64,000 nt of DNA from Thalassospira sp. TSL5-1 (GTDB taxonomy: Bacteria > Pseudomonadota > Alphaproteobacteria > Rhodospirillales > Thalassospiraceae), in contig NZ_KV880643.1 in NCBI RefSeq assembly GCF_001907695.1, forward strand, positions 1-64,000, written 5' to 3'. Under the pieces are notes generated by a model that was given only the letters and a program-made list of their open reading frames with translations, was not told the origin of the DNA and did no database searches. The position numbers were made by a program, and so were the translations under genes. This document shows, piece after piece, positions 1 to 64,000 of this stretch (its first letter is position 1; every line of letters begins with the position of its first letter).

Positions 1-55
1 TCACCGCCGGGCCTTCTAAACACAGTCAAAAACATATTCCCTGATCACAGACCCT

Positions 56-97
56 AAAAAACGCTGCATCCTTACAGATGCGGCGTTTTTTGTTTTG
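56..97. terminator. Rho-independent terminator
   Basis: An A-run, the arm ACGCTGCATC, a short loop, GATGCGGCGT and a T-run form a stem with one G-T pair flanked by A and T tracts, so it could stop transcription on either strand. It probably ends a gene lying left of the window. Confidence 0.8.
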
Positions 98-230
98 GGG
101 TAAAGAGAAAAGACATGTCGTATGGCTAATTTGTCACTGGGCATGAAATTCAGTATCTTGTTTAATGCCGAATAACGTAGGTTGAATTCCTTACATTATC
201 TATTTTGAAGATGGGAAGGGGAATGGCTGT

Positions 231-539
231 ATGAGAATTCGCTATTTTTTGCTGTTTTATTTTTGTTTTTCTTTTGTTTATTTTTTCTTCTATAGCCTTG
301 CTTATTTATTGAAAATTCAGTTCTGGGCTGATTTTTTTGCGAATAATAAGTGGATTGTAAATTTTCTACAGGCAGTCACGTATGCTGGGCCACTTTGGTT
401 TTTTATCATTCTTATGTTTAGTTTGATGTGCCGCTTTGCCGTGAGAAGATTTGGCGAAAATTTTACGCAGATGGCTATTAAAAGTAATATGCAGTTGGGT
501 GTTTTTAAAGAAATAGTACGGTTCGATCTGGATAAATAA
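231..539 (+). CDS. Small AT-rich membrane protein, unknown function
   Basis: The 102-residue product has a very hydrophobic N-terminal segment rich in Phe and Tyr (about residues 4-28) and a second one (about 50-68), followed by a charged tail, so it is probably a two-helix inner-membrane protein. A purine-rich stretch (GGGAAGGGGA) lies a few bases before the ATG. Base composition is far more AT-rich than the catabolic genes to the right, which suggests a foreign or poorly constrained gene. I do not recognise a family. A hairpin without a T-run follows at about 613-643. Confidence 0.5.
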   Translation: MRIRYFLLFYFCFSFVYFFFYSLAYLLKIQFWADFFANNKWIVNFLQAVTYAGPLWFFIILMFSLMCRFAVRRFGENFTQMAIKSNMQLGVFKEIVRFDLDK

Positions 540-883
540 TACGGAGCTTGATGGCACAGAAATAGTTTTCCAGGATGAAGAAGTCAGTGTTATACAGTCG
601 TAACTCCTAGAAGGTTGATAGCCTCCCATTATAGGCCATCAACATCTCTCTAAGGAAGTTTCTTGGGAGTGCTTTGGTCGGCTTCTTCGGCAGCCAAAAC
701 TGTTGCCAGTTGGGCTGCGGCCAAAGATGAAGATATTGTGATACACCGTTTTATCGGGATAATCCGTGATCGGGTAATTTTGGCATTTTGGTTAGGATTT
801 TGATAAGAAAAAGCAGACTCGATGACGGATCTGCTTTTATCGATATCATGTTTTGTTCAAGACCTTTTGCTCAGGAAGAACGA
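540..883. other. Intergenic stretch with one hairpin and one terminator
   Basis: No convincing gene was found here. GTTGATaGCCT pairs with AGGCcATCAAC at about 614-643 and may end the small membrane-protein transcript. A second hairpin, AAAAGCAGA to TCTGCTTTT at about 809-838, is flanked by A and T runs and sits just downstream of the minus-strand gene fragment ending at 884, so it was probably that gene's terminator. Confidence 0.5.
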
Positions 884-992
884 TCAGGCGGCTTCCTCCC
901 TTTCGGCATCTTCCCGCTTTACCGATTTGTGGGCTTCCTCGTTTGCGCAGAGTTTCCAGTAGCTGGAAATATACATTTCGCGTTTGTCGATA
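884..992 (-). pseudogene. 3' stub of an unidentified gene cut by an IS remnant
   Basis: Reading minus, an open frame enters from the inferred insertion-sequence end at about 993 and runs to a TGA whose complement is at 884-886. The last residues are charged (Lys, Arg, Glu and Ala rich, ending REDAEREEAA), and a terminator-like hairpin follows directly. The upstream part of the gene is missing, replaced by insertion-sequence DNA. The family cannot be identified from about 35 residues. Confidence 0.45.
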
Positions 993-1605
993 TGACCCTC
1001 CCCCCGGAACAGTCTCACTTACAGGGTGAGTGGTTTCGTTGATACTTTTGCCACGACGGGGACGAGACCGCAAGGAGCCGGAGGCGACTGGAGGTCGCGT
1101 CCCCGTCGATGGAATTGTTCGGCGAAGGCGGCCGGGGTTTCGTCGTCCAGCGCCGAGTGGGGCCGGACGGTGTTATAGTATTTTCGCCAGTCCTCAATGG
1201 TCTTGCGGGCTTCGTGGATGCTTGCAAACCAGTTCTCATTGAGACATTCATCCCGGAACTAGCCGTTGAACGATTCCACATAGGCATTCTGTGTCGGCTT
1301 GCCGGGCTGGATAAACCGTAGCTTCACCCCGTTTTTTTTTCGACCATTCAAACATCGACAATATTCAAAACCCGGAACCTACGCCCGTTCCACAAGCCAT
1401 CCGAAACCAAGTCCAAAGACCAGCGCTGGCTGGGGCGCACGGCTGTTGCGAGGGGAATGCGATCCCGATGCGTCAGCCGTTTGCGTTTGCGGCGACGCAC
1501 CTGAAGTCCTTCTTCACAATAAAGGCGATAGGTTCGCTTGGCATTGACCACGAGACCTTCCTTGCGCAGAAAGACATGCAGGCGCAAATAGCCATAGAGG
1601 CGATA
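993..1605 (-). mobile_element. Decayed IS3-family (IS407-type) element, OrfB remnant
   Basis: Minus-strand translation gives recognisable OrfB pieces. The N-terminal part (about 1587-1350) contains YRLYGYLRLHVFLRK, the HTH_21-type RTYRLYCEEGLQVRRRK and the start of the integrase core (RWSLDLVSDGLW). After LNIVDV there is a stop and a jump straight to GVKLRFIQPGKPTQNAYVES and the C-terminal RDECLNENWF block, so the middle of the DDE core is deleted. A TAG also interrupts the frame after SFNG. The end is placed at TGACCCTCCCCCC (993 onwards) as a typical IS3 tip; OrfA is absent. It cannot transpose. Confidence 0.75.
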
Positions 1606-1886
1606 CGATCTATATCACCATGCCGGGCTTGCCGGCACCGATCAGCAAGATGTCTGTTCGGTTGGCAGCGATAGATACACTCGGAAATCCGAGGGCCCGG
1701 GCCAGGTCGGAGCCTTTCAGGGCGCGCAGGCGCAGTTGTGTTATTAGCTCATTGGCAAACTCGACGAAGATCCGACGCGATTGGTTGGGTTTGAAACCGC
1801 GGGTCGAGGTTTGGTGACTGAACAGATCGAGCTGGCAATCCTTGCCCCCTGTTCTCCATACCGATGGTGCCGTGACCGATCCCTGT
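1606..1886 (-). other. Unassigned open frame between IS remnant and kinase
   Basis: A minus-strand frame stays open across this stretch (stop near 1610) and reads plausibly as protein, with ELITQLRLRALKGSDLARAL and DILLIGAGKPGMV near its end. The last motif is faintly like the GKPG loop of FolD, but the rest does not fit that family. It overlaps the 3' end of the kinase gene in another frame and stops right at the insertion-sequence junction, so it may be the C-terminal stub of a deleted gene. No function is assigned. Confidence 0.2.
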
Positions 1887-3380
1887 CTAAGACCTCGCCG
1901 AGGCAGCCCAAGCGGGGGCCATGGTTTCAGCCAAGTTGCGGAAGGCCGCATAGCGTGCGTTCAGGACCGTGGCATCGAAGCGGCCTGGCTCGAAATGATG
2001 TGCTCGCGTCGCCATGGCGTCCGTCGCCGCGCGCAGAGAGTGAAACAGCTCCAGCCCGACGGCGGCGGCGACGCAGGCGCCCAAGGCGCCCGTTTCGGTG
2101 CAATGGCTGGTCGTGATCGGAATGCCCAGAATGTCAGCGAACATCTGCGGCCAGATCTCGCTGCGAGCGCCGCCGCCGGAGAGTACCGCCTCGTCTACCT
2201 GGGCACCGGCGGCGCGTAGGGTGTCGAGGTGATGGCGGTGCCCAAAGGTCACGCCCTCGAACAGCGCATAGAGAACGTCTGCCCGGGTGTGCCACTCCGT
2301 AAGATTGTAAAAACCTCCGCGCGCGTTGCCGTCGAAGGCGCTACCGTAGAGGTAAGGATGATACAGAGGAAGCCCCGTCGTCGGGGTCACGCTGGCCACG
2401 GCCTTGCTGCACGCTGCCGCCGGATCGCCCGGTTCGTCGTCGTACACCCCAAAGGTGCGCAAGAACCACTCCAGATTCGCCGCCGACGTGGGACTGGCTT
2501 CGACCACCATGTATCGGTCGCGGCCGAAAGGCGTGGTCATAAACACCAGGTCGTCGAGCTTAGGCCGGTCGACGATGATCTGATTAATGCTCCACGTACC
2601 CACCACGACCGAGGCCTCGCCCACCCGGGACACACCAGAGCCAAGCGCGCTGGCCACGATGTCGATCATACCCGCCACGACCGGTGTCCCGGCGGCGAGG
2701 CCGGTTTCCCGCGCAGCCGCCTCCGTGACATGGCCGACGATGTCGCAGGTTTCGCGCACCGGAGGCAATTTCTCCAACAGGTCGCCGATGCCGTAGATCG
2801 CCAGCAGGTCGGCGTCGTATCGCCGTTCGGGAAAGCGAATCAGTCCGGCGATGGAGGCATCGGAGATATCGGTACATATCACGCCCGTCAGATAATTGAC
2901 GATGACATCCTTGCACAAGAGCAAGGCACCGGCCTGGGCCAGCAGGTCGGGTTCGTGCTCCTTCATCCAGCGGAGAAGTACCGGTGTCTGCGCCGCCCAC
3001 ACCTTCTGCAATGACATCTCGTGCGCCGTTTGCCGCGCCCTGTTCATGCTGTCGACAATGGTGGTTCCACGGGTGTCGATGGATTGGATCCCTTTGAGCG
3101 GTCGGCCGTCGCGATCGAGCATGTATAGACCGTTGCCGTGCCCCGCCGCGCCGACGCCGCAAATGTCCTTTGCGTCGATCCCGGCCATGTTGAGGCACTC
3201 GGCGATGGCGTGACGGAGGCCGGCCGTCAGTTCCGAGATGTCGCGTTCGACGTGTCCCGGGTGCGGTCGGTAGGTGCGGCCCGGCGATGAACTTACTGCG
3301 ACTTGGTTACCATCTACGGTGAACAGAACGGCCTTCACCATGGTGTTGCCGGCATCAATGCCTAGCAGGTATTGAGACAT
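1887..3380 (-). CDS. FGGY-family carbohydrate kinase (erythritol/xylulose kinase-like)
   Basis: The 497-residue product is an ATP-dependent sugar or polyol kinase. The N-terminal phosphate loop LLGIDAGNTMVKA is typical of the FGGY fold, followed by the substrate-side VGAAGHGNGLYMLD and LRWMKEHEPDL; near the C-terminus LSGGGARSEIWPQMFAD is the second ATP-binding motif. The LRWMKEHEP stretch recalls L-xylulokinase LyxK, and the operon context recalls EryA. The ATG at 3380 was chosen because GGAGGAAGTC precedes it; the open frame extends further upstream without a good ribosome site. It is last in a seven-gene operon with a GlpD/EryB-like dehydrogenase and an aldolase. The exact substrate is open. 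Confidence 0.85.
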   Translation of the reverse strand: MSQYLLGIDAGNTMVKAVLFTVDGNQVAVSSSPGRTYRPHPGHVERDISELTAGLRHAIAECLNMAGIDAKDICGVGAAGHGNGLYMLDRDGRPLKGIQSIDTRGTTIVDSMNRARQTAHEMSLQKVWAAQTPVLLRWMKEHEPDLLAQAGALLLCKDVIVNYLTGVICTDISDASIAGLIRFPERRYDADLLAIYGIGDLLEKLPPVRETCDIVGHVTEAAARETGLAAGTPVVAGMIDIVASALGSGVSRVGEASVVVGTWSINQIIVDRPKLDDLVFMTTPFGRDRYMVVEASPTSAANLEWFLRTFGVYDDEPGDPAAACSKAVASVTPTTGLPLYHPYLYGSAFDGNARGGFYNLTEWHTRADVLYALFEGVTFGHRHHLDTLRAAGAQVDEAVLSGGGARSEIWPQMFADILGIPITTSHCTETGALGACVAAAVGLELFHSLRAATDAMATRAHHFEPGRFDATVLNARYAAFRNLAETMAPAWAASARS

Positions 3381-3465
3381 GACTTCCTCCCATGCAGACG
3401 CATTCTGCGTCAGAGCGCGCGCCACCGTGCTGTCTTGCTTTTTTTGTCGGCGGCGCGCGGCGGTA

Positions 3466-4308
3466 TTATTTGCTGTTGTAGATCTCCAATGCGCGTGTCG
3501 CATCGGCGCCGTCATGAATGATTGCCTTGAGAGCGGCAGCGACGCGTGCGGGATTGTCATGCTGGTAGACGTTGCGGCCATAGACCATACCGTTTGCGCC
3601 TTGGCCCATCAGGGCGACCGATTTCTCGAAGACCTTGCCGATCTCGCCTTTGCCTCCGCCACGCACCAGCACCGGGCACCGTGCGGCCTCGACGACCTTG
3701 TGGAAGTCTTCGACGTTGTCGGTCGGGTCGGCCTTTATGACATCGGCCCCAAGTTCCCGGGCGGTGCGAACCATTGCGACGATCTTGTCGGTGTCACCGT
3801 CAACCAGGTAGCCGCCCTTCTCGCTGGGCGCCTGCATGACCAGCGGTTCTAGCATCAGCGGCATGCCGTACTTTTCGCACTCGCGCCGCACCTTGGAAAC
3901 GTTCTCGATGGATTGGCGCAACAGGCCCGGTTCGTTCGGGATGAGATACATGTTCACGACCACGGCGACGGCGTCCATCTGGATGGCGCCGACAAGCGGC
4001 TCCTCCGGGTTTTGCAGGATGCTCCACATTTCACGGTGACGGATGGTGTTGTAGGCGTTACCGACGTCGATCCGCAGGACCAGCGCCGGCTTCTCAGGTG
4101 TCTCGACCCGCTGAAGGGTGTCCGCCTGGCCGTAATTGGTCTGGATGGCATCCGGCATGGCTTTGACGAGTTGCCCGACCACACCGTCAATATCCTCCAA
4201 GCCGGGGATGAAGGTCGGCTCGTTGAAGATGCCGTGGTCGATGGCAACATCCAGGCACTTGCCGTTGCGGAACATGCGGTTGAGGCGGGCTTTCCAGGTG
4301 GACGGCAT
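3466..4308 (-). CDS. Class I aldolase of the DeoC/FbaB/LacD (LsrF-like) family
   Basis: The 280-residue product matches the single-domain TIM-barrel class I aldolases. CLDVAIDHGIF is the N-terminal strand; GADVIKADPTDNVE carries the lysine expected to form the Schiff base; VLVRGGGKG and ANGMVYGRNVYQ are the phosphate-binding strands. Members act on fructose-1,6-bisphosphate, tagatose-bisphosphate or the phospho-AI-2 thiolytic step, so a phosphorylated ketose made by the neighbouring kinase and dehydrogenase is the likely substrate. In classical ery operons this position is held by EryC isomerase/epimerase, which is absent, so the pathway probably ends by aldol cleavage instead. It lies 85 bp upstream of the kinase in the same operon. 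Confidence 0.8.
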   Translation of the reverse strand: MPSTWKARLNRMFRNGKCLDVAIDHGIFNEPTFIPGLEDIDGVVGQLVKAMPDAIQTNYGQADTLQRVETPEKPALVLRIDVGNAYNTIRHREMWSILQNPEEPLVGAIQMDAVAVVVNMYLIPNEPGLLRQSIENVSKVRRECEKYGMPLMLEPLVMQAPSEKGGYLVDGDTDKIVAMVRTARELGADVIKADPTDNVEDFHKVVEAARCPVLVRGGGKGEIGKVFEKSVALMGQGANGMVYGRNVYQHDNPARVAAALKAIIHDGADATRALEIYNSK

Positions 4309-4319
4309 GAAGGGCTCCT

Positions 4320-6074
4320 TTAGGATTGCAGGGTTTCTGCGGCTTCGGGCAGAGGCGCCAGGGTGACGCGATGGCGCGTGGCGAGCAGATCGCGGAGTGT
4401 TTCATACTCCCCACGGACGTATTCGGCAGACCAGCCGCAGGTGTCGGCCATGATCGCGAGCACCTCGCGCACCGTTGTGGTGGACAGGCGACCGGTTATG
4501 GCGATGGCGGTCCGGCGGATCAACAGGTCCGCCGGCATCACAACATCCTCGTGACGGATCAAATGAATGAGTTCCCCGCAGCTGTACTCGGGCAGGGACT
4601 TCAGCGGCGTGTCGCCTTCGGTTGCCAGGGTCTTGGCGACCTGGCGGGCACCGGTGCCGTAACGGGCGAACAGCGTCTGGGCGCGAGCCTCGGACAGACC
4701 GTGGGCGCGTGCCAGTTCGGCGATTGCGTCAGACCGCGCGGTAGGGGCAGGAAAGTCGCGGCCGCCGCCGATGGGCATTTCCTTGGTATCGACGGTGCGA
4801 TCACGGCCAAGGCGCGCCAGCACGTCGTCGGCCACCAGTTCGCCGAAGCCCCGGAAGGTGGTCCATTTCCCACCAATCAGACAGAGCACGGGAAAGGGGC
4901 GCGTCGCCGTTGGCTCCAGGGCTTGGACGGAATGGTCGCGGGAAATGCGGCCGGTGGGTCCGTCATCGCTATAGGGCAAAGGCCGCACGCCGGAAAAAGT
5001 ATAGACGATCTGGTCTGGCGTGATCTCGATGGAAGGGAAGACAAAACGGACGGATTCGAGGATATAGGCGCGTTCCTCGTCCTCGCAGCGCACCGTGTCC
5101 GGTGTGTCGACCCGAATATCGGTGGAGCCGATCAGTACGCGGTCGAAGTAGCGGAACAGGATGCAGACGCGGCCCTCCTGGTTCTCGTAATAGATCATGT
5201 GGTCTCCCAACTCATCGTAGAGCTTGGGGTTGTCGACGATGAGGTGAGAGCCTTTGGTGCCGCCGATCAACCGTGGGGCCCCCTCGGCCAGGCTTTCGTT
5301 GGCTATGTCGGTCCAGGCGCCACCGGCGTTGATGACCAGCTTCGGCCGGACGGTGATGTCGTCACCGGTCACGCAATCATGCAGGATAACCGCGCCGTTG
5401 GCCTCAAGCCGGTTGAACGCGACGTAATTAAGGGCCGTGGCGTCAAGGCAAGCGGTCACGGTATCCTGTATCATTTCGAGGCCGAGGCGCTCGGGGTATG
5501 TGATCTGGGCATCGTAATACGTCGCGGTGCAGCGGACATCCGGATTGAGGTTGGGCCAGCGGCGGAAGGTTGCGGCGCGGCCGGCGAACCCATGCCCGGG
5601 CATGCCCGAAGTCCCGCGCGTGAACCAATCGTAGAGCGTCAGACCCACCTTCACCAGCGCCGCTCCTCGGCGCGACGGCTTTTCCGTCAGTCGCAGGAAA
5701 CGTTGCAGAGCACTGGTCAGGCCGGACGCATAATCGAACAGAGGCACCGTCGTTGCCAGTGGACCGACGTAATGGGGTGCGTTCCGCAGCAGGCGATTGC
5801 GCTCGGCCAGGGCCTCGCGGACCAGCTTGAACTCGCCGGTTTCCATATAGCGGAGGCCGCCGTGGACCATGCGGGACAGGGCGCCACTGGCGCCGTGGCA
5901 GTAGTCGTTCTTTTCGACGAGGGCGACCCTCAGCCCCTGAAGGGCGAGTTCGCGGAAAGCGGAGATGCCGTTGATCCCGCCACCGATGACGAGAATGTCG
6001 AGGTCTGGCTGTGCAGCCAGTCGGGTCAACCGCTCGCGCCGTCCAGCGGCGCCGATTGCTGTGAATGCAGTCAT
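4320..6074 (-). CDS. FAD-dependent glycerol-3-phosphate dehydrogenase family (GlpD/EryB-like)
   Basis: The 584-residue product has the N-terminal dinucleotide motif DILVIGGGINGISAFREL and the GlpD block SRMVHGGLRYMETGEF, then the DAO-fold TFSGVRPLPYSDD and GGKWTTFRGFGE, and the DAO C-terminal helical domain (last 130 residues). Such enzymes oxidise glycerol-3-phosphate or erythritol-4-phosphate at the inner membrane and pass electrons to quinone. In a kinase-bearing polyol operon an EryB-type role is more likely than housekeeping GlpD. It overlaps the regulator gene by 4 bp (ATGA) and the aldolase gene follows after 11 bp. The antisense strand carries a long shadow frame caused by high GC. 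Confidence 0.85.
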   Translation of the reverse strand: MTAFTAIGAAGRRERLTRLAAQPDLDILVIGGGINGISAFRELALQGLRVALVEKNDYCHGASGALSRMVHGGLRYMETGEFKLVREALAERNRLLRNAPHYVGPLATTVPLFDYASGLTSALQRFLRLTEKPSRRGAALVKVGLTLYDWFTRGTSGMPGHGFAGRAATFRRWPNLNPDVRCTATYYDAQITYPERLGLEMIQDTVTACLDATALNYVAFNRLEANGAVILHDCVTGDDITVRPKLVINAGGAWTDIANESLAEGAPRLIGGTKGSHLIVDNPKLYDELGDHMIYYENQEGRVCILFRYFDRVLIGSTDIRVDTPDTVRCEDEERAYILESVRFVFPSIEITPDQIVYTFSGVRPLPYSDDGPTGRISRDHSVQALEPTATRPFPVLCLIGGKWTTFRGFGELVADDVLARLGRDRTVDTKEMPIGGGRDFPAPTARSDAIAELARAHGLSEARAQTLFARYGTGARQVAKTLATEGDTPLKSLPEYSCGELIHLIRHEDVVMPADLLIRRTAIAITGRLSTTTVREVLAIMADTCGWSAEYVRGEYETLRDLLATRHRVTLAPLPEAAETLQS

Positions 6075-7075
6075 GAGAGTTCCGAAGTTTTAGGGGGCGG
6101 GCTGGTGCGGTCCAGACACTGGAGGACACGACCGGCCGTGGCCTCGTCGGTGACCAGCGCGGTGAGGTAGTCGCCGCGCAGGACGCTGGCGATGGCGTCG
6201 GTTTTGTCCGGTCCGGTAGCGACGCTGAAAGAGAACGGGATGCGGGCCAGTTCGTCCGGTTTCAAGCTGACGAGGTGGCGATTCAGGATGTAGTCGGCGA
6301 CGGCGCCGTCGGCTGTTAGCAGGTGCGCGACGAGTTCTGCCTCGGCACCTGATGCCCGGATACCCTCGCGGTCCTCTCGGGTGCGCGGCGTCAGGTCAAA
6401 ATAACTTGAGACATCGGCGTGTATGGAGCCGATGCCGACGATGGCAATGTCGGCCCGTCGCGCGAGATCGAACGCCTCCACGCAGGAGCGCACGCCCATC
6501 AAGGCCTCCCTCTCCGCTTCGGAGGAGGCAAACATGGGCACATGAACCAGATGCGCCGTCCCGCCAAGTTTACCCGCCAGAACGGTCGAAAGGTGGTTCA
6601 CGTCGGTGTAGTGCTTACCTTGCACCCCCCCTGTCAGGGGAACGACCGTCACATCGTACTTGCGGCTTATCTCCAGGGCATCGATCAAGGAGCTGACGCC
6701 CTTGCCGCCGGTAATGGCGATGACAAGGCCGTCACGCAGATGTTCCGCCAACATGGCGGCGGCGGCCCGACCGGCGCTGCGCAGGTTGGCACCATCGTCC
6801 GTCGACGAGACGGTTGTGGCGATCTCCGCCCGGTGCAGAGTGCTCCGGTCCACCAGACGCCGCGAGAGGTCGGCAGCCGTGTCGAAAGGGCTGCGGATGG
6901 TGATCTCCACCATCCCTATGTCCCGGCCCAACTTGATGAGCCGGTTCACGGTCCCCACCGATTGGTTGATGATTCGGGCGATTTCCGCCTGCTTGCGGTT
7001 CTCGACGTAATAGAGGTTCAGCACCCGGTAGATGCGGTGCAGATCGTCGTTTTTGTCCTGGTCGGGCATGGTCAT
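6071..7075 (-). CDS. SorC/DeoR-type transcriptional regulator (EryD-like)
   Basis: The 334-residue protein has an N-terminal helix-turn-helix (RKQAEIARIINQSVGTVNRL, about residues 24-43) and a large C-terminal sugar-phosphate-binding domain with VIAITGGKGVSSL and DIAIVGIGSIHADV, the layout of SorC-family regulators. These bind phosphorylated sugars and usually control their own operon. It lies between the transport and enzyme genes and overlaps the dehydrogenase start, so it is part of the operon it probably regulates. EryD of erythritol operons belongs to the same family. Start ATG 7075 or the second ATG two codons later are equally plausible. Confidence 0.85.
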   Translation of the reverse strand: MTMPDQDKNDDLHRIYRVLNLYYVENRKQAEIARIINQSVGTVNRLIKLGRDIGMVEITIRSPFDTAADLSRRLVDRSTLHRAEIATTVSSTDDGANLRSAGRAAAAMLAEHLRDGLVIAITGGKGVSSLIDALEISRKYDVTVVPLTGGVQGKHYTDVNHLSTVLAGKLGGTAHLVHVPMFASSEAEREALMGVRSCVEAFDLARRADIAIVGIGSIHADVSSYFDLTPRTREDREGIRASGAEAELVAHLLTADGAVADYILNRHLVSLKPDELARIPFSFSVATGPDKTDAIASVLRGDYLTALVTDEATAGRVLQCLDRTSPPPKTSELS

Positions 7076-7106
7076 GGCGTTTCTGGTCCTTTCGCAGGCG
7101 CTGGTA

Positions 7107-8117
7107 TCAGCGCGCCCTGTAGTGGTTCAGGATATGGTCGAAGGACACTGCTGCAAGCAGAATGATACCTTTGGTCATTTCCTGCCAATAGGCCGAAACA
7201 TTTAACAGAATTAGCGAGCTGGTCACGATGGATAGCAGCGCGATTCCGAGCACTGCCCCGATGATGGAGCCGGTGCCGCCCTTCAGGCTGGCGCCACCGA
7301 TGACGGCTGCGGCGATGACGTTCAGCTCCATGCCGACACCGAAGGAGGGGGTTGCCGAGCTCAGGCGCGCCATGTAGATGACGCCCGCCAGCCCCGCCAT
7401 GAGAGACGTGAAGACGGTGGCGATGAATTTCACCCGATCCGTACGGATGCCAGCGTAGGCTGCGGCCTTCTCATTGCTGCCGGTATAGACGATTTTGCGG
7501 AAGAAGGTCGCCCGCCGCAGCAACACGTCGAACAGGATAACGATTCCGGCGAAGATGAGGATGACCACCGGCAGGCCGAAAATGTCGCCTTGGCCGATGA
7601 ACTTGAACTCCGGTGGCAAGCTGAACAGCGACAGCGGAGTCCCGCCGGTTACGACCATGCACAGGCCACGCACGATGACCATCGCGGCCAGCGAGGCGAT
7701 GAAGTGGCTCAAGCCGATCCGGGTGACGCAGAAGCCGATTCCCACGCCCACCAAACCGCTGGCGGCAAGCCCGGCCAAGCTGGCGGTCCAGGGGTCGAAG
7801 CCGGCCAGGAAAACCTGCCCGCCCACCACCATCGACAGGCACACCACGGCACCGACCGACAGGTCGAGACCGCCGACGATGAGCAATACGGTCATGCCCA
7901 CGACCACGATGCCCTCGACGGCGAAAGACATGAGCATGGCCTTGATGTTGGGCCATGTCAGGAAGTATGGCGATGCGAAGCTCATGGCGATGAACAGCAC
8001 CAGGATGATGGCCACTAGGCCTGCCTCGCGCTGGTGGAACATCTTGTGCAGCAGACCGCTGGCAGTGGTCCGGTCGGAAGCGGCCGGGGGTAAGGGTGAG
8101 GTCGTTGTGGTTTGCAT
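7107..8117 (-). CDS. Sugar ABC transporter permease, RbsC family
   Basis: The 336-residue protein has about eight to ten hydrophobic membrane segments beginning near residue 35 and the BPD_transp_2 signatures VVGMTVLLIVGGLDLSVGA and VIGGASLKGGTGSIIGAVLG. It forms the membrane channel of a ribose/polyol-type importer with the ATPase upstream and the binding protein beyond it. A single permease gene implies a homodimer. It starts 24 bp after the ATPase stop. Confidence 0.9.
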   Translation of the reverse strand: MQTTTTSPLPPAASDRTTASGLLHKMFHQREAGLVAIILVLFIAMSFASPYFLTWPNIKAMLMSFAVEGIVVVGMTVLLIVGGLDLSVGAVVCLSMVVGGQVFLAGFDPWTASLAGLAASGLVGVGIGFCVTRIGLSHFIASLAAMVIVRGLCMVVTGGTPLSLFSLPPEFKFIGQGDIFGLPVVILIFAGIVILFDVLLRRATFFRKIVYTGSNEKAAAYAGIRTDRVKFIATVFTSLMAGLAGVIYMARLSSATPSFGVGMELNVIAAAVIGGASLKGGTGSIIGAVLGIALLSIVTSSLILLNVSAYWQEMTKGIILLAAVSFDHILNHYRAR

Positions 8118-8141
8118 TGTCTTTGTTTCCTCCCGACCGCT

Positions 8142-9668
8142 TCAGACGGTGGCTGGTTGCGGCTGGGGCGACGTGGCGCCCAGGCCGGATGCTATGTGCA
8201 TAATGGTTTCTTCTGTCATGGCGTCGCCCCACACCTCGCCGGCCATCCGGCCTTCGTGGATCACCAGGATACGGTCACAGAGACCGATCAATTCCGGCAA
8301 TTCCGACGAGATGACGACGACACCCGTTCCATGCTCGGCCAGGTCGCGAACGATGTCGTAGATTTCGGCCTTGGCGCCCACGTCAACGCCGCGGGTGGGT
8401 TCGTCCAGAAAGACGAGGCGTGGGCGGACGGCCAGCATCCGGGCGATGGCGACCTTTTGCTGGTTGCCGCCCGATAGGGTTGAGACCGGGTCTTGGATGG
8501 ATCCGCACTTTAGGCCGACACGTTTCCCCAATGCGATGGCCATGCGCTCTTCCTCGGCTGGCTTGAGAAACCCGCCGCGCGATGCCATGCGCGTGTCGAG
8601 CGCCGTGATGTTCTGGGCGATGGGCAGATCGAGGAACAGGCCCGCGCCCTTGCGGTCCTCCGACAGGTAGACGATGCCGGCCTCGATGCTGTCAGCAAAG
8701 TGCTGGATGGACACGGCTTTGCCGTTCAATACGATGTCGCCGCTTGCCTTGGGGCGCAGGCCGCATACGGTTTCGGCGATTTCCGTCCGTCCGGCGCCGA
8801 TCAATCCGGCGATGCCCAGGATCTCTCGGCCCCGGAGGTCGAAGGAAATGGCGTCGAGGTCGCCGTTGTCCGACAACCCGCGTACCGATAGGACCGGCGT
8901 CTCGTCGAGACGCTCTGCCTTGGCGGGAAACAACTGGTCGAGCGTGCGTCCCACCAGATTGTCCACCACCTTGCTGGGCGTCATGTCAGCGATGGCGTTG
9001 GTGCTGACGTGCTGCCCGTCGCGGAATACCGTGATCCGGTCACACAAATCAAAAATCTCGGACATACGGTGGCTGATGTAGATCTGCGCCATGCCCTGGT
9101 CGCGGAACGTCTTCATCAAGCCGAACAGGGTTTCCGCTTCGGTCTCCGTCAGTGCCGCCGTTGGTTCGTCCAGGATGAGGACCTTGCAGTCCAGGGTGAG
9201 CGCCTTGGCGATTTCCACCAGTTGCTGTTCGGCGATGGACAACCTGCGCACCATCGTACCGACCGGGATCGGCAAGAGTCGGTCCATGACCTGCTGCGCT
9301 TTGGTCGCCAAGGCCCTCTGGTCGGTGAAGAGGCGCGGGGACAGCGCCGTCGCGGCCATAAAGATGTTTTCCGCCACCGTCACATCCGGACACAGGGCGA
9401 TTTCCTGGTGGACGAGCCCGATGCCGAGGCGTTGCGCTTCCAGGGGGCTGGTGATTGAGACCGGCCGCCCGTCGACGCGGATCTCTCCGGAATCTGGATG
9501 CAAAATGCCGTCGGCGATGTTCATGAGAGTGGACTTGCCAGCGCCGTTCTCTCCGGCGAGGGCGTGGATTTCACCGGCCCGAACCGAGAAATCCACGCCT
9601 CGCAGGGCCTTCACGGGACCGAACGACTTGGAGATTTGACGCAATTCAAGCACAGGAGTGCTGTACAT
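8142..9668 (-). CDS. Sugar ABC transporter ATP-binding protein, RbsA/MglA type
   Basis: The 508-residue protein contains two fused ABC ATPase domains. The first has an intact Walker A (GENGAGKST), the signature [15 protein letters not shown] and Walker [12 protein letters not shown]. The second has the degenerate GLIGAGRTE loop normal for this family and the signature [15 protein letters not shown]. It powers uptake of a monosaccharide or polyol. The ATG at 9668 was chosen because GGAGGTATAT precedes it; earlier in-frame starts lack a ribosome site. It sits second in the operon, 87 bp after the binding-protein gene. Confidence 0.9.
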
Positions 9669-9755
9669 ATATACCTCCTTTGACGGGGCCGACATATGGT
9701 TCGGCGGCGTCGGCCCCTTTGCGGACGTTGGATGTCAGGCGTGTGGACGGACCTG

Positions 9756-10763
9756 TCAGCCGTCGCGACGGGCCTTGTACTCATTCCAACGGAAGTCGTC
9801 CGCGTTCTCGGGCGTCACCATCGAGAAGCCGTTGTCGAGCAAGGGGAAGCTGAAGGGGTTCTTGCCCGTCCGCTTATAGTCGTTCATGGGGTCGATCAGG
9901 CCGGGATGTGCGGCCAGGAACAAGGCCATGAACCCCATATAGCCCTGGATGCCCTGGTTCGGGTTGATGGCCCCGAACATGTCGCCCGCCTTGATGAGGT
10001 CCAGGACCTTGGCGTTCACATCGACGCACATCACTTTGATGTTTTGATCGGCTTCTAAAGCGGCTTGGGACGCGCCGATAGCTGAGGTTGCCTCGGGCAT
10101 GAAGACGGCACCGAGGTCCGGGTGGGCCTGTGCCAGGCTGCTGACCGCCTGATAGGCTTTGTTGGGATCCTGGTTGGTGATCGCCCGTCCCGCCAGGGTC
10201 ATATCGGGCCACTTGTCCTTCATGCGCTGGATGAAGGCTTTCACGCGGCGGTCGTGATTGTCTTGGCCGGGGTTTTCGAGAACGGCATAGGTACCCTTGC
10301 CGCCCATTGCCTCGGCAATGGCATCAGCTGCAGCACGGCCTTCACGGTTGTTATCGGAGGTAACGTAGGCGACGCGGTTGCTGTTCGGCGAATCTGCGGC
10401 GAAGGTCACGACAGGCGTGCCGTTGGCTGTGGCGCGGTTGATTGGCTCGACGAAGGGGTCGGGGTTCATTGGATGCAGCAGGATGCCGGCAGGGGAGCGG
10501 ACCAGGACCTGCTCGAACGACGTGAGCTGCTTGTTCACGTCGTATTCGGGCGTCCCGGTGAACTCGGCCTCGCAGCCAAGTTGATGCGCGGCCTGTTCGA
10601 ACATTTCGTAGACCGGCTTCCAGTACTCGATGCCGCTCATCATGACGTTCATGTAATAGGTTTCACCCGGTTCACAGTGGAATGCGGGGGTGTCCTGCGC
10701 GCTGGCGGATCCGGCTACGCCGAGAACGACCAGCGCCGTGGCGATGGAGAGAGCCTTTTTCAT
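9756..10763 (-). CDS. Periplasmic sugar-binding protein, peripla_BP_4 family
   Basis: The 335-residue protein starts with a clear Sec signal peptide (MKKALSIATALVVLG, cleavage after about ASA-QD, residue 22) and continues as a type I periplasmic binding protein: YMNVMMSGIEYWKPVYEMFE, VRSPAGILLHPMNPDPF and VMCVDVNAKVLDLIKAGDM are the ligand-cleft and hinge segments. It captures the substrate for the ABC importer. It is the first gene of the minus-strand operon; the ATG at 10763 has GGAGG upstream. The longer open frame before it is untranslated leader. The ligand is unknown; polyol is a guess from the enzymes. Confidence 0.88.
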   Translation of the reverse strand: MKKALSIATALVVLGVAGSASAQDTPAFHCEPGETYYMNVMMSGIEYWKPVYEMFEQAAHQLGCEAEFTGTPEYDVNKQLTSFEQVLVRSPAGILLHPMNPDPFVEPINRATANGTPVVTFAADSPNSNRVAYVTSDNNREGRAAADAIAEAMGGKGTYAVLENPGQDNHDRRVKAFIQRMKDKWPDMTLAGRAITNQDPNKAYQAVSSLAQAHPDLGAVFMPEATSAIGASQAALEADQNIKVMCVDVNAKVLDLIKAGDMFGAINPNQGIQGYMGFMALFLAAHPGLIDPMNDYKRTGKNPFSFPLLDNGFSMVTPENADDFRWNEYKARRDG

Positions 10764-10966
10764 TTTTCCTCCCAAACCCCGGTATTGGCCGGGGTATTCA
10801 TTTTTTGACGTTGGACCGGCCCTTATGGGATCCGGTCTAAGCTTGATTGAATTTTTATTATTGTTATGAATTTTTTCAATAAGGAGGTTAACAGGATGCG
10901 AGCAGTTGTCAACGGCTTTGTCTGACGGGGAGGAGACCGTCCGGATGTCACGGCAGCCCTCTGGAT
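10764..10966 (-). promoter_or_regulatory. Leader and likely promoter of the polyol operon
   Basis: This AT-rich stretch precedes the first operon gene. Two direct copies of TGAATTTTT start at 10848 and 10867, 19 bp apart (about two helical turns), and the block is flanked by the inverted pair ATTGAA (10846) and TTCAAT (10875). This arrangement could bind the SorC-type regulator. No exact -35/-10 pair is claimed. Confidence 0.35.
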
Positions 10967-12252
10967 GTGACATTGGGATTGCGTTATGACCGGGATATTG
11001 CTGAAGAGGTTTTTTTTAACGAAAATAATTGGAAGTCAAAAAAGGCCAGTACGACAACAACTGTTGGCCCTTTTACCCTTCCGGCGACAGATCGCACTGA
11101 CAGACGTTCGCGTGGTGCAGACCTGAATGTTAGCTATGACTTCGGTGAGATGAAACTGACGTCAATTACCGGTGCGCAAAAGAGGGAAATGAACCGGGTT
11201 TTTGTTGCGCGTCAGAACGAGGATCAGGATAGCATTTCCCAGGAACTGCGGTTGTCTTTCGAGCCAGAAAACAGCGCGTTATCGGGTGTGGCCGGTATTT
11301 ATGCCGAAAAGGTCTCTTTCAAGCGCGATGCGGTTTCTTTCTCTACGTTCAATCCTTATGTCGCGGATGTTGATCAGGAAAGTTATGCCGTTTTTGGCGA
11401 AGGTACGTACGCTGCAACGGATCGTCTGGCTTTGACTGCCGGTGGACGTTATTCTGTCGATAAGGCCGATTTCAATTTTAATGAAACCGGTGGCCTGTCA
11501 ATGATTGCAGACGATTCATGGTCGACTTTTTCACCGAAAGCAGGCGCGACATATCAATGGGCAGATAACTTCAGCCAGTTTGCGACGATTAGTAGAGGTT
11601 ACAAGCCTGGTGGTTTTAACCGGACTGCGCCAAATTCTGCCGCCGAAGTTCCCTATGATCCCGAATATTCATGGAACTACGAAACCAGTTTACGTGGCAA
11701 TTTCCTGAATCACAAACTGCAACTCGAAGCATCGGTCTATTATATCGATATTTCCGATATCCAGCTTTATACAGGTGTCGGCGGTCAACAGGTTTTGCGC
11801 AATTACGGTGATGCCGAGTCTATGGGGATGGAAATTAACGGGCGTGCTTTCCTGACCGATGCGCTTGAACTGTCGGGCGGGGTTAATCTGAACCATTCCG
11901 AGTTGAATACAACGGACTCTCTTGACGGGAATTGGACCCCTTATTCCCCGCGTGTAAGCACAAATGCAGCAATCCAGTACTATTGGGAAATTCCGGGGCT
12001 TCCCAAGACGATTATTCCCCGTCTGGATGTTAACTATTACGGGAAATCCTATCTGGATGTAAATAATGCTTATGCGCAAGACTCTTACGCATTGTTTGAC
12101 TTCCGGCTGGGTTATGAATGGAATGACCTGCGCTTGCAGCGTTTGTCGAAAATATCTTCGATAAGGATTACAAAACTTACCAGAATTCTGCCACGACGAT
12201 TCAGGCAGGAGAAGGTCGTAATGCAGGTGTGGAAGTCAGTTTCAAGTTCTAG
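10967..12252 (+). pseudogene. TonB-dependent receptor, 5'-truncated and frameshifted
   Basis: The frame encodes only the beta-barrel of a TonB-dependent receptor: alternating strands such as LALTAGGRYSVDKADF, FSQFATISRGYKPGGFN and LQLEASVYYIDISDIQLY are typical. Signal peptide, TonB box and plug domain are missing; the sequence begins at about GLRYDRD directly after the end of the GC-rich operon. Near 12135 the frame shifts: reading on in the next frame gives AAFVENIFDKDYKTYQNS and a proper end VEVSFKF with a stop at 12250-12252. It cannot make a working receptor. The abrupt change of base composition at its 5' edge suggests the operon inserted into or replaced its front part. Confidence 0.85.
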
Positions 12253-12296
12253 CGTGTCGATCTCAGGACGGCATTATTTGGCGAGATGACTTCTCA

Positions 12297-12656
12297 ATGT
12301 TGATCATGATCTATTCTGTTTTAAATGTTTGGTCCCGGCATTTGATGGTGCGGATCATGACTGAATCTGAACGGCTTTTGTGTCCAGGCTTGCCGCGCAA
12401 TTTCTGCCAGCTTTTTGCTATGTACGGCCCGATCTTCTTCAATCGCCAGATCAGGGGCGTTCCAATAATCCGCGCGGGATTTGGCAACAACTTCCCAGTC
12501 CGATCGCCTGTTCGACAATGATATCAAAAATATCCTGTGCCACAATGACATCACGATAACGGCATCAATTTTACGAAACAGATGGTCGGTCGGAACCAGA
12601 CTGTCCCACGTTATCATCTCAAGTTCGGTTTGAGGGACGGAAGGTTTTTTGAGCAT
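12297..12656 (-). mobile_element. Remnant of an IS1182-like transposase gene
   Basis: Reading minus from 12656, the protein starts MLKKPSVPQTELEMITWDSL and VPTDHLFRKIDAVI, which is the usual beginning of IS1182-family transposases. After that the similarity stops and several frames are broken, so the catalytic domain is gone. No terminal repeats could be identified. It lies just downstream of the receptor pseudogene, in line with a junction region that has suffered repeated rearrangement. Confidence 0.5.
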
Positions 12657-13034
12657 GCCTTATTGAATCAAACTCCCCGCTCTTGGCGAGGCGTTTGTCA
12701 GCAGTCTGAGGTCGTAATTAAATGAGTGCGGCGTTTTTGCGTTTCGGACTGTCTTTCGGGCTGTATTCTTCCTATATAGTCGTTCGCTTATCGCCAAAAG
12801 GCCGAAAAAACTGCGGTAATCCAAATAAAAAGACCCTCAAGGTACAAGGTTCAAATCTGTCTTACCCTTGCGGTGGGCGCATTAACGCGCAAATCGTGAG
12901 CAGGCCACTTGCTCCTTCTATTGGGCCTGTCGTTGGGGTATGATCTTTCGCTTGATACTAATCCTCACCACGCAACTAAAAAATAATATTGAGATGATGA
13001 GGGAAATTTTGCTGCTTCTCGGGAGGAGGCGCGA
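12657..13034. other. Non-coding stretch upstream of the acetone-operon activator
   Basis: A 73-codon plus-strand frame at 12722-12943 has no recognisable content. The sequence around 12838-12868 (GGTTCAAATC with imperfect flanking pairing) resembles a tRNA T-arm but no cloverleaf can be built. The promoter of the activator gene at 13035 must lie here; GGGAGGAGG at 13021-13029 is its ribosome site. Confidence 0.4.
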
Positions 13035-14924
13035 ATGGAGTTGGAAATAAAACGTGCCTGGGAACGTTTTGTCAGCGATGGTTTGTTGTCGACCACCAAA
13101 ATTCGTCGTGTTGTCGCTCAATCCTGGCAACGTTCTGCAGAACAGCGGGTGAATGTTGCCCAGAATCAGGCACCTGTGCTTGATGAAGGTCATCTGCATC
13201 GTCGTAAATTACATAGTGCTGACATGATCTCTGCGGCCCTTCCGGCTTTGCAGCGGTCCCGTCATTTTCTTGCTGATGCGAACTCGATGCTGATCCTTGC
13301 TGATGATACAGGACATATTGTTGCGACCGAAGGAGATGCGCGCGTTATCGATGCGGGGCGGGATAATCATCTTGAATTGGGAGGTGACTGGAACGAAGCA
13401 AGGATTGGTACCAATGCCATTGGCACGGCCCTGGTTGAGAAAACGGCCGTTCATATTCATGGCAGTGAACATTATTGTGAGGGCGTGCAACGCTGGACTT
13501 GCGCCGCCGTGCCGGTTTTTAACCCGGTAAAACGACGTTTGATTGGCGTTGTGGACGTTTCTGGCCCGGCACAATCATTTAACCCACAGAGCATGGCCCT
13601 GGCGGTTTCGGTCGGCAGCGAGATCGAAGCAGCGATTGATCGTCAATTGCGAATGGAGCATGAGGTGCTTTTGCGCCAGTTCCTGAGCAAGCGTGCGGTT
13701 TGGCTGAACGAGGATATGATTGTTCTGGATCGTTATGGACAGATTGTCCATGCCACTGACGATAATAATCTTGAGATGCTTTTGCAGGAAAGCGGGCTTC
13801 AGACGCAGATCGAAATGAAACCGCCAGAAGAATGGCAGAATACATTTCGTCAGGGACTATCCAATACCGAACTCAATCTGATCCAGAATGATGGGACGAG
13901 TATCGGGGCCATCGTTCTGGCCAGGCGGCAGAGCAGAAAGGTGTCATCCAAATTCGTGCCCCGCTCGCCGTCCCTGGAACGCACTGTATCCTTTGTCGAA
14001 ATTCTGGGAGAAAGTCCTGCCTTGCGGGGGGCGAAAGAACGCGCTCGCCAGTTTGTTGAAGCAGGCCTGCCGGTTCTTCTTGAAGGGGAAACCGGTACGG
14101 GCAAGGAACTGTTCGCGCGCGCAATACACCAGGCCGCCAATGCACCGCAAAGTCCGTTTGTGCCGGTTAATTGTGGCGGTATTGCCAAAGACCTGATTGC
14201 AAGCGAGTTGTTTGGATATGCCAAGGGAACCTTTACCGGTGCCGATATTCGCGGGCGGGAAGGAAAAATCATTGCGGCGAAGGGTGGAACACTTTGCCTT
14301 GATGAAATTGGCGAGTTACCACTTGAATTACAGCCCTATCTTTTGCGGGTGCTGGAAGATGGTGTTGTTTATCCGGTGGGGTCACAGGATGGACAGAAAG
14401 TTCAGTTTTTCCTTGTCTCGATGACCAATCGTTCGCTGCAGTCCGAAATAGCGGAAGGCCGGTTCAGAAGTGATTTATATTACCGGATTGCCGTTGCAAC
14501 GGTAGGCATTCCCGCCCTTCGTGAGAGAGGTGATGATGCCGCACTTCTGGCTGAGCATTTTGCGCAGAATGCCGTGCATCGGATGGGGCGGCCCAATCCG
14601 CATTTTACCAATGAGGTGCTTGATGTGTTTTGCCGTTACACATGGCCTGGCAATGTGCGGCAATTGCGCAATGTTGTCGAAACGGCTGTGGCACTCAATC
14701 GTGGCGGTAATATTGGAATGCAGGATATTCCGCCGGAGCTGAGTGCGGATGTTCGGGATCGAACAGGGCATGGTCACACAAATATTTTGCAACGTGTGGA
14801 AGAAACGGCCATTCGGGCAGCCATGACCCAGTGCAATGGGAATTTGACCGAAGCGGCCAAACAGCTTGGCATAGCGCGTTCGACACTTTATTTGCGTCTT
14901 GAACGATACGGGATTATGCACTGA
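13035..14924 (+). CDS. acxR: Sigma-54-dependent activator, AcoR/AcxR type
   Basis: The 629-residue protein has an N-terminal AcoR-type sensor region with a GAF domain (about residues 70-210), a central AAA+ domain with Walker A GETGTGKE (about residue 350) and Walker B GGTLCLDEIGELP, and a C-terminal Fis-type helix-turn-helix (LTEAAKQLGIARSTLYLRLE). The sigma-54 contact loop reads GTFTGA rather than the usual GAFTGA. Acetone carboxylase operons are classically driven by such an activator (AcxR), and here the acx operon, with a sigma-54 promoter, converges on this gene from the other side. The symbol is assigned from that context. Ligand is presumably acetone or a related ketone/alcohol. Confidence 0.8.
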   Translation: MELEIKRAWERFVSDGLLSTTKIRRVVAQSWQRSAEQRVNVAQNQAPVLDEGHLHRRKLHSADMISAALPALQRSRHFLADANSMLILADDTGHIVATEGDARVIDAGRDNHLELGGDWNEARIGTNAIGTALVEKTAVHIHGSEHYCEGVQRWTCAAVPVFNPVKRRLIGVVDVSGPAQSFNPQSMALAVSVGSEIEAAIDRQLRMEHEVLLRQFLSKRAVWLNEDMIVLDRYGQIVHATDDNNLEMLLQESGLQTQIEMKPPEEWQNTFRQGLSNTELNLIQNDGTSIGAIVLARRQSRKVSSKFVPRSPSLERTVSFVEILGESPALRGAKERARQFVEAGLPVLLEGETGTGKELFARAIHQAANAPQSPFVPVNCGGIAKDLIASELFGYAKGTFTGADIRGREGKIIAAKGGTLCLDEIGELPLELQPYLLRVLEDGVVYPVGSQDGQKVQFFLVSMTNRSLQSEIAEGRFRSDLYYRIAVATVGIPALRERGDDAALLAEHFAQNAVHRMGRPNPHFTNEVLDVFCRYTWPGNVRQLRNVVETAVALNRGGNIGMQDIPPELSADVRDRTGHGHTNILQRVEETAIRAAMTQCNGNLTEAAKQLGIARSTLYLRLERYGIMH

Positions 14925-14978
14925 GTGACACGGGATTGGCGCGCGCGGGGTCAAATTTTTGTCACGGATTATCATAAT

Positions 14979-15020
14979 AAAAGCCTGGCAACACGAGACA
15001 TCATGCTGCCAGGCTTTTTT
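14979..15020. terminator. Bidirectional terminator between activator gene and scoAB remnant
   Basis: AAAAGCCTGGCA (14979-14990) pairs with TGCCAGGCTTTT (15007-15018), giving a GC-rich stem of about 12 bp with A-run and T-run flanks, placed between convergent transcripts. Confidence 0.8.
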
Positions 15021-15112
15021 GTGCGGTTCTCATGTCATTGAATTCTCTAATCTGAGGCCTTTACGGGTATGCCTTCAGGGGAAGCGTGCATTCTGACAGA
15101 AGTTTTGATTAG

Positions 15113-15431
15113 CCTCGTGCCGCGTGTTCCATGACGAAGACAACACGTTTGACGCCGGCAACAAGGTCCATTGCGCCGCCCATTGCTTGACCATCTTGCC
15201 CGGGATCATCCAGTTGGCGGGGTCGCCACGGATCTTGGAAAAACTTTCAGCCGAGGAAAAATAGCTTATTTTGACTCGGTGATAGTTTGCTTGCCAGCAT
15301 CGATCAAATCGGTTTCTGCTTTTCCCTCAATCGGGAATCCCGCAAAGTCCAAAGCCACCTGACATGATTGTCATTCCGTCCTTAAGATCATCTGCAAGTG
15401 CCGATGTCGCCGTCGAAAAGACTTTATCCAT
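15113..15431 (-). pseudogene. Decayed scoAB (succinyl-CoA:3-ketoacid CoA-transferase) remnant
   Basis: Minus-strand pieces of both subunits are readable. From ATG 15431 the ScoA start MDKVFSTATSALADDLKDGM continues into IMSGGFGLCGIPD, then breaks. Next come ScoB pieces: EGKAETDLIDAGKQTITE, then SAESFSKIRGDPANWMIPGK, then in another frame MGGAMDLVAGVKRVVFVMEH. Everything between is deleted, and stops and frameshifts separate the pieces. The enzyme would convert acetoacetate, the product of acetone carboxylase, to acetoacetyl-CoA. The remnant sits about 70 bp after acxC with a ribosome site (GGAGAG), so it was once the tail of the acx operon. Confidence 0.8.
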
Positions 15432-15503
15432 CAAGTGCTCTCCTGCTGATCGACGAGCGCGATCCGCAAGAACCGCACTCGTCCTTATATTCTGGTATAT
15501 GCG

Positions 15504-16016
15504 TTACGCGGCGTCGCTTCGTTCCGGGACAGGGAGCCCGAGCCACTCTTTGTAGAAAGTGTCTATATCCGGCTCGAAGTCGCGGATGATTGGATACCAA
15601 GGTGTTGGTGCTTCCACATCATGCAGAGTACCGCATTCAGGGCAATAATATTCGCGGATGACCTGCCAGGTTGGTGTCGGAGCCATGAGACGGGGATAAA
15701 TTTCTTCCATCTGTTCTGGCGTATCTCGAACACTGACCAGGGCATGAAGTTTCCAGTTTTCACGCCAATCGCAGAAATTATGGCCACATTCACAGCGAAT
15801 TGTCCATTGTTTCGACTGTTTTTGCTGCACGATGTACAGCTTTGGCCCCAGCGGCAGGATGATTTTTTCATCCCAGGGCATCCGTTCCTGCAGAATTTCA
15901 ATATAGGTCTGGAAGCGTTCCGGGTCTTTGGGGGTGGAGAGCATCTGATGCAGGGTATCAGGATCAATCTTGCCGTCGATGAGATCGGAGATTTTGGCGC
16001 GAGTATAGCTTGTCAT
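15504..16016 (-). CDS. acxC: Acetone carboxylase gamma subunit
   Basis: The 170-residue protein matches the small subunit of acetone carboxylase, which turns acetone plus bicarbonate into acetoacetate at the cost of ATP. Cysteine pairs CECGHNFCDW (middle) and YYCPECGTLHDVE (C-terminal third) are consistent with a structural metal site. The start MTSYTRAKISDLIDG at 16016 has GGAGGAATATC in front; the longer open frame upstream is not used. It is the third gene after acxB, separated by about 70 bp. Confidence 0.9.
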   Translation of the reverse strand: MTSYTRAKISDLIDGKIDPDTLHQMLSTPKDPERFQTYIEILQERMPWDEKIILPLGPKLYIVQQKQSKQWTIRCECGHNFCDWRENWKLHALVSVRDTPEQMEEIYPRLMAPTPTWQVIREYYCPECGTLHDVEAPTPWYPIIRDFEPDIDTFYKEWLGLPVPERSDAA

Positions 16017-16086
16017 GATATTCCTCCTGGAAGGGGTGGCACGCCGATACGGAACGCAGTGCCCGTATTCGGACTGTCCGTTATTC

Positions 16087-18414
16087 TTATTCGTCAACGA
16101 ATTGCACGGTCTTGACGTCCGGCAGTTCCGAGACATCCATCGAATAGTTGGCGCCGTAACTCGGGATGCCGAGTTCTTCCTCTTTTAGCGTCCAGCTTTC
16201 CGGCAGGTCCCAGAACTCCCGGAATTCCTTTTCAAAGCGCGGCCCAAGTTTGAAGGAGGCCGCAAACATCTGCTGGACTTGGGTTTCGGCATCTTTGGCA
16301 AGAATTTTTTCCCGCTCGGCTTTCATCCACTCACGGGCCGGAACGGCTTTGGCGATACGGGCCTTGCGGATGGCCTGTCTTTCGGCATCGGTTGCGGCGA
16401 CATCAACCGTTGCACCGTCGTCGCCCTTCTGAAGGACAACGCCAAAGACCTGCCGGGCGAAACGTTCAAGAACGTAACCGCCATTTACATCATCCGCGAC
16501 AGCCTGCGGATCACGATCAAGCGGATCGCCAAATCCGGGGCCGCCCCGCATATAGTTGAGATAAAGGTCGTAATCGGCAAACATTTCCTCGGTCGTGATG
16601 GCCTGTTTGTCGCGTTTGATGACCGCTTCTTTGATAAGGGAATCCCAGACCGGATTTTGCGGATCGGTATCACCGCCAAGTGGAATATCCTTTCCATCCT
16701 CGATCATTTTTTTGAGGCCGGTCTCGTGCGCGGCAAAGCGATAGCCCGATGATGCCGGATACCCCCCCATCAGTCCCCAGTCCGAGGAAATATGGCCGTT
16801 ACCCATGAAGAACATCGTCCAGTCCTTGGCATTCCAGACCATGCGCAGGCTTTCAAAGCCGCACCCGCCACGATATTTGCCCGAACCACCCGACGATGCC
16901 TTGATCTGTCGGCCCAGATAGACAAGGGGTTCGGCCAGTTCCCAGATTTCCATGTCGCCCATGTCACCTTCCGGGTTCCAGATCGCCGCAGCATGGGAAA
17001 GCCCGTCACCCACGGCAGTTGCTCCGGTACCATTGGCTGCACATTCAAACGAGTTTACGGCATGGATTTCATCATACTGGTTAAAGCCGCCCCCCTGTAA
17101 CCAGTTGGATGTATTGGCGTTACCGGCATTAACTTCTTCGAGATAGCCACGACCGAAATAGGACCGCGAGAGCCCCCGCCACAAGGCTGTCCAGGCGGAA
17201 ACAAGGAAGTGCCAGGAATAGGAAAACGCAACCCGGCGGTCATCGGGGTTCATCCAGGTGCCTTTGGGCAGGCGGAATTCGGTCCCATAAGCTGCACCAT
17301 CATTGATCATTTCCGAGGGGATCAAGGTTTGCGTCATCATCACCCAGATACCGGATGTAAAGCTGACCTGATGAGCGTTATAGGTATGCCATCCCCAGCG
17401 GCTTGAGCCTTCAAAATCAAGACGCCATGTCGCATCCCCACGAATGGTAATCTCGGAGGGGGCATGCATGATGGTATCGACCTTGGCAAAGTCGGAAGGG
17501 ACGCGCACATCTTCGTGGTTGTATGGAACATCGACAAAGCCGACCTGCCGGTATTTGCCGGGAATGGTCATGGCCTTGATGCGGTTCTGCAACCCGATGC
17601 GACCATGCTCGACGGATTCATAGGCGAACTTCCAGTAGGAATCGATGCCTTCTTCGGCGATTAGTTCCTCGACAAGCTTGCGGATCATGTGGCAGCCTGC
17701 GATGCGTGTACGTTCATCAAGCATCCAGTAACGCGTGGTGCGCACCATGCGCTGGCTTTCATGCAGCCAGTCGCGAAACAGCGTATCGTTTTCGCCAACC
17801 TTGCGGCAGGTGATCGAATAGCCATCGCCAAAACGCTGCACCTGGCCGGTTGCCATCGAGCCCGGGCCGACTGCGCCAGTATCGATGACATGGGTTACAC
17901 CGCCGACCCAACCGATCAGTTCACCTTCCCAGAAGATTGGCACGATGGTGTGAATGTCACACGGGTGAACGTTACCGATCAGGGAGTCATTGTTGCAGAA
18001 AATATCCTTGTCGCGCACACCGGGATTGGCTTCCCAGTTATTCTCGATCATGTATTTGATCGCGGCGCCCATCGTGCCGACATGGATAATGATGCCTGTC
18101 GAGGTCAGGATCGCGTCGCCTGCCGCATTATAAAGGGTGAAGCAAAGCTCGCCTTCCTGTTCAACAATCGGGGAGGCCGCGATTTTTTTGGCGGTTTCGC
18201 GGGCATCAACCACACCGGCCCGAAGGCGCGAAAAGAGTTTATTATAAAGGATGGGGTCGCTGTCGCGCAGTTCCATCCTTTCCAGACCGGCATAGTGCTT
18301 GGTCCGTTTTGTTGCTTCCATCAGGCGGTCGCGATGTTCCTTGAGGGTTTCTCCACCGCGCACAATACCGTTGGCGGTATCCTGTGAGTGTTTGTTATCC
18401 AGGGAGATATTCAT
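16087..18414 (-). CDS. acxB: Acetone carboxylase alpha subunit (HyuB family)
   Basis: The 775-residue protein belongs to the hydantoinase B/oxoprolinase family and has the length of acetone carboxylase alpha subunits. Recognisable parts are LFSRLRAGVVDARETAKKIA near the N-terminus, FCNNDSLIGNVHPCDIHTIV (metal-site region) and the glycine-rich ASSGGSGKYRGGCGFESL near two thirds. In the heterohexamer it carries the manganese-dependent carboxylation chemistry. It lies between acxA and acxC on the same strand, 56 bp after acxA. Confidence 0.92.
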   Translation of the reverse strand: MNISLDNKHSQDTANGIVRGGETLKEHRDRLMEATKRTKHYAGLERMELRDSDPILYNKLFSRLRAGVVDARETAKKIAASPIVEQEGELCFTLYNAAGDAILTSTGIIIHVGTMGAAIKYMIENNWEANPGVRDKDIFCNNDSLIGNVHPCDIHTIVPIFWEGELIGWVGGVTHVIDTGAVGPGSMATGQVQRFGDGYSITCRKVGENDTLFRDWLHESQRMVRTTRYWMLDERTRIAGCHMIRKLVEELIAEEGIDSYWKFAYESVEHGRIGLQNRIKAMTIPGKYRQVGFVDVPYNHEDVRVPSDFAKVDTIMHAPSEITIRGDATWRLDFEGSSRWGWHTYNAHQVSFTSGIWVMMTQTLIPSEMINDGAAYGTEFRLPKGTWMNPDDRRVAFSYSWHFLVSAWTALWRGLSRSYFGRGYLEEVNAGNANTSNWLQGGGFNQYDEIHAVNSFECAANGTGATAVGDGLSHAAAIWNPEGDMGDMEIWELAEPLVYLGRQIKASSGGSGKYRGGCGFESLRMVWNAKDWTMFFMGNGHISSDWGLMGGYPASSGYRFAAHETGLKKMIEDGKDIPLGGDTDPQNPVWDSLIKEAVIKRDKQAITTEEMFADYDLYLNYMRGGPGFGDPLDRDPQAVADDVNGGYVLERFARQVFGVVLQKGDDGATVDVAATDAERQAIRKARIAKAVPAREWMKAEREKILAKDAETQVQQMFAASFKLGPRFEKEFREFWDLPESWTLKEEELGIPSYGANYSMDVSELPDVKTVQFVDE

Positions 18415-18470
18415 AATGTCGTTCCTTATTCAGGCATGAGGGTTGGCATTCCGTCGCTATCAGCGGATGC

Positions 18471-20624
18471 TCAGACTTCCTTCAGGTGGAACAAACGATG
18501 TTCATCGAGCCATGTCTCGAAACCATCGGGGACGACGAAAGTGGTCGCATCAGATTCAATGATTGCCGGCCCTGTGACGTGATTGCCTGGCAGCAGCGAT
18601 TCCATGCGATAGAGCTGTGCTTCCATCCAGCGTTTCTTGCGATAGAACTGACGTGTTCCGAGCTTTGCCTCTTCGGGCGGGGTTTCGGATTGCAGCTCTT
18701 CTTTCGGGATGGTTGGTTTGGGGATGGGGACGGTGCCACGCATGATCGCGCCTGTTACCGAATAACCCAGTTCAGGCGAGCGTGCGCTGGCGGAATAAAC
18801 CCGGCCATAAGTATTGTTATAGGCCTCGACCAGCTTTTCCCAGTCGGCTTCAGTTGATGCCGAATGGATCGGGCTTTCGATTTCAAGATCGTTGAGCTGT
18901 CCGCGATATTGCATGCGATAGCCCGGCTGAAGCTGAACCTTGTCCGCGTCATAGCCATTAAGCTTGAATTCTTCGAGCACGCGTTCGGTCAGCTCTTCCC
19001 AGGCTTCCTGCAGCACTTTCGAGGCGGCTATTTTTTCCGCGTCAGAGGCATCCGGGGCGATATTGATGTCGAGCGACTTGTCATAGCGATATTCAAAATC
19101 GGCTGCGGCACAGCCGAATGCCGAGAAACCGGCCGCCCATGCCGGCACGATGACATCTTCAAAGCCCAGTCCTTCGGTATAGCCATATGTATGGACCGGA
19201 CCGGCACCGCCATAAGAGAAGCATACGAAGTTGCCTGGCGAATAACCTTTGCCCGAAATCATAGACCGCAGATAATCCCGAAGGTCGGAATCAAGCAGTT
19301 CGATCACACCTGCGGCGGCATCCTCGACCGAAAGCCCAAGCGGATCGGCAAGCTGTGTTTTGATGGCATCAACAGAGCGTTGACGATCAAGCTTAACAGC
19401 CCCGCCAAGGAAGTTATCCGGGTTGAGATAGCCTAGAACCATGTGGCAATCCGAAATTGTCACGGTATCAATGCCGCTGTCTGCCCAGCACACACCCACG
19501 CGATAGCCTGCGGAATCCGGCCCGAGTTTGATGGCCTTTGTATAGGGATCAAGCCGGATAAAGGAACCCGCACCGGCCCCGACGGAATCCATCGCCACCA
19601 GGGGCAGCGAGAGGACGAGACGGGCCATATCGGGATCGTTTTTGATGGTAAGCTCACCCTGGGTGATCAGGGCAACGTCAAAGGAGGTTCCGCCAATATC
19701 GGAACAGGCAATATTTTTATAACCGAGAACTTCGCCAAGATATTTGGCCCCGATAACGCCCCCGATCGGGCCGGAAACGATGGTGCGGGCAAGTTCCTTT
19801 GCTTTCCAGGAAATGGTGCCGCCATGTGTTGCCATAACGCGGAAGTCAAACTTGGTGCCCTGTTCCTTGAAGGCATCCGAGATTTTTTTCAGGGTCTGGC
19901 GCGAGGGTTCGGCAGCATAGCCTTCGAGAATGGTGGTGTTGGTGCGGTGTGTTTCCTTGCGCACCGGATAATAATCCGCCGAGGCAAAAACCGGGATATT
20001 CTTGCCGCTTTTGGCAATTTCCTCAAGCACGATGTCGCGTGTGCGGCGTTCATGCGTCGAGTTCTTATAGGAATGAAGCAGGCTGATCACGATGCCTTCA
20101 ACATCCATTGCGATCAGTTCCCGCGCTGCCTGGCGTGCGCTTTCTTCGCGCAGCGGAATGACGACCGTGCCCGACATATCAACACGCTCCACCACGCCCC
20201 GGGTGAGCTGCCGAGGTACCAGGGGCGGGTCATAGGCATGGGTATTCAGATGGATGCGATCCTCATAGGCATAACCCAGATAACACTGGATTGCCCGGCC
20301 CATACGATGGAAATCTTCCATGCCTGCATTGACGATCAGGCCGCATTTCAGGCCCTTGCGTTGTACGACACGGTTGAGCATCGCAGTGCCGGAATAAACG
20401 CCGGTCTGCAATTGCCCAAGAGCCTCGGACATATCCATATCCCACAGCGACAAACCGTCGCGACTGGAATTGATCAGGCCGATGGCCTCGTTTTGGGGGG
20501 TTGATTGCGCTTTGCCGACCACGAATTCGCCGCTTGCATCGACAAAGAATGTATCGGTCATGGTTCCACCAGCATCAATACCGAGAACCTGAACGTTACG
20601 CGCGTTTTTATTCTGCACGTTCAT
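18471..20624 (-). CDS. acxA: Acetone carboxylase beta subunit (HyuA family)
   Basis: The 717-residue protein belongs to the hydantoinase A/oxoprolinase family, with the ASKHA-type phosphate loop VLGIDAGGTMTDTFFVDA near the N-terminus, NIACSDIGGTSFDVALIT in the middle and VCFSYGGAGPVHTYGYTE later. The beta subunit uses ATP to phosphorylate acetone and bicarbonate. The start MNVQNKNARN at 20624 follows GGAGGAACAAT and gives the usual family length. First gene of acxABC; a sigma-54 promoter lies 50-64 bp upstream. Confidence 0.93.
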   Translation of the reverse strand: MNVQNKNARNVQVLGIDAGGTMTDTFFVDASGEFVVGKAQSTPQNEAIGLINSSRDGLSLWDMDMSEALGQLQTGVYSGTAMLNRVVQRKGLKCGLIVNAGMEDFHRMGRAIQCYLGYAYEDRIHLNTHAYDPPLVPRQLTRGVVERVDMSGTVVIPLREESARQAARELIAMDVEGIVISLLHSYKNSTHERRTRDIVLEEIAKSGKNIPVFASADYYPVRKETHRTNTTILEGYAAEPSRQTLKKISDAFKEQGTKFDFRVMATHGGTISWKAKELARTIVSGPIGGVIGAKYLGEVLGYKNIACSDIGGTSFDVALITQGELTIKNDPDMARLVLSLPLVAMDSVGAGAGSFIRLDPYTKAIKLGPDSAGYRVGVCWADSGIDTVTISDCHMVLGYLNPDNFLGGAVKLDRQRSVDAIKTQLADPLGLSVEDAAAGVIELLDSDLRDYLRSMISGKGYSPGNFVCFSYGGAGPVHTYGYTEGLGFEDVIVPAWAAGFSAFGCAAADFEYRYDKSLDINIAPDASDAEKIAASKVLQEAWEELTERVLEEFKLNGYDADKVQLQPGYRMQYRGQLNDLEIESPIHSASTEADWEKLVEAYNNTYGRVYSASARSPELGYSVTGAIMRGTVPIPKPTIPKEELQSETPPEEAKLGTRQFYRKKRWMEAQLYRMESLLPGNHVTGPAIIESDATTFVVPDGFETWLDEHRLFHLKEV

Positions 20625-20673
20625 TATTGTTCCTCCTTGTTGGACGATCCCTCCCGGATCGCACATGAAAGAG

Positions 20674-20688
20674 GGCAATCAACGTGCC
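20674..20688 (-). promoter_or_regulatory. Sigma-54 (-24/-12) promoter of acxABC
   Basis: Read on the minus strand the sequence is TGGCACGTTGATTGC, which fits the consensus TGGCACG-N4-TTGC exactly. It lies about 50 bp before the acxA start codon and matches the presence of a sigma-54 activator gene beside the operon. Confidence 0.85.
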
Positions 20689-20765
20689 AGTCAGTTTATA
20701 GATGTTCTAACAATCTGATTATGCGGCTTTTTATTTCTTTTCTAACTCAGTGGAGCTGAAAAGAG

Positions 20766-20808
20766 TGTCCGTATTCCGGACAGTGTCCGACCGGAAAGCC
20801 GTAAATTC
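20766..20808. promoter_or_regulatory. Candidate upstream activator sites for AcxR
   Basis: TGTCCG-TATTC-CGGACA forms a perfect 6-bp inverted repeat at 20766-20782. A second TGTCCG begins at 20784, with a CGGAC half-site following near 20808. The sites lie roughly 80-130 bp upstream of the sigma-54 promoter, the usual distance for enhancer binding. No other gene needs them, since the next gene (cydX) is transcribed towards this region. Confidence 0.5.
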
Positions 20809-20952
20809 GGACGATATGGACATTGTGCAGTGAACGAGGATAACGGACGGTTTTGCGATAAGACGGAGTGGAATTGATGAACGTGTTTTGTCTACTGCAG
20901 GCGTTTTGGGATGTGGCACATAAACGGGGTATATCATAAAAACTGGCCAGCA

Positions 20953-20989
20953 ATATTGGCAGGGACGCATTGTAAGTCCCTGCCAATAT
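20953..20989. terminator. Strong hairpin after cydX
   Basis: ATATTGGCAGGGAC (20953-20966) is perfectly complementary to GTCCCTGCCAATAT (20976-20989), a 14-bp stem with a 9-base loop directly downstream of cydX on the minus strand. There is no clear T-run, so it may be a transcript stabiliser rather than a classical terminator. Confidence 0.6.
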
Positions 20990-21004
20990 ACACCTGCTGT
21001 GCTG

Positions 21005-21145
21005 CTAGGATTGCGTCCTGCGCGGTTCTGCGTCGTTGTTATGGTTCAGAAGTTTTTGGTCTTCCCGCAGTTCCAGCCACATCGCGTTCAATACGGCAAA
21101 TATGGCGGCCAAAGGCAGACCGAGGATCCATGCAAAATACCACAT
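21005..21145 (-). CDS. cydX: Cytochrome bd oxidase small subunit CydX
   Basis: A 46-codon gene translating as MWYFAWILGLPLAAIFAVLN followed by AMWLELREDQ and a polar tail. This single membrane helix with N-terminal MWYFAW and the glutamate after the helix is the hallmark of CydX/CbdX, which stabilises the haems of cytochrome bd. It begins 18 bp after the cydB stop in the same direction. GGAAAGGAC before the ATG can serve as ribosome site. Confidence 0.92.
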   Translation of the reverse strand: MWYFAWILGLPLAAIFAVLNAMWLELREDQKLLNHNNDAEPRRTQS

Positions 21146-21163
21146 GTTTTCCGTCCTTTCCGG

Positions 21164-22327
21164 TCAATAGACCGAGTGCGAGTTATCATGAACGCTGGCT
21201 GTTGTGACCTTGCCCCACAGCACCTTATAGACCCAGGCGGTGTACATTAGGATCAGCGGCATAAAGATCACCGTGACCACAAGCATGATGAACAGGGTCA
21301 ATTGGGACGATGAACTGTTCCACACCGTTAATGATGACTGCGGATGGGACGAAGAGGGCATGATGAAGGGAAACATCGTTAGCCCGACCGAGGAAATAAC
21401 CCCCAGAATAGCCATCTTGGAGAACAGCAATGTCGAAATTTCGCGCCCGGCCCGCAAGCCCAAAAAGGTCAGCAAACCGCCGACAATGCCCATTGCCGGT
21501 GCAATCGCGATCCAGGGACGTTCACCATAGGCTGTTAACCATGTTGCGGTTTTTTCTACATTGAAGTGCAACGGGTTGGATGGACCGGTGGTGATATAAT
21601 CACCAACGATACGATAGCCTTCAATGCCATAAGCCATCCAGACCCCGGCCAGAGCATAGGCCACCACCGCCAGCAGGGCCGCAACCGAACCAATGGTCCG
21701 GGCACGATGCTGGACGGCCCCTTCGGCTTTCAGGGTCAGCCAGGCCCCACCGTGCATGACCAGCATGGAGAGCGAAACGACACCAGCCAGAAGCGAAAAC
21801 GGATCTAGCAGGCCGATGAATTTGATATACCACGCCCCTTCATAGACGGAACGAAGGTCTTCGGTAAGGTGGAACGGCACACCCTGAATGACATTGCCAA
21901 CAGCAACCCCAAACAACAGGGCGGGAACGGCACCGGAAGCAAACAGGGCCCAGTCCCAGGCGGTGCGCCAGCGCGGATCATCGCGTTTGGAGCGATATTT
22001 GAACGCGACAGGCCGGACGATAAAGGCCGCCAGAACAACAAACATCGCCAGATAAAAGCCGGAGAAGGACACGGCATAAAGCGGCGGCCAGGCGGCAAAA
22101 ATTGCGCCGCCGCCCAGAATGAACCAAACCTGGTTGCCTTCCCAGACCGGGCCGACAGTATTGATGGCAACCCGGCGTTCAAGGTCAGTTTTACCAACAA
22201 ATGGAATAAGGGCACCAACCCCCATATCAAAGCCATCTGTCAGGGCAAACCCGATCAGCAGAACACCCAAAAGGCCCCACCAGATAACGCGCAAGACGTC
22301 ATAGCTGATTAAATCATGCAGAATCAT
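21164..22327 (-). CDS. cydB: Cytochrome bd ubiquinol oxidase subunit II
   Basis: The 387-residue protein has about nine membrane segments and the CydB signatures FALTDGFDMGVGALIPFVG and GPVWEGNQVWFILGGGAIFA. It pairs with CydA in the high-affinity terminal oxidase that reduces oxygen to water without pumping protons. It starts 5 bp after the cydA stop. Confidence 0.95.
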   Translation of the reverse strand: MILHDLISYDVLRVIWWGLLGVLLIGFALTDGFDMGVGALIPFVGKTDLERRVAINTVGPVWEGNQVWFILGGGAIFAAWPPLYAVSFSGFYLAMFVVLAAFIVRPVAFKYRSKRDDPRWRTAWDWALFASGAVPALLFGVAVGNVIQGVPFHLTEDLRSVYEGAWYIKFIGLLDPFSLLAGVVSLSMLVMHGGAWLTLKAEGAVQHRARTIGSVAALLAVVAYALAGVWMAYGIEGYRIVGDYITTGPSNPLHFNVEKTATWLTAYGERPWIAIAPAMGIVGGLLTFLGLRAGREISTLLFSKMAILGVISSVGLTMFPFIMPSSSHPQSSLTVWNSSSSQLTLFIMLVVTVIFMPLILMYTAWVYKVLWGKVTTASVHDNSHSVY

Positions 22328-22332
22328 GGCCG

Positions 22333-23943
22333 TTACTCCGCTGGCATGGCGATAGAGTCGGCATTGCGCCGGCCCGCCAGCCGATTTTTATGGCGTTGCA
22401 CCCAGGCTTCGGTTTCTTCCACATCCTGATACGGACCTTTGCGAATATATTTCAGCATCAGCCCCATTTCGATGATGAACAGAACAGTATAGAACAGCAC
22501 AAAGCCAGCCAGTGTCAGCGACACTTCGGTGATCGACAGGGAGGATACCGACAATGCGGTTGGCAGAACGCCGTCCACTGTCCAGGGTTGGCGGCCAAAT
22601 TCGGCAACAAACCAGCCCATTTCGGCGGCAATCCAGGGGGCCGGGATCATGATCACGGCCAGTTTGAGCATCGGGCGCGGATAATTCATGCCCTTGAACG
22701 AGGCCCGATAGAACAGATAAGCCATTGTGCCGATAAAGCCGAAGCCCAGCACAACCATGATTCGGAAGGCCCAGAACAGCGGCCAGACGGTGGGAACGGT
22801 GTCGTTTGCCGCAGCCACGATTTGGGCGTCGGTGGCCTGGCGTGGATCATCTATGTATTTTTTCAGCAAAAACGCAAAGCCAAGATCGGCGGAGTGTTTT
22901 TCAAAAATGGCGGTATCGGTTGGGTCCGGTGCGCCGTTTTTGGCCCGAATGTGCATCAGGGCATCATAGGCGATAATGCCGGAACGAATACGGTCCTGTG
23001 CCTGTGCGACAAGCTGGTTGATACCTGGAATTTCCGTTGTTAACGACCGTGTGCCGATCAAACCCATGACCCACGGGATTTCGATGGCATAATGCGTTTC
23101 ACGCGCCTTCTGGTCGGGAAAGCCAATCAGGTTAAACGATGCCGGGGCTTTTTCGGTATCCCACATCGCCTCGATCGCGGCGAGTTTCATTTTCTGGCTA
23201 TGGGTGGCGGAATAACCGCTTTCATCGCCCAGAAGCACCACCGAAAACGCTGCCGCCAACCCAAAGGCCGCGCCAACCGTAATGGAACGGCGGGCAAGTT
23301 CGATATGGCGTTCCTTGAGCATATACCAAGCCGAAACGCCAATGACAAAAACCGCTGCCGTGACATAGCCCGCGCTGACGGTGTGGACAAATTTTGCCTG
23401 CGCAACTTCGTTAAACAACACGGCAAAGAAATCCGTCATTTCCATGCGCATGGTTTGCGGATTAAATTGTGCGCCCACCGGGTTTTGCATCCAGCCATTG
23501 GCGATCAAAATCCACAGGGCCGAGAAGTTGGACCCGATTGCCACCAGCCAAGCCACGACCAGATGGGCCACTTTGCCCAGCTTGTCCCAGCCAAAGAAAA
23601 ACAGGCCGACAAAGGTCGCCTCAAGAAAGAAGGCCATCAGGCCTTCAATTGCCAAAGGCGCGCCAAAAATGTCACCGACATAGTGGCTATAATAGCTCCA
23701 GTTCATGCCGAACTGGAACTCCATTGTGATACCGGTCGCAACGCCGAGAACAAAGTTGATCCCGAACAGCGTACCCCAAAATTTTGTCATCTGCCGCCAG
23801 ATCGGGCGGTTGGTCATGACATAGACGGTCTCCATGATCGCGACCACAATGGACAAACCCAGGGTCAGCGGCACAAAGAGGAAATGATACATGGCCGTCA
23901 TGGCGAATTGCAGCCGTGACAGCTCGACGATGCCAAATTCCAT
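22333..23943 (-). CDS. cydA: Cytochrome bd ubiquinol oxidase subunit I
   Basis: The 536-residue protein carries the N-terminal FVPLTLGLSIVVAIMETVYV with the haem-ligand region nearby, GDESGYSATHSQKMKLAAIE at the start of a long Q-loop (quinol site), and WPLFWAFRIMVVLG at its end. The Q-loop length places it in the E. coli-like L group rather than the cyanide-insensitive CIO group. First of cydABX. An FNR-type site lies about 90-100 bp upstream. Confidence 0.95.
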   Translation of the reverse strand: MEFGIVELSRLQFAMTAMYHFLFVPLTLGLSIVVAIMETVYVMTNRPIWRQMTKFWGTLFGINFVLGVATGITMEFQFGMNWSYYSHYVGDIFGAPLAIEGLMAFFLEATFVGLFFFGWDKLGKVAHLVVAWLVAIGSNFSALWILIANGWMQNPVGAQFNPQTMRMEMTDFFAVLFNEVAQAKFVHTVSAGYVTAAVFVIGVSAWYMLKERHIELARRSITVGAAFGLAAAFSVVLLGDESGYSATHSQKMKLAAIEAMWDTEKAPASFNLIGFPDQKARETHYAIEIPWVMGLIGTRSLTTEIPGINQLVAQAQDRIRSGIIAYDALMHIRAKNGAPDPTDTAIFEKHSADLGFAFLLKKYIDDPRQATDAQIVAAANDTVPTVWPLFWAFRIMVVLGFGFIGTMAYLFYRASFKGMNYPRPMLKLAVIMIPAPWIAAEMGWFVAEFGRQPWTVDGVLPTALSVSSLSITEVSLTLAGFVLFYTVLFIIEMGLMLKYIRKGPYQDVEETEAWVQRHKNRLAGRRNADSIAMPAE

Positions 23944-24032
23944 AATTCTTGGCTCCAGTTACCGCTAAGGTAGAACTTCTGCGGTGTAAATTATTATTCG
24001 CGAATATAATAACATACTGGCCTAAATGCACA

Positions 24033-24046
24033 TTGATGGAGGTCAA
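24033..24046. promoter_or_regulatory. FNR/FnrL-type site upstream of cydA
   Basis: TTGATGGAGGTCAA differs from the FNR consensus TTGAT-N4-ATCAA at one position. It lies about 90 bp before cydA, which fits oxygen-limited induction of cytochrome bd. Confidence 0.5.
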
Positions 24047-24068
24047 AAATGGCCCTGGATTGCGATAA

Positions 24069-25730
24069 TTATTTTAATTCGAGAATTTGATCCGCAAACT
24101 CACGCTCTGCCTGCCTGTGTGCTGCAATCAAAATGACGGCATTGGGGAGAACCGTCCGTATCCCTTGCAAAACAGCCCTTGCTGTGGTGTCGTCAAGTCC
24201 TTCGGTGGGTTCGTCAAGCAGCAGAATTCTGGGGTTGCGGACCAGTGCGCGGGCCAATACAAGGCGGCGTGCCTCGCCACCGGACAGGCCTTCACCGCGC
24301 GAGCCGATCATGGCAGACAGTCCGCCCTTTTGCTTGATGACGGTGTCAAGCTGCACGGCGGATAACAGCCGCCACAAATGTGCATCATCTGCCGGTCCTG
24401 CCATGCGCAGCGCGTCGGCGATTGTTCCTGCCATCAGGGTGCTGCGTTGTGGCAGTAATGTCAGGCAGGTGCGTAAATCAGCTTCGGACCAGTCTGTAAT
24501 TTCTTTGCCCGCAATTGTGATATGTCCGGCCGTGATGGGGTGCAAGCCGGCAATGGCCAACAAAAGCGTTGATTTTCCCCGTCCACTGGGCCCCGTAAGC
24601 GCAATGGTCTTGCCAGGCTTTGCCACTAGCGACAGGGCTGTAAGGATTGGCAGGGAATCTTCTGCGGAGTCCAGGCGTTGCAGTGTTAGATCCGTAACCC
24701 GTAAATCCGTTTCACGGGCAGGATGTGCCGGGTTTTCGGGCGGAACGGGCATGGCAGCGGGATCGGCCAGGTCACGCCTGATCCGCCGGGCGGCATCGGC
24801 CATGCGCCCCAGGTCCGATACGGCACGCCGTAATGGTAACAGTGTTTCTGCCAGTGCCAGGGCGGCGAAAAAGCCCAAGGCAGCAAAAGCAGGGTCAATT
24901 TGCCGGGATTGCACCAGCATCATGCCGATCCCTAGGGCACCCGCCGAAACAATTGTTGTTAAAATTGCAAGCAACGCGCCCACCTGTCGCTCGCCATAAT
25001 CCAAGCGGCGTTGCAAAGCTTGGCGTCGGGTGTCGGCGGTGCGCACATGTTCTTTTTGCGCCACCAGATGGCCATAAACCGCTAAATCGCGCCGTGCGCG
25101 GATCAAGTCGATCAGTCGGGTGCGAAAAGCCTGTGCCGCGACTTCCTCGCGCCGTGACAGCGGAATGGAAAACCGTGCCATCCATATAAAGATGACTATT
25201 GCACCGGCCAAATATGCACCGGCAATCCAGATGCCGATGGCGGGCGCCACCAGCCACCACAACAGGATACAGGCCAGCACCAGCGTTGATATTGCGGCAA
25301 TGATCGGCAGGACCAACCGCAAAGACACGCCGTCCAATGCGTCAATATCGGCTGTTAAACGGTTTAAAACCTGTGCCCCGCGCATTCGGATCATCCGGGG
25401 ATAGGGGGCATTTACATATGTTGCCAATACCCGTGATCGCAATGTTTCAAGCGCACGAAGGGTCGCATCATGGGTTAACATGCGCTCGCCATAGCGCGCT
25501 GCCGCACGGCCAAGGGCCAGAAATCGCACCATCGCCGAGGGGCGAAACACATCAAACACCGCGCCTGCACCAACAAGCCCGGCGGCTGCTGCCGCTGTAA
25601 TAAACCACCCTGACAGCCCCAGAAGTGCGGCCCCCATCGCGAGCACGACAATACTGAGCGCAGCCCCCCGTAACATTGCCGATCGTTGGTCCCGCAGGAT
25701 AAGCCGAAAAATTTTCCAAAGTGCGTTCAC
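24069..25730 (-). CDS. cydC: Heterodimeric thiol exporter subunit CydC
   Basis: The 553-residue protein has an N-terminal ABC membrane domain with six helices (about residues 15-320) and a C-terminal ATPase with Walker A TGPSGRGKSTLLLA, signature LSGGEARRLVLARAL and Walker B ILLLDEPTEGLD. CydDC exports cysteine and glutathione and is needed to assemble cytochrome bd; its position just before cydAB supports this. The start overlaps the cydD stop by 4 bp (ATGA). Confidence 0.9.
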   Translation of the reverse strand: MNALWKIFRLILRDQRSAMLRGAALSIVVLAMGAALLGLSGWFITAAAAAGLVGAGAVFDVFRPSAMVRFLALGRAAARYGERMLTHDATLRALETLRSRVLATYVNAPYPRMIRMRGAQVLNRLTADIDALDGVSLRLVLPIIAAISTLVLACILLWWLVAPAIGIWIAGAYLAGAIVIFIWMARFSIPLSRREEVAAQAFRTRLIDLIRARRDLAVYGHLVAQKEHVRTADTRRQALQRRLDYGERQVGALLAILTTIVSAGALGIGMMLVQSRQIDPAFAALGFFAALALAETLLPLRRAVSDLGRMADAARRIRRDLADPAAMPVPPENPAHPARETDLRVTDLTLQRLDSAEDSLPILTALSLVAKPGKTIALTGPSGRGKSTLLLAIAGLHPITAGHITIAGKEITDWSEADLRTCLTLLPQRSTLMAGTIADALRMAGPADDAHLWRLLSAVQLDTVIKQKGGLSAMIGSRGEGLSGGEARRLVLARALVRNPRILLLDEPTEGLDDTTARAVLQGIRTVLPNAVILIAAHRQAEREFADQILELK

Positions 25731-27388
25731 GACAAATCCCCAAGCTCAATGATGCGGTCCATCCGTGCGGCAAGGGCAGGGTCATGCGTGGCAACAATCA
25801 GTGTTACACCTCGGTTTACCTGATCCAGAAGGCCGCGCATGACCGTTTGCGCGGTATCGGCATCAAGGTCGGCTGTGGGTTCATCGGCCAGGATAACATC
25901 CGGGTCCCCAAAAACCGCCCGCGCCAACATTACCCGTCGGGCTTCGCCACCTGAAAGGCCGCCGCCGGTTTCGCCCAAATGTGTTGCAAGGCCCCCTGGC
26001 ATTGTTTTTAAAACACCATCCAATGCCGCTGTTTTAATCGCGGCCTCCAGGTTGCCATTGCGGCCAAGTGTCAGGTTTTGCCGTAAACTGCCTGTCAGAA
26101 AATGCGGGGCCTGTGGCATCCAGCCCAGCCGGGCGCGCCAGCCATCGGCGTTATCAGGGCTTAGGGGCTGCTGTGCCACCAAAACGGTCCCTTGTGCGGG
26201 TATTTCAAGCCCCGCCATAAGCCGCAAGGCGCTGGTCTTGCCACTGCCGCTGGGGCCGACAAGCGCGACCCGTTCGCCCGGCGCAATGGCAATTTCGGGC
26301 AAGGCATAGCCTGATAGTGTAAAACAGCCAGATAACACAATACTTGCCGGGCCGGGCAAAGGTGCAGCAGGCCCGCCGCGCCCAGGCAATTCCCTACCGG
26401 TATTTGCCTGATAGGTGCTGATTTCGTCAATGACGGCGGCGGCAGCGGCCTTGTCATGCCAGGCGGCAGAAAGGTCACGCAGGGGCTGGTAAAAATCCGG
26501 CGCCAGCAATAACAGGAATATCCCTGCCTGCGGTGTAAGCGGGGCGACCCATGTGCCAAAATCCAGCACACCCAAAAGCGAAAAGCCGACATAAACCGCG
26601 ACCATCGCCACACCAATGGCTGCAAAAAGTTCCAGGACGGTGGATGATAGAAATGCAACACCCAGGACCGCCATTGTACGGCGTCGAAGATCGTCCGCCT
26701 GCTGGACAAATCCCTTTAAAACTGTGGAGCCTGCGCCTAACAAACGAATATCGGCAAGTGCTGAAAGCCGTTCGACAAGAAAGTCATTCAGTGTTCCGAT
26801 CTCGGTCATTTGCCGGGCGCTGGCTTCTTTGGCGGCCATGCCGACCAACGCCATAAAGACCGGTATCAAAGGGCCGGAGACCAGAAGCACCAGGCCCGCT
26901 GCCCAGGAATACCAGAAGGTCAAACCCAGTATGACCAGGGGAACAACCATGACCCGGGCGCGTGCCGGGGCATAGCGCGTGACAAAGGGGATTAAAAGAT
27001 CAAGTTTCTCGCCAGCCAGGGCCGCAACACTGCCGGCACCGCCCGTTGCGCTGTCGTGAATGCGTGTTGCCTCGGTGGCGATAATGCTGCTGCGGGCATG
27101 TTCCGTAATGATTTCAGCAGCAAATTGTGCCTGTGCATCGGCAAAATAGGTTAGAACGGCGCGTAACAGCCCCAATGCGATAAAGCCAGAAACGGCGAAT
27201 AGCGGCGAAGGGATGTCGCCTGCCAATAGTTGCCCCAGCACCCAGGCCACAAGTGCGGCCTGCAAAGGCCAAATCAATGCTGCCAAAACAGACAAAACGG
27301 CCGATATGCGTTGTGCACGCATCCCGGGTGTCATCAAAATGGCCATCCATTCTGATGCAGAAGGCTTTTGGCGGGAAGAATTATCCAT
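25727..27388 (-). CDS. cydD: Heterodimeric thiol exporter subunit CydD
   Basis: The 553-residue protein has the same fold as its partner: six membrane helices, then an ATPase with Walker A VGPSGSGKTSALRL, signature LSGGEARRVMLARAVF and Walker B VILADEPTADLD. The membrane part (TEATRIHDSATGGAGSVAAL, YAPARARVMVVPLVILGLTF) is the CydD type. The ATG at 27388 is preferred, with TGAGAG upstream; a TTG four codons earlier is possible. First gene of cydDC. Confidence 0.9.
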   Translation of the reverse strand: MDNSSRQKPSASEWMAILMTPGMRAQRISAVLSVLAALIWPLQAALVAWVLGQLLAGDIPSPLFAVSGFIALGLLRAVLTYFADAQAQFAAEIITEHARSSIIATEATRIHDSATGGAGSVAALAGEKLDLLIPFVTRYAPARARVMVVPLVILGLTFWYSWAAGLVLLVSGPLIPVFMALVGMAAKEASARQMTEIGTLNDFLVERLSALADIRLLGAGSTVLKGFVQQADDLRRRTMAVLGVAFLSSTVLELFAAIGVAMVAVYVGFSLLGVLDFGTWVAPLTPQAGIFLLLLAPDFYQPLRDLSAAWHDKAAAAAVIDEISTYQANTGRELPGRGGPAAPLPGPASIVLSGCFTLSGYALPEIAIAPGERVALVGPSGSGKTSALRLMAGLEIPAQGTVLVAQQPLSPDNADGWRARLGWMPQAPHFLTGSLRQNLTLGRNGNLEAAIKTAALDGVLKTMPGGLATHLGETGGGLSGGEARRVMLARAVFGDPDVILADEPTADLDADTAQTVMRGLLDQVNRGVTLIVATHDPALAARMDRIIELGDLS

Positions 27389-27485
27389 GACGGCTCTCAA
27401 ATTTGCATTAGATAATCGAAATTAAGAGAATAGCCAGTCCAAACCGCTTAATCCTTCTGATGGCATCATTCTGTTCCACGCAATT

Positions 27486-27968
27486 CTAGATTTGGTTCTT
27501 TTTGATGTTTTTGAGCATTTTGCCCAATACCTTTACACAGTTTTGTAGTTCTTCCTCATCTACGCCACGCAGGAGATTCTGATTGAGATCATTGATTGTT
27601 GGCGCCAGTCGCTTAAGTGTGCTGGTCCCGTCCTTGGTCAATCGGACGGTCCGAACGCGCTGGTCGGACTGGCTGATATTTCGTTCTGCCAGACCCGAAG
27701 ATACCAATTGTTCTACTGTTCGGCTTGTTGTGGATTGCTCCGTCACGGAAAGGATCGACAATTCGTTGATTGTCAGTTCTCCGAACGCCGAAAGGCATGA
27801 AAGCATACGCATTTTTGCCCCCTGAAGCCCGTCTTTGCACAAAGCAGCATTTTGATCCGTTGCCCAGCGATATGCCAGTCGGGTGATAAGATAAGGTAAA
27901 TATGCTTCCAGTTCTTCGCGAGACTTGAACGGAAATTTGATTTCGTGGGCAGCGGGCTCCTTTATCAT
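27486..27968 (-). CDS. MarR-family regulator (second of a tandem pair)
   Basis: The 160-residue protein has the MarR winged helix: GELTINELSILSVTEQSTTS forms helix-turn-helix and recognition helix (about residues 65-85), followed by a wing with RVRTVRLTKDG. It begins 1 bp after the stop of the other MarR gene, so the two are co-transcribed behind iorA-iorB-thioesterase. MarR proteins bind small aromatic ligands and commonly repress aromatic catabolism; MarR regulators of indole-acetate catabolism are known in other bacteria. The two proteins are diverged and are not simple duplicates. Confidence 0.85.
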   Translation of the reverse strand: MIKEPAAHEIKFPFKSREELEAYLPYLITRLAYRWATDQNAALCKDGLQGAKMRMLSCLSAFGELTINELSILSVTEQSTTSRTVEQLVSSGLAERNISQSDQRVRTVRLTKDGTSTLKRLAPTINDLNQNLLRGVDEEELQNCVKVLGKMLKNIKKNQI

Positions 27969-27969
27969 A

Positions 27970-28446
27970 TCAAGCCTCCAATGCCAGCTTGGAGGAGAGG
28001 TTTCGTAACGTTTTTACAGTGTTTGAGAGTTCTTCGGGGGCAACCTTGGAAAACATGTCTGACAACACGTCCTGATGAACTTTCAGGGCCTGTGCAAATT
28101 TGGCCTTCCCGGTTGGCGTTAATTTCACACGAAAGGATCGGCGATCTTCCAGTGACATCTCCCTGAAAACCAGATCATCCTTGATCAGTCTGCTGACAAG
28201 GCCGGAAACGTTACCGTTTGTGACCCGCAATGCACTAGACAACTCGCCCATGCTGATACCGTCAGGATATCGGTCAAGCTGTGCCATAGCATCAAATTTT
28301 GTTAAACTAATTCCGGTCTGGTCTGACAGTTTTCGATTAAGCTCGGCGAAGATTGAACTATGTATCCCCATGATACTCAGCCAGACACGGACCTGCTCTT
28401 TTTCTTGCTTGTTAACGTGATCTAGGACCTCAATCTCTGGCCGCAT
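27970..28446 (-). CDS. MarR-family regulator (first of a tandem pair)
   Basis: The 158-residue protein has ISMGELSSALRVTNGNVSGL as helix-turn-helix and LEDRRSFRVKLTPTGKAKFA as wing, the usual MarR layout. It starts 19 bp after the thioesterase stop, so it belongs to the iorA operon and probably controls it. Ligand unknown; an aryl-CoA or indole compound is the contextual guess. Confidence 0.88.
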   Translation of the reverse strand: MRPEIEVLDHVNKQEKEQVRVWLSIMGIHSSIFAELNRKLSDQTGISLTKFDAMAQLDRYPDGISMGELSSALRVTNGNVSGLVSRLIKDDLVFREMSLEDRRSFRVKLTPTGKAKFAQALKVHQDVLSDMFSKVAPEELSNTVKTLRNLSSKLALEA

Positions 28447-28465
28447 ACTCGGTTTACCTCGTCAT

Positions 28466-28948
28466 TTAGGGTTCCGCAGAATATTCCAGCATCGCCTCTC
28501 GAATATCGTTCGGAATTGGGATTGGGCGATGCGTATCCAGCGAAGTTGCCACAGTCGTAAAATATCCACGCAGGGCCTCATTGTCACCCAACATCGCATG
28601 TAGCACGAGTTGATAAGACTTGTTGCCGACTTTGTCGACCATTACAAAAATTTCGACCTCGTCGCCCATTTTGCAAGGTGCGAAAAATGTAGCTGCGGCG
28701 TTGACATAGCCGATCCCTGTTCGGCGGGGCCCGATAATTTCATAATAGTTGATGCCAAGTCGGCTGCAGAACCACTCCTCAATAACCTGGTTAAACACAT
28801 TAAAGAATTCCGGTGTGTAAACGATACCTGCCGGGTCGCATTGTCCGTGCCTGAAAGTGACTTTTCCAGACCATAATCCTGACGGTAAGTCATTGCGAGA
28901 CAAGGCAATAGGACGCGCATCGACGGAATTTTGTGATTGTTTGTTCAT
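28466..28948 (-). CDS. Acyl-CoA thioesterase, 4-hydroxybenzoyl-CoA type
   Basis: The 160-residue protein has the hot-dog-fold motif RHGQCDPAGIVYTPEFFNVF, in which Asp is the catalytic residue of 4-hydroxybenzoyl-CoA thioesterases, followed by the long helix NQVIEEWFCSRLGINYYEII. Its start overlaps the iorB stop by 4 bp, so the substrate is very likely the aryl- or arylacetyl-CoA made by IorAB. That would be indole-3-acetyl-CoA in the standard reading or anthraniloyl-CoA if the complex oxidises isatinate. Confidence 0.82.
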   Translation of the reverse strand: MNKQSQNSVDARPIALSRNDLPSGLWSGKVTFRHGQCDPAGIVYTPEFFNVFNQVIEEWFCSRLGINYYEIIGPRRTGIGYVNAAATFFAPCKMGDEVEIFVMVDKVGNKSYQLVLHAMLGDNEALRGYFTTVATSLDTHRPIPIPNDIREAMLEYSAEP

Positions 28949-30516
28949 ATGAAAGACTCAATGGTTTTGATGGTGCCGTCCAGATCATCGCCGGAGGCAT
29001 CTTTGATTGCCGAGGTTAATAGACGGCGCGCCCAAGCAGCGGCATCATCCCTGTGTGCGATGGATTTTGTCGTTGCCATGACCTTGTCGAACTTGGATAG
29101 ACCGCGAACATGTGTGTCGGAATAACCCTTGATCAGGCGACGGAAAGTCAGGATCGCGACCCCCAACTCATAGTTGTGGCGCAAGGCGTTGGTGGCCTCG
29201 GCCAGCCACGCGGTTCGGTGAGCTGTCTCCGTCTGATGGCGAAGCGATCTTCGGCGCATTCCCTTGAGGCTGCCAACCACATGAAGGGGTATAAATCCGC
29301 GCAGGGAATAGGTTTTTAATCGGCGTCCCTTATTGATGCGACGATCCATCCACGCATAAAGTCCTTTGCGTGCAATCAGCCAGTTTGCCAACCCGACGGG
29401 CAGGCTGGAAACCACTTCCTCCATGCGAGGGTGCATGAATTCTGTCGAGTTGAGAATCTGTCCGTCCTGCAGGCCAACTTCCGCTGCGATGCGGTCCCGT
29501 CGTGTGCTTCGGGTTTTCAGGCGGGCAACACGAATGACATCGTCATATACCATCGCATTCGCCAGATATTTCGCCGCCGTAACCGTGAATTCAAAGCCCC
29601 TTGCCGCGCCGTTGGCGGCGGCATCCTTTACGTTTAACTCATGTAAACGATCAAGATATTCGTTGCCATATTCAACATCCTGGAAATCAACGACTTTTTG
29701 CACCCCCAGGAATGCCATTTGGTGTGCCTCGGCCGGAAGTTCGCTGCGAATACGGTGTAACAGAGTATTGGCGCGGGTATCATTGAGGCCTTCTGGCAAA
29801 GGCGTCGGGGTCTTTTCAGTTTGCAGTTCGGTTGCGTTGGTTGCCTGCTCAGCATTTTCCGTGCGTTCAAAGGCGGCATCAAAGGTGCGAATGCTGGCTT
29901 CAACCCCTTTGCCGCTTTTACGGATCACGTCGTAATAGGCGTTACGATCAAACGGTAGTGTCCCTGAAGCGGCAAGGCTGCCAAACATCGCCGAGGAGAT
30001 AACCGAGCCGTTCTTTACGGCCAGATTGTTCATGTCAAAGATGATTTCCTGTCGTGCGACAACCCCGATGGCGTCATGGACGGCTTTGCTATCTGCGATG
30101 CCTTCGCCCGGGGCCATTTTCTCAACGGTCGATAACATTCTGTGGCAAGACGCAATCAGCGTTGTCCGATCCGGTGTCACGATCCCCCGCAGGATTGACC
30201 GGCCTGCCTCCATATATTCGGATGCGATCACAACATCCACATCCCCGGGTGTGGGCATCTGGGCCAGAATTGGTTTTTGTCCGCTGCCACTGACCGGCAT
30301 CATTTCGACATAATAAATTGTTGTACCGGTTCTTTGGGCCACACCTGGAACGGACGTGGACTGGGCCACCCAGTTTTGGCTTTCTGCCAGGCTGACAATC
30401 CAGTTGGTCAGCACGCCGCCGCCTTGCCCCCCCATTGCGACAATGGCGATGGAGATCGGGCGTTCCGTTGCGGCGCCGGCCGCCGCAAGATCAAGTTTTA
30501 CGGTCGCTTCTTTCAT
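28945..30516 (-). CDS. iorB: Indolepyruvate oxidoreductase subunit beta with C-terminal extension
   Basis: The 523-residue protein starts with the pyruvate:ferredoxin-oxidoreductase gamma domain (IAIVAMGGQGGGVLTNWIVS, then SVPGVAQRTGTTIYYVEMMP; about residues 20-215). The remaining 300 residues are a helical DUF6537-like extension found in long bacterial IorB proteins. With IorA it oxidatively decarboxylates aryl-2-oxo acids to aryl-acyl-CoA and reduces ferredoxin. It follows iorA by 6 bp and overlaps the thioesterase gene. Confidence 0.88.
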   Translation of the reverse strand: MKEATVKLDLAAAGAATERPISIAIVAMGGQGGGVLTNWIVSLAESQNWVAQSTSVPGVAQRTGTTIYYVEMMPVSGSGQKPILAQMPTPGDVDVVIASEYMEAGRSILRGIVTPDRTTLIASCHRMLSTVEKMAPGEGIADSKAVHDAIGVVARQEIIFDMNNLAVKNGSVISSAMFGSLAASGTLPFDRNAYYDVIRKSGKGVEASIRTFDAAFERTENAEQATNATELQTEKTPTPLPEGLNDTRANTLLHRIRSELPAEAHQMAFLGVQKVVDFQDVEYGNEYLDRLHELNVKDAAANGAARGFEFTVTAAKYLANAMVYDDVIRVARLKTRSTRRDRIAAEVGLQDGQILNSTEFMHPRMEEVVSSLPVGLANWLIARKGLYAWMDRRINKGRRLKTYSLRGFIPLHVVGSLKGMRRRSLRHQTETAHRTAWLAEATNALRHNYELGVAILTFRRLIKGYSDTHVRGLSKFDKVMATTKSIAHRDDAAAWARRLLTSAIKDASGDDLDGTIKTIESFI

Positions 30517-30522
30517 GTGCGT

Positions 30523-32688
30523 TTATCCTTCAAAGCTGACGGTCCGACTTTCGCGGCGATTTTGCAGGTATTTGATGACAGTTGCGGAAATCCTGTCGCG
30601 GAACCTGTCCCAGGCGGTCGGGTTATGCGTTACTTCGGCGCGGAAAAATGACGGGCACAAAACCGCCGCGTCGGCGACTTCACCGCAATTGCCGCAGGCC
30701 ACACAGGTTGAATCAATCGAGGCGACCGGATCATCACGCAAGGGATCATCCAGTTCTTTGACAGAAAGTGACGGGCAGCCTGACAGGCGGATGCAGGCGT
30801 GATCCCCTGTACACACATCTTCGTCGACGCCGAATTTTTCTTTGATAACCCGTTCACCGCCCTTGATGGCCTTGGCCACTTGCGGTTTCACCCGGCGCTG
30901 TTTGTTCAGCATACATTCGGATGATGCGACGATAATTTTGGGACCTTCGGCATCGGTTGTCAGTGCCTCGGTCAGGACGGCGCGCATTTTATTGACGTCA
31001 TATGTATGGTCGATCTCGCGGACCCAGGTGGCGCCAACCCCTTTTAGGGCATCGGAGATGGGATTGTTGGTTTTGCGCCGTTTGTTATAGGCCCGCGATG
31101 ACAGGATATCCTGACCGCCGGTTGCCGCTGAATAATAGTTTTCAACAATGATGAAAACGCCGTCATGTTTGTTAAACACGGCGTTGCCAATGCCGCTGGT
31201 AAGGCCATTGTGCCAGAATCCGCCATCGCCCATGATGGCAATGGATCGTTTGGCCCCTGGAATATTGAATGCTGCTGCCGATGCCGCACCAAGCCCATAG
31301 CCCATTGTTGTCGCACCAATATTGAATGGCGGCAGGATCGAAAAGAGATGACAGCCAATATCCGCAGAGACGTGGTGTTCGCCCATTTCTTCAAACACCA
31401 GTTTCATCGAGGCAAAGATTGGTCGTTCCGGGCAGCCGGTACACAGGCCTGGTGGCCGGGGCGGAATAACTTCTTTTAGTTTTTCCACGACTGGATTGGC
31501 GAGGATCGGGCCCGCATCGGGTACTGGCGCACGGTTGCCCAACTGCTGGGGATCATGTTCTTCAAGGAAACGGGTGATGCCTTTGGTCAGAACAGCGGCA
31601 GTATAGTCCCCGCCCATCGGCAGATAATCTTTGCCATGTATGGAAACGGGGCGTTTTTTGCGTGCAATGACGGTATTGATTGACTGTTCGATATATTCGG
31701 GTTGGCCTTCTTCGATGATCAATACGGAATCAAGGTTCTGGCAGAACGCATCCACTTCGTCCGGTATTGTGGGATAGGCGACATTCATCACATAAATCGG
31801 CAGCTTTGAGTTGCCATAGGCATCGCTAAGGCCCAAAAGCTGTAAGGCACGAATGGTGCTGTTATACATGCCCCCCACAACGATCAGGCCCGTTTTTCCC
31901 TGTTTGTCTTTTCCATCGGGGCCAGAAAATTCGTTCAGTTTGTTTTCCTGGATGAATTTGATGCCTGCAGGCCAGCGTTTTTCAATTTTTTCCGTTTCAT
32001 GTTCATAGGCGGCCGGGGGGAGAACAATGCGGCCGAGATCGCGTTTGGGGGCGTTCATTGCGTCGCGCAGGGTGAATTCCGGGCGTTTGTTATCCTTGCA
32101 GACGAACGAACCCGTCATATGACAGGACCGCACCCGGACCTGAAGCATGACAGGTGTATTTGATGCCTCGGACAGTTCGAATCCTTTTTCGATCAGATTG
32201 ACGATGCAGGATTGTTCGGGGCGCGGGTCCAAAAGCCACATTTGTGATTTCATGGCAAAGGCATGGGTGCGTTCCTGCATGATCGACGATCCCTCGCCGT
32301 AATCTTCGCCCACAATGACCATTGCACCGCCGGTAACTCCGCCCGAAGACAGGTTGGACAGGGCATCCGACGCCATGTTTGTGCCCACGGTTGATTTCCA
32401 CGCGACGGCTCCACGCAAAGGATACATGACAGACGCCGATAGCATGGCACCTGCTGTTGCCTCGCTGGCGGAGCTTTGGAAAACAACACCCAAATCATCG
32501 AGAATGTCATTTGCGTCGGCCAGAACATCCATAAGGTGCGAAATTGGCGACCCCTGATAGCCGCCGACATAGGCGACCCCTGACTGTAACAAAGCCTTGG
32601 TGATGGCGAGAATTCCCTCACCACGAAACAGGTCTCCCTCACCCAGCTTCAGGTCTTCGACTTCTTTTGCGAAAGATCTCTCTGCCAT
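30523..32688 (-). CDS. iorA: Indolepyruvate oxidoreductase subunit alpha
   Basis: The 721-residue protein contains the 2-oxoacid oxidoreductase N-terminal domain (GYQGSPISHLMDVLADANDI), a thiamin-diphosphate domain (HVSADIGCHLFSILPPFNIG and SIAIMGDGGFWHNGLTSGIG) and C-terminal cysteines for iron-sulfur clusters (GDHACIRLSGCPSL, STCVACGNCGEVADAAVLCP). Classical substrates are indolepyruvate and phenylpyruvate; related enzymes act on phenylglyoxylate. The ATG at 32688 has GGAGGAATTT upstream. It is divergent from the aldehyde-dehydrogenase operon, and the shared 115-bp gap holds an operator-like element. Confidence 0.9.
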   Translation of the reverse strand: MAERSFAKEVEDLKLGEGDLFRGEGILAITKALLQSGVAYVGGYQGSPISHLMDVLADANDILDDLGVVFQSSASEATAGAMLSASVMYPLRGAVAWKSTVGTNMASDALSNLSSGGVTGGAMVIVGEDYGEGSSIMQERTHAFAMKSQMWLLDPRPEQSCIVNLIEKGFELSEASNTPVMLQVRVRSCHMTGSFVCKDNKRPEFTLRDAMNAPKRDLGRIVLPPAAYEHETEKIEKRWPAGIKFIQENKLNEFSGPDGKDKQGKTGLIVVGGMYNSTIRALQLLGLSDAYGNSKLPIYVMNVAYPTIPDEVDAFCQNLDSVLIIEEGQPEYIEQSINTVIARKKRPVSIHGKDYLPMGGDYTAAVLTKGITRFLEEHDPQQLGNRAPVPDAGPILANPVVEKLKEVIPPRPPGLCTGCPERPIFASMKLVFEEMGEHHVSADIGCHLFSILPPFNIGATTMGYGLGAASAAAFNIPGAKRSIAIMGDGGFWHNGLTSGIGNAVFNKHDGVFIIVENYYSAATGGQDILSSRAYNKRRKTNNPISDALKGVGATWVREIDHTYDVNKMRAVLTEALTTDAEGPKIIVASSECMLNKQRRVKPQVAKAIKGGERVIKEKFGVDEDVCTGDHACIRLSGCPSLSVKELDDPLRDDPVASIDSTCVACGNCGEVADAAVLCPSFFRAEVTHNPTAWDRFRDRISATVIKYLQNRRESRTVSFEG

Positions 32689-32715
32689 AAATTCCTCCAA
32701 AAAATATATGGTAAT

Positions 32716-32738
32716 GAATAAATTTATATGTAAAATAA
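32716..32738. promoter_or_regulatory. Operator-like element between divergent operons (copy 1)
   Basis: This 23-bp AT-rich element starts GAATAAATTT and ends ATATGTAAAATAA. It contains the palindrome ATAAATTTAT (32718-32727) and is identical at 21 of 23 positions to 46282-46304 in the other divergent promoter region of this locus. It lies between iorA and the aldehyde dehydrogenase gene, so one regulator, probably a MarR protein, could control both directions. Confidence 0.6.
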
Positions 32739-32803
32739 GTCAATGGTCAGGTTAAAAATCAATCAAAAGCGGTCTGTCCATCAGGGAAAAAGGAAGTTAG
32801 ATC

Positions 32804-34318
32804 ATGCAGATAGCGAGACCAGACAGCGCGGTCGAAGAGATTCTCCCGAGTGTGGCCGGTTTTCTTGAGTCGCCCGTAAGGATGGTTATTGGTGACCAGA
32901 AGGTAGCAAGCGATACCTCTGAAACGCTTGCTGTGTTCAACCCTGCAACCGGGCAGAAAATTGCCGAAGTCCCCAAGGGTAACGCACAGGATATTGATAA
33001 GGCCGTTAAGGCTGCGCGCGGTGCATTAAAAGGTGAATGGTCTCGCATGCGGCCAGCAGACCGCCAGCGTGTTATGCTGAAACTGGCGGATTTGATCGAG
33101 GCCAATGGCGAAGAACTGGCGCAGCTTGAAACGTTGAATAACGGCAAGTCAGTGATGTTGTCGCGCATGATCGAGGTCGGCGCGTCGGCAGACTATATGC
33201 GTTACATGGCAGGGTGGGCGACCAAGATCGAAGGTTCGACCATCGATGTTTCAATTCCTGTGCCGCCAGGTACAAAATATCACGCTTATACGCGCAAGGA
33301 ACCGGTCGGTGTTGTCGGGGCGATCACGCCCTGGAATTTCCCCCTTAATATGGCGGTCTGGAAAATTGCGCCGGCATTGGCATGCGGTTGCACGGTGGTT
33401 ATCAAGCCCGCAGAGGAAACGCCGCTGACCACGGTGCGGCTTGTCGAACTGTGCCTTGAGGCCGGGCTCCCTGCGGGGGTGGTTAATGTCGTTACCGGCA
33501 CGGGTGAAGAGGCCGGTGCGGCGCTAACGGCGCATCCAGGCGTTCAGAAGCTGGCTTTCACTGGCTCGACAGAGGTTGGCAAGCTTATTGGCGTTCAGGC
33601 GATGCAGGATATGAAGCGCGTTACCCTGGAGCTGGGCGGCAAGGCCCCGATGATCATGTTCGATGATATGGATATGGATCAGTTGGGGGTTGCGGCAGGT
33701 ATCGGTGTTTTCTTTAACTCTGGTCAGACCTGCTGTGCGGGAACACGCATTTATGCCCAGAAGGGCATTTTTGACAAAGTATGTGATTTCCTGGCCGACA
33801 TGACCCGTTCTTTATCAATAGGGTCCGGGTTGGATCCGGCAAACCAGATTAACCCGATGGTTTCTGCCAAGCATCAGGGCCATGTGAATGCCTGTATTGC
33901 ACGCGGACTGGAACAGGGTGCCAAACCGTTACTGAATTCTGGCAGTTATGACGGCCCGGGCTTTTTTGTAAGACCCGAAATTTTCACCGCTGTCGACCAG
34001 AAAATGTCGATCATGCAGGACGAAGTTTTCGGCCCTGTTGTGACGATCACGCCCTTTGATGATCCTGATGACGCCATCGTTATGGCCAATGATACCCGCT
34101 TTGGGCTTGGCGCGTCACTTTGGACCACCAACCTGAACACCATGCACAAATACGTTCCCCAGATTGAAGCGGGAACCGTGTGGGTCAACGCCCATAACCT
34201 GCCTGATCAGAACATGCCGTTCGGTGGCTACAAACAATCAGGTATCGGACGCGAGCACGGCCGCGCGGCGTTGGACAATTACCTTGAAACAAAATCCGTC
34301 TGCATTGCCCTGGGTTAA
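32804..34318 (+). CDS. Aldehyde dehydrogenase (NAD(P)-dependent)
   Basis: The 504-residue protein is a complete aldehyde dehydrogenase: cofactor loop GAITPWNFPLNMAVWKIAPA, FTGSTEVGKLIG, the general base Glu in VTLELGGKAPMIMF and the nucleophilic Cys in NSGQTCCAGTRIYA. It resembles betaine-aldehyde/phenylacetaldehyde-type enzymes. As first gene of an aromatic operon next to an aminotransferase it probably oxidises an arylacetaldehyde (for example indole-3-acetaldehyde) to the acid. Substrate is inferred from context only. Confidence 0.88.
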   Translation: MQIARPDSAVEEILPSVAGFLESPVRMVIGDQKVASDTSETLAVFNPATGQKIAEVPKGNAQDIDKAVKAARGALKGEWSRMRPADRQRVMLKLADLIEANGEELAQLETLNNGKSVMLSRMIEVGASADYMRYMAGWATKIEGSTIDVSIPVPPGTKYHAYTRKEPVGVVGAITPWNFPLNMAVWKIAPALACGCTVVIKPAEETPLTTVRLVELCLEAGLPAGVVNVVTGTGEEAGAALTAHPGVQKLAFTGSTEVGKLIGVQAMQDMKRVTLELGGKAPMIMFDDMDMDQLGVAAGIGVFFNSGQTCCAGTRIYAQKGIFDKVCDFLADMTRSLSIGSGLDPANQINPMVSAKHQGHVNACIARGLEQGAKPLLNSGSYDGPGFFVRPEIFTAVDQKMSIMQDEVFGPVVTITPFDDPDDAIVMANDTRFGLGASLWTTNLNTMHKYVPQIEAGTVWVNAHNLPDQNMPFGGYKQSGIGREHGRAALDNYLETKSVCIALG

Positions 34319-34335
34319 GAAAGGCTGCAAAAATC

Positions 34336-35706
34336 ATGTCGAATAGAGATGACAATTTCCTGCGTGAAAACAACGCGCGCCATCAGTTGCATCCCATGAT
34401 CCACCCCTTGATTTCGTCGGAGCATCCGCCGCAAATCATCGTCAAGGGGCAGGGGTATCATGTCACGGATATTGATGGAAAAACCTATGTCGATGGCATT
34501 GGCGGATTGTGGAACGTCAATGTTGGTCATAACCGCCCCGAGGTAAAGGCGGCCATTATCGAGCAGATGGACGAAATCTGCTATTATTCAAATTTTGCCG
34601 GTACCACGACAGCGCCCTCCATTAAACTGTCGGCCAAAGTGATCGAGATGTCGGCGCAAGAAAACATGGCCAAGGTCCTGTTTTCCGCCAATGGGTCGGA
34701 TGCGGTGGAAACCGCGCTCAAGCTTAGCCGTCAATACTGGAAGCTGGAAGGTCATCCTGACCGCACAGGGTTCATCTCGCTCAAGCACGGCTATCATGGC
34801 ATCCAGTTTGGCGGAACGTCGGTCAATGGTTCAAGTTATTACCGTCATGCCTACGGGCCGTTGATGCCCGGCTGTTACCAGGTTGACAGTCCCTGGACCT
34901 ATCGCAATCCCTATTCCGAAGATCCAGAAGAGCTTACGGATGCCATCATCACGCAGATCGACCGGCTGATTGCGCATAATGGTGCCCATACCATTGCCGC
35001 TTTCATTGCAGAGCCGGTGCAAGGGGCCGGAGGCGTTATCGTTCCTCCCGCGGGCTTCTGGCCCCGTTTGCGCGCGCTTCTGGACAAGCATGAAATCCTT
35101 CTCATCTCGGACGAGGTTGTGACTGGGTTCGGGCGGTCGGGTTCGATGTTTGGCGCGCGGGGCTGGGGTGTGAAACCCGATATCATGTGTCTCGCAAAGG
35201 GGATCACGTCTGGCTACATCCCGCTTGGTGCAACGGTGTTAAACGAGCGCGTCATGAATGCCTGGACCAAGGGTGTTGATCCTATGGGCTTCATTATGCA
35301 CGGCTATACCGCAACGGGGCATGCCCTTGGCTGTGCGGCTGCGATTGCGGCCCTAGATATCGTCGAGAAGGAAGACTTGCCCGCCAATGCCGCCGCAATG
35401 GGGGGCAGGCTGATGCAGGGCCTGGAAGACCTGCCAAACTGGTCATCCCTGGTTGGGGAGGTCCGGGGCAAGGGCCTGATGGTTGGTGTCGATATGGTTG
35501 CCGACAAGGGCACCCGCGAGCCGATCGATCCTGGCAAGGGCCAGGGGGAAATGATTGCCGCATTTGCACGCGAAGAAGGCGTGATTGTGCGCCCTGCGGG
35601 CTCAAACATCATCATGTCGCCGCCTTTGACCATTGATGTCGATGGTATCGACAAGATCATTGATGGTTTGACCAAGGCCTTTCGGAAATATGAAGAGGTG
35701 AAATAA
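34336..35706 (+). CDS. Class III pyridoxal-phosphate aminotransferase
   Basis: The 456-residue protein has the omega-aminotransferase layout: GGLWNVNVGHNRPEV, LFSANGSDAVETALKLSRQY (cofactor phosphate site), LLISDEVVTGFGRSGSMFGA with the aspartate that contacts the pyridine nitrogen, and IMCLAKGITSGYIPLGA with the Schiff-base lysine. Such enzymes take amino groups from terminal amines or beta/omega-amino acids to pyruvate, giving an aldehyde. The aldehyde dehydrogenase 17 bp upstream would use that product. Tryptamine-like arylethylamines are plausible donors here. Confidence 0.87.
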   Translation: MSNRDDNFLRENNARHQLHPMIHPLISSEHPPQIIVKGQGYHVTDIDGKTYVDGIGGLWNVNVGHNRPEVKAAIIEQMDEICYYSNFAGTTTAPSIKLSAKVIEMSAQENMAKVLFSANGSDAVETALKLSRQYWKLEGHPDRTGFISLKHGYHGIQFGGTSVNGSSYYRHAYGPLMPGCYQVDSPWTYRNPYSEDPEELTDAIITQIDRLIAHNGAHTIAAFIAEPVQGAGGVIVPPAGFWPRLRALLDKHEILLISDEVVTGFGRSGSMFGARGWGVKPDIMCLAKGITSGYIPLGATVLNERVMNAWTKGVDPMGFIMHGYTATGHALGCAAAIAALDIVEKEDLPANAAAMGGRLMQGLEDLPNWSSLVGEVRGKGLMVGVDMVADKGTREPIDPGKGQGEMIAAFAREEGVIVRPAGSNIIMSPPLTIDVDGIDKIIDGLTKAFRKYEEVK

Positions 35707-35708
35707 TC

Positions 35709-36743
35709 ATGCTGCCCGGTAAGGAATTTCCCAAATTTACCGCAGCGGCGGTTCAGGCCAGCCCGGTTTTTCTTGATGCAGAGAAAACTGCGGACAAGGC
35801 TGTTGATCTGATCGGCGAGGCGGCAGGCAAGGGCGCCCGGCTTGTGGTCTTCCCCGAGGTTTTTATTCCCGGCTATCCCTATTGGAGCTGGATTACCGAC
35901 CCGGTAACAGGCAGTGCCTGGTTTGACAGGCTGGTGCGGAATTCGGTGTTCGCCGATGGGCCCGAGATCGCCAAGATTCGGGCCGCAGCCAGGGCCAATG
36001 ATTGTCTTGTGATCATGGGCCTGAACGAACGCAGCCCGGTTTCTTTGGGGGCACTATACAACACGTTGCTTTTTATTGGCCCTGATGGAGAAATTATCGG
36101 CAAGCACCGCAAGCTTGTACCAACCTGGGCCGAAAAGCTGACCTGGACCGGCGGCGATGGATCAAGTCTGAAGGTTTATGACACGGAAATTGGCCCGTTG
36201 GGAGGCCTTGCCTGCGGTGAAAATACCAATCCGCTGGCCCGGTTTACCCTGTTGGCCCAGGGCGAGCTTGTACATGCCGCCAGTTATATTTCCTTGCCGG
36301 TTGCGCCGCCGGAATATGACATGGCCGAAGCCATCAAACTGCGTGGTCAGACACACAGTTTTGAAGGCAAGGTTTTCACCGTTATCGCGACGTCTACGAT
36401 TTCGGAGGAGATCATTCAGGCGATGGAAGAAATCCGGCCGGATGCACGCGCCCTGCTGGAGCGTAAATCAAGCGCCTATTCTGGCATTATTGGTCCTGAC
36501 GGGCGACCTGTGACAGACGGGCTGATTGACGACGAAGGCATTGTTTATGCCGAGATCGACCTGGGGCGCTGTATCCAGCCCAAACAAATGCACGACATTA
36601 CCGGACACTACAACCGGTTCGATGTTTTCAGTCTCCATGTGAACCAGCAGCCACTGCCGCCTGTCAGTCTGTCAGGATTGGGGACTTCGTCCATACCAGA
36701 AGGCGAACAGGTTGAGCATCCAATAGATCCTGAAATCACCTGA
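35709..36743 (+). CDS. Nitrilase
   Basis: The 344-residue protein has the full catalytic triad of true nitrilases: Glu in LVVFPEVFIPGYPYWSW, Lys in GKHRKLVPTWAEKLTW and Cys in GGLACGENTNPLARFTL. Nitrilases convert organic nitriles to the acid and ammonia; the CGENTNPLAR block is common in bacterial arylacetonitrile/mandelonitrile-type members. It starts 2 bp after the aminotransferase stop. Indole-3-acetonitrile would give indole-3-acetate, matching the pathway proposed for the region, but this is inferred. Confidence 0.87.
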   Translation: MLPGKEFPKFTAAAVQASPVFLDAEKTADKAVDLIGEAAGKGARLVVFPEVFIPGYPYWSWITDPVTGSAWFDRLVRNSVFADGPEIAKIRAAARANDCLVIMGLNERSPVSLGALYNTLLFIGPDGEIIGKHRKLVPTWAEKLTWTGGDGSSLKVYDTEIGPLGGLACGENTNPLARFTLLAQGELVHAASYISLPVAPPEYDMAEAIKLRGQTHSFEGKVFTVIATSTISEEIIQAMEEIRPDARALLERKSSAYSGIIGPDGRPVTDGLIDDEGIVYAEIDLGRCIQPKQMHDITGHYNRFDVFSLHVNQQPLPPVSLSGLGTSSIPEGEQVEHPIDPEIT

Positions 36744-36760
36744 GTCACAGGAGTTACCTC

Positions 36761-37885
36761 ATGGTACAGACTGAGATTAAATCCAAGGACGACATTCTAG
36801 GCAGGGCGCGTGTGCGCGATAATGCCGAGTTACAAGCCTATTACGACGATCTGGCAAAATTTGAGACCGGGGCTCTTTGGACCGTTGCAAATGCCATTGA
36901 ACCCTGGGAGCCCACACCAAAATCAGCCCCTGTTTTGTGGCGTCATTCGGATTTGCGCGAACAGGTACTGCGATCAATTGATCTGGTACGTCCGGAAGAT
37001 GCAGGACGCCGGGTGGTGTATTTGCGCAATCCCAAACGCCAGGATGTCAGTGCGGCCTGTGGCTGGCTGTTCTCGGGCATTCAGGTGATGAAGCCGGGTG
37101 AAAAAGCTGGTGCTCACCGCCATGCTGCTTCTGCCCTGCGTTTCATCATGGAAGGCAAGGGGGCCTACACGATTGTCGATGGTCACAAGATGGAATTGGG
37201 CGGCAACGATTTTGTGATCACGCCCAATGGCACCTGGCACGAACATGGTGTTGCCGAAGATGGCGAAACATCAATGTGGCAGGATGGTTTGGACATTCCC
37301 TTGACCAATTGTCTTGAGGCGAATTTTTACGAAGTTCATCCCAATGACTATCAAACAACCAATATTCCGCTCAATGACCGCCCGCTGAGTTGGGGTGGCG
37401 CGGGTTTGCGCCCGGAAATGGATAAATGGGACAAGCCCTATTCCCCTCTTATGCGGTTTGCGTGGGAACCAACTTACGAGGCGCTTCAGAATTACGCCAA
37501 GGTCACGGATGGCTCCCCCTATGACGGTGTGATGATGCGTTATGTAAACCCGCAATCGGGTGACAATCCCATGCTGACGATGGGCGCGCATATTCAGATG
37601 TTGCGTCCGAGCGAACATACCAAAGCGCATCGCCACACCGGGAACGTTATTTACCATGTCGCCAAAGGCGAAGGTTATTCGATCATTGGCGGCAAGCGGT
37701 TTGACTGGAAGAAAAACGACATCTTTTGTGTGCCCGCCTGGACCTTCCACGAACACTGCAACAAGCAGGAACGGGAAGACACTTGCCTGTTTTCGTTCAA
37801 CGATTTTCCAACGATGGAAAAGCTCGGTTTCTGGGCGGAGCAGGCCCTTAAAGATAATAACGGTCACCAAATCGTCGCCGAATAA
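36761..37885 (+). CDS. Gentisate 1,2-dioxygenase-like bicupin
   Basis: The 374-residue protein has two cupin domains. The first has EKAGAHRHAASALRFIMEG and PNGTWHEHG; the second has SEHTKAHRHTGNVIYHVAKG and CVPAWTFHEHCN. Both thus keep the His-x-His and distal His that bind iron. The family cleaves gentisate, 1-hydroxy-2-naphthoate or salicylate-type rings next to the carboxylate. With the FAH-family hydrolase and maleate isomerase downstream it forms a gentisate-type ring-cleavage module; the real ring substrate in this locus is not known. Confidence 0.82.
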   Translation: MVQTEIKSKDDILGRARVRDNAELQAYYDDLAKFETGALWTVANAIEPWEPTPKSAPVLWRHSDLREQVLRSIDLVRPEDAGRRVVYLRNPKRQDVSAACGWLFSGIQVMKPGEKAGAHRHAASALRFIMEGKGAYTIVDGHKMELGGNDFVITPNGTWHEHGVAEDGETSMWQDGLDIPLTNCLEANFYEVHPNDYQTTNIPLNDRPLSWGGAGLRPEMDKWDKPYSPLMRFAWEPTYEALQNYAKVTDGSPYDGVMMRYVNPQSGDNPMLTMGAHIQMLRPSEHTKAHRHTGNVIYHVAKGEGYSIIGGKRFDWKKNDIFCVPAWTFHEHCNKQEREDTCLFSFNDFPTMEKLGFWAEQALKDNNGHQIVAE

Positions 37886-37905
37886 AAGCGAACAGGAAAG
37901 AAAAC

Positions 37906-38823
37906 ATGAAACTGGTTACCTACCGTGATTCAGCGGCTGGAGAAGGCCGTCTTGGTGTTGTCCAGGACAACATGATTATTGATGTGGAAAAATTGGGTCA
38001 TGCAGTGGGCGCGGTGTTGCCGTCATCCATGCTTGAACTGATTGATCTTGGCCCTGATGCGCAGGCTGCAATCCGGCGTGCGGTTAGGGAAACGGCCGAG
38101 GCACGCCCTGCGGGCATTGCCATCCATGAAGAGAATGCGCGCCTGTTGGCACCCATTCCGCGCCCGCGCAAGAATATCTTTGGCATTGGACTAAACTATG
38201 TGGAGCATGTGGCTGAATCTGCAAAATCTCTCGATACATCGAAGGATTTGCCGCAAAAACCGGTTGTGTTCTCCAAGCCGCCAACGGCTGTTATCGCCAA
38301 TGGCGAACCAATCCAGCATAATGCGGCAATGACCCAGCAATTGGACTGGGAAGTTGAACTTGCCGTGATTATTGGGAAACGTGCCACGCGGATCAACAAA
38401 GAAGACGCGATGAGCCACGTCTTTGGGTATTCCGTTATCAATGACGTATCTGCGCGTGATAATCGTCGTGCTGGTCAATGGATATTTTCCAAAGGCCAGG
38501 ACAGTTATTGTCCCTTTGGTCCGGCGATTGTTACGGCGGATGAAATTGCCGATCCACACAATCTTGTGCTGTGGCTGACAAAAAATGGCGAGGAAAAACA
38601 ACGATCAAACACCAAACATCTGTTGTTCGATATTCCAACACTTATCGCCGATATTTCGTCGGGCATTACATTGGAACCCGGCGACATCATCGCCACAGGC
38701 ACCCCTGCGGGTGTCGGTGCCGGTCGTGATCCGCAGGAATGGATGTGGCCTGGCGATGTGATTGAATGTGGTGTCGAGGGTATCGGCATTTTGCGCAACC
38801 CGGTCGTTAAAATCGGGCAGTGA
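37906..38823 (+). CDS. Fumarylacetoacetate hydrolase family protein (maleylpyruvate hydrolase-like)
   Basis: The 305-residue protein has an N-terminal cap (about 70 residues) and the FAH core: RPRKNIFGIGLNYVEH, QLDWEVELAVIIGKRA with the metal-binding acidic residues, GYSVINDVSARDNRR and IIATGTPAGVGAGRDP. Such enzymes cleave C-C bonds in acylpyruvates. Between a gentisate-type dioxygenase and a maleate isomerase it should split maleylpyruvate directly into maleate and pyruvate. Confidence 0.85.
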   Translation: MKLVTYRDSAAGEGRLGVVQDNMIIDVEKLGHAVGAVLPSSMLELIDLGPDAQAAIRRAVRETAEARPAGIAIHEENARLLAPIPRPRKNIFGIGLNYVEHVAESAKSLDTSKDLPQKPVVFSKPPTAVIANGEPIQHNAAMTQQLDWEVELAVIIGKRATRINKEDAMSHVFGYSVINDVSARDNRRAGQWIFSKGQDSYCPFGPAIVTADEIADPHNLVLWLTKNGEEKQRSNTKHLLFDIPTLIADISSGITLEPGDIIATGTPAGVGAGRDPQEWMWPGDVIECGVEGIGILRNPVVKIGQ

Positions 38824-38824
38824 C

Positions 38825-39601
38825 ATGACCGGAATCCAGAACAATATGCACAAGACCATCAAGATCGGTCAGATCGTTCCATCGTCAAACCTGACGATGG
38901 AACGGGAAATCCCGGCCATGCTGCGTGCACGCGAAACGGTCCTGCCCGAGAGGTTTTCCTTCCATTCTTCACGCATGCGCATGAAGAAGGTGACAAAGGA
39001 AGAACTTGCCGCAATGGATCGCGACAGCGACCGCTGTGCCCTTGAGCTTTCCGACGCATCGGTGGATGTCATGGGCTATGCCTGTCTTGTCGCAATTATG
39101 TCGATGGGCAAGGGGTATCATCGTGAAAGCCAGAAGCGTCTTCATCAGGTGACAGTCGAGAACGGCCATGCTGCGCCGGTTGTCAGTTCTGCCGGGGCAT
39201 TGGTGGATGGCCTGCATCTGATGGGGGCCAAACGGATTTCCATTGTGACGCCATATATGCGTCCGCTGACCAATCTGGTGGCAGAATATATCGAGGCTGA
39301 AGGTATCGAAGTTTCGGATAGTATCGCGCTGGAAATTCCCGATAACCTTGAAGTCGCGGCACAGGACCCTTTGAATCTGACCACAATTTACAAGCAGGTC
39401 AATCTGAAGAATATTGATGCACTTGTTTTGTCTGCCTGTGTTCAGATGCCGTCGCTTGCGGCCATTCAAAAGGTTGAAGACGAATGTGGCATTCCCGTGC
39501 TGTCTGCGGCAGTTGCCACAACGCACCAGATGTTAAAAGAACTGGGGCTTGAAGCTCGGGTTCCTGGTTGCGGTACTCTTTTGTCAGGCAAATACGCCTG
39601 A
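38825..39601 (+). CDS. Maleate cis-trans isomerase (Asp/Glu racemase superfamily)
   Basis: The 258-residue protein has the maleate isomerase hallmarks QIVPSSNLTMEREIPAMLRA, DVMGYACLVAIMSMGKGYHR with the first catalytic Cys, and DALVLSACVQMPSLAAIQK with the second. It converts maleate to fumarate, feeding the TCA cycle. The ATG at 38825 is 1 bp after the FAH stop and was preferred over an earlier in-frame start inside the upstream gene. It ends the first block of the operon; two hairpins follow. Confidence 0.88.
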   Translation: MTGIQNNMHKTIKIGQIVPSSNLTMEREIPAMLRARETVLPERFSFHSSRMRMKKVTKEELAAMDRDSDRCALELSDASVDVMGYACLVAIMSMGKGYHRESQKRLHQVTVENGHAAPVVSSAGALVDGLHLMGAKRISIVTPYMRPLTNLVAEYIEAEGIEVSDSIALEIPDNLEVAAQDPLNLTTIYKQVNLKNIDALVLSACVQMPSLAAIQKVEDECGIPVLSAAVATTHQMLKELGLEARVPGCGTLLSGKYA

Positions 39602-39610
39602 CGACGATTT

Positions 39611-39661
39611 GGGCGCTGCGTGACACAGCGCCCGAATACTCCCAAAGCAACGGGAGTATTC
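39611..39661. terminator. Two consecutive hairpins after the maleate isomerase gene
   Basis: GGGCGCTG/CAGCGCCC (39611-39633) is followed at once by GAATACTCCC/GGGAGTATTC (39634-39661). No T-run follows, so the pair may attenuate or protect the transcript between the enzyme genes and the TRAP transporter. Confidence 0.55.
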
Positions 39662-39819
39662 AAACCTCACGCGCCATCCTGTCTCACCTTATCCCGAAGA
39701 ACGCCTGCCTTTCAGGGGAATATTGCGTTCCGGGCGCCCCGCGACACCAAGATTTCCATCGGCCTCATCATGAAAGTTGCATTGAACTATAAGCAACCAA
39801 CGAACAGGGAGTGTTTCTG

Positions 39820-40848
39820 ATGTATGCAAGGTTTTTTAAAACGGTAGCCGCAATTTCAATTACCACATTGATTTCGCTGCCAGCCAAGGCTCAGGACGTT
39901 ACGCTGACCATTTCCACCTGGGCACCGCCAACGCATGGGGTTAATTCCCAGATGTTTCCGGATTTTATCCGGCGCATAGAGGAAGCGACTGACGGGCGGG
40001 TTACTGCTGAAATGAAATACAATTTGGCACCGCCAGCCGCCCAGGCCGATATTATCGCGGACGGAATAGCGGATATTACCTGGATTACCCACAATTATAC
40101 GCCCGGCCGGTTTCCTTCTGCCTCAATGGCGGAACTTCCCGGCTTTGGGGGCAGCTCGGCGGACTTTGCCGTTGCTTATTGGCGAACCTTCGACAAATTT
40201 TTCCGCCAGGCCAATGAACATCGCGGTCTTAAGGTTCTGGCCGTTTATGCGCATGGCTCCGGGTTGTTGCATTCCGCGACCAAGGTGGAACGTCTTGACC
40301 AGATTGCTGGCATGAAACTGCGCATTGGCGGTGGTGTTGCCGGTATGGTCGGTGATGCCCTTGGTGCGTCCGCTATTAATGTTCCGGCCCCCCGTGTATA
40401 CGAAACCCTGGCATCGCACGCTGCCGATGGGGTCATGATGCCAATGGAATCAAAACTGGGCTTCCGTCTCACAGAAGTAGCACCGCATAGCTTTGATATG
40501 CCGTCCGGTTTTTATCGCACGTCGATGGCAACGGTCATGAACCAGGATGCCTTTGATCGCCTCAGTGAACAGGATCAGGCCGCGCTGAATAAATTGTTCG
40601 GCGAGGAGCTTTCGCGCATTAGCGGTGCTTTCTGGGATGATTTTGATGCGGCGGGGTTGGCCGCCCTGAGAAATGCGGGCGACAATACGCTCACTATGGC
40701 GTCGGAAGCGGACCAGGCTGTTTGGCACAAAAAAGCCGAGAAAATTATCAACCAGGTTATCAGCGATATTTCTGATACCGGCATCGATGGCAGGGCAGCC
40801 TACGACTATTTCCGTGACGAATTTGAAACCCTGAAAGCGGGACAATAA
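39820..40848 (+). CDS. TRAP transporter substrate-binding protein, DctP family
   Basis: The 342-residue protein has a signal peptide (cleavage after about residue 24, SLPAKAQ) and the TRAP-type solute receptor fold: TLTISTWAPPTHGVNSQMFP near the N-terminus and LRIGGGVAGMVGDALGASAI with the arginine that binds a carboxylate ligand. It delivers an organic acid to the DctQM partners encoded next. The ATG at 39820 has AGGGAG 8 bp upstream. Ligand is probably an aromatic carboxylate, by context. Confidence 0.88.
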   Translation: MYARFFKTVAAISITTLISLPAKAQDVTLTISTWAPPTHGVNSQMFPDFIRRIEEATDGRVTAEMKYNLAPPAAQADIIADGIADITWITHNYTPGRFPSASMAELPGFGGSSADFAVAYWRTFDKFFRQANEHRGLKVLAVYAHGSGLLHSATKVERLDQIAGMKLRIGGGVAGMVGDALGASAINVPAPRVYETLASHAADGVMMPMESKLGFRLTEVAPHSFDMPSGFYRTSMATVMNQDAFDRLSEQDQAALNKLFGEELSRISGAFWDDFDAAGLAALRNAGDNTLTMASEADQAVWHKKAEKIINQVISDISDTGIDGRAAYDYFRDEFETLKAGQ

Positions 40849-40851
40849 GTC

Positions 40852-41376
40852 ATGGTCGCGAAGTCTGAAAAATCCATGCTGACGGTGCTGTCAGACCGGC
40901 TTGCACTGGGGCCTGCACGTATTGCAGGCCTGGCCCTCATGTTCCTGATGGTCTTGACGTTCGTCGATGTCATTTCGCGAAGTGTATTTTCTGCGCCTCT
41001 CGGTTTTTCGGCCGAGGTAACAGAAATGCTGATGGCGGTCATCGTGTTCGCGGCCCTTCCCATGACAATATTGAAAGATGGCCACATCGTTGTCGACCTC
41101 ATGGATGGGTGTTTTGGACGCCGTGCAGCCTATATTCGGGATACGCTTGTCGATGTGATCTGCCTTGTTGCCTTGGCCTTTCCGGCTGTTCGTATCTGGA
41201 CATTGGGAACACGCAGCAAGGGCTATAACGAGGTCACGGAAATCCTTGGCTGGCCGCAATATTATCTCATCTATTTCGTGTCTTTTGCGCTTGTCGTCTG
41301 CTGTTTTGTTTACGTGCTGCGCATCCTGTTGCGGTTCCAAAAAGGCAGGTACCCGGGAGAGGAATTATCATGCTGA
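40852..41376 (+). CDS. TRAP transporter small permease, DctQ family
   Basis: The 174-residue protein has four hydrophobic helices (about residues 20-40, 55-75, 95-115 and 135-158) and the DctQ pattern ISRSVFSAPLGFSAEVTEML. It is 3 bp from dctP and overlaps dctM by 7 bp, so the three TRAP genes are one unit. Confidence 0.87.
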   Translation: MVAKSEKSMLTVLSDRLALGPARIAGLALMFLMVLTFVDVISRSVFSAPLGFSAEVTEMLMAVIVFAALPMTILKDGHIVVDLMDGCFGRRAAYIRDTLVDVICLVALAFPAVRIWTLGTRSKGYNEVTEILGWPQYYLIYFVSFALVVCCFVYVLRILLRFQKGRYPGEELSC

Positions 41377-42683
41377 TTTCGATCTTGGGGTTCCTTGCCG
41401 TTTTGGCTTTGGCCTTTCTGCGTATTCCGATTGCCTTTTCTATGGGACTGGTCGGTTTTTTCGGCACAGCTTACCTGACCAGCATCAATGCTTCGCTGTC
41501 ATTGACCGGCAGGCTGATTATTGACACCGCCCAAGATTATGGACTGTCGGTGGTGCCTTTGTTCATCCTGATGGGCCTGTTTGTGAATAAAGGTGGCCTT
41601 TCCCGCGAGCTTTACCGTGCGGCTTATGTCTTTTTGGGGCATATGCGCGGTGGTTTGGCAATGACCACCATTGCTGCCTGCGCCGGGTTTTCCGCCATTT
41701 GTGGTTCGTCATTGGCAACGGCGGCAACCATGTCGAAAGTGGCCATGCCGGAGATGCGGCGACTGGGATATGCTGACCGGCTGTCTACCGCCTCCATTGC
41801 GGCTGGTGGCACTTTGGGCATTCTTATTCCGCCCAGTGTCATTCTGGTGATTTATGGCCTGATGACGGAAACCAGCATTGGCAAACTGTTTGTTGCGGGC
41901 ATTATTCCTGGTGTTCTGGGGGTGATTTTTTATCTGATCGCGGTGCAGTATGTTGTGCGCCGTGATCCGGATGCCGGGCCGGCAGGCGAACGGAGTACAT
42001 GGCGGGAACGTTTGCAGGCCGTGCGCGATATCTGGCTGGTTCTGGCGCTTTTTGTTCTTGTCATTGGCGGGCTTTACGGGGCGTTCGATTTTTACCCCTT
42101 AAACCTGACCTTTTCGCCGACCGAAGCCGCCGGCATGGGGGCCGCGGGTGCATTTTTGATTGCGCTGGCCCGGCGGCAACTGAATCTGCGTTCCATCACG
42201 GAGACACTCACCGAAACAGCGGTGACGTCGGCCGGGCTGTTTGCCGTGCTGATCGGTGCATGGATGTTCTCGAATTTTGTCAATCTGGCCGGTTTACCCG
42301 AGGCATTGCGCACATTTGTTCTGGATATCGGTGTGACACCTCCCATCGTGATGATTGTGATCATCTTGATTTACATCGTCCTGGGATGTGTTTTTGAAAG
42401 CCTGTCGATGCTGCTTTTGACCGTTCCCATCTTCTTCCCATTGGTCACGTCGCTTGGTTTCGACCCGGTCTGGTTTGGCATTATCGTCGTTGTTGTTACC
42501 GAAATCAGCCTGATTACCCCGCCGGTCGGTTTGAACGTGTTCGTCCTCAAAGGCGTTGTCCATGATGTCTCTACGGCAACAATTTTCAAAGGCGTAACAC
42601 CCTTCTGGATTGCAGATATCCTGCGGCTGATCCTTTTGCTTTGGTTCTCCGGAATCGTTCTGTACCTCCCCAACATGATGTGA
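41370..42683 (+). CDS. TRAP transporter large permease, DctM family
   Basis: The 437-residue protein has about twelve hydrophobic segments and the DctM signatures AGFSAICGSSLATAATMSKV, GTLGILIPPSVILVIYG and LITPPVGLNVFVLKGVV. It is the ion-coupled transport subunit of the TRAP system. Confidence 0.92.
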   Translation: MLISILGFLAVLALAFLRIPIAFSMGLVGFFGTAYLTSINASLSLTGRLIIDTAQDYGLSVVPLFILMGLFVNKGGLSRELYRAAYVFLGHMRGGLAMTTIAACAGFSAICGSSLATAATMSKVAMPEMRRLGYADRLSTASIAAGGTLGILIPPSVILVIYGLMTETSIGKLFVAGIIPGVLGVIFYLIAVQYVVRRDPDAGPAGERSTWRERLQAVRDIWLVLALFVLVIGGLYGAFDFYPLNLTFSPTEAAGMGAAGAFLIALARRQLNLRSITETLTETAVTSAGLFAVLIGAWMFSNFVNLAGLPEALRTFVLDIGVTPPIVMIVIILIYIVLGCVFESLSMLLLTVPIFFPLVTSLGFDPVWFGIIVVVVTEISLITPPVGLNVFVLKGVVHDVSTATIFKGVTPFWIADILRLILLLWFSGIVLYLPNMM

Positions 42684-42689
42684 GGCAAA

Positions 42690-43241
42690 ATGGACAAACT
42701 TAATGCACGGTTAAAAACATTCCAGGAATTGTTCAGAAGAGACCGGCGACCGGGAGACCTTGTATTTGCCTGTATGTTTCTGCTGTTTTGCGTTTTTCTT
42801 CTGGCAAATCTGGATGATCAGGTGAAATGGGTGAAAAACACCGCCCTGGTCGCGGAGCCTGCCTTCTGGCCAACGCTATCCCTGATTGGAATGAGCGTGT
42901 TTGCCGTATTGCACCTGATCGGTTCCCTGTCGTCTCCCAGGATCTACGGACGTTTGAAAGAATTCACGTTATGGGTGCGATCTTTGGAATACGTTGCGTA
43001 TTTTCTGGTTTACGTCAATGTCGTGCCGATCATTGGCTATCTTCTATCGACGCTGCTGTTTGTGTTGTTCCTGACCTTTCGCCTTGGGTATCGCCGGTTT
43101 CAGGTCTTTGGAATATCTGCGTTATTTGCGGTTGCAGTTGTTTTGATCTTTCGGGCCGGTCTGGAAGTCAAAATCCCGGCCGGGCAGATTTATGAATATC
43201 TGCCCGACTGGATCCGATCCTTTGCAATGATTAACCTGTGA
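42690..43241 (+). CDS. Tripartite tricarboxylate transporter TctB-like membrane protein
   Basis: The 183-residue protein has four hydrophobic helices and a TctB-like layout (DLVFACMFLLFCVFLLANLD, then VVPIIGYLLSTLLFVLFLTF). Its place directly before a TctA gene fixes its role as the small subunit of a second carboxylate importer. It lies 6 bp after the TRAP dctM gene, an unusual direct junction of two different tripartite transporters. Confidence 0.8.
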   Translation: MDKLNARLKTFQELFRRDRRPGDLVFACMFLLFCVFLLANLDDQVKWVKNTALVAEPAFWPTLSLIGMSVFAVLHLIGSLSSPRIYGRLKEFTLWVRSLEYVAYFLVYVNVVPIIGYLLSTLLFVLFLTFRLGYRRFQVFGISALFAVAVVLIFRAGLEVKIPAGQIYEYLPDWIRSFAMINL

Positions 43242-43248
43242 GAACCCG

Positions 43249-44790
43249 ATGATTGATGCTTTTTTAGGAGGATTTCACATATTGATGAACTGGCAGGTGC
43301 TTGCGGCCCTGCTGGTTGGATCCATTGGCGGGGTGATCATTGGGGCCATCCCGGGGGTGGGTGCGGCTGTTGCCATCGCCATTCTTCTGCCCGCAACATT
43401 TGGTTTTGAGCCTATTGTCGGCTTGACCATGTTGTTGGGGATTTACGGCAGTTCGATGTATGGCGGTGCCATCCCGGCCATTTTGTTAAATACGCCTGGT
43501 ACGCCTGTCAATGCACTGACAACCTATGACGGTTATCCGATGACCAAACGCGGCGAGGCGCAAAGGGCCTTGTCTTTGGCGTATTCCGCCAGTTTCTTTG
43601 GGGGTGTCTTTGCCATTGTGTGCCTGATCATTCTGGCACCTGTTCTGGCAATGATTGCGCCTCATTTTGGCAGTCGCGAGATATTTCTGGCCGCACTATT
43701 AGGCATCATTCTCGTGATTCTGGCGCATCGCGGGCAGATCATGGCTGCCGGGATGATGGCGTTCTTCGGTATTTTTCTCAACACGATTGGGTTGGAGCCG
43801 GCAAAATACACCCAGCGTTTTACCTTTGGACAAACCTGGCTGACAGGTGGCGTGGATTTGATTGTTCTTGTGTTGGGGCTTTTCGCCATCAGCCAGGCGC
43901 TTTTCCTGATGCTTGAAAAAGACCACACACCACATGCCGAGCGTGTTCAAAGCAATATGCTGGGCGGGTTTGCCGAATTGCTTGGGTTAAAGCGCGTTGC
44001 ATTTGTTGCGAGCAGCTTTGGCGTCATGATGGGCAGCATTCCCGGGGTAGGGGAATTTACCGCCCAGTTCTTGTCTTATACATATGCGCAAAAAACCTCG
44101 AAAAAACCGGAGGCTTTTGGGAAAGGTTCGCCTGAAGGGCTTGTTGCATCCGAGGCTGCAAATAATGCGGTTCCGCCTGCGGCAATGATTCCCCTGCTTG
44201 CACTTGGTATTCCCGGCGAGGCGCTGACAGCCATGATGCTTTCGGTTTTCTATGTGCATAATGTGATTCCGGGACCGCAATTGTTTCAGGGCAAAATGGA
44301 TTTTGTGATTGCCCTGTATATTGCGATGTTGTTGCTGAATCTGATTGTCATTGTCTTCTTGCTGTTTTCGACAAACATGCTTTTGCGCATCACCCAGATT
44401 CCGACCCGATATCTTGGTTTCGTGATTATGACGCTCAGTTTTGTCGGAGTTTATTCCTTGCGCAATTCCCCTGTCGATTGTGCAATTGCCGCAGGGTTCG
44501 GCGTTTTTGGTCTGATTCTGAAGCGATTGAACCTGCCGATTGTGCCCATCATTCTGGGTGTTGTTCTTGGTGGGATTATGGAGGTCAAACTGCGCAGTGC
44601 AATGGCCCGTGTCAGCAGTCCCATTGACTTTGTTGATCGTCCAATATCGGCCATTCTCATGCTGATCATTCTCTTTGTGATTTTTCAGCATATCCGCGCA
44701 CTTCGCTTCGAGCATAAACAGCGCCAGCTAAGAAAGCAAAATGGCGAAGATCCATCAGGGGAGTCCGGCGTTGCCCCCGAAGGGTTCTGA
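43249..44790 (+). CDS. Tripartite tricarboxylate transporter TctA-family permease
   Basis: The 513-residue protein has the two TctA repeats, GAIPGVGAAVAIAILLPATF and MGSIPGVGEFTAQFLSYTYA, plus LLGIYGSSMYGGAIPAILLN and about eleven membrane segments. It is the transport subunit of the TTT system. The cognate binding protein is probably the TctC encoded on the other strand at 45269-46207. Confidence 0.9.
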   Translation: MIDAFLGGFHILMNWQVLAALLVGSIGGVIIGAIPGVGAAVAIAILLPATFGFEPIVGLTMLLGIYGSSMYGGAIPAILLNTPGTPVNALTTYDGYPMTKRGEAQRALSLAYSASFFGGVFAIVCLIILAPVLAMIAPHFGSREIFLAALLGIILVILAHRGQIMAAGMMAFFGIFLNTIGLEPAKYTQRFTFGQTWLTGGVDLIVLVLGLFAISQALFLMLEKDHTPHAERVQSNMLGGFAELLGLKRVAFVASSFGVMMGSIPGVGEFTAQFLSYTYAQKTSKKPEAFGKGSPEGLVASEAANNAVPPAAMIPLLALGIPGEALTAMMLSVFYVHNVIPGPQLFQGKMDFVIALYIAMLLLNLIVIVFLLFSTNMLLRITQIPTRYLGFVIMTLSFVGVYSLRNSPVDCAIAAGFGVFGLILKRLNLPIVPIILGVVLGGIMEVKLRSAMARVSSPIDFVDRPISAILMLIILFVIFQHIRALRFEHKQRQLRKQNGEDPSGESGVAPEGF

Positions 44791-45268
44791 GTTGCTGTTT
44801 CGGGATGATGTGATAGAAAAATACAATGCCGTTGCCAGGGTTTCTACTTTGGCAGCGGCACTTTTTTGGCTTCTTTTATCTGACAGGCCTGAAGCCCAAA
44901 TGTTTTGCTGTCGATACGGGGCTGACAAGTGATGTCCGCCTTAAAGCGATTTGTCTTTAATGTCGCTGCATTGCAGGGACATGGATATGCGCAATGAGCC
45001 TGGATATATCAGGGGAATGGCTAATTTGGGATAGACGAACGGAATGTCTGGTTGGTGCGCCAGAAATTTTGTTGTTTTGGTTGTTTGTATCAGCGTCACC
45101 GTCACCGTGATCACGCTATTTTCTAGCGAGCTGACTTCAGGTCTCGGGGCGTGTTGTCTTAAAGATTTTACCAGCAAGATAAAATGAGATGGCCCACAGA
45201 TTTTCCCCTTCTGCCGCAAGAAACAGCAAAAGGGGAGCGTGTGTGTTGCGCAATTTATCTTCGGAAAG
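44791..45268. other. Long gap between convergent tctA and tctC
   Basis: No convincing gene was found. A minus-strand 92-codon frame (44941-45219) has no recognisable features. A weak GGCTTC/GAAGCC hairpin (44868-44896) and AGCGA/TCGCT near 44944-44962 may stop the converging transcripts. Confidence 0.4.
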
Positions 45269-46207
45269 TCAGTTGTTGTTCATGTCGGCAATGTTTTTGA
45301 GAATTGCGCGATCATTGGTGATTTGAGCGGCGGATTCTTCAGGGTTTTTCCAATAAATCAGGGCTCCGGTTTGCTCGGATAATTTCTTTGCCGCATCACT
45401 TTTCATGACTTCTTCGGCAACAGCAATGATCTTGTCACGCGCTTCCTGCGGCGTTTCGCGCCGGACAAACAAACCGGTCCAGGTGCCAAGTTTCAGCGCG
45501 GGTTTAAGCTCGCCAAGCGTGGGCACATCTGGCAATGACGGGATACGTTTTTCGGTGACGGCGGCCAAAGGCGTAATTTTATCAAGGCAGGGTTTTACAA
45601 GCTGTAAGGTCGTATTGATGACATCGGCGTCACCCGACGCAAGGGTGTTGCAGTCCAGTGCGTCAAACGCCGCCTGGCCGCCCCATTTGAAACCAAATGC
45701 CGATTGGGTTGCCAGCGTGATTTCGGTGGGGGTTGCACCAGCACCGAAATGGCCGACGACCAATTTGTGGTTCTGTGCGTAGGCTGCCAACTCGTCCATG
45801 TTCTTGTAGGGCGCATCAGCCGATGTTGCCAGAATGAAGGGATAGGTTACAAAAATACCCAGCGGTTCAAACGGATCGTCAGCCAGGGCAGGAATGCCAA
45901 TCGTCGGCCCGACAAGCGGGATATCGAGGACAAACGAACCGATTGTATAGCCGTCAGCTGGTGCATTGGCGACGGCGACTGCGCCCGGAAAGGGACCACC
46001 CCCACCGCCAGGTTTATTCACGACAGCAGCGGGCACGCCATAGGTTGCCTGGAACTTATCCGCGATCATGCGGGTCAGAATATCCTCAAGATCGCCGGGG
46101 GGGAACGGCACCACAAATTCCACGGGTTGTTCAGGGTATTCCGCAAAGGCCGGTTGGGCTGCCAGCGTGAACAGGGCAGCAGATACAAGAAGTGAGAACT
46201 TATTCAT
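45269..46207 (-). CDS. TctC-family tripartite transporter binding protein
   Basis: The 312-residue protein has a signal peptide (cleavage after about residue 22, PAFAEYP) and the TctC/BugT fold: PVEFVVPFPPGDLEDILTRM, VNKPGGGGGPFPGAVAVANA and ITPLAAVTEKRIPSLPDVPT. It binds a carboxylate in the periplasm for TctAB. It is transcribed divergently from the Rieske operon, and the shared gap contains the same operator-like element as the iorA region, which links its substrate to that pathway. Confidence 0.88.
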   Translation of the reverse strand: MNKFSLLVSAALFTLAAQPAFAEYPEQPVEFVVPFPPGDLEDILTRMIADKFQATYGVPAAVVNKPGGGGGPFPGAVAVANAPADGYTIGSFVLDIPLVGPTIGIPALADDPFEPLGIFVTYPFILATSADAPYKNMDELAAYAQNHKLVVGHFGAGATPTEITLATQSAFGFKWGGQAAFDALDCNTLASGDADVINTTLQLVKPCLDKITPLAAVTEKRIPSLPDVPTLGELKPALKLGTWTGLFVRRETPQEARDKIIAVAEEVMKSDAAKKLSEQTGALIYWKNPEESAAQITNDRAILKNIADMNNN

Positions 46208-46279
46208 GATTTTCCTCTCTGACGGGAGCAGGCGATTTTGATTGTTTTCTTCGGGGGAACAGATTCACAAAACATGTGA

Positions 46280-46304
46280 ATGAATATATTCATATGTAAA
46301 ATAA
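46280..46304. promoter_or_regulatory. Operator-like element between divergent operons (copy 2)
   Basis: The perfect 14-bp palindrome ATGAATATATTCAT lies at 46280-46293; the 23-bp stretch 46282-46304, ending CATATGTAAAATAA, is a near copy of 32716-32738. It lies between tctC (minus) and the reductase gene (plus). A further AT-rich, partly similar stretch (ATGTATTCGCATATAATAA) follows at about 46370-46388, close to the plus-strand start. Confidence 0.6.
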
Positions 46305-46403
46305 ATTGAGAGTCAACCGGCTTTGCTGAATTGGAAACACTTGACAGCAGATATTTTATATATGAACTTATGTATTCGCATATAATAAACTCGAGAGATC
46401 AGA

Positions 46404-47348
46404 ATGCCGTCCATCGGATACGAGGTTGTGACCACCTCCAGTGAAACCCGGGATATCAAGCGGATCGTGATGAAGCCCACGGCACCGGTTCCGATAGCGT
46501 GGTCGGCGGGTGCACATATACGGGTGACTCTGACAGATGGCAGCAGTCGTGCTTATTCGCTTTTGCGGCTTCCGGGCCTTCCAGCCGGGCATATCGCCCT
46601 TGGGGTGTTGCGTGAAAAGGAAAGCAAGGGCGGATCAAAATTCATGCACGCTCTTAAACCCGGTGACAAAGTGCAACTTTCCCACCCGGCCAATCATTTT
46701 GAACTGGGCAATCATGCCGGGCCATCTGTTTTGATCGCGGGGGGGATTGGCATTACGCCCATCCTGTCAATGGCAGCCGAACTTGTCCGCTCCGGCCGCG
46801 AATTCGAGGTTCATTATGCAGGGCGTGCCGAAGGGATGCTCGCTTTTGTCCCTGAAATGCAGGAAATCTGTGGCTCTCGGTTAAGCCTGCATTATGACGA
46901 TCAGCCCAGTGCGATGAATGTGGGCAAAATCCTCAGGGATGCCCCGGACGAGGCACATGTTTATTTCTGTGGGCCTGCGGGCATGATTGAGGCCGTCCGG
47001 GCGACCGCATCGGAATTGGGCTGGCCGGGCGAACGGGTTCATTACGAACTGTTCTCTGCCGATGTGGCCGCGTCGGAGAACACCGCATTTGATGTGGAAA
47101 TCCACAGTACCGGCCAGATTGTTCACGTTCCTGCGGACATGACAATTATTGAAGCCCTCGAAGAGGCCGGCCTGGACCCCCTTTACGATTGTCAGCGTGG
47201 GGATTGCGGCATTTGCCAATGCACCGTGATCGAAGGAATTCCCGATCATCGGGATGTGATCCTGACCGATGCCGAAAAGGCCGAAAACAACGTCATGCAG
47301 ATCTGCGTTTCGCGTTCCAAAACCGCAAAACTGGTCATTGAAATCTGA
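46404..47348 (+). CDS. Rieske oxygenase reductase, phthalate-dioxygenase-reductase type
   Basis: The 314-residue protein has a flavin-binding barrel (SSRAYSLLRLPG, about residues 1-95), an NAD-binding domain (VLIAGGIGITPILSMAAEL and HVYFCGPAGMIEAV) and a C-terminal plant-type [2Fe-2S] ferredoxin with YDCQRGDCGICQCTVIEG and MQICVSRS. It passes electrons from NADH to the oxygenase encoded next. The order flavin-NAD-ferredoxin is that of the VanB/PDR class. First gene of the plus-strand indole/aromatic operon. Confidence 0.9.
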   Translation: MPSIGYEVVTTSSETRDIKRIVMKPTAPVPIAWSAGAHIRVTLTDGSSRAYSLLRLPGLPAGHIALGVLREKESKGGSKFMHALKPGDKVQLSHPANHFELGNHAGPSVLIAGGIGITPILSMAAELVRSGREFEVHYAGRAEGMLAFVPEMQEICGSRLSLHYDDQPSAMNVGKILRDAPDEAHVYFCGPAGMIEAVRATASELGWPGERVHYELFSADVAASENTAFDVEIHSTGQIVHVPADMTIIEALEEAGLDPLYDCQRGDCGICQCTVIEGIPDHRDVILTDAEKAENNVMQICVSRSKTAKLVIEI

Positions 47349-47365
47349 TTATAGAGGAGGACGTC

Positions 47366-48712
47366 ATGGATCGTTATCGCGGGAATCCCCAGGCCATTGC
47401 CGATTTGATCAAGGGCTATGCCGTACATCGGGATGTTTATGTGGACCCGGAAATCTTTGAATTGGAAATGGAGCAGCTATTTCCAAATTCATGGGTTTAT
47501 ATCGGTCATGAAAGCCAGTTGAAAAATACCGGCGATTTCATAACCTCGAAAATCGGAAATCAGCCGATCCTCGCTTCGCGTCATCGCGATGGTCAGATTT
47601 ACGTATTGCATAATCGCTGCCCGCATAAAGGCGTTAAAATATCATCCGAACCGTGCGGAAATACCGGCAAATTTTTTCGCTGTCCCTATCATGCGTGGTC
47701 TTTCAAAACCGATGGGTCGCTTTTGGCCATCCCCTTGAAAAAAGGCTATGAAGGGACCGGCTTTGATGCGGACCAGGCCTCAAAGGGACTGCCAAGGATC
47801 AGGAATGTCAGAATATATCGGGGGCTGATTTTTGTGCGCCTTGCGGATGAAGGCCTCAGCTTTGAAGATTATTTTGGCGACTCTCTTTCCACAATCGACA
47901 ACATGGCGGATCGGTCCCCGCAAGGGGAGTTGGAGATTATCAGCCAGCCTATCCGGTATATGCACAGTTGCAACTGGAAGATGCTGGTCGATAATCAGAC
48001 CGATACCTGCCACCCGATGGTTGCGCATGAAAGCTCGGCAGGGACTGCGGTGAATGTGTGGGAGCGCGCAAAGGCGGCAAATCCCGATATGGACCCGCCG
48101 ATGGCGGTTCAGCTGTATGCACCGTTCATGAGCCCGTATGAATTCTACGAAGGGGCGGGCATCCGTGTCTGGCCCAATGGGCATGGTCATTCCGGTGTTT
48201 CGGGTTCCATCCATCAGGATTACGAGGATGTAGATGGCTATCTGCAAATGATGGTCGAAGCCTACGGGGAAAAACGCGCCCACGAGATCCTGGGCGATGT
48301 CCGCCACAATACGATTTATTTTCCAAACATCATGGTCAAGGGGCCGGTGGCAATTTTGCGCCATTTTATTCCGCTGGGCGTGAATAAAACCCTGGTTGAA
48401 AGCTGGGTATTCAAGCTCAAGGGCGCGCCGGACAAGCTCTATGAGCGCGGGTTGATGTACAACCGGTTCATTAACGCCCCGACGTCAATCGTCGGACATG
48501 ACGATCTTGAGATGTATGAGCGCGCGCAGGAAGGCCTGCAATCGGATGGCAACAAATGGGTCAATCTGCATCGCTTATGGGATGAGAATGAACCTGAAGA
48601 AGCCACCGATATCGTCAACGGGACGTCGGAACGCCAGATGCGTAACCAGTTTTATGCCTGGAAGAAATTCATGATTCAAAACATGGATACAAAAGCGGGG
48701 ACGGCAGGATGA
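47366..48712 (+). CDS. Aromatic ring-hydroxylating dioxygenase, alpha subunit
   Basis: The 448-residue protein has the Rieske cluster motifs NRCPHKGVKI and FRCPYHAWSFKTDG (about residues 85-120) and the mononuclear iron site DNQTDTCHPMVAHESS (about residues 210-225). Together with the beta subunit and reductase it inserts oxygen into an aromatic ring. The downstream CoA ligase and isatin-hydrolase genes suggest indole-3-acetate as substrate, giving a dioxindole-3-acetate-type product; this matches Rieske oxygenases in known indole-acetate loci. Confidence 0.9.
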   Translation: MDRYRGNPQAIADLIKGYAVHRDVYVDPEIFELEMEQLFPNSWVYIGHESQLKNTGDFITSKIGNQPILASRHRDGQIYVLHNRCPHKGVKISSEPCGNTGKFFRCPYHAWSFKTDGSLLAIPLKKGYEGTGFDADQASKGLPRIRNVRIYRGLIFVRLADEGLSFEDYFGDSLSTIDNMADRSPQGELEIISQPIRYMHSCNWKMLVDNQTDTCHPMVAHESSAGTAVNVWERAKAANPDMDPPMAVQLYAPFMSPYEFYEGAGIRVWPNGHGHSGVSGSIHQDYEDVDGYLQMMVEAYGEKRAHEILGDVRHNTIYFPNIMVKGPVAILRHFIPLGVNKTLVESWVFKLKGAPDKLYERGLMYNRFINAPTSIVGHDDLEMYERAQEGLQSDGNKWVNLHRLWDENEPEEATDIVNGTSERQMRNQFYAWKKFMIQNMDTKAGTAG

Positions 48713-49182
48713 AGCGCGAAGATCTTGTGGATTTTGTCTATGACGAGGCCCACACACTTGACCAGATGGAATGGGAAACCTGGCTGGCCCTGTTTGCGGA
48801 GGATGGCCGCTACTGGATGCCGCTGGAATGGCAGCAGGAAGATCCAATCCTTCAACCCTCACTCATGTATGAAGACCGTTTGTTGTTAACTGTTCGCGTG
48901 GAACGTCTGGCCGGCGAGCGGACATTCAGTCAGAAGCCCAAAAGCCGTTGTCATCATCTTCTCGAACGTCCCAGGGTTATCTCGATGGGGGAAGATGACG
49001 GTGTGTACAAGGTGCGCACCTCGTTTCTGTATACCGAAACACGGGGTGATCTTCTGGACCGGTATTCGGGCTGGATCGGTCATGAACTGGTTGAAATAGA
49101 CGGCGCACTGAAAATCAGGCTCAAACGCATTGATCTGATTAATTTTGATGCCCCCTTCAGCAACATTCAGCTCTTTATTTGA
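48709..49182 (+). CDS. Ring-hydroxylating dioxygenase, beta subunit
   Basis: The 157-residue protein has the SnoaL-like cone fold of oxygenase beta subunits: VYDEAHTLDQMEWETWLALF, FAEDGRYWMPLEW and RVERLAGERTFSQKPKSRCH. It starts 4 bp inside the end of the alpha gene (ATGA overlap) and supplies the structural subunit. Confidence 0.88.
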   Translation: MKREDLVDFVYDEAHTLDQMEWETWLALFAEDGRYWMPLEWQQEDPILQPSLMYEDRLLLTVRVERLAGERTFSQKPKSRCHHLLERPRVISMGEDDGVYKVRTSFLYTETRGDLLDRYSGWIGHELVEIDGALKIRLKRIDLINFDAPFSNIQLFI

Positions 49183-49189
49183 GGCAGGT

Positions 49190-50803
49190 ATGACAACGAA
49201 ATCTGTTTATTCCCGCTTTGTGGAGACGGCTGAAAGACGGGGTGAAGCACCGTTTTTGCATGTTCTTGAGGAAACGGCCGGCATTTACGGTATTTCCGCT
49301 GGCGATATTTCCTACGCCGAAATGAGAAGGCGGGTTGAAGACTGGCGAAAACGTTTTGCCGATGCGGGTTATGGCGCCGGGCACCGGATTGGCCTGTTGC
49401 TGCAAAACCGCCCGGTTTTTATTGAAATCTGGCTGGCTTTGAATGCGCTGGGGGCTTCGGTCGTGCCCATTAATCCCGATTTGCGCCTGGCAGAATTGGA
49501 ATATCTGGCCGAACATTCGGAAATGATTTTGGCCATCGTGCTGCCGGAGCGGCAGGCGGAAATGAAGGCTGCCGTGGCCAATGCCGGGCTGCCGGTTCCC
49601 GTATTGACACCCGATAGTCCCCTTTCTCCTGCATTGACCCCCGTCCTTCAAGATTATGTTCCCGACACGGCGACCGAATGTGCCCTGCTTTATACATCAG
49701 GGACAACCGGCCGCCCAAAAGGCTGCATTCTCAGCAATGAATATTACCTTCATTCCGGCGACTGGTATGCCCAAACAGGGGGCCACATCAGTTTACGTCG
49801 CGATTGTGAACGGATGCTGACACCGCTTCCGGTATTTCACATGAATGCGATGGCCGTTTCCGTACCCGCCATGATCACTTTGGGCGGATGTATGATCATG
49901 CTGGATCGTTTTCATCCGCGTAGCTGGTGGGAGTCTGTGCGCAAAAGCGGTGCGACTATCGTTCATTATCTGGGGGTTATGCCGTCGATGCTGATGGGGA
50001 TGGAACCTTCACCAGACGATATTAACCATAACGTGCGGTTTGGCTTTGGCGCAGGGGTCGACAAAAAACTTCATGCCGTTTTTGAAGAACGTTACGGTTT
50101 TCCCCTGATCGAAGCCTGGGCATGCACGGAAAGCGGTTCTGGTGGGGTTATCTGCGCGTATGAGGAACCGCGCAAGGTTGGTACCTCGTGTTTTGGGCGG
50201 CCATGTGACAATGTCGCCGTGCGGATCATCGATGATGCAGGCAATGATGTTGATTTTGGTATGCCAGGCGAATTACTGGTGCGCCGGGCGGGGGATAACC
50301 CGCGATATGGGTTCTTTTCGGGTTATCTGAAAAATCAGCAAGCCACGGATGAGATTTGGCAGGGCGGCTGGTTGCATACCGGCGATATTGTTCTGCAGGA
50401 TCAGGACGGATCTTTGCATTTTGTGGATCGCAAGAAAAACGTGATCCGCCGTTCAGGGGAAAATATTGCTGCGGTAGAGGTGGAATCCATTCTCAACCGG
50501 CATCCCGAGATTAAAATTTCTGCCGCCGTTGCCGCACCGGACGAGGTCCGGGGGGACGAGGTTGCCGTGTTCCTGATTCTTGATGGTGTCAAAGGGGATG
50601 CTGCCAAGGCAGAGGAGATCGTCTCCTGGGCCCTGGACCAGATGGCCTATTACAAAGTTCCTGGCTGGATTGCGTTTACCGACGAACTGCCTTTGACATC
50701 GACGCAGAAGATCCTGCGGGGCCAGTTAAAAGATCTTATGACGGCAACCTTTAAGGTAAGTGGCTTTATTGATACCCGTCATCTGAAGGGACGCAGGGTC
50801 TGA
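49190..50803 (+). CDS. Acyl-CoA synthetase (AMP-forming)
   Basis: The 537-residue protein has the phosphate-binding loop LLYTSGTTGRPKGCILS, the substrate-side FGFGAGVDKKLHAVFEERYG and EAWACTESGSGG, the hinge GWLHTGDIVLQDQDGSLHFV and a C-terminal lysine in LTSTQKILRGQ. It activates a carboxylic acid as its CoA thioester. The ATG at 49190 is 7 bp after the beta-subunit stop, with GAGGCAGG before it. The proposed substrate is dioxindole-3-acetate. Confidence 0.88.
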   Translation: MTTKSVYSRFVETAERRGEAPFLHVLEETAGIYGISAGDISYAEMRRRVEDWRKRFADAGYGAGHRIGLLLQNRPVFIEIWLALNALGASVVPINPDLRLAELEYLAEHSEMILAIVLPERQAEMKAAVANAGLPVPVLTPDSPLSPALTPVLQDYVPDTATECALLYTSGTTGRPKGCILSNEYYLHSGDWYAQTGGHISLRRDCERMLTPLPVFHMNAMAVSVPAMITLGGCMIMLDRFHPRSWWESVRKSGATIVHYLGVMPSMLMGMEPSPDDINHNVRFGFGAGVDKKLHAVFEERYGFPLIEAWACTESGSGGVICAYEEPRKVGTSCFGRPCDNVAVRIIDDAGNDVDFGMPGELLVRRAGDNPRYGFFSGYLKNQQATDEIWQGGWLHTGDIVLQDQDGSLHFVDRKKNVIRRSGENIAAVEVESILNRHPEIKISAAVAAPDEVRGDEVAVFLILDGVKGDAAKAEEIVSWALDQMAYYKVPGWIAFTDELPLTSTQKILRGQLKDLMTATFKVSGFIDTRHLKGRRV

Positions 50804-51978
50804 TGGCAAAACAAAAACCATATGATGGTGTGGTTATCTGCGCGCCGGTGACGGTGCCCTATATGCGCTATTCTGACAAAACGGCGCATTGGTGGGCGGG
50901 GGCGGCCCTGGCAGAACTGGCCGGGCAAACCGGGTTGGGGCCGGATGATATTGACGGGTTCTGTTTTGCAAGTTTTTCTGCTGTGCCCGACACGGTTGTG
51001 GGTATGGTCCAGCATTTGGGTCTTAGTCCAAGATGGATGGATCATATTCCGACAGGCGGGGCAAGTGGCGTCATGGCCTTGCGCCGGGCGGCACGCGCGG
51101 TCCAGGCCGGAGATGCGGAGATTGTTGCCTGTGTTGCCGCCGACACCAACCAGATAGACAGTTTCCGGCAAACGCTTGTCGGGTTTTCCCGGTTTTCGCA
51201 GGATGCGACCTATCCCTATGGTTTTGGCGGACCCAATGCCACCTTTGCCCTGATAACCGATAACTTCATGCGGCAATATGGCCTGACCCGCGCAGACTTT
51301 GCCAAACTCTGTATCGCGCAACGAACAAATGCCCTGTCCAATCCCTATGCCCTGATGAAAAAGCCGCTGACCCATGATCAGTATATGAAGGCCCGGGCGA
51401 TTGCCGATCCCGTGCATCTTTTTGACTGTGTCATGCCCTGCGCTGGTGCCGAGGCCTTTATTGTCACGACACCGGAAAAAGCCGGGCAACTGGGTCTGTC
51501 CACTGCGCGTCTGGCCGCGACAATAGAACGTCATAATGCCTTTGCTGAAGATGCGGTTCAGACCCGTGGGGGCTGGGCACGCGATATTGACGATCTGTGG
51601 CAGGCGGCCGGTTGTGGGCCGCAGGATATCGATATGCTGCAGGCCTATGATGATTATCCGGTGATCGTTGCCATGCAGCTGGCCGATTTGGGATTTTGTG
51701 ACAAACCAGCCTTGCCGGACTTTATCGCGCAAAATGATTTTACCCTGACAGGATCCTTGCCCTTGAATACCAATGGTGGGCAGCTTTCTGCAGGGCAGGC
51801 GGGTGCTGCCGGTGGATTTCAAAACGTAACCGAAGGTCTGCGACAGGTCCTGCATTGTCCGTTGGGCGGTCAGGTGCCCCATGCAAGACGGGCGCTGGTG
51901 TCGGGATTTGGCCTGGTGAACTATGACCGGGGTGTGTGCACTGGTGCTGCCATACTGGAACAGGAGGTGTTGTTATGA
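50803..51978 (+). CDS. Thiolase-fold protein lacking the nucleophilic cysteine; probable retro-aldolase
   Basis: The 391-residue protein is of the SCP2-thiolase/Ltp2 type. The usual active-site Cys block reads IPTGGASGVMALRRA, with Gly in place of Cys; the GH motif is replaced by AGQAGAAGGF. A tyrosine-rich stretch MLQAYDDYPVIVAMQL is kept, and a Cys remains only in RGVCTGAAILE. This is not a normal thiolase active site. Thiolase-fold aldolases such as steroid-degrading Ltp2 lack thiolysis chemistry and need a DUF35 partner, and the next gene encodes a DUF35 protein. The proposed reaction is splitting dioxindole-3-acetyl-CoA into isatin and acetyl-CoA. The start overlaps the ligase stop (TGATG). 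Confidence 0.8.
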   Translation: MAKQKPYDGVVICAPVTVPYMRYSDKTAHWWAGAALAELAGQTGLGPDDIDGFCFASFSAVPDTVVGMVQHLGLSPRWMDHIPTGGASGVMALRRAARAVQAGDAEIVACVAADTNQIDSFRQTLVGFSRFSQDATYPYGFGGPNATFALITDNFMRQYGLTRADFAKLCIAQRTNALSNPYALMKKPLTHDQYMKARAIADPVHLFDCVMPCAGAEAFIVTTPEKAGQLGLSTARLAATIERHNAFAEDAVQTRGGWARDIDDLWQAAGCGPQDIDMLQAYDDYPVIVAMQLADLGFCDKPALPDFIAQNDFTLTGSLPLNTNGGQLSAGQAGAAGGFQNVTEGLRQVLHCPLGGQVPHARRALVSGFGLVNYDRGVCTGAAILEQEVLL

Positions 51979-53213
51979 CCGCGCCATTGACCCCTCCCAA
52001 ACGCAAGGATCCTTTGGTCAGGACCCGCGCCGGGCACGTACCGCCAGGATTGCGCAGCCGTGCCGCAAGGGCGATGGCGGTACGGGCAGGCCAGGGAAGC
52101 TTTGTACTTCAGGTTTGCGACAGGTGCGCTGTCGTCACTTATCCCCCACGGGATCGTTGCCCCCGTTGCTGGGGTGAATTGAACTGGAAGGATCAACCCC
52201 GGGGCGCGGTTGTTGAAGCTGAAACAACGGTGCGGGCAACAATTGACCTGTTTTTTCGCGAACATCTGCCCTGGCGGATTGGCTCTGTTCGGCTTGATGC
52301 CGGACCAATGGCAATTGTGCATTTGCATGGCGATGTCAAACAGGGCGACCGCGTAAGGATGGAATTGCGACTTGATCGGGGCGGTGCCCCCGCGCTGTTC
52401 GCCCTGCCAGAAAAGGAAACCCCGAACATGGCTGATGATCCGCAATTACGCGAATTTTCTGCTGACCCCAAATTTCGCCGGGTTCTTGTAACCGATGGGC
52501 GCAGCCCGATTGGTCAGATCGTGGCAAAGGCACTTTTGAAAAGTGGGGCGCAAACGGTGTTTTTGGGCAATGCCGAACCGTTGATGCGCTATCCCGGACA
52601 GGATGATATCGAGGCTATAGACGGTATTGAACCGGTTGCCCTGAACCTTGCCCATACACGCAGTTGTCAGGAACTGGCAGCACAAATGGGGGGCAGGATC
52701 GACATTATCGTTAATACAGCAGCTTTCGCCCGGCCTGGTGGGGTTGGTTTTGACAGTAAATTGACCGACCTTCAAACAGGGCTGGATATCGAGGTTATGG
52801 GGCTGATGCGTCTGGCGCAGGCGTTTACACCCGCAATGTCCGGGCGGTCGGATGACGGGGTTAATTCTGCGGTTGCCTTCGTCGATATTGTTTCAGTTCA
52901 TGGGCTGACGGGCAAAACCGGCTTTGCTGGTTCTGCAGCGAGTGCGGCTGCACGTTTGTCATTGATTTCCGGTCTGCGCGGTGAAATCGCCAAAGCAGGC
53001 ATCCGGGTTATGACCGTTCTGACCGGGCCGGTTGATGATGACTGGCATCAAAATGTCCCACCCCCAAAAACGGCACCAGAACAAATTGCCAAAGCCGTGA
53101 TCGAAACACTGGTTAAGGGACAGGAGACCATCTGTGCGGGAGATGTTGCCAGGGATGTTTTATCTCGCTGGCAGGCAGATCCGTTATTGACAATTCGGGA
53201 GGAAAACCAATGA
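51975..53213 (+). CDS. DUF35 (zinc ribbon/OB-fold) protein fused to a degenerate SDR domain
   Basis: The 412-residue fusion has an N-terminal DUF35 domain (about 1-135) with zinc ligands VCDRCAVVTYPPRDRCPRCW and an OB-fold, and a C-terminal Rossmann domain (about 150-405) of short-chain dehydrogenase type. In the latter the glycine motif reads VTDGRSPIGQ, and where Tyr-x3-Lys is expected the sequence is FAGSAASAAARL, so both catalytic residues are lost. The SDR part is therefore probably structural. The DUF35 part should pair with the thiolase-fold enzyme. The ATG at 51975 overlaps the upstream stop (ATGA) and has CAGGAGG before it. Confidence 0.82.
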   Translation: MTAPLTPPKRKDPLVRTRAGHVPPGLRSRAARAMAVRAGQGSFVLQVCDRCAVVTYPPRDRCPRCWGELNWKDQPRGAVVEAETTVRATIDLFFREHLPWRIGSVRLDAGPMAIVHLHGDVKQGDRVRMELRLDRGGAPALFALPEKETPNMADDPQLREFSADPKFRRVLVTDGRSPIGQIVAKALLKSGAQTVFLGNAEPLMRYPGQDDIEAIDGIEPVALNLAHTRSCQELAAQMGGRIDIIVNTAAFARPGGVGFDSKLTDLQTGLDIEVMGLMRLAQAFTPAMSGRSDDGVNSAVAFVDIVSVHGLTGKTGFAGSAASAAARLSLISGLRGEIAKAGIRVMTVLTGPVDDDWHQNVPPPKTAPEQIAKAVIETLVKGQETICAGDVARDVLSRWQADPLLTIREENQ

Positions 53214-54001
53214 ACCAACAATTGCTTTCAAGCCTGGCTGGCGCACTGAGCTCGGGCCAAATTCGTGTCATTGATCTGACCAATACGCTCAGTCCGGAAT
53301 TTCCGGTGATCGTTCTGCCGCCCGAATTTGGACAATGTATGACGTTCAAGATGGAGGAAGTGTCCCGTTACAACGAAAATGGTGCGGCGTGGTATTGGAA
53401 CAATATCTCGATGAATGAGCATACGGGCACGCATTTCGATGCCCCTGCCCATTGGGTTACAGGCCGGGATTTACCGTCCAATACGGTGGATGCCATTCCC
53501 GTCCAAAAGTTTGTGGCCCCAGTCGTGGTTATTGATATTTCAATGGAATCTGCAGCAGATGCCGATTTTGTGGTAACACGGGACTTTCTGGAAAACTGGG
53601 AAAAGAAGAATGGTTCCATTCCCCCACAGCACTGGATCGCCCTTCGCACAGATTGGTACAAGCGTGTTGGAACACCAGAATATCTGAACCTTCAGGAAGA
53701 CGGGGCGCATTCTCCGGGGCCGGATGCGGGGGCGGTGGAATTCATGGTTCATGAGCGCGACTGTGTTGGTCTTGCCGTTGAAACCGTGGGCACAGATGCC
53801 GGTCAGGCCTTTCATTTCAATCCGCCACTGCCTGCACATTCGATTTTGCATGGCAATAACCGGTTCGGCCTGCAATGTCTGACCAACCTGGATAAATTGC
53901 CAACTTTCGGCGCGATGATTGTTGCCTGCCCGCTTAAAATAGAGGGCGGTTCGGGCAGCCCCTTGCGTGTTATCGCCCTGGTTGACGGAGAAGGCGCATG
54001 A
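53210..54001 (+). CDS. Isatin hydrolase (cyclase/kynurenine-formamidase-like family)
   Basis: The 263-residue protein has the metal-binding signature NEHTGTHFDAPAHW and the surrounding VIDLTNTLSPEFPVIVLPPE, HSPGPDAGAVEFMV, ETVGTDAGQAFHF and NRFGLQCLTNLDKLPTFGA, which closely fit bacterial isatin hydrolases rather than kynurenine formamidases. It would open isatin to isatinate (2-aminophenylglyoxylate) using Mn2+. It overlaps the DUF35-SDR stop by 4 bp, placing it immediately after the predicted isatin-forming step. Confidence 0.85.
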   Translation: MNQQLLSSLAGALSSGQIRVIDLTNTLSPEFPVIVLPPEFGQCMTFKMEEVSRYNENGAAWYWNNISMNEHTGTHFDAPAHWVTGRDLPSNTVDAIPVQKFVAPVVVIDISMESAADADFVVTRDFLENWEKKNGSIPPQHWIALRTDWYKRVGTPEYLNLQEDGAHSPGPDAGAVEFMVHERDCVGLAVETVGTDAGQAFHFNPPLPAHSILHGNNRFGLQCLTNLDKLPTFGAMIVACPLKIEGGSGSPLRVIALVDGEGA

Positions 54002-54717
54002 AGACAACGCTGATCACTGGTGGCAATTCGGGCATCGGGGCAGCAATTGCGGGGCTGTTGCTGTCTCGTGGTGAAAAGGTTGTGTCTCTTGGCCTGGAAT
54101 TGCCGGACGCCAAGCATGATAATCTGTTTGGTTATACCGCTGATTTGACAGATAGTGCCAGCACGGCAGAGGTTGCAGCACAGATTGCTGCAACCCACCA
54201 GATTGATGCACTGGTGCATAATGCCGGCATGATTCTTCCCAATTTGCTGTCCGATGCCGTACCGCAAGATATTTTGACATTGGCCCAATTGCATTTGGCT
54301 GCGCCAATGGCCCTGACCCAGGCCGTCTTATCCGGTATGGAAGAACGTGGTTCGGGGCGAATTCTGTTTATTTCCTCCCGTGCGTCAATGGGCATGCCGA
54401 CCCGATCGGCCTATTCGGCAACCAAGGCGGGTGTGCATGGCATGGCACGAACCTGGGCGCTGGAACTTGCCCCCAGGGGTATTACGGTCAATGTCATTGC
54501 CCCAGGTCCGGTGCTGACCGAAAATTTCTGGGGCATTGTCCCCAAGGATGGCGAATTACAGGACAAAATTGCCAGTACTGTGCCTGTCAAGCGTATTGGT
54601 ACGGCAGATGATATTGCCAATGCTGCAGGTTTTTTCCTCGATGACAAGGCCAGTTTCATCACGGGACAGGTGCTGTTTGTTTGCGGGGGAACCAGCCTCG
54701 GCGGCCAATCCATATAA
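53998..54717 (+). CDS. Short-chain dehydrogenase/reductase
   Basis: The 239-residue protein is a complete classical SDR: cofactor motif LITGGNSGIGAAIAG, LVHNAGMI, catalytic Ser in ILFISSRASM and Tyr-x3-Lys in SAYSATKAGVHGMA. Unlike the SDR half of the fusion upstream, all catalytic residues are present. Its role is not obvious; it could interconvert a hydroxyl and a keto group in the indole pathway, for example dioxindole and isatin. It overlaps the isatin hydrolase stop by 4 bp and ends the operon. Confidence 0.85.
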   Translation: MKTTLITGGNSGIGAAIAGLLLSRGEKVVSLGLELPDAKHDNLFGYTADLTDSASTAEVAAQIAATHQIDALVHNAGMILPNLLSDAVPQDILTLAQLHLAAPMALTQAVLSGMEERGSGRILFISSRASMGMPTRSAYSATKAGVHGMARTWALELAPRGITVNVIAPGPVLTENFWGIVPKDGELQDKIASTVPVKRIGTADDIANAAGFFLDDKASFITGQVLFVCGGTSLGGQSI

Positions 54718-54772
54718 AACAGTCGTGTGATTGCCCTGTTTGGGCTTAAGGCCTCATACATCTTCATTTCGG

Positions 54773-54883
54773 TTATGCGGGGTTGGATATCGAACTGATT
54801 CCCTCTCTCGCAACCGGCATCCTGCTCTCACGCTGATTCAAAAAGAATGCTTCCTGTACGTCTGAAAAATTCGATGCTTTCAT
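54773..54883 (-). mobile_element. Remnant of an IS3-family OrfA
   Basis: A minus-strand frame starting at 54883 reads MKASNFSDVQEAFFLNQRES then RMPVAREGIS, which is the recognisable start of IS407-type OrfA (helix-turn-helix proteins beginning MKxSxFSDxQxAFxL). It degenerates after about 33 residues and stops. Nothing of OrfB follows, so it is a fossil at the boundary between the indole operon and the iron-uptake genes. Confidence 0.55.
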
Positions 54884-54967
54884 ATCTTTCGCTTCTTTTG
54901 CCAACCTGAAATCGCTGAAGCGCGGATAAAGGTTGCAATATTTCGAAACACTTTCTAAGAAGTAAAT

Positions 54968-54986
54968 GAGAATGATCCTCATTCTG
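54968..54986. promoter_or_regulatory. Fur-box-like operator
   Basis: GAGAATGATCCTCATTCTG is close to the 19-bp Fur consensus GATAATGATAATCATTATC and is nearly palindromic. It lies about 75-90 bp before the ECF sigma gene, in the expected promoter position for iron repression of the fecIR-receptor cluster. Confidence 0.75.
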
Positions 54987-55058
54987 ATATACAAGATGAG
55001 TAAAGTTCATTTTCCCGAGCGGGACCCATTCATTTCAGGAAAGCGGGATTGAGCCGTT

Positions 55059-55571
55059 TTGAACGAGCAGCCAAGCAATCTGGACATTTTTGTCACCCAT
55101 CGACGGGCGCTGCTGAATTATGCGAGTAGCATTGTGGGCAGCCGTTCGCGTGCAGAAGATGTCGTTCAGGAGGCATGGCTTCGTTTCCACGAGGCGTCAA
55201 AGGGGCGTCTGCTGGAGGATTCAACAAGCTATCTTTTCCGTATAGCGCGCAATCTGGCACTTGATGGCCAGCGACGCATGAAGCGCGAAAGCCAGATCAT
55301 TACCGACGACGACTTTGAAGCGGCCGCAAATGCCTGGACGGATAGTGTGGCATCGCCCGAAACCGTCGCCCTTTACAAGGATGAATATGCCCTTGTCATG
55401 GATGCGTTGGCGCAATTGCCCGAGCGCACACGGATCGCCTTTGAAATGCACCGGTTTGGTGGGGCGAAGCTGCGAGAGATTGCGGCGGCACTTGGCATTT
55501 CGTTGCCATTGGCCTGTCGCCTGGTTGCCGATGCCCTACAGCATTGCAAGGAGCAGCTTGGATGGCCGTGA
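55059..55571 (+). CDS. ECF sigma factor, FecI family
   Basis: The 170-residue protein has sigma region 2 (ALLNYASSIVGSRSRAEDVV and QEAWLRFHEAS, RIARNLALD) and region 4 (MDALAQLPERTRIAFEMHRF, LREIAAALGISLPLA). FecI-type factors transcribe outer-membrane ferric-siderophore receptor genes on signal from FecR. A TTG at 55059 is the most upstream sensible start; a clear ribosome site is lacking, so the true start is uncertain. A Fur box lies upstream and a FecR gene downstream. Confidence 0.87.
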   Translation: MNEQPSNLDIFVTHRRALLNYASSIVGSRSRAEDVVQEAWLRFHEASKGRLLEDSTSYLFRIARNLALDGQRRMKRESQIITDDDFEAAANAWTDSVASPETVALYKDEYALVMDALAQLPERTRIAFEMHRFGGAKLREIAAALGISLPLACRLVADALQHCKEQLGWP

Positions 55572-55713
55572 GCTTGCCTGTTTTGGGAAATTTTTATAAA
55601 AAGCCGTCCGATATTCGTTTCGTCATTAAGGAGCGAGCCGGGAAACGGTTTTTGAATTGCCGTGCACGATGGTCCAAGACGGGGTTTGTTCCGGTAGAGG
55701 CTGAAGGAAGCGT

Positions 55714-56808
55714 ATGACGGCTACCACGCAACAAATCGAGAAGGCGGCGTCGCGCGAGGCAACGGACTGGTTTGTCCTGCTGTCGGATGATCCCGACGAT
55801 GCGCAATTACAGGGCGCATTTCAGGCGTGGTATGACCAAAGCGCGGTAAATGCGCAAGCGTGGCAGGCGATGGTGCAGGCGTCGCAATCTATCAGTACGG
55901 CGAAGCCGGTTCTTGCCGATAAATGGACGCCGTTGCTTGAAGCTGTGCGTGGCACGGCCCGGGTCGATAGCACCCGCACGCTGAAAAACCCTTTCAAACA
56001 TAAACAGGCTGCGGTGATGACCGGCAGACCATCCCGACCGTTCAGGAAAACCGGCCTTTTACGGCCTGGTGGTTTTAGACGGTTGGCAACGTTCGCGACG
56101 GCAGGATTGGCCGTTGCAGCATGTCTTGTTGCGGTTCTTGCCGCGCCGGATTGGGTGCGCGGGTTGCAGTCCGACTACGTAACCGGGACGGGACAGACCC
56201 GTCAGATCACGCTTGATGATGGCAGCACGGTTACCCTGGCGCCGGAAAGCGCGATTGCGGTAGCATACAGTGCGGGGCAACGTACAGTCAGGCTTTTGGA
56301 TGGCGAGGCATTTTTTGAGGTTTCCCCAAACCCGGAGCGGCCGTTTCGGGTGGAGGCAGAAGGCGTCGATACGACCGTTCTTGGTACCGGGTTTGACGTG
56401 CAGCGAAATGGTGTCGGGGTTAGGGTCTCGGTTGCGCACGGGCGGGTTCGCGTGGATTATACTGGTGAAGGTGTTCTGCCGGTGACGGAAACGCTGCGGG
56501 CGGGCCAATCGCTTCGCGTTGACTGGTCGGGTGCTTATCAGGTTGTGGAAAGTCCGGCAAACCATGTTGCGGCTTGGCGCAAAAACCAGATTGTCGCGCG
56601 TTACGAGCCGTTTGGTTCGGTGGTTGATCAGCTTCGGCGGTACTATTCGGGGAAGATTGTCGTGCTTGACGATGAACTATCCTCAAAGCCGGTGACGGGT
56701 GTTTATAATCTTGCCGATCCGTTGGAGGCCCTTTATGGCATTGCCCGAGCACAGAACGCCGTGCTTTGGCAGATATCGCCGTGGCTGGTGTTCGTTTCAA
56801 AGGGGTAA
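55714..56808 (+). CDS. FecR-family anti-sigma/signal transducer
   Basis: The 364-residue protein has an N-terminal cytoplasmic DUF4880 helix bundle (REATDWFVLLSDDPDDAQLQ, about residues 12-60), one membrane segment near residues 125-145 (TAGLAVAACLVAVLAA), the periplasmic FecR domain (TGQTRQITLDDGSTVTLAPE) and a C-terminal STN-like domain (PVTGVYNLADPLEALYGI). It relays receptor occupancy to the sigma factor. Confidence 0.87.
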   Translation: MTATTQQIEKAASREATDWFVLLSDDPDDAQLQGAFQAWYDQSAVNAQAWQAMVQASQSISTAKPVLADKWTPLLEAVRGTARVDSTRTLKNPFKHKQAAVMTGRPSRPFRKTGLLRPGGFRRLATFATAGLAVAACLVAVLAAPDWVRGLQSDYVTGTGQTRQITLDDGSTVTLAPESAIAVAYSAGQRTVRLLDGEAFFEVSPNPERPFRVEAEGVDTTVLGTGFDVQRNGVGVRVSVAHGRVRVDYTGEGVLPVTETLRAGQSLRVDWSGAYQVVESPANHVAAWRKNQIVARYEPFGSVVDQLRRYYSGKIVVLDDELSSKPVTGVYNLADPLEALYGIARAQNAVLWQISPWLVFVSKG

Positions 56809-56958
56809 CCCTTTGTTTGCAAAATATTTTTCAAAAAAAATAAAGTTTTTAGAGAAAATTTCTTCCACGCGACGTTCCCTCTATAGGGGGCGACATTGCG
56901 ATGCAATCTCATTCGCAGTGACGCCGGATGTTCATTTATTAAAAGGATGGAATTCGAC

Positions 56959-59445
56959 GTGATCAAGGGGGTAGGAATTTGTTTTGGGGTCTTCAACCGA
57001 CATACCGCATTTGCAGGCGCACTGGCATTAACCACGGCGTTGTCCACGGTTTATCCAGTCGCCCAGGTGCGGGCGCAGGAAGCATCGACTTCGGAAGGAT
57101 TTTCAGAAAAATTTCGTGCGGAGCATGACTTCGATATTCCTGCACAGGCATTGACGGATGCGCTGGTCGCGTTTGGTCAGCAATCGGGCATTCAGGTGAC
57201 GGTCGATGGTGCTATTGCACAGGGTGTTTCGGCATCGGCTGTGCAGGGCAGTATGTCTGCGGAAAACGCCCTGCGCGGACTTTTGTCAGGAAGTGGCCTT
57301 TTTTATAACGTTTCGCGTTCGACCGTTGTCATCGAACGGATTACAGAAGGTACAAATGATGCGACATTGCTTGACCCGGTGATCGTCGAGGGACGGATGC
57401 AAACTGCGACCGGCCCGGTCGACGGATATGTCGCGACGCGTAGTGCGGCCGGAAGCAAAACCGATACGCCGTTGATCGAAACACCGCAATCGGTTTCGGT
57501 GATTACCCGTGATCAGGTGGAAATCCAGCAGGCGCAAAGTGTTACGCAGTCGTTGCGCTATACATCCGGTGTTGTTGCGGAAGTGCGCGGTTCGGCATCG
57601 CGCTATGACATTCCTTATATCAGGGGATTTGGCTCGCCGAGCGACCCGGTTCACTATCAGGATGGTTTGCGCATGTTGCGCGGGCCGGGATATGCCTTTC
57701 CGCAAACCGAAACATATGGTTCGGAGCGTATCGAGGTTCTTAAAGGTCCGTCATCAACGACTTATGGTTCGGCAATGCCTGGGGGGCTGGTCAATGTCGT
57801 TACCAAACGTCCGACTGAGGAAGACCGCGGCGAGATCGAATTTCTTGTCGGTAGCCACGCGCGTTATCAGGCCGCGATTGATGTATCAGGCCCGGTGATG
57901 GAGGACGGTTCGGTGCTGTATCGTCTGGTCGCACTGGGACGCGATAGTGAAACCCAGGTCGTTAACACCAAGGAACAGCGTGTTTATCTTGCGCCATCGC
58001 TGACATGGAAGGCGGCGGATGACACGACCCTGACCTTTCTTAGCCATTATCAGCGAGATCCCGAAGGCGGATATTACGGTATCCTGCCGACAGTCGGGTC
58101 GGTGTGGACCAGCCCGGCAGGCCAGATTCCGCGTGATTTTAACGATGGCGATCCGGCATTCTCAGACTTTGACCGTGAACAATTTTCGGTCGGGTACGAA
58201 CTGGAGCATCTTGTCAACGACATTTGGACGATGCGGCACAATCTTCGGTATCTTGATGTCGATGTGAGGACCAAGGATGTCGCGACCTCAAGTCTGCAGG
58301 CCGATAACCATACGATTTCGCGTTATGCACTCTCGACCGATGAACAAACCCGGGGCGTTACATCTGACCTGCAGGCACAGGCGGATTTTGCAACCGGTGC
58401 CGTCACGCATACGACGCTTTTGGGGTTTGATTACGAATATAGTGATTCATCGCAGCTCCGTCTTTACAATGGAAATGCACCGTCGATTGATTACCTCAAC
58501 CCGGTATATGGCACCGCAACGTCGCTGACATTGTCGCCCTTTATCGATCAGGACCAAACCATCGCCCAGTCCGGGTTTTATGCGCAGGATCAGCTGGGGA
58601 TCGGCAGCTGGAATTTCCTGTTGGGGGGGCGGTTTGATCAAGTGCGGACGGTAACCGATAACAACCGTACAAATGTTCGACAGACCCAGAATGACAATGC
58701 CTTTAGCTGGAAGGCCGGGGCCGTTTACAATTTTGACAATGGTATTGCGCCTTATGCCAGCTATGCCACGTCATTCCTGCCGGTCAGTGGCACGGACTAT
58801 CTTGGTGATGCGCTTGATCCCACCACGGCAAAACAATATGAAATCGGCATCAAATATGAGCCGCAATCCTTTGATGCGATGTTCACTCTGGCCTATTTTG
58901 ACATCACCCAGAAAGATGTCGTTGCGGTGGTCAATCCCGTGCAGCGTTATCAGACCGGCGAGGTCCAGTCCAAGGGGGTTGAACTGGAAGCAAAGGTTGC
59001 CCTGAGCGATAAGACCAACCTGATCGGTAATGTCACCTTTACCGATGCGGAAGTGACCAAAAGCCGGGGATATGATGTTGGTGACGCACCTATTGCCATT
59101 CCGGACGTCACGGCATCTCTTTGGCTTGACCACAGTTTTGATCAGGGTGTGGTCGATGGTGTGACGGTTGGTGCTGGTGTTCGTTATGTCGGGGAAACGG
59201 TTGGTGGTTATAGCCCCAACGCCTTTACCGCCGGGGCAAGACGGATCGATGTGCCAGACTACACGCTTTTTGATGCGATGATGCGTTATGATCTTGGCGT
59301 GCTTGGCAACAATCTGAAAAATGTCTCGGCCCAGGTGAATGTCACCAACCTTGCCGATGAAACCTATGCCACCTGTCTTGCCAATAATTTTTGCAATTAT
59401 GGCAATGGCCGGACGGTTTATGTTTCGTTGAAATATAACTGGTGA
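56959..59445 (+). CDS. TonB-dependent siderophore receptor with N-terminal signalling domain
   Basis: The 828-residue protein has a signal peptide, an STN signalling domain (FDIPAQALTDALVAFGQQSG, about residues 50-120), a plug with TPQSVSVITRDQVEIQQAQS and IEVLKGPSSTTYGSAMPGGL, and a 22-strand barrel ending in YVSLKYNW. STN domains couple siderophore binding to FecR/FecI, which are encoded just upstream. GTG at 56959 was chosen because AAAAGGA lies about 11 bp before it; an ATG at 56947 is the alternative. Confidence 0.88.
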   Translation: MIKGVGICFGVFNRHTAFAGALALTTALSTVYPVAQVRAQEASTSEGFSEKFRAEHDFDIPAQALTDALVAFGQQSGIQVTVDGAIAQGVSASAVQGSMSAENALRGLLSGSGLFYNVSRSTVVIERITEGTNDATLLDPVIVEGRMQTATGPVDGYVATRSAAGSKTDTPLIETPQSVSVITRDQVEIQQAQSVTQSLRYTSGVVAEVRGSASRYDIPYIRGFGSPSDPVHYQDGLRMLRGPGYAFPQTETYGSERIEVLKGPSSTTYGSAMPGGLVNVVTKRPTEEDRGEIEFLVGSHARYQAAIDVSGPVMEDGSVLYRLVALGRDSETQVVNTKEQRVYLAPSLTWKAADDTTLTFLSHYQRDPEGGYYGILPTVGSVWTSPAGQIPRDFNDGDPAFSDFDREQFSVGYELEHLVNDIWTMRHNLRYLDVDVRTKDVATSSLQADNHTISRYALSTDEQTRGVTSDLQAQADFATGAVTHTTLLGFDYEYSDSSQLRLYNGNAPSIDYLNPVYGTATSLTLSPFIDQDQTIAQSGFYAQDQLGIGSWNFLLGGRFDQVRTVTDNNRTNVRQTQNDNAFSWKAGAVYNFDNGIAPYASYATSFLPVSGTDYLGDALDPTTAKQYEIGIKYEPQSFDAMFTLAYFDITQKDVVAVVNPVQRYQTGEVQSKGVELEAKVALSDKTNLIGNVTFTDAEVTKSRGYDVGDAPIAIPDVTASLWLDHSFDQGVVDGVTVGAGVRYVGETVGGYSPNAFTAGARRIDVPDYTLFDAMMRYDLGVLGNNLKNVSAQVNVTNLADETYATCLANNFCNYGNGRTVYVSLKYNW

Positions 59446-59449
59446 GGCG

Positions 59450-60694
59450 TTGATGTCGGGCATAAATGCAGATGCGGCGGGGGCCATCCCCGCCGCATGG
59501 CGCCGACATGGCGTAATCCTTTTCGGGCTTAACGCGCTTTATGTCGGGTTTGGCATGATTATGGGCGTGGTGAATGGCGGACTTCCGACCGTCATGCGTG
59601 CCCAAGGGATTGATATTTCCACGGCAGGGTGGATTTACCTTTTGTATCTTCCCTTTGGGCTGACTTTTTTGTGGGCGCCGTTGATTGACCGCCTGCGCCT
59701 GCCGTTCCTGTCGAGCAGGACTGGCTGGATCGTCACCATGCAGGCGATTGCGGTTTTGGGGCTTGTTATTGTTGCCTTTAGCAACGGGGCCTCACCGCTT
59801 GTTTTGTTTGGGCTGGGTTTTGGCGTTGTTCTTGCCATTGCCACAATGGACATTGCGCTTGATGCGCTTGCGGTGCGGATTGTGGCACCCGACTGGCGAT
59901 CGACGGCGTCGGCGACCAAGCTCGCGGCTCTTTCGATCGGCACGATGATTGGTGGCGGGGTTTTTGTGGCGCTCGCCGGTGATCTGGGATGGCGGGTGAC
60001 TTTTCTTGTGCTGGCCCTGGCACTTGTTGTGTTGCTGTGCCCGGTGCTGACGCTTGGAAAACGCGATGAATTGACCGGAACAGGAACAGAGCCTGCCAAA
60101 AACAGTCGCAAAGCAAGCCTTCTGAGGCTTCTGCGGGATGCCAGGTTGCGCAAGAGGCTGATTTTGCTTTGTATAGCCTGTTCCATCATGTTCCCGCTTG
60201 TCGGGTTAAATCGGCTGATGCTGGTTGATATTGGTGTGCCGGTTTCTGAAATCGGATGGATTGTCGGCACCCTTGGTCCGTTATCGATGTTGCTGACATC
60301 TGCGGTATCCATCCCCCTGATGCGCTATCTGGGCCTTGAGCGCAGCATGCTGATCTTTGCCGCCGTTGCCTTTGCCGCGATTGGTGCCATGACGTTTGGT
60401 TTTGCGTTTGAAAACCGGTTGGCGGGTATTGGCGGGGCGATTGCAATCGGGGCGGGGGTTAGCGGCATATACGTTGTTCTTGCGACAAAAATCATCGGAT
60501 GGTCGGCGGGAACGCAGCCAGCCACCGATTATGCCGCCTATTACGGGATCAGCCGACTTGCCAGCACCCTGATGACGGTGGCGGCAGCACAGATTGTAGC
60601 GTTTGTAAATTGGGGACTGTTTTATGGCTTCGGGGCGATTGCGCTGCTGGTCATGGTCGTTCTGTTGCTGGCTCTTATTGGAAGAAATGATTGA
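59450..60694 (+). CDS. MFS transporter, RhtX/FptX-type siderophore importer
   Basis: The 414-residue protein has twelve hydrophobic helices and MFS features (YVGFGMIMGVVNGGLPTVMR; WRVTFLVLALALVVLLCPVL after helix 6; a central charged loop near residues 200-230). Single-gene MFS importers of the RhtX/FptX class carry ferric siderophores across the inner membrane and are typically next to a TonB receptor, as here. It starts 4 bp after the receptor stop. Confidence 0.8.
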   Translation: MMSGINADAAGAIPAAWRRHGVILFGLNALYVGFGMIMGVVNGGLPTVMRAQGIDISTAGWIYLLYLPFGLTFLWAPLIDRLRLPFLSSRTGWIVTMQAIAVLGLVIVAFSNGASPLVLFGLGFGVVLAIATMDIALDALAVRIVAPDWRSTASATKLAALSIGTMIGGGVFVALAGDLGWRVTFLVLALALVVLLCPVLTLGKRDELTGTGTEPAKNSRKASLLRLLRDARLRKRLILLCIACSIMFPLVGLNRLMLVDIGVPVSEIGWIVGTLGPLSMLLTSAVSIPLMRYLGLERSMLIFAAVAFAAIGAMTFGFAFENRLAGIGGAIAIGAGVSGIYVVLATKIIGWSAGTQPATDYAAYYGISRLASTLMTVAAAQIVAFVNWGLFYGFGAIALLVMVVLLLALIGRND

Positions 60695-61155
60695 TGTCTG
60701 ATGTTGACCTGGTGCCTTCTGGTTTTGTTGGGCCTGCGCCAAGCCCGGTTTTTTTTGATATGTCGGCATGGCCGATTGCCTTTGTCCGGTTTCCCGAACT
60801 TGATGACGCGGACCGTCTGGAAGGGGTGCTTGGCGGGCTGGAACGGCTTCTGGATCAGAAGGTTCCCTTTGTTGCCGTTTGGATACCTGCGAGCCATGAC
60901 CATGATGACGAACCGCATGAAGATGAAATCGCATCCAATAAATGGATCAAACAGCATCGCGATGCGCTGAATACCTATTGTAAGGGCTATGTCTACATCA
61001 CGCGCGACACCGCACTTGCGGCTTTGTTAACGGATCGTATCGCCATAATATCGGGAAGGCTTTTTACGTTTCCGATGAAGGTGGTGCAAGACCACAAAGA
61101 AGCCCTGCAAGCAGGAGAGTATATGTTGTCCAGCAATGGTGTTTCGCCAGGTTGA
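60691..61155 (+). CDS. Conserved-looking cytoplasmic protein of unknown function in siderophore operon
   Basis: The 154-residue protein overlaps the MFS stop by 4 bp, so it is translationally coupled to transport. It has no signal peptide or membrane segment. Features are MSAWPIAFVRFPELDD near residue 25, a His/Asp/Glu-rich patch PASHDHDDEPHEDEIASN that could bind metal, and a C-terminal helix. I do not recognise a family. A role in handling imported iron or siderophore is a contextual guess. Confidence 0.7.
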   Translation: MMSDVDLVPSGFVGPAPSPVFFDMSAWPIAFVRFPELDDADRLEGVLGGLERLLDQKVPFVAVWIPASHDHDDEPHEDEIASNKWIKQHRDALNTYCKGYVYITRDTALAALLTDRIAIISGRLFTFPMKVVQDHKEALQAGEYMLSSNGVSPG

Positions 61156-61190
61156 TACTGTCATGTATAACCGGTTTTGAGGGAGCGTTT

Positions 61191-61223
61191 GCGAGGAAGA
61201 CAGGCTTTTGCGGTTTTCCTCGC
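61191..61223. terminator. Hairpin between convergent genes
   Basis: GCGAGGAA (61191-61198) pairs with TTCCTCGC (61216-61223) in the short gap between the plus-strand unknown gene and the minus-strand siderophore-interacting protein gene. Confidence 0.45.
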
Positions 61224-61237
61224 CCCGTTTTGAGTGG

Positions 61238-62344
61238 TCAGATCTTTTCAGATCCGGCGGCAATGACATCTTCCTCACTCATGCTGCGACGCCAGTGGGC
61301 AAAGGCGACCAGTCGCGATTTGGGAATGCCAATTTCTGTGCGCAAATAGGACCGTATATCGTTAAAGCCCGTATATTCCGTCCCGACCCAACAAAACAGG
61401 GTGTCGGAATGTGCTGAAAGGTCGAGTATGCGGAGTTTTTCGATCAGGACTGTGCTTGTCCCCGGGGCATCTCCATTGCGACAGAGCCAATGGATTTGAA
61501 AGCCTTGTGGTGCGTTCAGGATCTGGATTTCAGATTTATCGGAGACTTCAATTAAGGCATTTCCTCGTGCATTGGTAGGTAAACCCTCCAGAATGCGGGC
61601 AATACCGGGCAGGCCGGTTTCATCACCGATCAAAAGATATTCGCTTGCCGGTTTGGGGCCGTTCCCTGCCGGGCCCAGCATGCCGACACTGTCTCCTGGC
61701 TGTGCGGCCATTGCCCAGGATATTCCGGGGCCAGGAGATTTATGAATGACAAAATCAATATCAAGCGTACCGGCTAATATATCGATCTTGCGGATTGTAT
61801 AAATACGTGAGGCGAGCTTGCCTCCTTCGGGCCAGATGATTTTGCCGTTATCATCAAGTTTGGGCCACTGGGCTTGGCTGTGCTTCCCGTGCGTTTTGGG
61901 AAACATCAGGCGGCAATGGATTTGATCCGGGACGGCATATTGCGCCAGATTTTCCCCGCGAAATCGAATACGCCGGATGCCCGGACTGGGGTGTGCGGTT
62001 TCCAAAACGTCGAGGATGCGCAGGTCTGGCGGGTAGGTGGCGCCAATGGCATCACCTGCCCAGTCAAATTCAATGGTTTTTGGCTGGGTAATAAAATCGA
62101 TCAGAATGGTGAGGTCATGTTTCAGGCGATTAAACGAGGCGGGTTGGTTTGCCGTGACGTGAATATGGAGCTGACCGTTTTCGGGAACGAGAAGTGCGGT
62201 GCCCAGTGGGGAGGAAAAAAAAGCCGCGTCCTTACGGGGTTCGTGCTCCATATTATGCGCACACAGCAAATCAGTAATATTTTGAAATTCCTGCCAAATG
62301 TCGGGAAAGTCGAGTGTGGCGCTGGCTGTATAAGTGGACATCAT
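61238..62344 (-). CDS. Siderophore-interacting protein (ferric-siderophore reductase, ViuB type)
   Basis: The 368-residue protein has an N-terminal DUF2218-like domain (about residues 1-105), then the FAD-binding barrel (IRRIRFRGENLAQYAV and SRIYTIRKIDILAGTLDIDF) and the SIP NAD-binding domain (YLLIGDETGLPGIARILEGL, FCWVGTEYTGFNDIRSYLR). It reduces the iron of imported siderophores to release it in the cytoplasm. It lies 41 bp downstream of the binding-protein gene. Confidence 0.88.
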   Translation of the reverse strand: MMSTYTASATLDFPDIWQEFQNITDLLCAHNMEHEPRKDAAFFSSPLGTALLVPENGQLHIHVTANQPASFNRLKHDLTILIDFITQPKTIEFDWAGDAIGATYPPDLRILDVLETAHPSPGIRRIRFRGENLAQYAVPDQIHCRLMFPKTHGKHSQAQWPKLDDNGKIIWPEGGKLASRIYTIRKIDILAGTLDIDFVIHKSPGPGISWAMAAQPGDSVGMLGPAGNGPKPASEYLLIGDETGLPGIARILEGLPTNARGNALIEVSDKSEIQILNAPQGFQIHWLCRNGDAPGTSTVLIEKLRILDLSAHSDTLFCWVGTEYTGFNDIRSYLRTEIGIPKSRLVAFAHWRRSMSEEDVIAAGSEKI

Positions 62345-62385
62345 CTCTATCCTTGTTGTTTTTCTTTCCGGGAGGTCCGCAGGTG

Positions 62386-63543
62386 TTACCTTGTCGGATC
62401 GTCTTTCAGGGATATCCAGCAGGGCGGGGCGAGAGGCTTGCCAAGGAAGCGATGATTGATTTCCTCCAGTGTGTCGCCTGGATCAAGATCGGTGAAAATG
62501 TCGGGATGGAGCCATTTTGCCGCCACCTCCAGAAACAGGATTTGCAAGGGTGCAATGGTGAGAAGCCCGGTCCAGATACAATGAACCCGATCATTTTGAA
62601 CGGCCGGAAGTGTTGCAAAGCCGGTACGTTCTGTCAGACGTTTCAACCCGGCGCGCGCAGATACCGGATCAAGGCCCGGCCCGACGGCTGGGCGCATGTC
62701 GGCGGCATATGCGCCGCCAGTGGCGATATAAACGTCAGGGGCCTCTATCATTAATTGTTCTGTTGAAACATGCGCATACCACGGGGCCTTGATCGCCGAT
62801 AAATTGCGCCCGCTCGCCTGCTCTAGCAGATTTCCCCATATCTGTTGGCCCGCAGCCCAGCAACAGTCCTCATAGGTTGACTGAATTTCAAGATAGGTTT
62901 TGGTTGGTGCGACATTGCCAAGTCGCGAAGCAATGATCCGGCGATGTTTATCGACAAATGCAATGAACTCCTCTGCCCTGCTGGAGGAACCCAGAATTTT
63001 GCCCCACATCCGCATCAAAGCGGCCGTTTCATCAAATGGATTTGACCCGGTATCTGTGTGGGTAATCGTATTTGACGAGACATTGCTAAAAACAATTGGA
63101 ATATTGGCCCGGCTCAGGCGTTGGGCCAGTTCACCTGTTCCCAAATCCGGGACGGAATAGGCGGTTGCCACCACCAGGTCGGGTTGAAGGGCGATGATTT
63201 TTTCATGCGATAGGGTGTCTGGCGATGAGCCGCCAACAACCTCGATTACTGTTCCGTCCGGGCGTTGTTCATAGGTCTTGCGAAGGGCTTCACTATCTAA
63301 CCGGGCGGTGTCGGCCCATCCTGCCACCAGTTCGGACGGGGCGGGGTGCAGCATGGCAATTGCCAGAATGTCACGGGCATCAAGAAGCACAATGCGTTTG
63401 ACTTTCTTTGGAAGCATGACACTGCGCCCGGCCATGTCGGTAATGTGAGTGGCGGGTGCGACATCGGTTTTTGCGATGGCCATCGCAGGAACAGCCATCG
63501 CAGTGCCGAGAAGCAGGGAAAATTTCCGTCTGTTCAAAAGCAT
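62386..63543 (-). CDS. Iron-siderophore periplasmic binding protein (FecB/TroA-like)
   Basis: The 385-residue protein begins LLNRRKFSLLLGTAMAVPAM, a signal peptide with a Tat-like twin arginine, and continues as a helical-backbone metal-receptor: VKRIVLLDARDILAIAML, IIALQPDLVVATAYSVPDLG and NLLEQASGRNLSAI. It would hand ferric siderophore to an inner-membrane importer; no ABC permease or ATPase is in the window. It is 15 bp from the receptor gene upstream. Confidence 0.85.
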   Translation of the reverse strand: MLLNRRKFSLLLGTAMAVPAMAIAKTDVAPATHITDMAGRSVMLPKKVKRIVLLDARDILAIAMLHPAPSELVAGWADTARLDSEALRKTYEQRPDGTVIEVVGGSSPDTLSHEKIIALQPDLVVATAYSVPDLGTGELAQRLSRANIPIVFSNVSSNTITHTDTGSNPFDETAALMRMWGKILGSSSRAEEFIAFVDKHRRIIASRLGNVAPTKTYLEIQSTYEDCCWAAGQQIWGNLLEQASGRNLSAIKAPWYAHVSTEQLMIEAPDVYIATGGAYAADMRPAVGPGLDPVSARAGLKRLTERTGFATLPAVQNDRVHCIWTGLLTIAPLQILFLEVAAKWLHPDIFTDLDPGDTLEEINHRFLGKPLAPPCWISLKDDPTR

Positions 63544-63558
63544 GTCAAAACGTCACTT

Positions 63559-64000
63559 TTACCATTTATATCGAAGACCCAGCAGGAACTGTGCACCGTT
63601 GCCATACTGGCAGTAATAGTTCGAGCTGCAGCTTGAATAATATTCCTTGTCAAACAGGTTGGTGACGTTCAGCGTTGCTTCCGCGCCGTTAAGCGACGAA
63701 TTGACACGGCCAAGCGGGTAACTGAGAGCCGCATCCACCAGGACATAGCCATCGGCTTTGACGGTGTTGGCGCTATCAGCAAAGCTGCTACCGACAAACC
63801 GCAGGCCGCCCCCCACAGCAAGGCCATCAAGCATGCCCTGGCTAAAGTGATAGTTGGCCCAGGCAGACCCGTAATATTTTGGTGCGGCCTGGGGGCGTTT
63901 GCCAATATTGCTGGCGGTGGTGGATTGTGTGACTTCGGTGTTGATCAACGTTGCTGCAGCGATCAGTTCGAGATTCTCGGTGGCCTGGCCACGGGCCTCC
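63559..64000 (-). CDS. TonB-dependent siderophore receptor, 3' part (cut by window edge)
   Basis: The readable 147 residues are the C-terminal barrel strands of a siderophore receptor: YYGSAWANYHFSQGMLDGLA, GLRFVGSSFADSANTVKADG, LNVTNLFDKEYYSSC and the terminal FLLGLRYKW, whose final aromatic residue is needed for outer-membrane insertion. The frame stays open to the window end, so the gene begins outside. Part of a minus-strand unit with the binding protein and reductase; clearly distinct from the receptor at 56959. Confidence 0.9.
   Translation of the reverse strand, partial: EARGQATENLELIAAATLINTEVTQSTTASNIGKRPQAAPKYYGSAWANYHFSQGMLDGLAVGGGLRFVGSSFADSANTVKADGYVLVDAALSYPLGRVNSSLNGAEATLNVTNLFDKEYYSSCSSNYYCQYGNGAQFLLGLRYKW

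Follow-up and report, generated by a model that had tools for sequence, protein, structure and literature searches.

The iad pathway governs auxin control by plant-associated bacteria, and both the pathway and its gene order are already known. In Variovorax paradoxus CL14/CL014, the available parts of a 2025 preprint (PMC12633357) describe an iad core (iadC-J, K2) in which knock-outs of iadCDE, iadF, iadG, iadH, iadI and iadJ each reduce anthranilate. The same source gives the first step to a monooxygenase together with the SDR IadJ, and annotates IadG as a ketothiolase, with IadH as an alcohol dehydrogenase; side-chain removal is assigned from annotation there because, as far as that text goes, the intermediates were not detected. 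The iac pathway, which takes indole-3-acetate (IAA) to catechol, shares its starting compound and its dioxindole-3-acetate intermediate with iad (available text of PMC9613470), but differs from it in end product. The other point of comparison is provided by the steroid side-chain aldolases Sal-Shy(DUF35) and Ltp2-ChsH2(DUF35); according to the available part of PMC12329534, Sal depends on Tyr302 and on a DUF35 partner.

We analysed a 64,000-nucleotide stretch of the Thalassospira sp. TSL5-1 genome (contig NZ_KV880643.1; hereafter the window), in which eight plus-strand ORFs are present at 46404-54717 (Table 1). With a probability of roughly 80%, these genes constitute a horizontally distributed iad-type IAA catabolic operon in which the side chain would be cut by an IadG-DUF35 retro-aldolase. 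The operon reading is based on gene content, order, relatedness, motif conservation and predicted folds, while we infer every reaction in Thalassospira sp. TSL5-1 from sequence. The cluster is a further copy of a known pathway, and what is added here is the mechanism of side-chain removal. The original prediction of eight genes of these families in one overlapping operon agrees with the ORFs, their strand and their Pfam domains: five of the seven junctions overlap and two are gaps (in order, a 17-bp gap, a 4-bp overlap, a 7-bp gap, a 1-bp overlap and three 4-bp overlaps).

Table 1. Genes of the iad-type operon and its flanking module, in window coordinates
Feature	Coordinates	Strand	Evidence
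MarR regulator 1	27486..27968	-	Pfam MarR; 3e6m E 9e-43 (7kym, 3cdh: see text); 51% to R. pomeroyi SPO_RS22340
MarR regulator 2	27970..28446	-	Pfam MarR_2; 3boq E 6e-43; 51% to SPO_RS20370
4HBT-type thioesterase, possibly for an anthraniloyl-CoA	28466..28948	-	Pfam 4HBT_2 1.5e-14
IorB-like 2-oxoacid oxidoreductase subunit (iadB type)	28945..30516	-	NF006179 690 bits (cut-off 348)
IorA-like thiamine-diphosphate subunit (iadA type)	30523..32700	-	Pfam TPP_enzyme_C; TIGR03336 268 bits, below cut-off 651; 83% to R. pomeroyi
Aldehyde dehydrogenase	32804..34318	+	Top-scoring model is phenylacetaldehyde dehydrogenase StyD (712 bits; cut-off 850 not reached)
Class-III (omega) aminotransferase	34336..35706	+	Pfam Aminotran_3; 5lh9 E 9e-162
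Nitrilase	35709..36743	+	Nitrilase 8uxu E 8e-64; 230 bits to Nit6803 model (cut-off 503 not reached)
Gentisate-dioxygenase-type double cupin	36761..37885	+	3bu7 E 8e-225; 288 bits to gentisate model (cut-off 442 not reached)
Fumarylacetoacetate-hydrolase-family (FAH) protein	37906..38823	+	Pfam FAA_hydrolase 4e-72
Maleate isomerase	38846..39601	+	Maleate cis-trans isomerase 4fq7 E 2e-103; start set inside ORF 38762-39601 from R. pomeroyi protein length (251 aa)
TRAP transporter DctP, DctQ, DctM	39811..42683	+	Pfam DctP, DctQ; predicted DctM is ORF 41370-42683, by position and a 43% relative
Tripartite tricarboxylate transporter TctB, TctA	42690..44790	+	Pfam TctA 1e-130; TctB 68% to annotated R. 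pomeroyi TctB
TctC solute-binding protein	45269..46207	-	Pfam TctC 7e-19
IadC-type oxygenase reductase, flavin/NAD domain and C-terminal 2Fe-2S	46404..47348	+	Pfam Fer2, NAD_binding_1; 68% to R. pomeroyi SPO_RS20500
IadD-type Rieske oxygenase alpha subunit	47366..48712	+	Pfam Rieske, Ring_hydroxyl_A; IadD structures 9o71, 7yls, E about 3e-165
IadE-type oxygenase beta subunit	48709..49182	+	Pfam Ring_hydroxyl_B; 80% to R. pomeroyi
IadF-type acyl-CoA ligase, proposed substrate dioxindole-3-acetate	49190..50803	+	Pfam AMP-binding 6.6e-55; 77% to R. pomeroyi
IadG, thiolase-fold protein, proposed retro-aldolase	50803..51978	+	Pfam Thiolase_C_1; best match Sal 9myr; YDDY motif
IadH, DUF35 zinc-ribbon/OB domain fused to degenerate SDR domain	51975..53213	+	Pfam zf-ChsH2, OB_ChsH2_C, adh_short; motif counts
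IadI, isatin hydrolase	53210..54001	+	Pfam Cyclase; 5nnb E 2e-104; metal motif
IadJ, active-looking SDR, proposed oxidation of hydrated Rieske product to dioxindole-3-acetate	53998..54717	+	Pfam adh_short_C2; SDR motifs; role from PMC12633357 (available part)

In keeping with an iad-type locus, an IadDE Rieske pair with its IadC reductase is present, iadF-G-H-I-J follow in order, and IorAB (iadAB) and two MarR genes lie nearby; the eight gene types occur in the same order in Variovorax. The Variovorax core ends with the ABC solute-binding gene iadK2 (PMC12633357, available part), whereas in Thalassospira the neighbouring genes encode transporters of the TRAP and tripartite tricarboxylate types and a lower module of gentisate type. 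A second counterpart is found on the megaplasmid of Ruegeria pomeroyi DSS-3, a species listed among reported IAA degraders in the available text of PMC9613470: all eight iad genes are present in order (SPO_RS20465-20500, 64-81% identity, with the alpha subunit at 81%), as are 14 flanking genes from MarR to TctC (SPO_RS22340-20430, 51-90%). In R. pomeroyi, however, the two blocks lie about 10 kb apart, with an insertion-sequence transposase among the intervening genes, and the TRAP genes found in the window between maleate isomerase and TctB are absent from that position. Among published MarR structures, MarR regulator 1 matches 7kym at E 1e-37, and the IAA-binding R. pomeroyi protein 3cdh weakly, at E 2e-8.

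A genome scan kept 80 loci from at least 407 relatives listed, and 42 of these were not Bradyrhizobium-type. All eight genes scored above thresholds in 26 of the 42, and 23 of those 26 had the same order and strand, so the grouping goes beyond chance.

The alpha subunit matches solved IadD structures, and its C85, H87, C106, H109, D213, H216, H221 and D379/D380 are invariant (6/6 aligned rows). As published for Variovorax, IadCDE would oxidise the indole ring of IAA and IadJ, which retains both TGxxxGxG and YxxxK in 78/78 rows, would finish the oxidation to dioxindole-3-acetate; IadF would then form its CoA thioester. At the far end of the route, IadI would hydrolyse isatin to isatinate. Its nearest match is isatin hydrolase A (5nnb), kynurenine formamidase (4cz1, E 1e-4) being only a remote one, it carries the metal motif HxGTHxDxPxH in 37/37 rows, and no function-relevant difference was seen from the isatin hydrolases 5nnb, 5nmp and 4j0n (E 2e-104 to 1e-79), which have the same motif. 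The isatin hydrolase originally proposed for this operon is thus borne out, and the proposed route from IAA through dioxindole-3-acetate and its CoA ester to isatin plus acetyl-CoA, and on to isatinate, fits both the gene set and the published iad pathway (PMC12633357 and PMC9613470, available parts). One qualification concerns the SDR at 53998-54717: given the Variovorax assignment of IadJ, this enzyme would act second, not last.

The step that removes the side chain is where our reading departs from the published one. The best solved match of IadG is Sal (9myr), the DUF35-dependent bile-acid retro-aldolase, by both sequence (E 2.4e-45) and fold (E 1.2e-31), and Ltp2 (6ok1) is third in both tables if the 7yvy chains in the fold results are treated as a single entry. 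Thiolase-named proteins match as well: 7yvy is second by fold, 4u4e is second by sequence, and BbsB (7pxp) is also found. As a thiolase, however, IadG lacks the nucleophilic cysteine. It had been called Cys-less, which is true of the nucleophile segment (residues 82-92, no Cys in any of 47 aligned rows) but not of the whole protein, which has ten cysteines, including an invariant Cys209 (47/47). The substrate points in the same direction. Because C3 of dioxindole-3-acetate carries a tertiary hydroxyl group, conversion to a beta-ketoacyl-CoA for a thiolase is impossible.

With Sal and Ltp2, IadG shares the thiolase fold, a DUF35 partner (here a putative one, in the adjacent gene), the catalytic Tyr of the YDxx motif, a Gly where thiolases have their nucleophilic Cys and a beta-hydroxy CoA-ester substrate (PMC12329534, available part). 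It differs in having YDDY (47/47 rows) rather than YDCY or YDHF, in its non-steroid substrate, and in its partner, as the iad DUF35 is fused to a degenerate SDR or stands alone, while that of Sal/Ltp2 is fused to a MaoC-type hydratase domain. Asp284 occupies the place of Sal Cys304 in 47/47 rows, and the place of Ltp2 Tyr344 aligns with the segment around Gln332 (47/47; Gln327 in 46/47, with one X). As IadG has the general acid of neither Sal (Cys of YDCY) nor Ltp2 (Tyr344), it is not a member of either type proper and is classed only as predicted to work like them. In the available text of PMC12329534, Sal variants C304S/A/H are inactive and an Asp at this place is without tested precedent. 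We propose that the DUF35 domain of IadH holds IadG, which would split dioxindole-3-acetyl-CoA into acetyl-CoA and isatin by retro-aldol cleavage. Tyr282 of YDDY would act as the base, and Asp284 is the candidate acid.

The most likely role of IadH is that of a partner to this aldolase, not that of a dehydrogenase. The four zinc cysteines of its DUF35 domain are all kept in 34/36 rows, whereas neither TGxxxGxG nor YxxxK occurs in the SDR half in any of the 36 rows (single residues of YxxxK persist, Tyr in 12/36 and Lys in 3/36), so that the signatures of an active classical SDR are missing. Its best SDR match, 5u4s, is NADP-bound by title, so IadH may still bind a cofactor; the alignment places Leu at the 5u4s Tyr position. 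In all nine Alcaligenaceae loci the SDR half is absent, and a DUF35-only gene of 130-140 aa lies between IadG and IadJ. The SDR half may therefore be regarded as a putative pseudoenzyme or scaffold.

The main competing explanation is that IadG as ketothiolase and IadH as alcohol dehydrogenase remove the side chain reductively, and that the dioxindole so formed yields isatin on oxidation. Besides annotation, it can draw on the available Variovorax data: without iadI, C8H7NO2 builds up (the formula of dioxindole, with two H more than isatin; PMC12633357), and dioxindole is found in cultures (PMC9613470). Plain retro-aldol cleavage does not give C8H7NO2, and an extra reduction would be required. 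This route is nevertheless unlikely given the features of IadG, its substrate and IadH described above. The Sal match, the YDDY motif, the missing nucleophilic Cys, the loss of SDR motifs from IadH and the DUF35-only Alcaligenaceae genes together suggest that an aldolase made up of IadG and DUF35, rather than a ketothiolase with a reductase, probably splits dioxindole-3-acetyl-CoA. If so, the side-chain step would gain a clear chemistry requiring only the DUF35 part of IadH, a smaller cassette could suffice for engineered auxin-degrading strains, and DUF35-dependent aldolases would extend beyond steroids.

The gene set fits the original reading of a complete-looking pathway to isatinate. The same window holds further genes for steps beyond it, and from this flanking module a lower pathway leading into central metabolism may be proposed. 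IorAB would convert isatinate to anthraniloyl-CoA, a CoA-dependent 5-hydroxylase and the thioesterase would yield 5-hydroxyanthranilate, and the gentisate-type cupin, FAH hydrolase and maleate isomerase would lead on to pyruvate and fumarate. We lean towards the combined view of a non-steroid IadG-DUF35 retro-aldolase (Tyr-Asp, YDDY), a conserved SDR pseudoenzyme absent from Alcaligenaceae, and a linked lower pathway to pyruvate and fumarate.

The window genes that were scanned include no aromatic hydroxylase, and the CoA-dependent 5-hydroxylase had no match in Ruegeria ANG-R, which carries the cupin, FAH and iad. Both findings would fit a natural substrate of 5-hydroxyindole-3-acetate, which the aminotransferase and aldehyde dehydrogenase would make from serotonin, since the cupin could then open 5-hydroxyanthranilate with no hydroxylase needed; these two genes, the cupin, FAH and maleate isomerase all adjoin iad, and all of them recur in the cluster of R. 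pomeroyi. We consider this quite unlikely, however, as a 57% relative of the 5-hydroxylase is encoded on another contig of the Thalassospira sp. TSL5-1 genome, 12 of 13 iad genomes searched contain a match, and the Alcaligenaceae gene sits between the thioesterase and the cupin. In addition, IAA degradation has been reported for R. pomeroyi and IAA binding for its MarR protein 3CDH, and no such gene cluster appeared among the papers listed in searches on serotonin.

That the eight genes serve another aryl-acetate, or do not serve IAA use in Thalassospira sp. TSL5-1, is very unlikely: the alpha subunit was found in none of 28 other same-genus genomes searched at E 1e-100 and the IAA role here rests on homology, but the operon contains an isatin hydrolase, is colinear with verified iad loci and has an alpha subunit closely related to that of R. 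pomeroyi.

The open reading frame list places eight plus-strand genes exactly where the original prediction had put them, and Pfam confirms each of the gene families named. Successive genes are separated by 17, -4, 7, -1, -4, -4 and -4 bp (negative values are overlaps). For the alpha subunit, the closest solved structures are two of IadD (9o71 and 7yls, both at E about 3e-165), with the next one at 3e-40. The claim of an isatin hydrolase was also borne out: the cyclase-family protein has its closest match in 5nnb (E 2e-104) and contains the expected metal motif, whereas kynurenine formamidases match it only at about E 1e-4 (one of 37 rows of aligned homologues was dropped for this protein). 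Gene kinds and gene order equal those of Variovorax iadC-J, which excerpts of PMC12633357 describe as reductase (C), Rieske subunits (D/E), acyl-CoA synthase (F), "ketothiolase" (G), "alcohol dehydrogenase" (H), "kynurenine formamidase" (I) and dehydrogenase (J). The window thus holds a real, complete-looking iad operon for indole-3-acetate (IAA) degradation, a further member of a system that is itself already known. A second Cyclase-family protein, 29% identical to the isatin hydrolase, is encoded elsewhere in the genome.

Coordinates of the iad operon and other features (window positions unless a contig of the same genome, G000, or a related locus, L, is named)
Feature	Position	Strand	Content
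Sigma-54 activator gene	13035-14924		with acetone carboxylase-type genes
Acetone carboxylase-type genes	15504-20678	-	gamma subunit, hydantoinase B and A families
Cytochrome bd block	21164-27400	-	oxidase subunits II and I, two CydDC-like ABC transporter ATPase/membrane genes
iad operon	46404-54717	+	IadC-J
IadG	50803-51978	+	thiolase-fold protein
IadH	51975-53213	+	DUF35-SDR fusion
IadJ	53998-54717	+	SDR
Iron-uptake block	55059-63543		ECF sigma factor, FecR, TonB-dependent receptor, MFS, siderophore-interacting protein, periplasmic binding protein
Second Cyclase-family protein	G000:C2:411053-411580		
Hydroxylase relative	G000:C6:141590-143860		
Second IadG/IadH-like pair	L034 17437-19000		
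Second IadG/IadH-like pair	L035 17420-		
Second IadG/IadH-like pair	L040 17464-19886		

Side-chain removal is the least understood step of the iad pathway, and our analysis gives a sharper, testable proposal for it. The best match of IadG is 9myr, both by sequence (E 2.4e-45) and, for the predicted model (mean pLDDT 86.6), by fold (E 1.2e-31); 6ok1 (Ltp2-DUF35) follows shortly after, and the thiolase-named 7yvy, 4u4e and 7pxp are likewise near. The 9myr entry is the Sal-Shy(DUF35) bile-acid aldolase, for which excerpts of PMC12329534 describe Tyr302 of a YDCY motif as the base and Cys304 as the acid, assisted by Gln347 and Gln352, together with a Gly at the place of the thiolase nucleophilic Cys and a DUF35 partner. 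In a sequence alignment, the YDDY of IadG falls onto this YDCY. YDDY and Gln332 are each present in 47/47 IadG rows and Gln327 in 46/47 (one row has an X), while none of the 47 has a Cys at residues 82-92. Calling the protein "Cys-less" was accurate for its nucleophile segment and not for its full length, in which cysteines do occur. (Of 49 matches, one was dropped for coverage and two as duplicates; several IadG and IadH rows, L136-L144, entered through the IadG query.) Because the general acid differs (Asp in YDDY, Cys in YDCY), IadG is classed as neither Sal nor Ltp2, but as a predicted aldolase that would work like them. Dioxindole-3-acetyl-CoA suits such an enzyme, as it is a beta-hydroxyacyl-CoA whose tertiary hydroxyl cannot be oxidized to yield a thiolase substrate.

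One observation stands against the aldolase reading: an excerpt of PMC12633357 reports C8H7NO2, the formula of dioxindole, when iadI is missing. This product would be accounted for if isatin were reduced in a side reaction by other enzymes. In the open-access literature searched (subscription papers were outside our scope), we found no paper bringing iad and an aldolase together, and the word aldolase is missing from the two papers found to name IadG/IadH. Second IadG/IadH-like pairs (55-57% and 35-43%) adjoin iad in two Sulfitobacter and one Phyllobacterium; their IadG copies keep YDDY, and the pairs are possibly aldolases for other substrates.

By Pfam, IadH is a DUF35 domain joined to an SDR domain (predicted model mean pLDDT 88.7); the DUF35 assignment rests on sequence, since the fold search gave solely SDR proteins among the 50 matches listed. 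All four zinc cysteines are present in 34/36 rows. In the SDR half, by contrast with the control IadJ, which keeps both SDR motifs in 78/78 rows, each of the 36 rows has a broken glycine motif and none a complete YxxxK (the Tyr remains in 12 rows, the Lys in 3). These rows derive from 43 matches, less two duplicates and six dropped for coverage, five of which were Alcaligenaceae proteins later found to be DUF35 alone. In all nine Alcaligenaceae loci examined (L087, L088, L090, L091, L093, L094, L102, L104 and L105), IadG and IadJ are separated by a gene for a DUF35-only protein of 130-140 aa with CxxC...CxxC, and the SDR half is absent. The lost motifs and these DUF35-only loci speak against IadH as an alcohol dehydrogenase.

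The region upstream of the operon encodes two MarR regulators, a 4HBT thioesterase, IorB, IorA, an aldehyde dehydrogenase, a class-III aminotransferase, a nitrilase, a cupin of the gentisate type (3bu7, E 8e-225), a hydrolase of the FAH family, a maleate isomerase (4fq7, E 2e-103) and two transporters. Among the best 80 of 407 loci, a sample skewed to Bradyrhizobium, 53 have this cupin in linkage with iad (37/38 Bradyrhizobium-type, 16/42 others). The window cluster shows no aromatic hydroxylase among the genes scanned, which had suggested serotonin or 5-hydroxyindole-3-acetate, rather than IAA, as the main substrate. That idea, retained as an unlikely rival, is weakened by a gene of the salicylyl-CoA 5-hydroxylase type that sits between the thioesterase and cupin genes in five mapped Alcaligenaceae loci (L087, L091, L093, L104, L105), scoring 1296 bits on NF006101 (salicylyl-CoA 5-hydroxylase/oxidoreductase; cut-off 1078) in L087, and by a 57% relative (1311 bits) on another contig of the window's own genome.

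A route beyond isatinate, either with 5-hydroxyanthranilate or gentisate passing through the cupin or via 2-aminobenzoyl-CoA and the other cluster, is plausible but not fixed, because the neighbors of the own-genome hydroxylase (enoyl-CoA hydratase family, acyl-CoA dehydrogenase and a benzoate-CoA-ligase-like gene at 359 bits, slightly under the cut-off of 375) also fit the known 2-aminobenzoyl-CoA route. In Nocardia, 5-hydroxyanthranilate has been proposed to be converted into gentisate (Cain 1968, cited in an excerpt of PMC4539516). A role for the nitrilase as maleamate amidase in ring cleavage is disfavored, since its matches are true nitrilases and, at 55% identity, it is missing from 13 loci with cupin and FAH among the best 80 of 407 (12 once L033, which ends on that side, is set aside); a candidate entry of indole-3-acetonitrile is more likely. 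The aminotransferase, aldehyde dehydrogenase and nitrilase are candidates for supplying IAA from tryptamine, indole-3-acetaldehyde and indole-3-acetonitrile.

The R. pomeroyi DSS-3 megaplasmid carries all eight iad genes (64-81% identity to the window) as well as the flanking genes that extend from the two MarR regulators to TctC (51-90%); an excerpt of PMC9613470 counts R. pomeroyi among IAA-degrading strains. Among the 42 non-Bradyrhizobium-type loci of the best 80 of 407, all eight genes exceed threshold in 26, colinearly in 23. Horizontal transfer is likely, as the alpha subunit has no match at E 1e-100 in 59 other relatives searched (28 of the same genus) and occurs on 28 plasmid records (Sulfitobacter, Roseibium/Labrenzia, Ruegeria and others). 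In composition, the iad stretch is not distinct from the right-hand flank of the window. IadG, IadH and IadI fall inside the fetched stretch in none of the 38 Bradyrhizobium-type loci (best 80 of 407). A Bradyrhizobium variant lacking them was rejected, since IadG sits elsewhere in 5/5 genomes searched (L052 outside this count); in the L043 genome, the contig that bears the locus also contains IadG-IadH-IadI and the hydroxylase, about 12-20 kb past that stretch. A Bradyrhizobium-type locus (L045) also appears in a record titled Frankia sp. RB7, a label that may be wrong.

Of the other blocks in the window, the iron-uptake genes adjoin the iad operon, the cytochrome bd/CydDC-like genes immediately adjoin the MarR pair, and the acetone carboxylase-type genes have their best plasmid match in Acidibrevibacterium fodinaquatile (76%).
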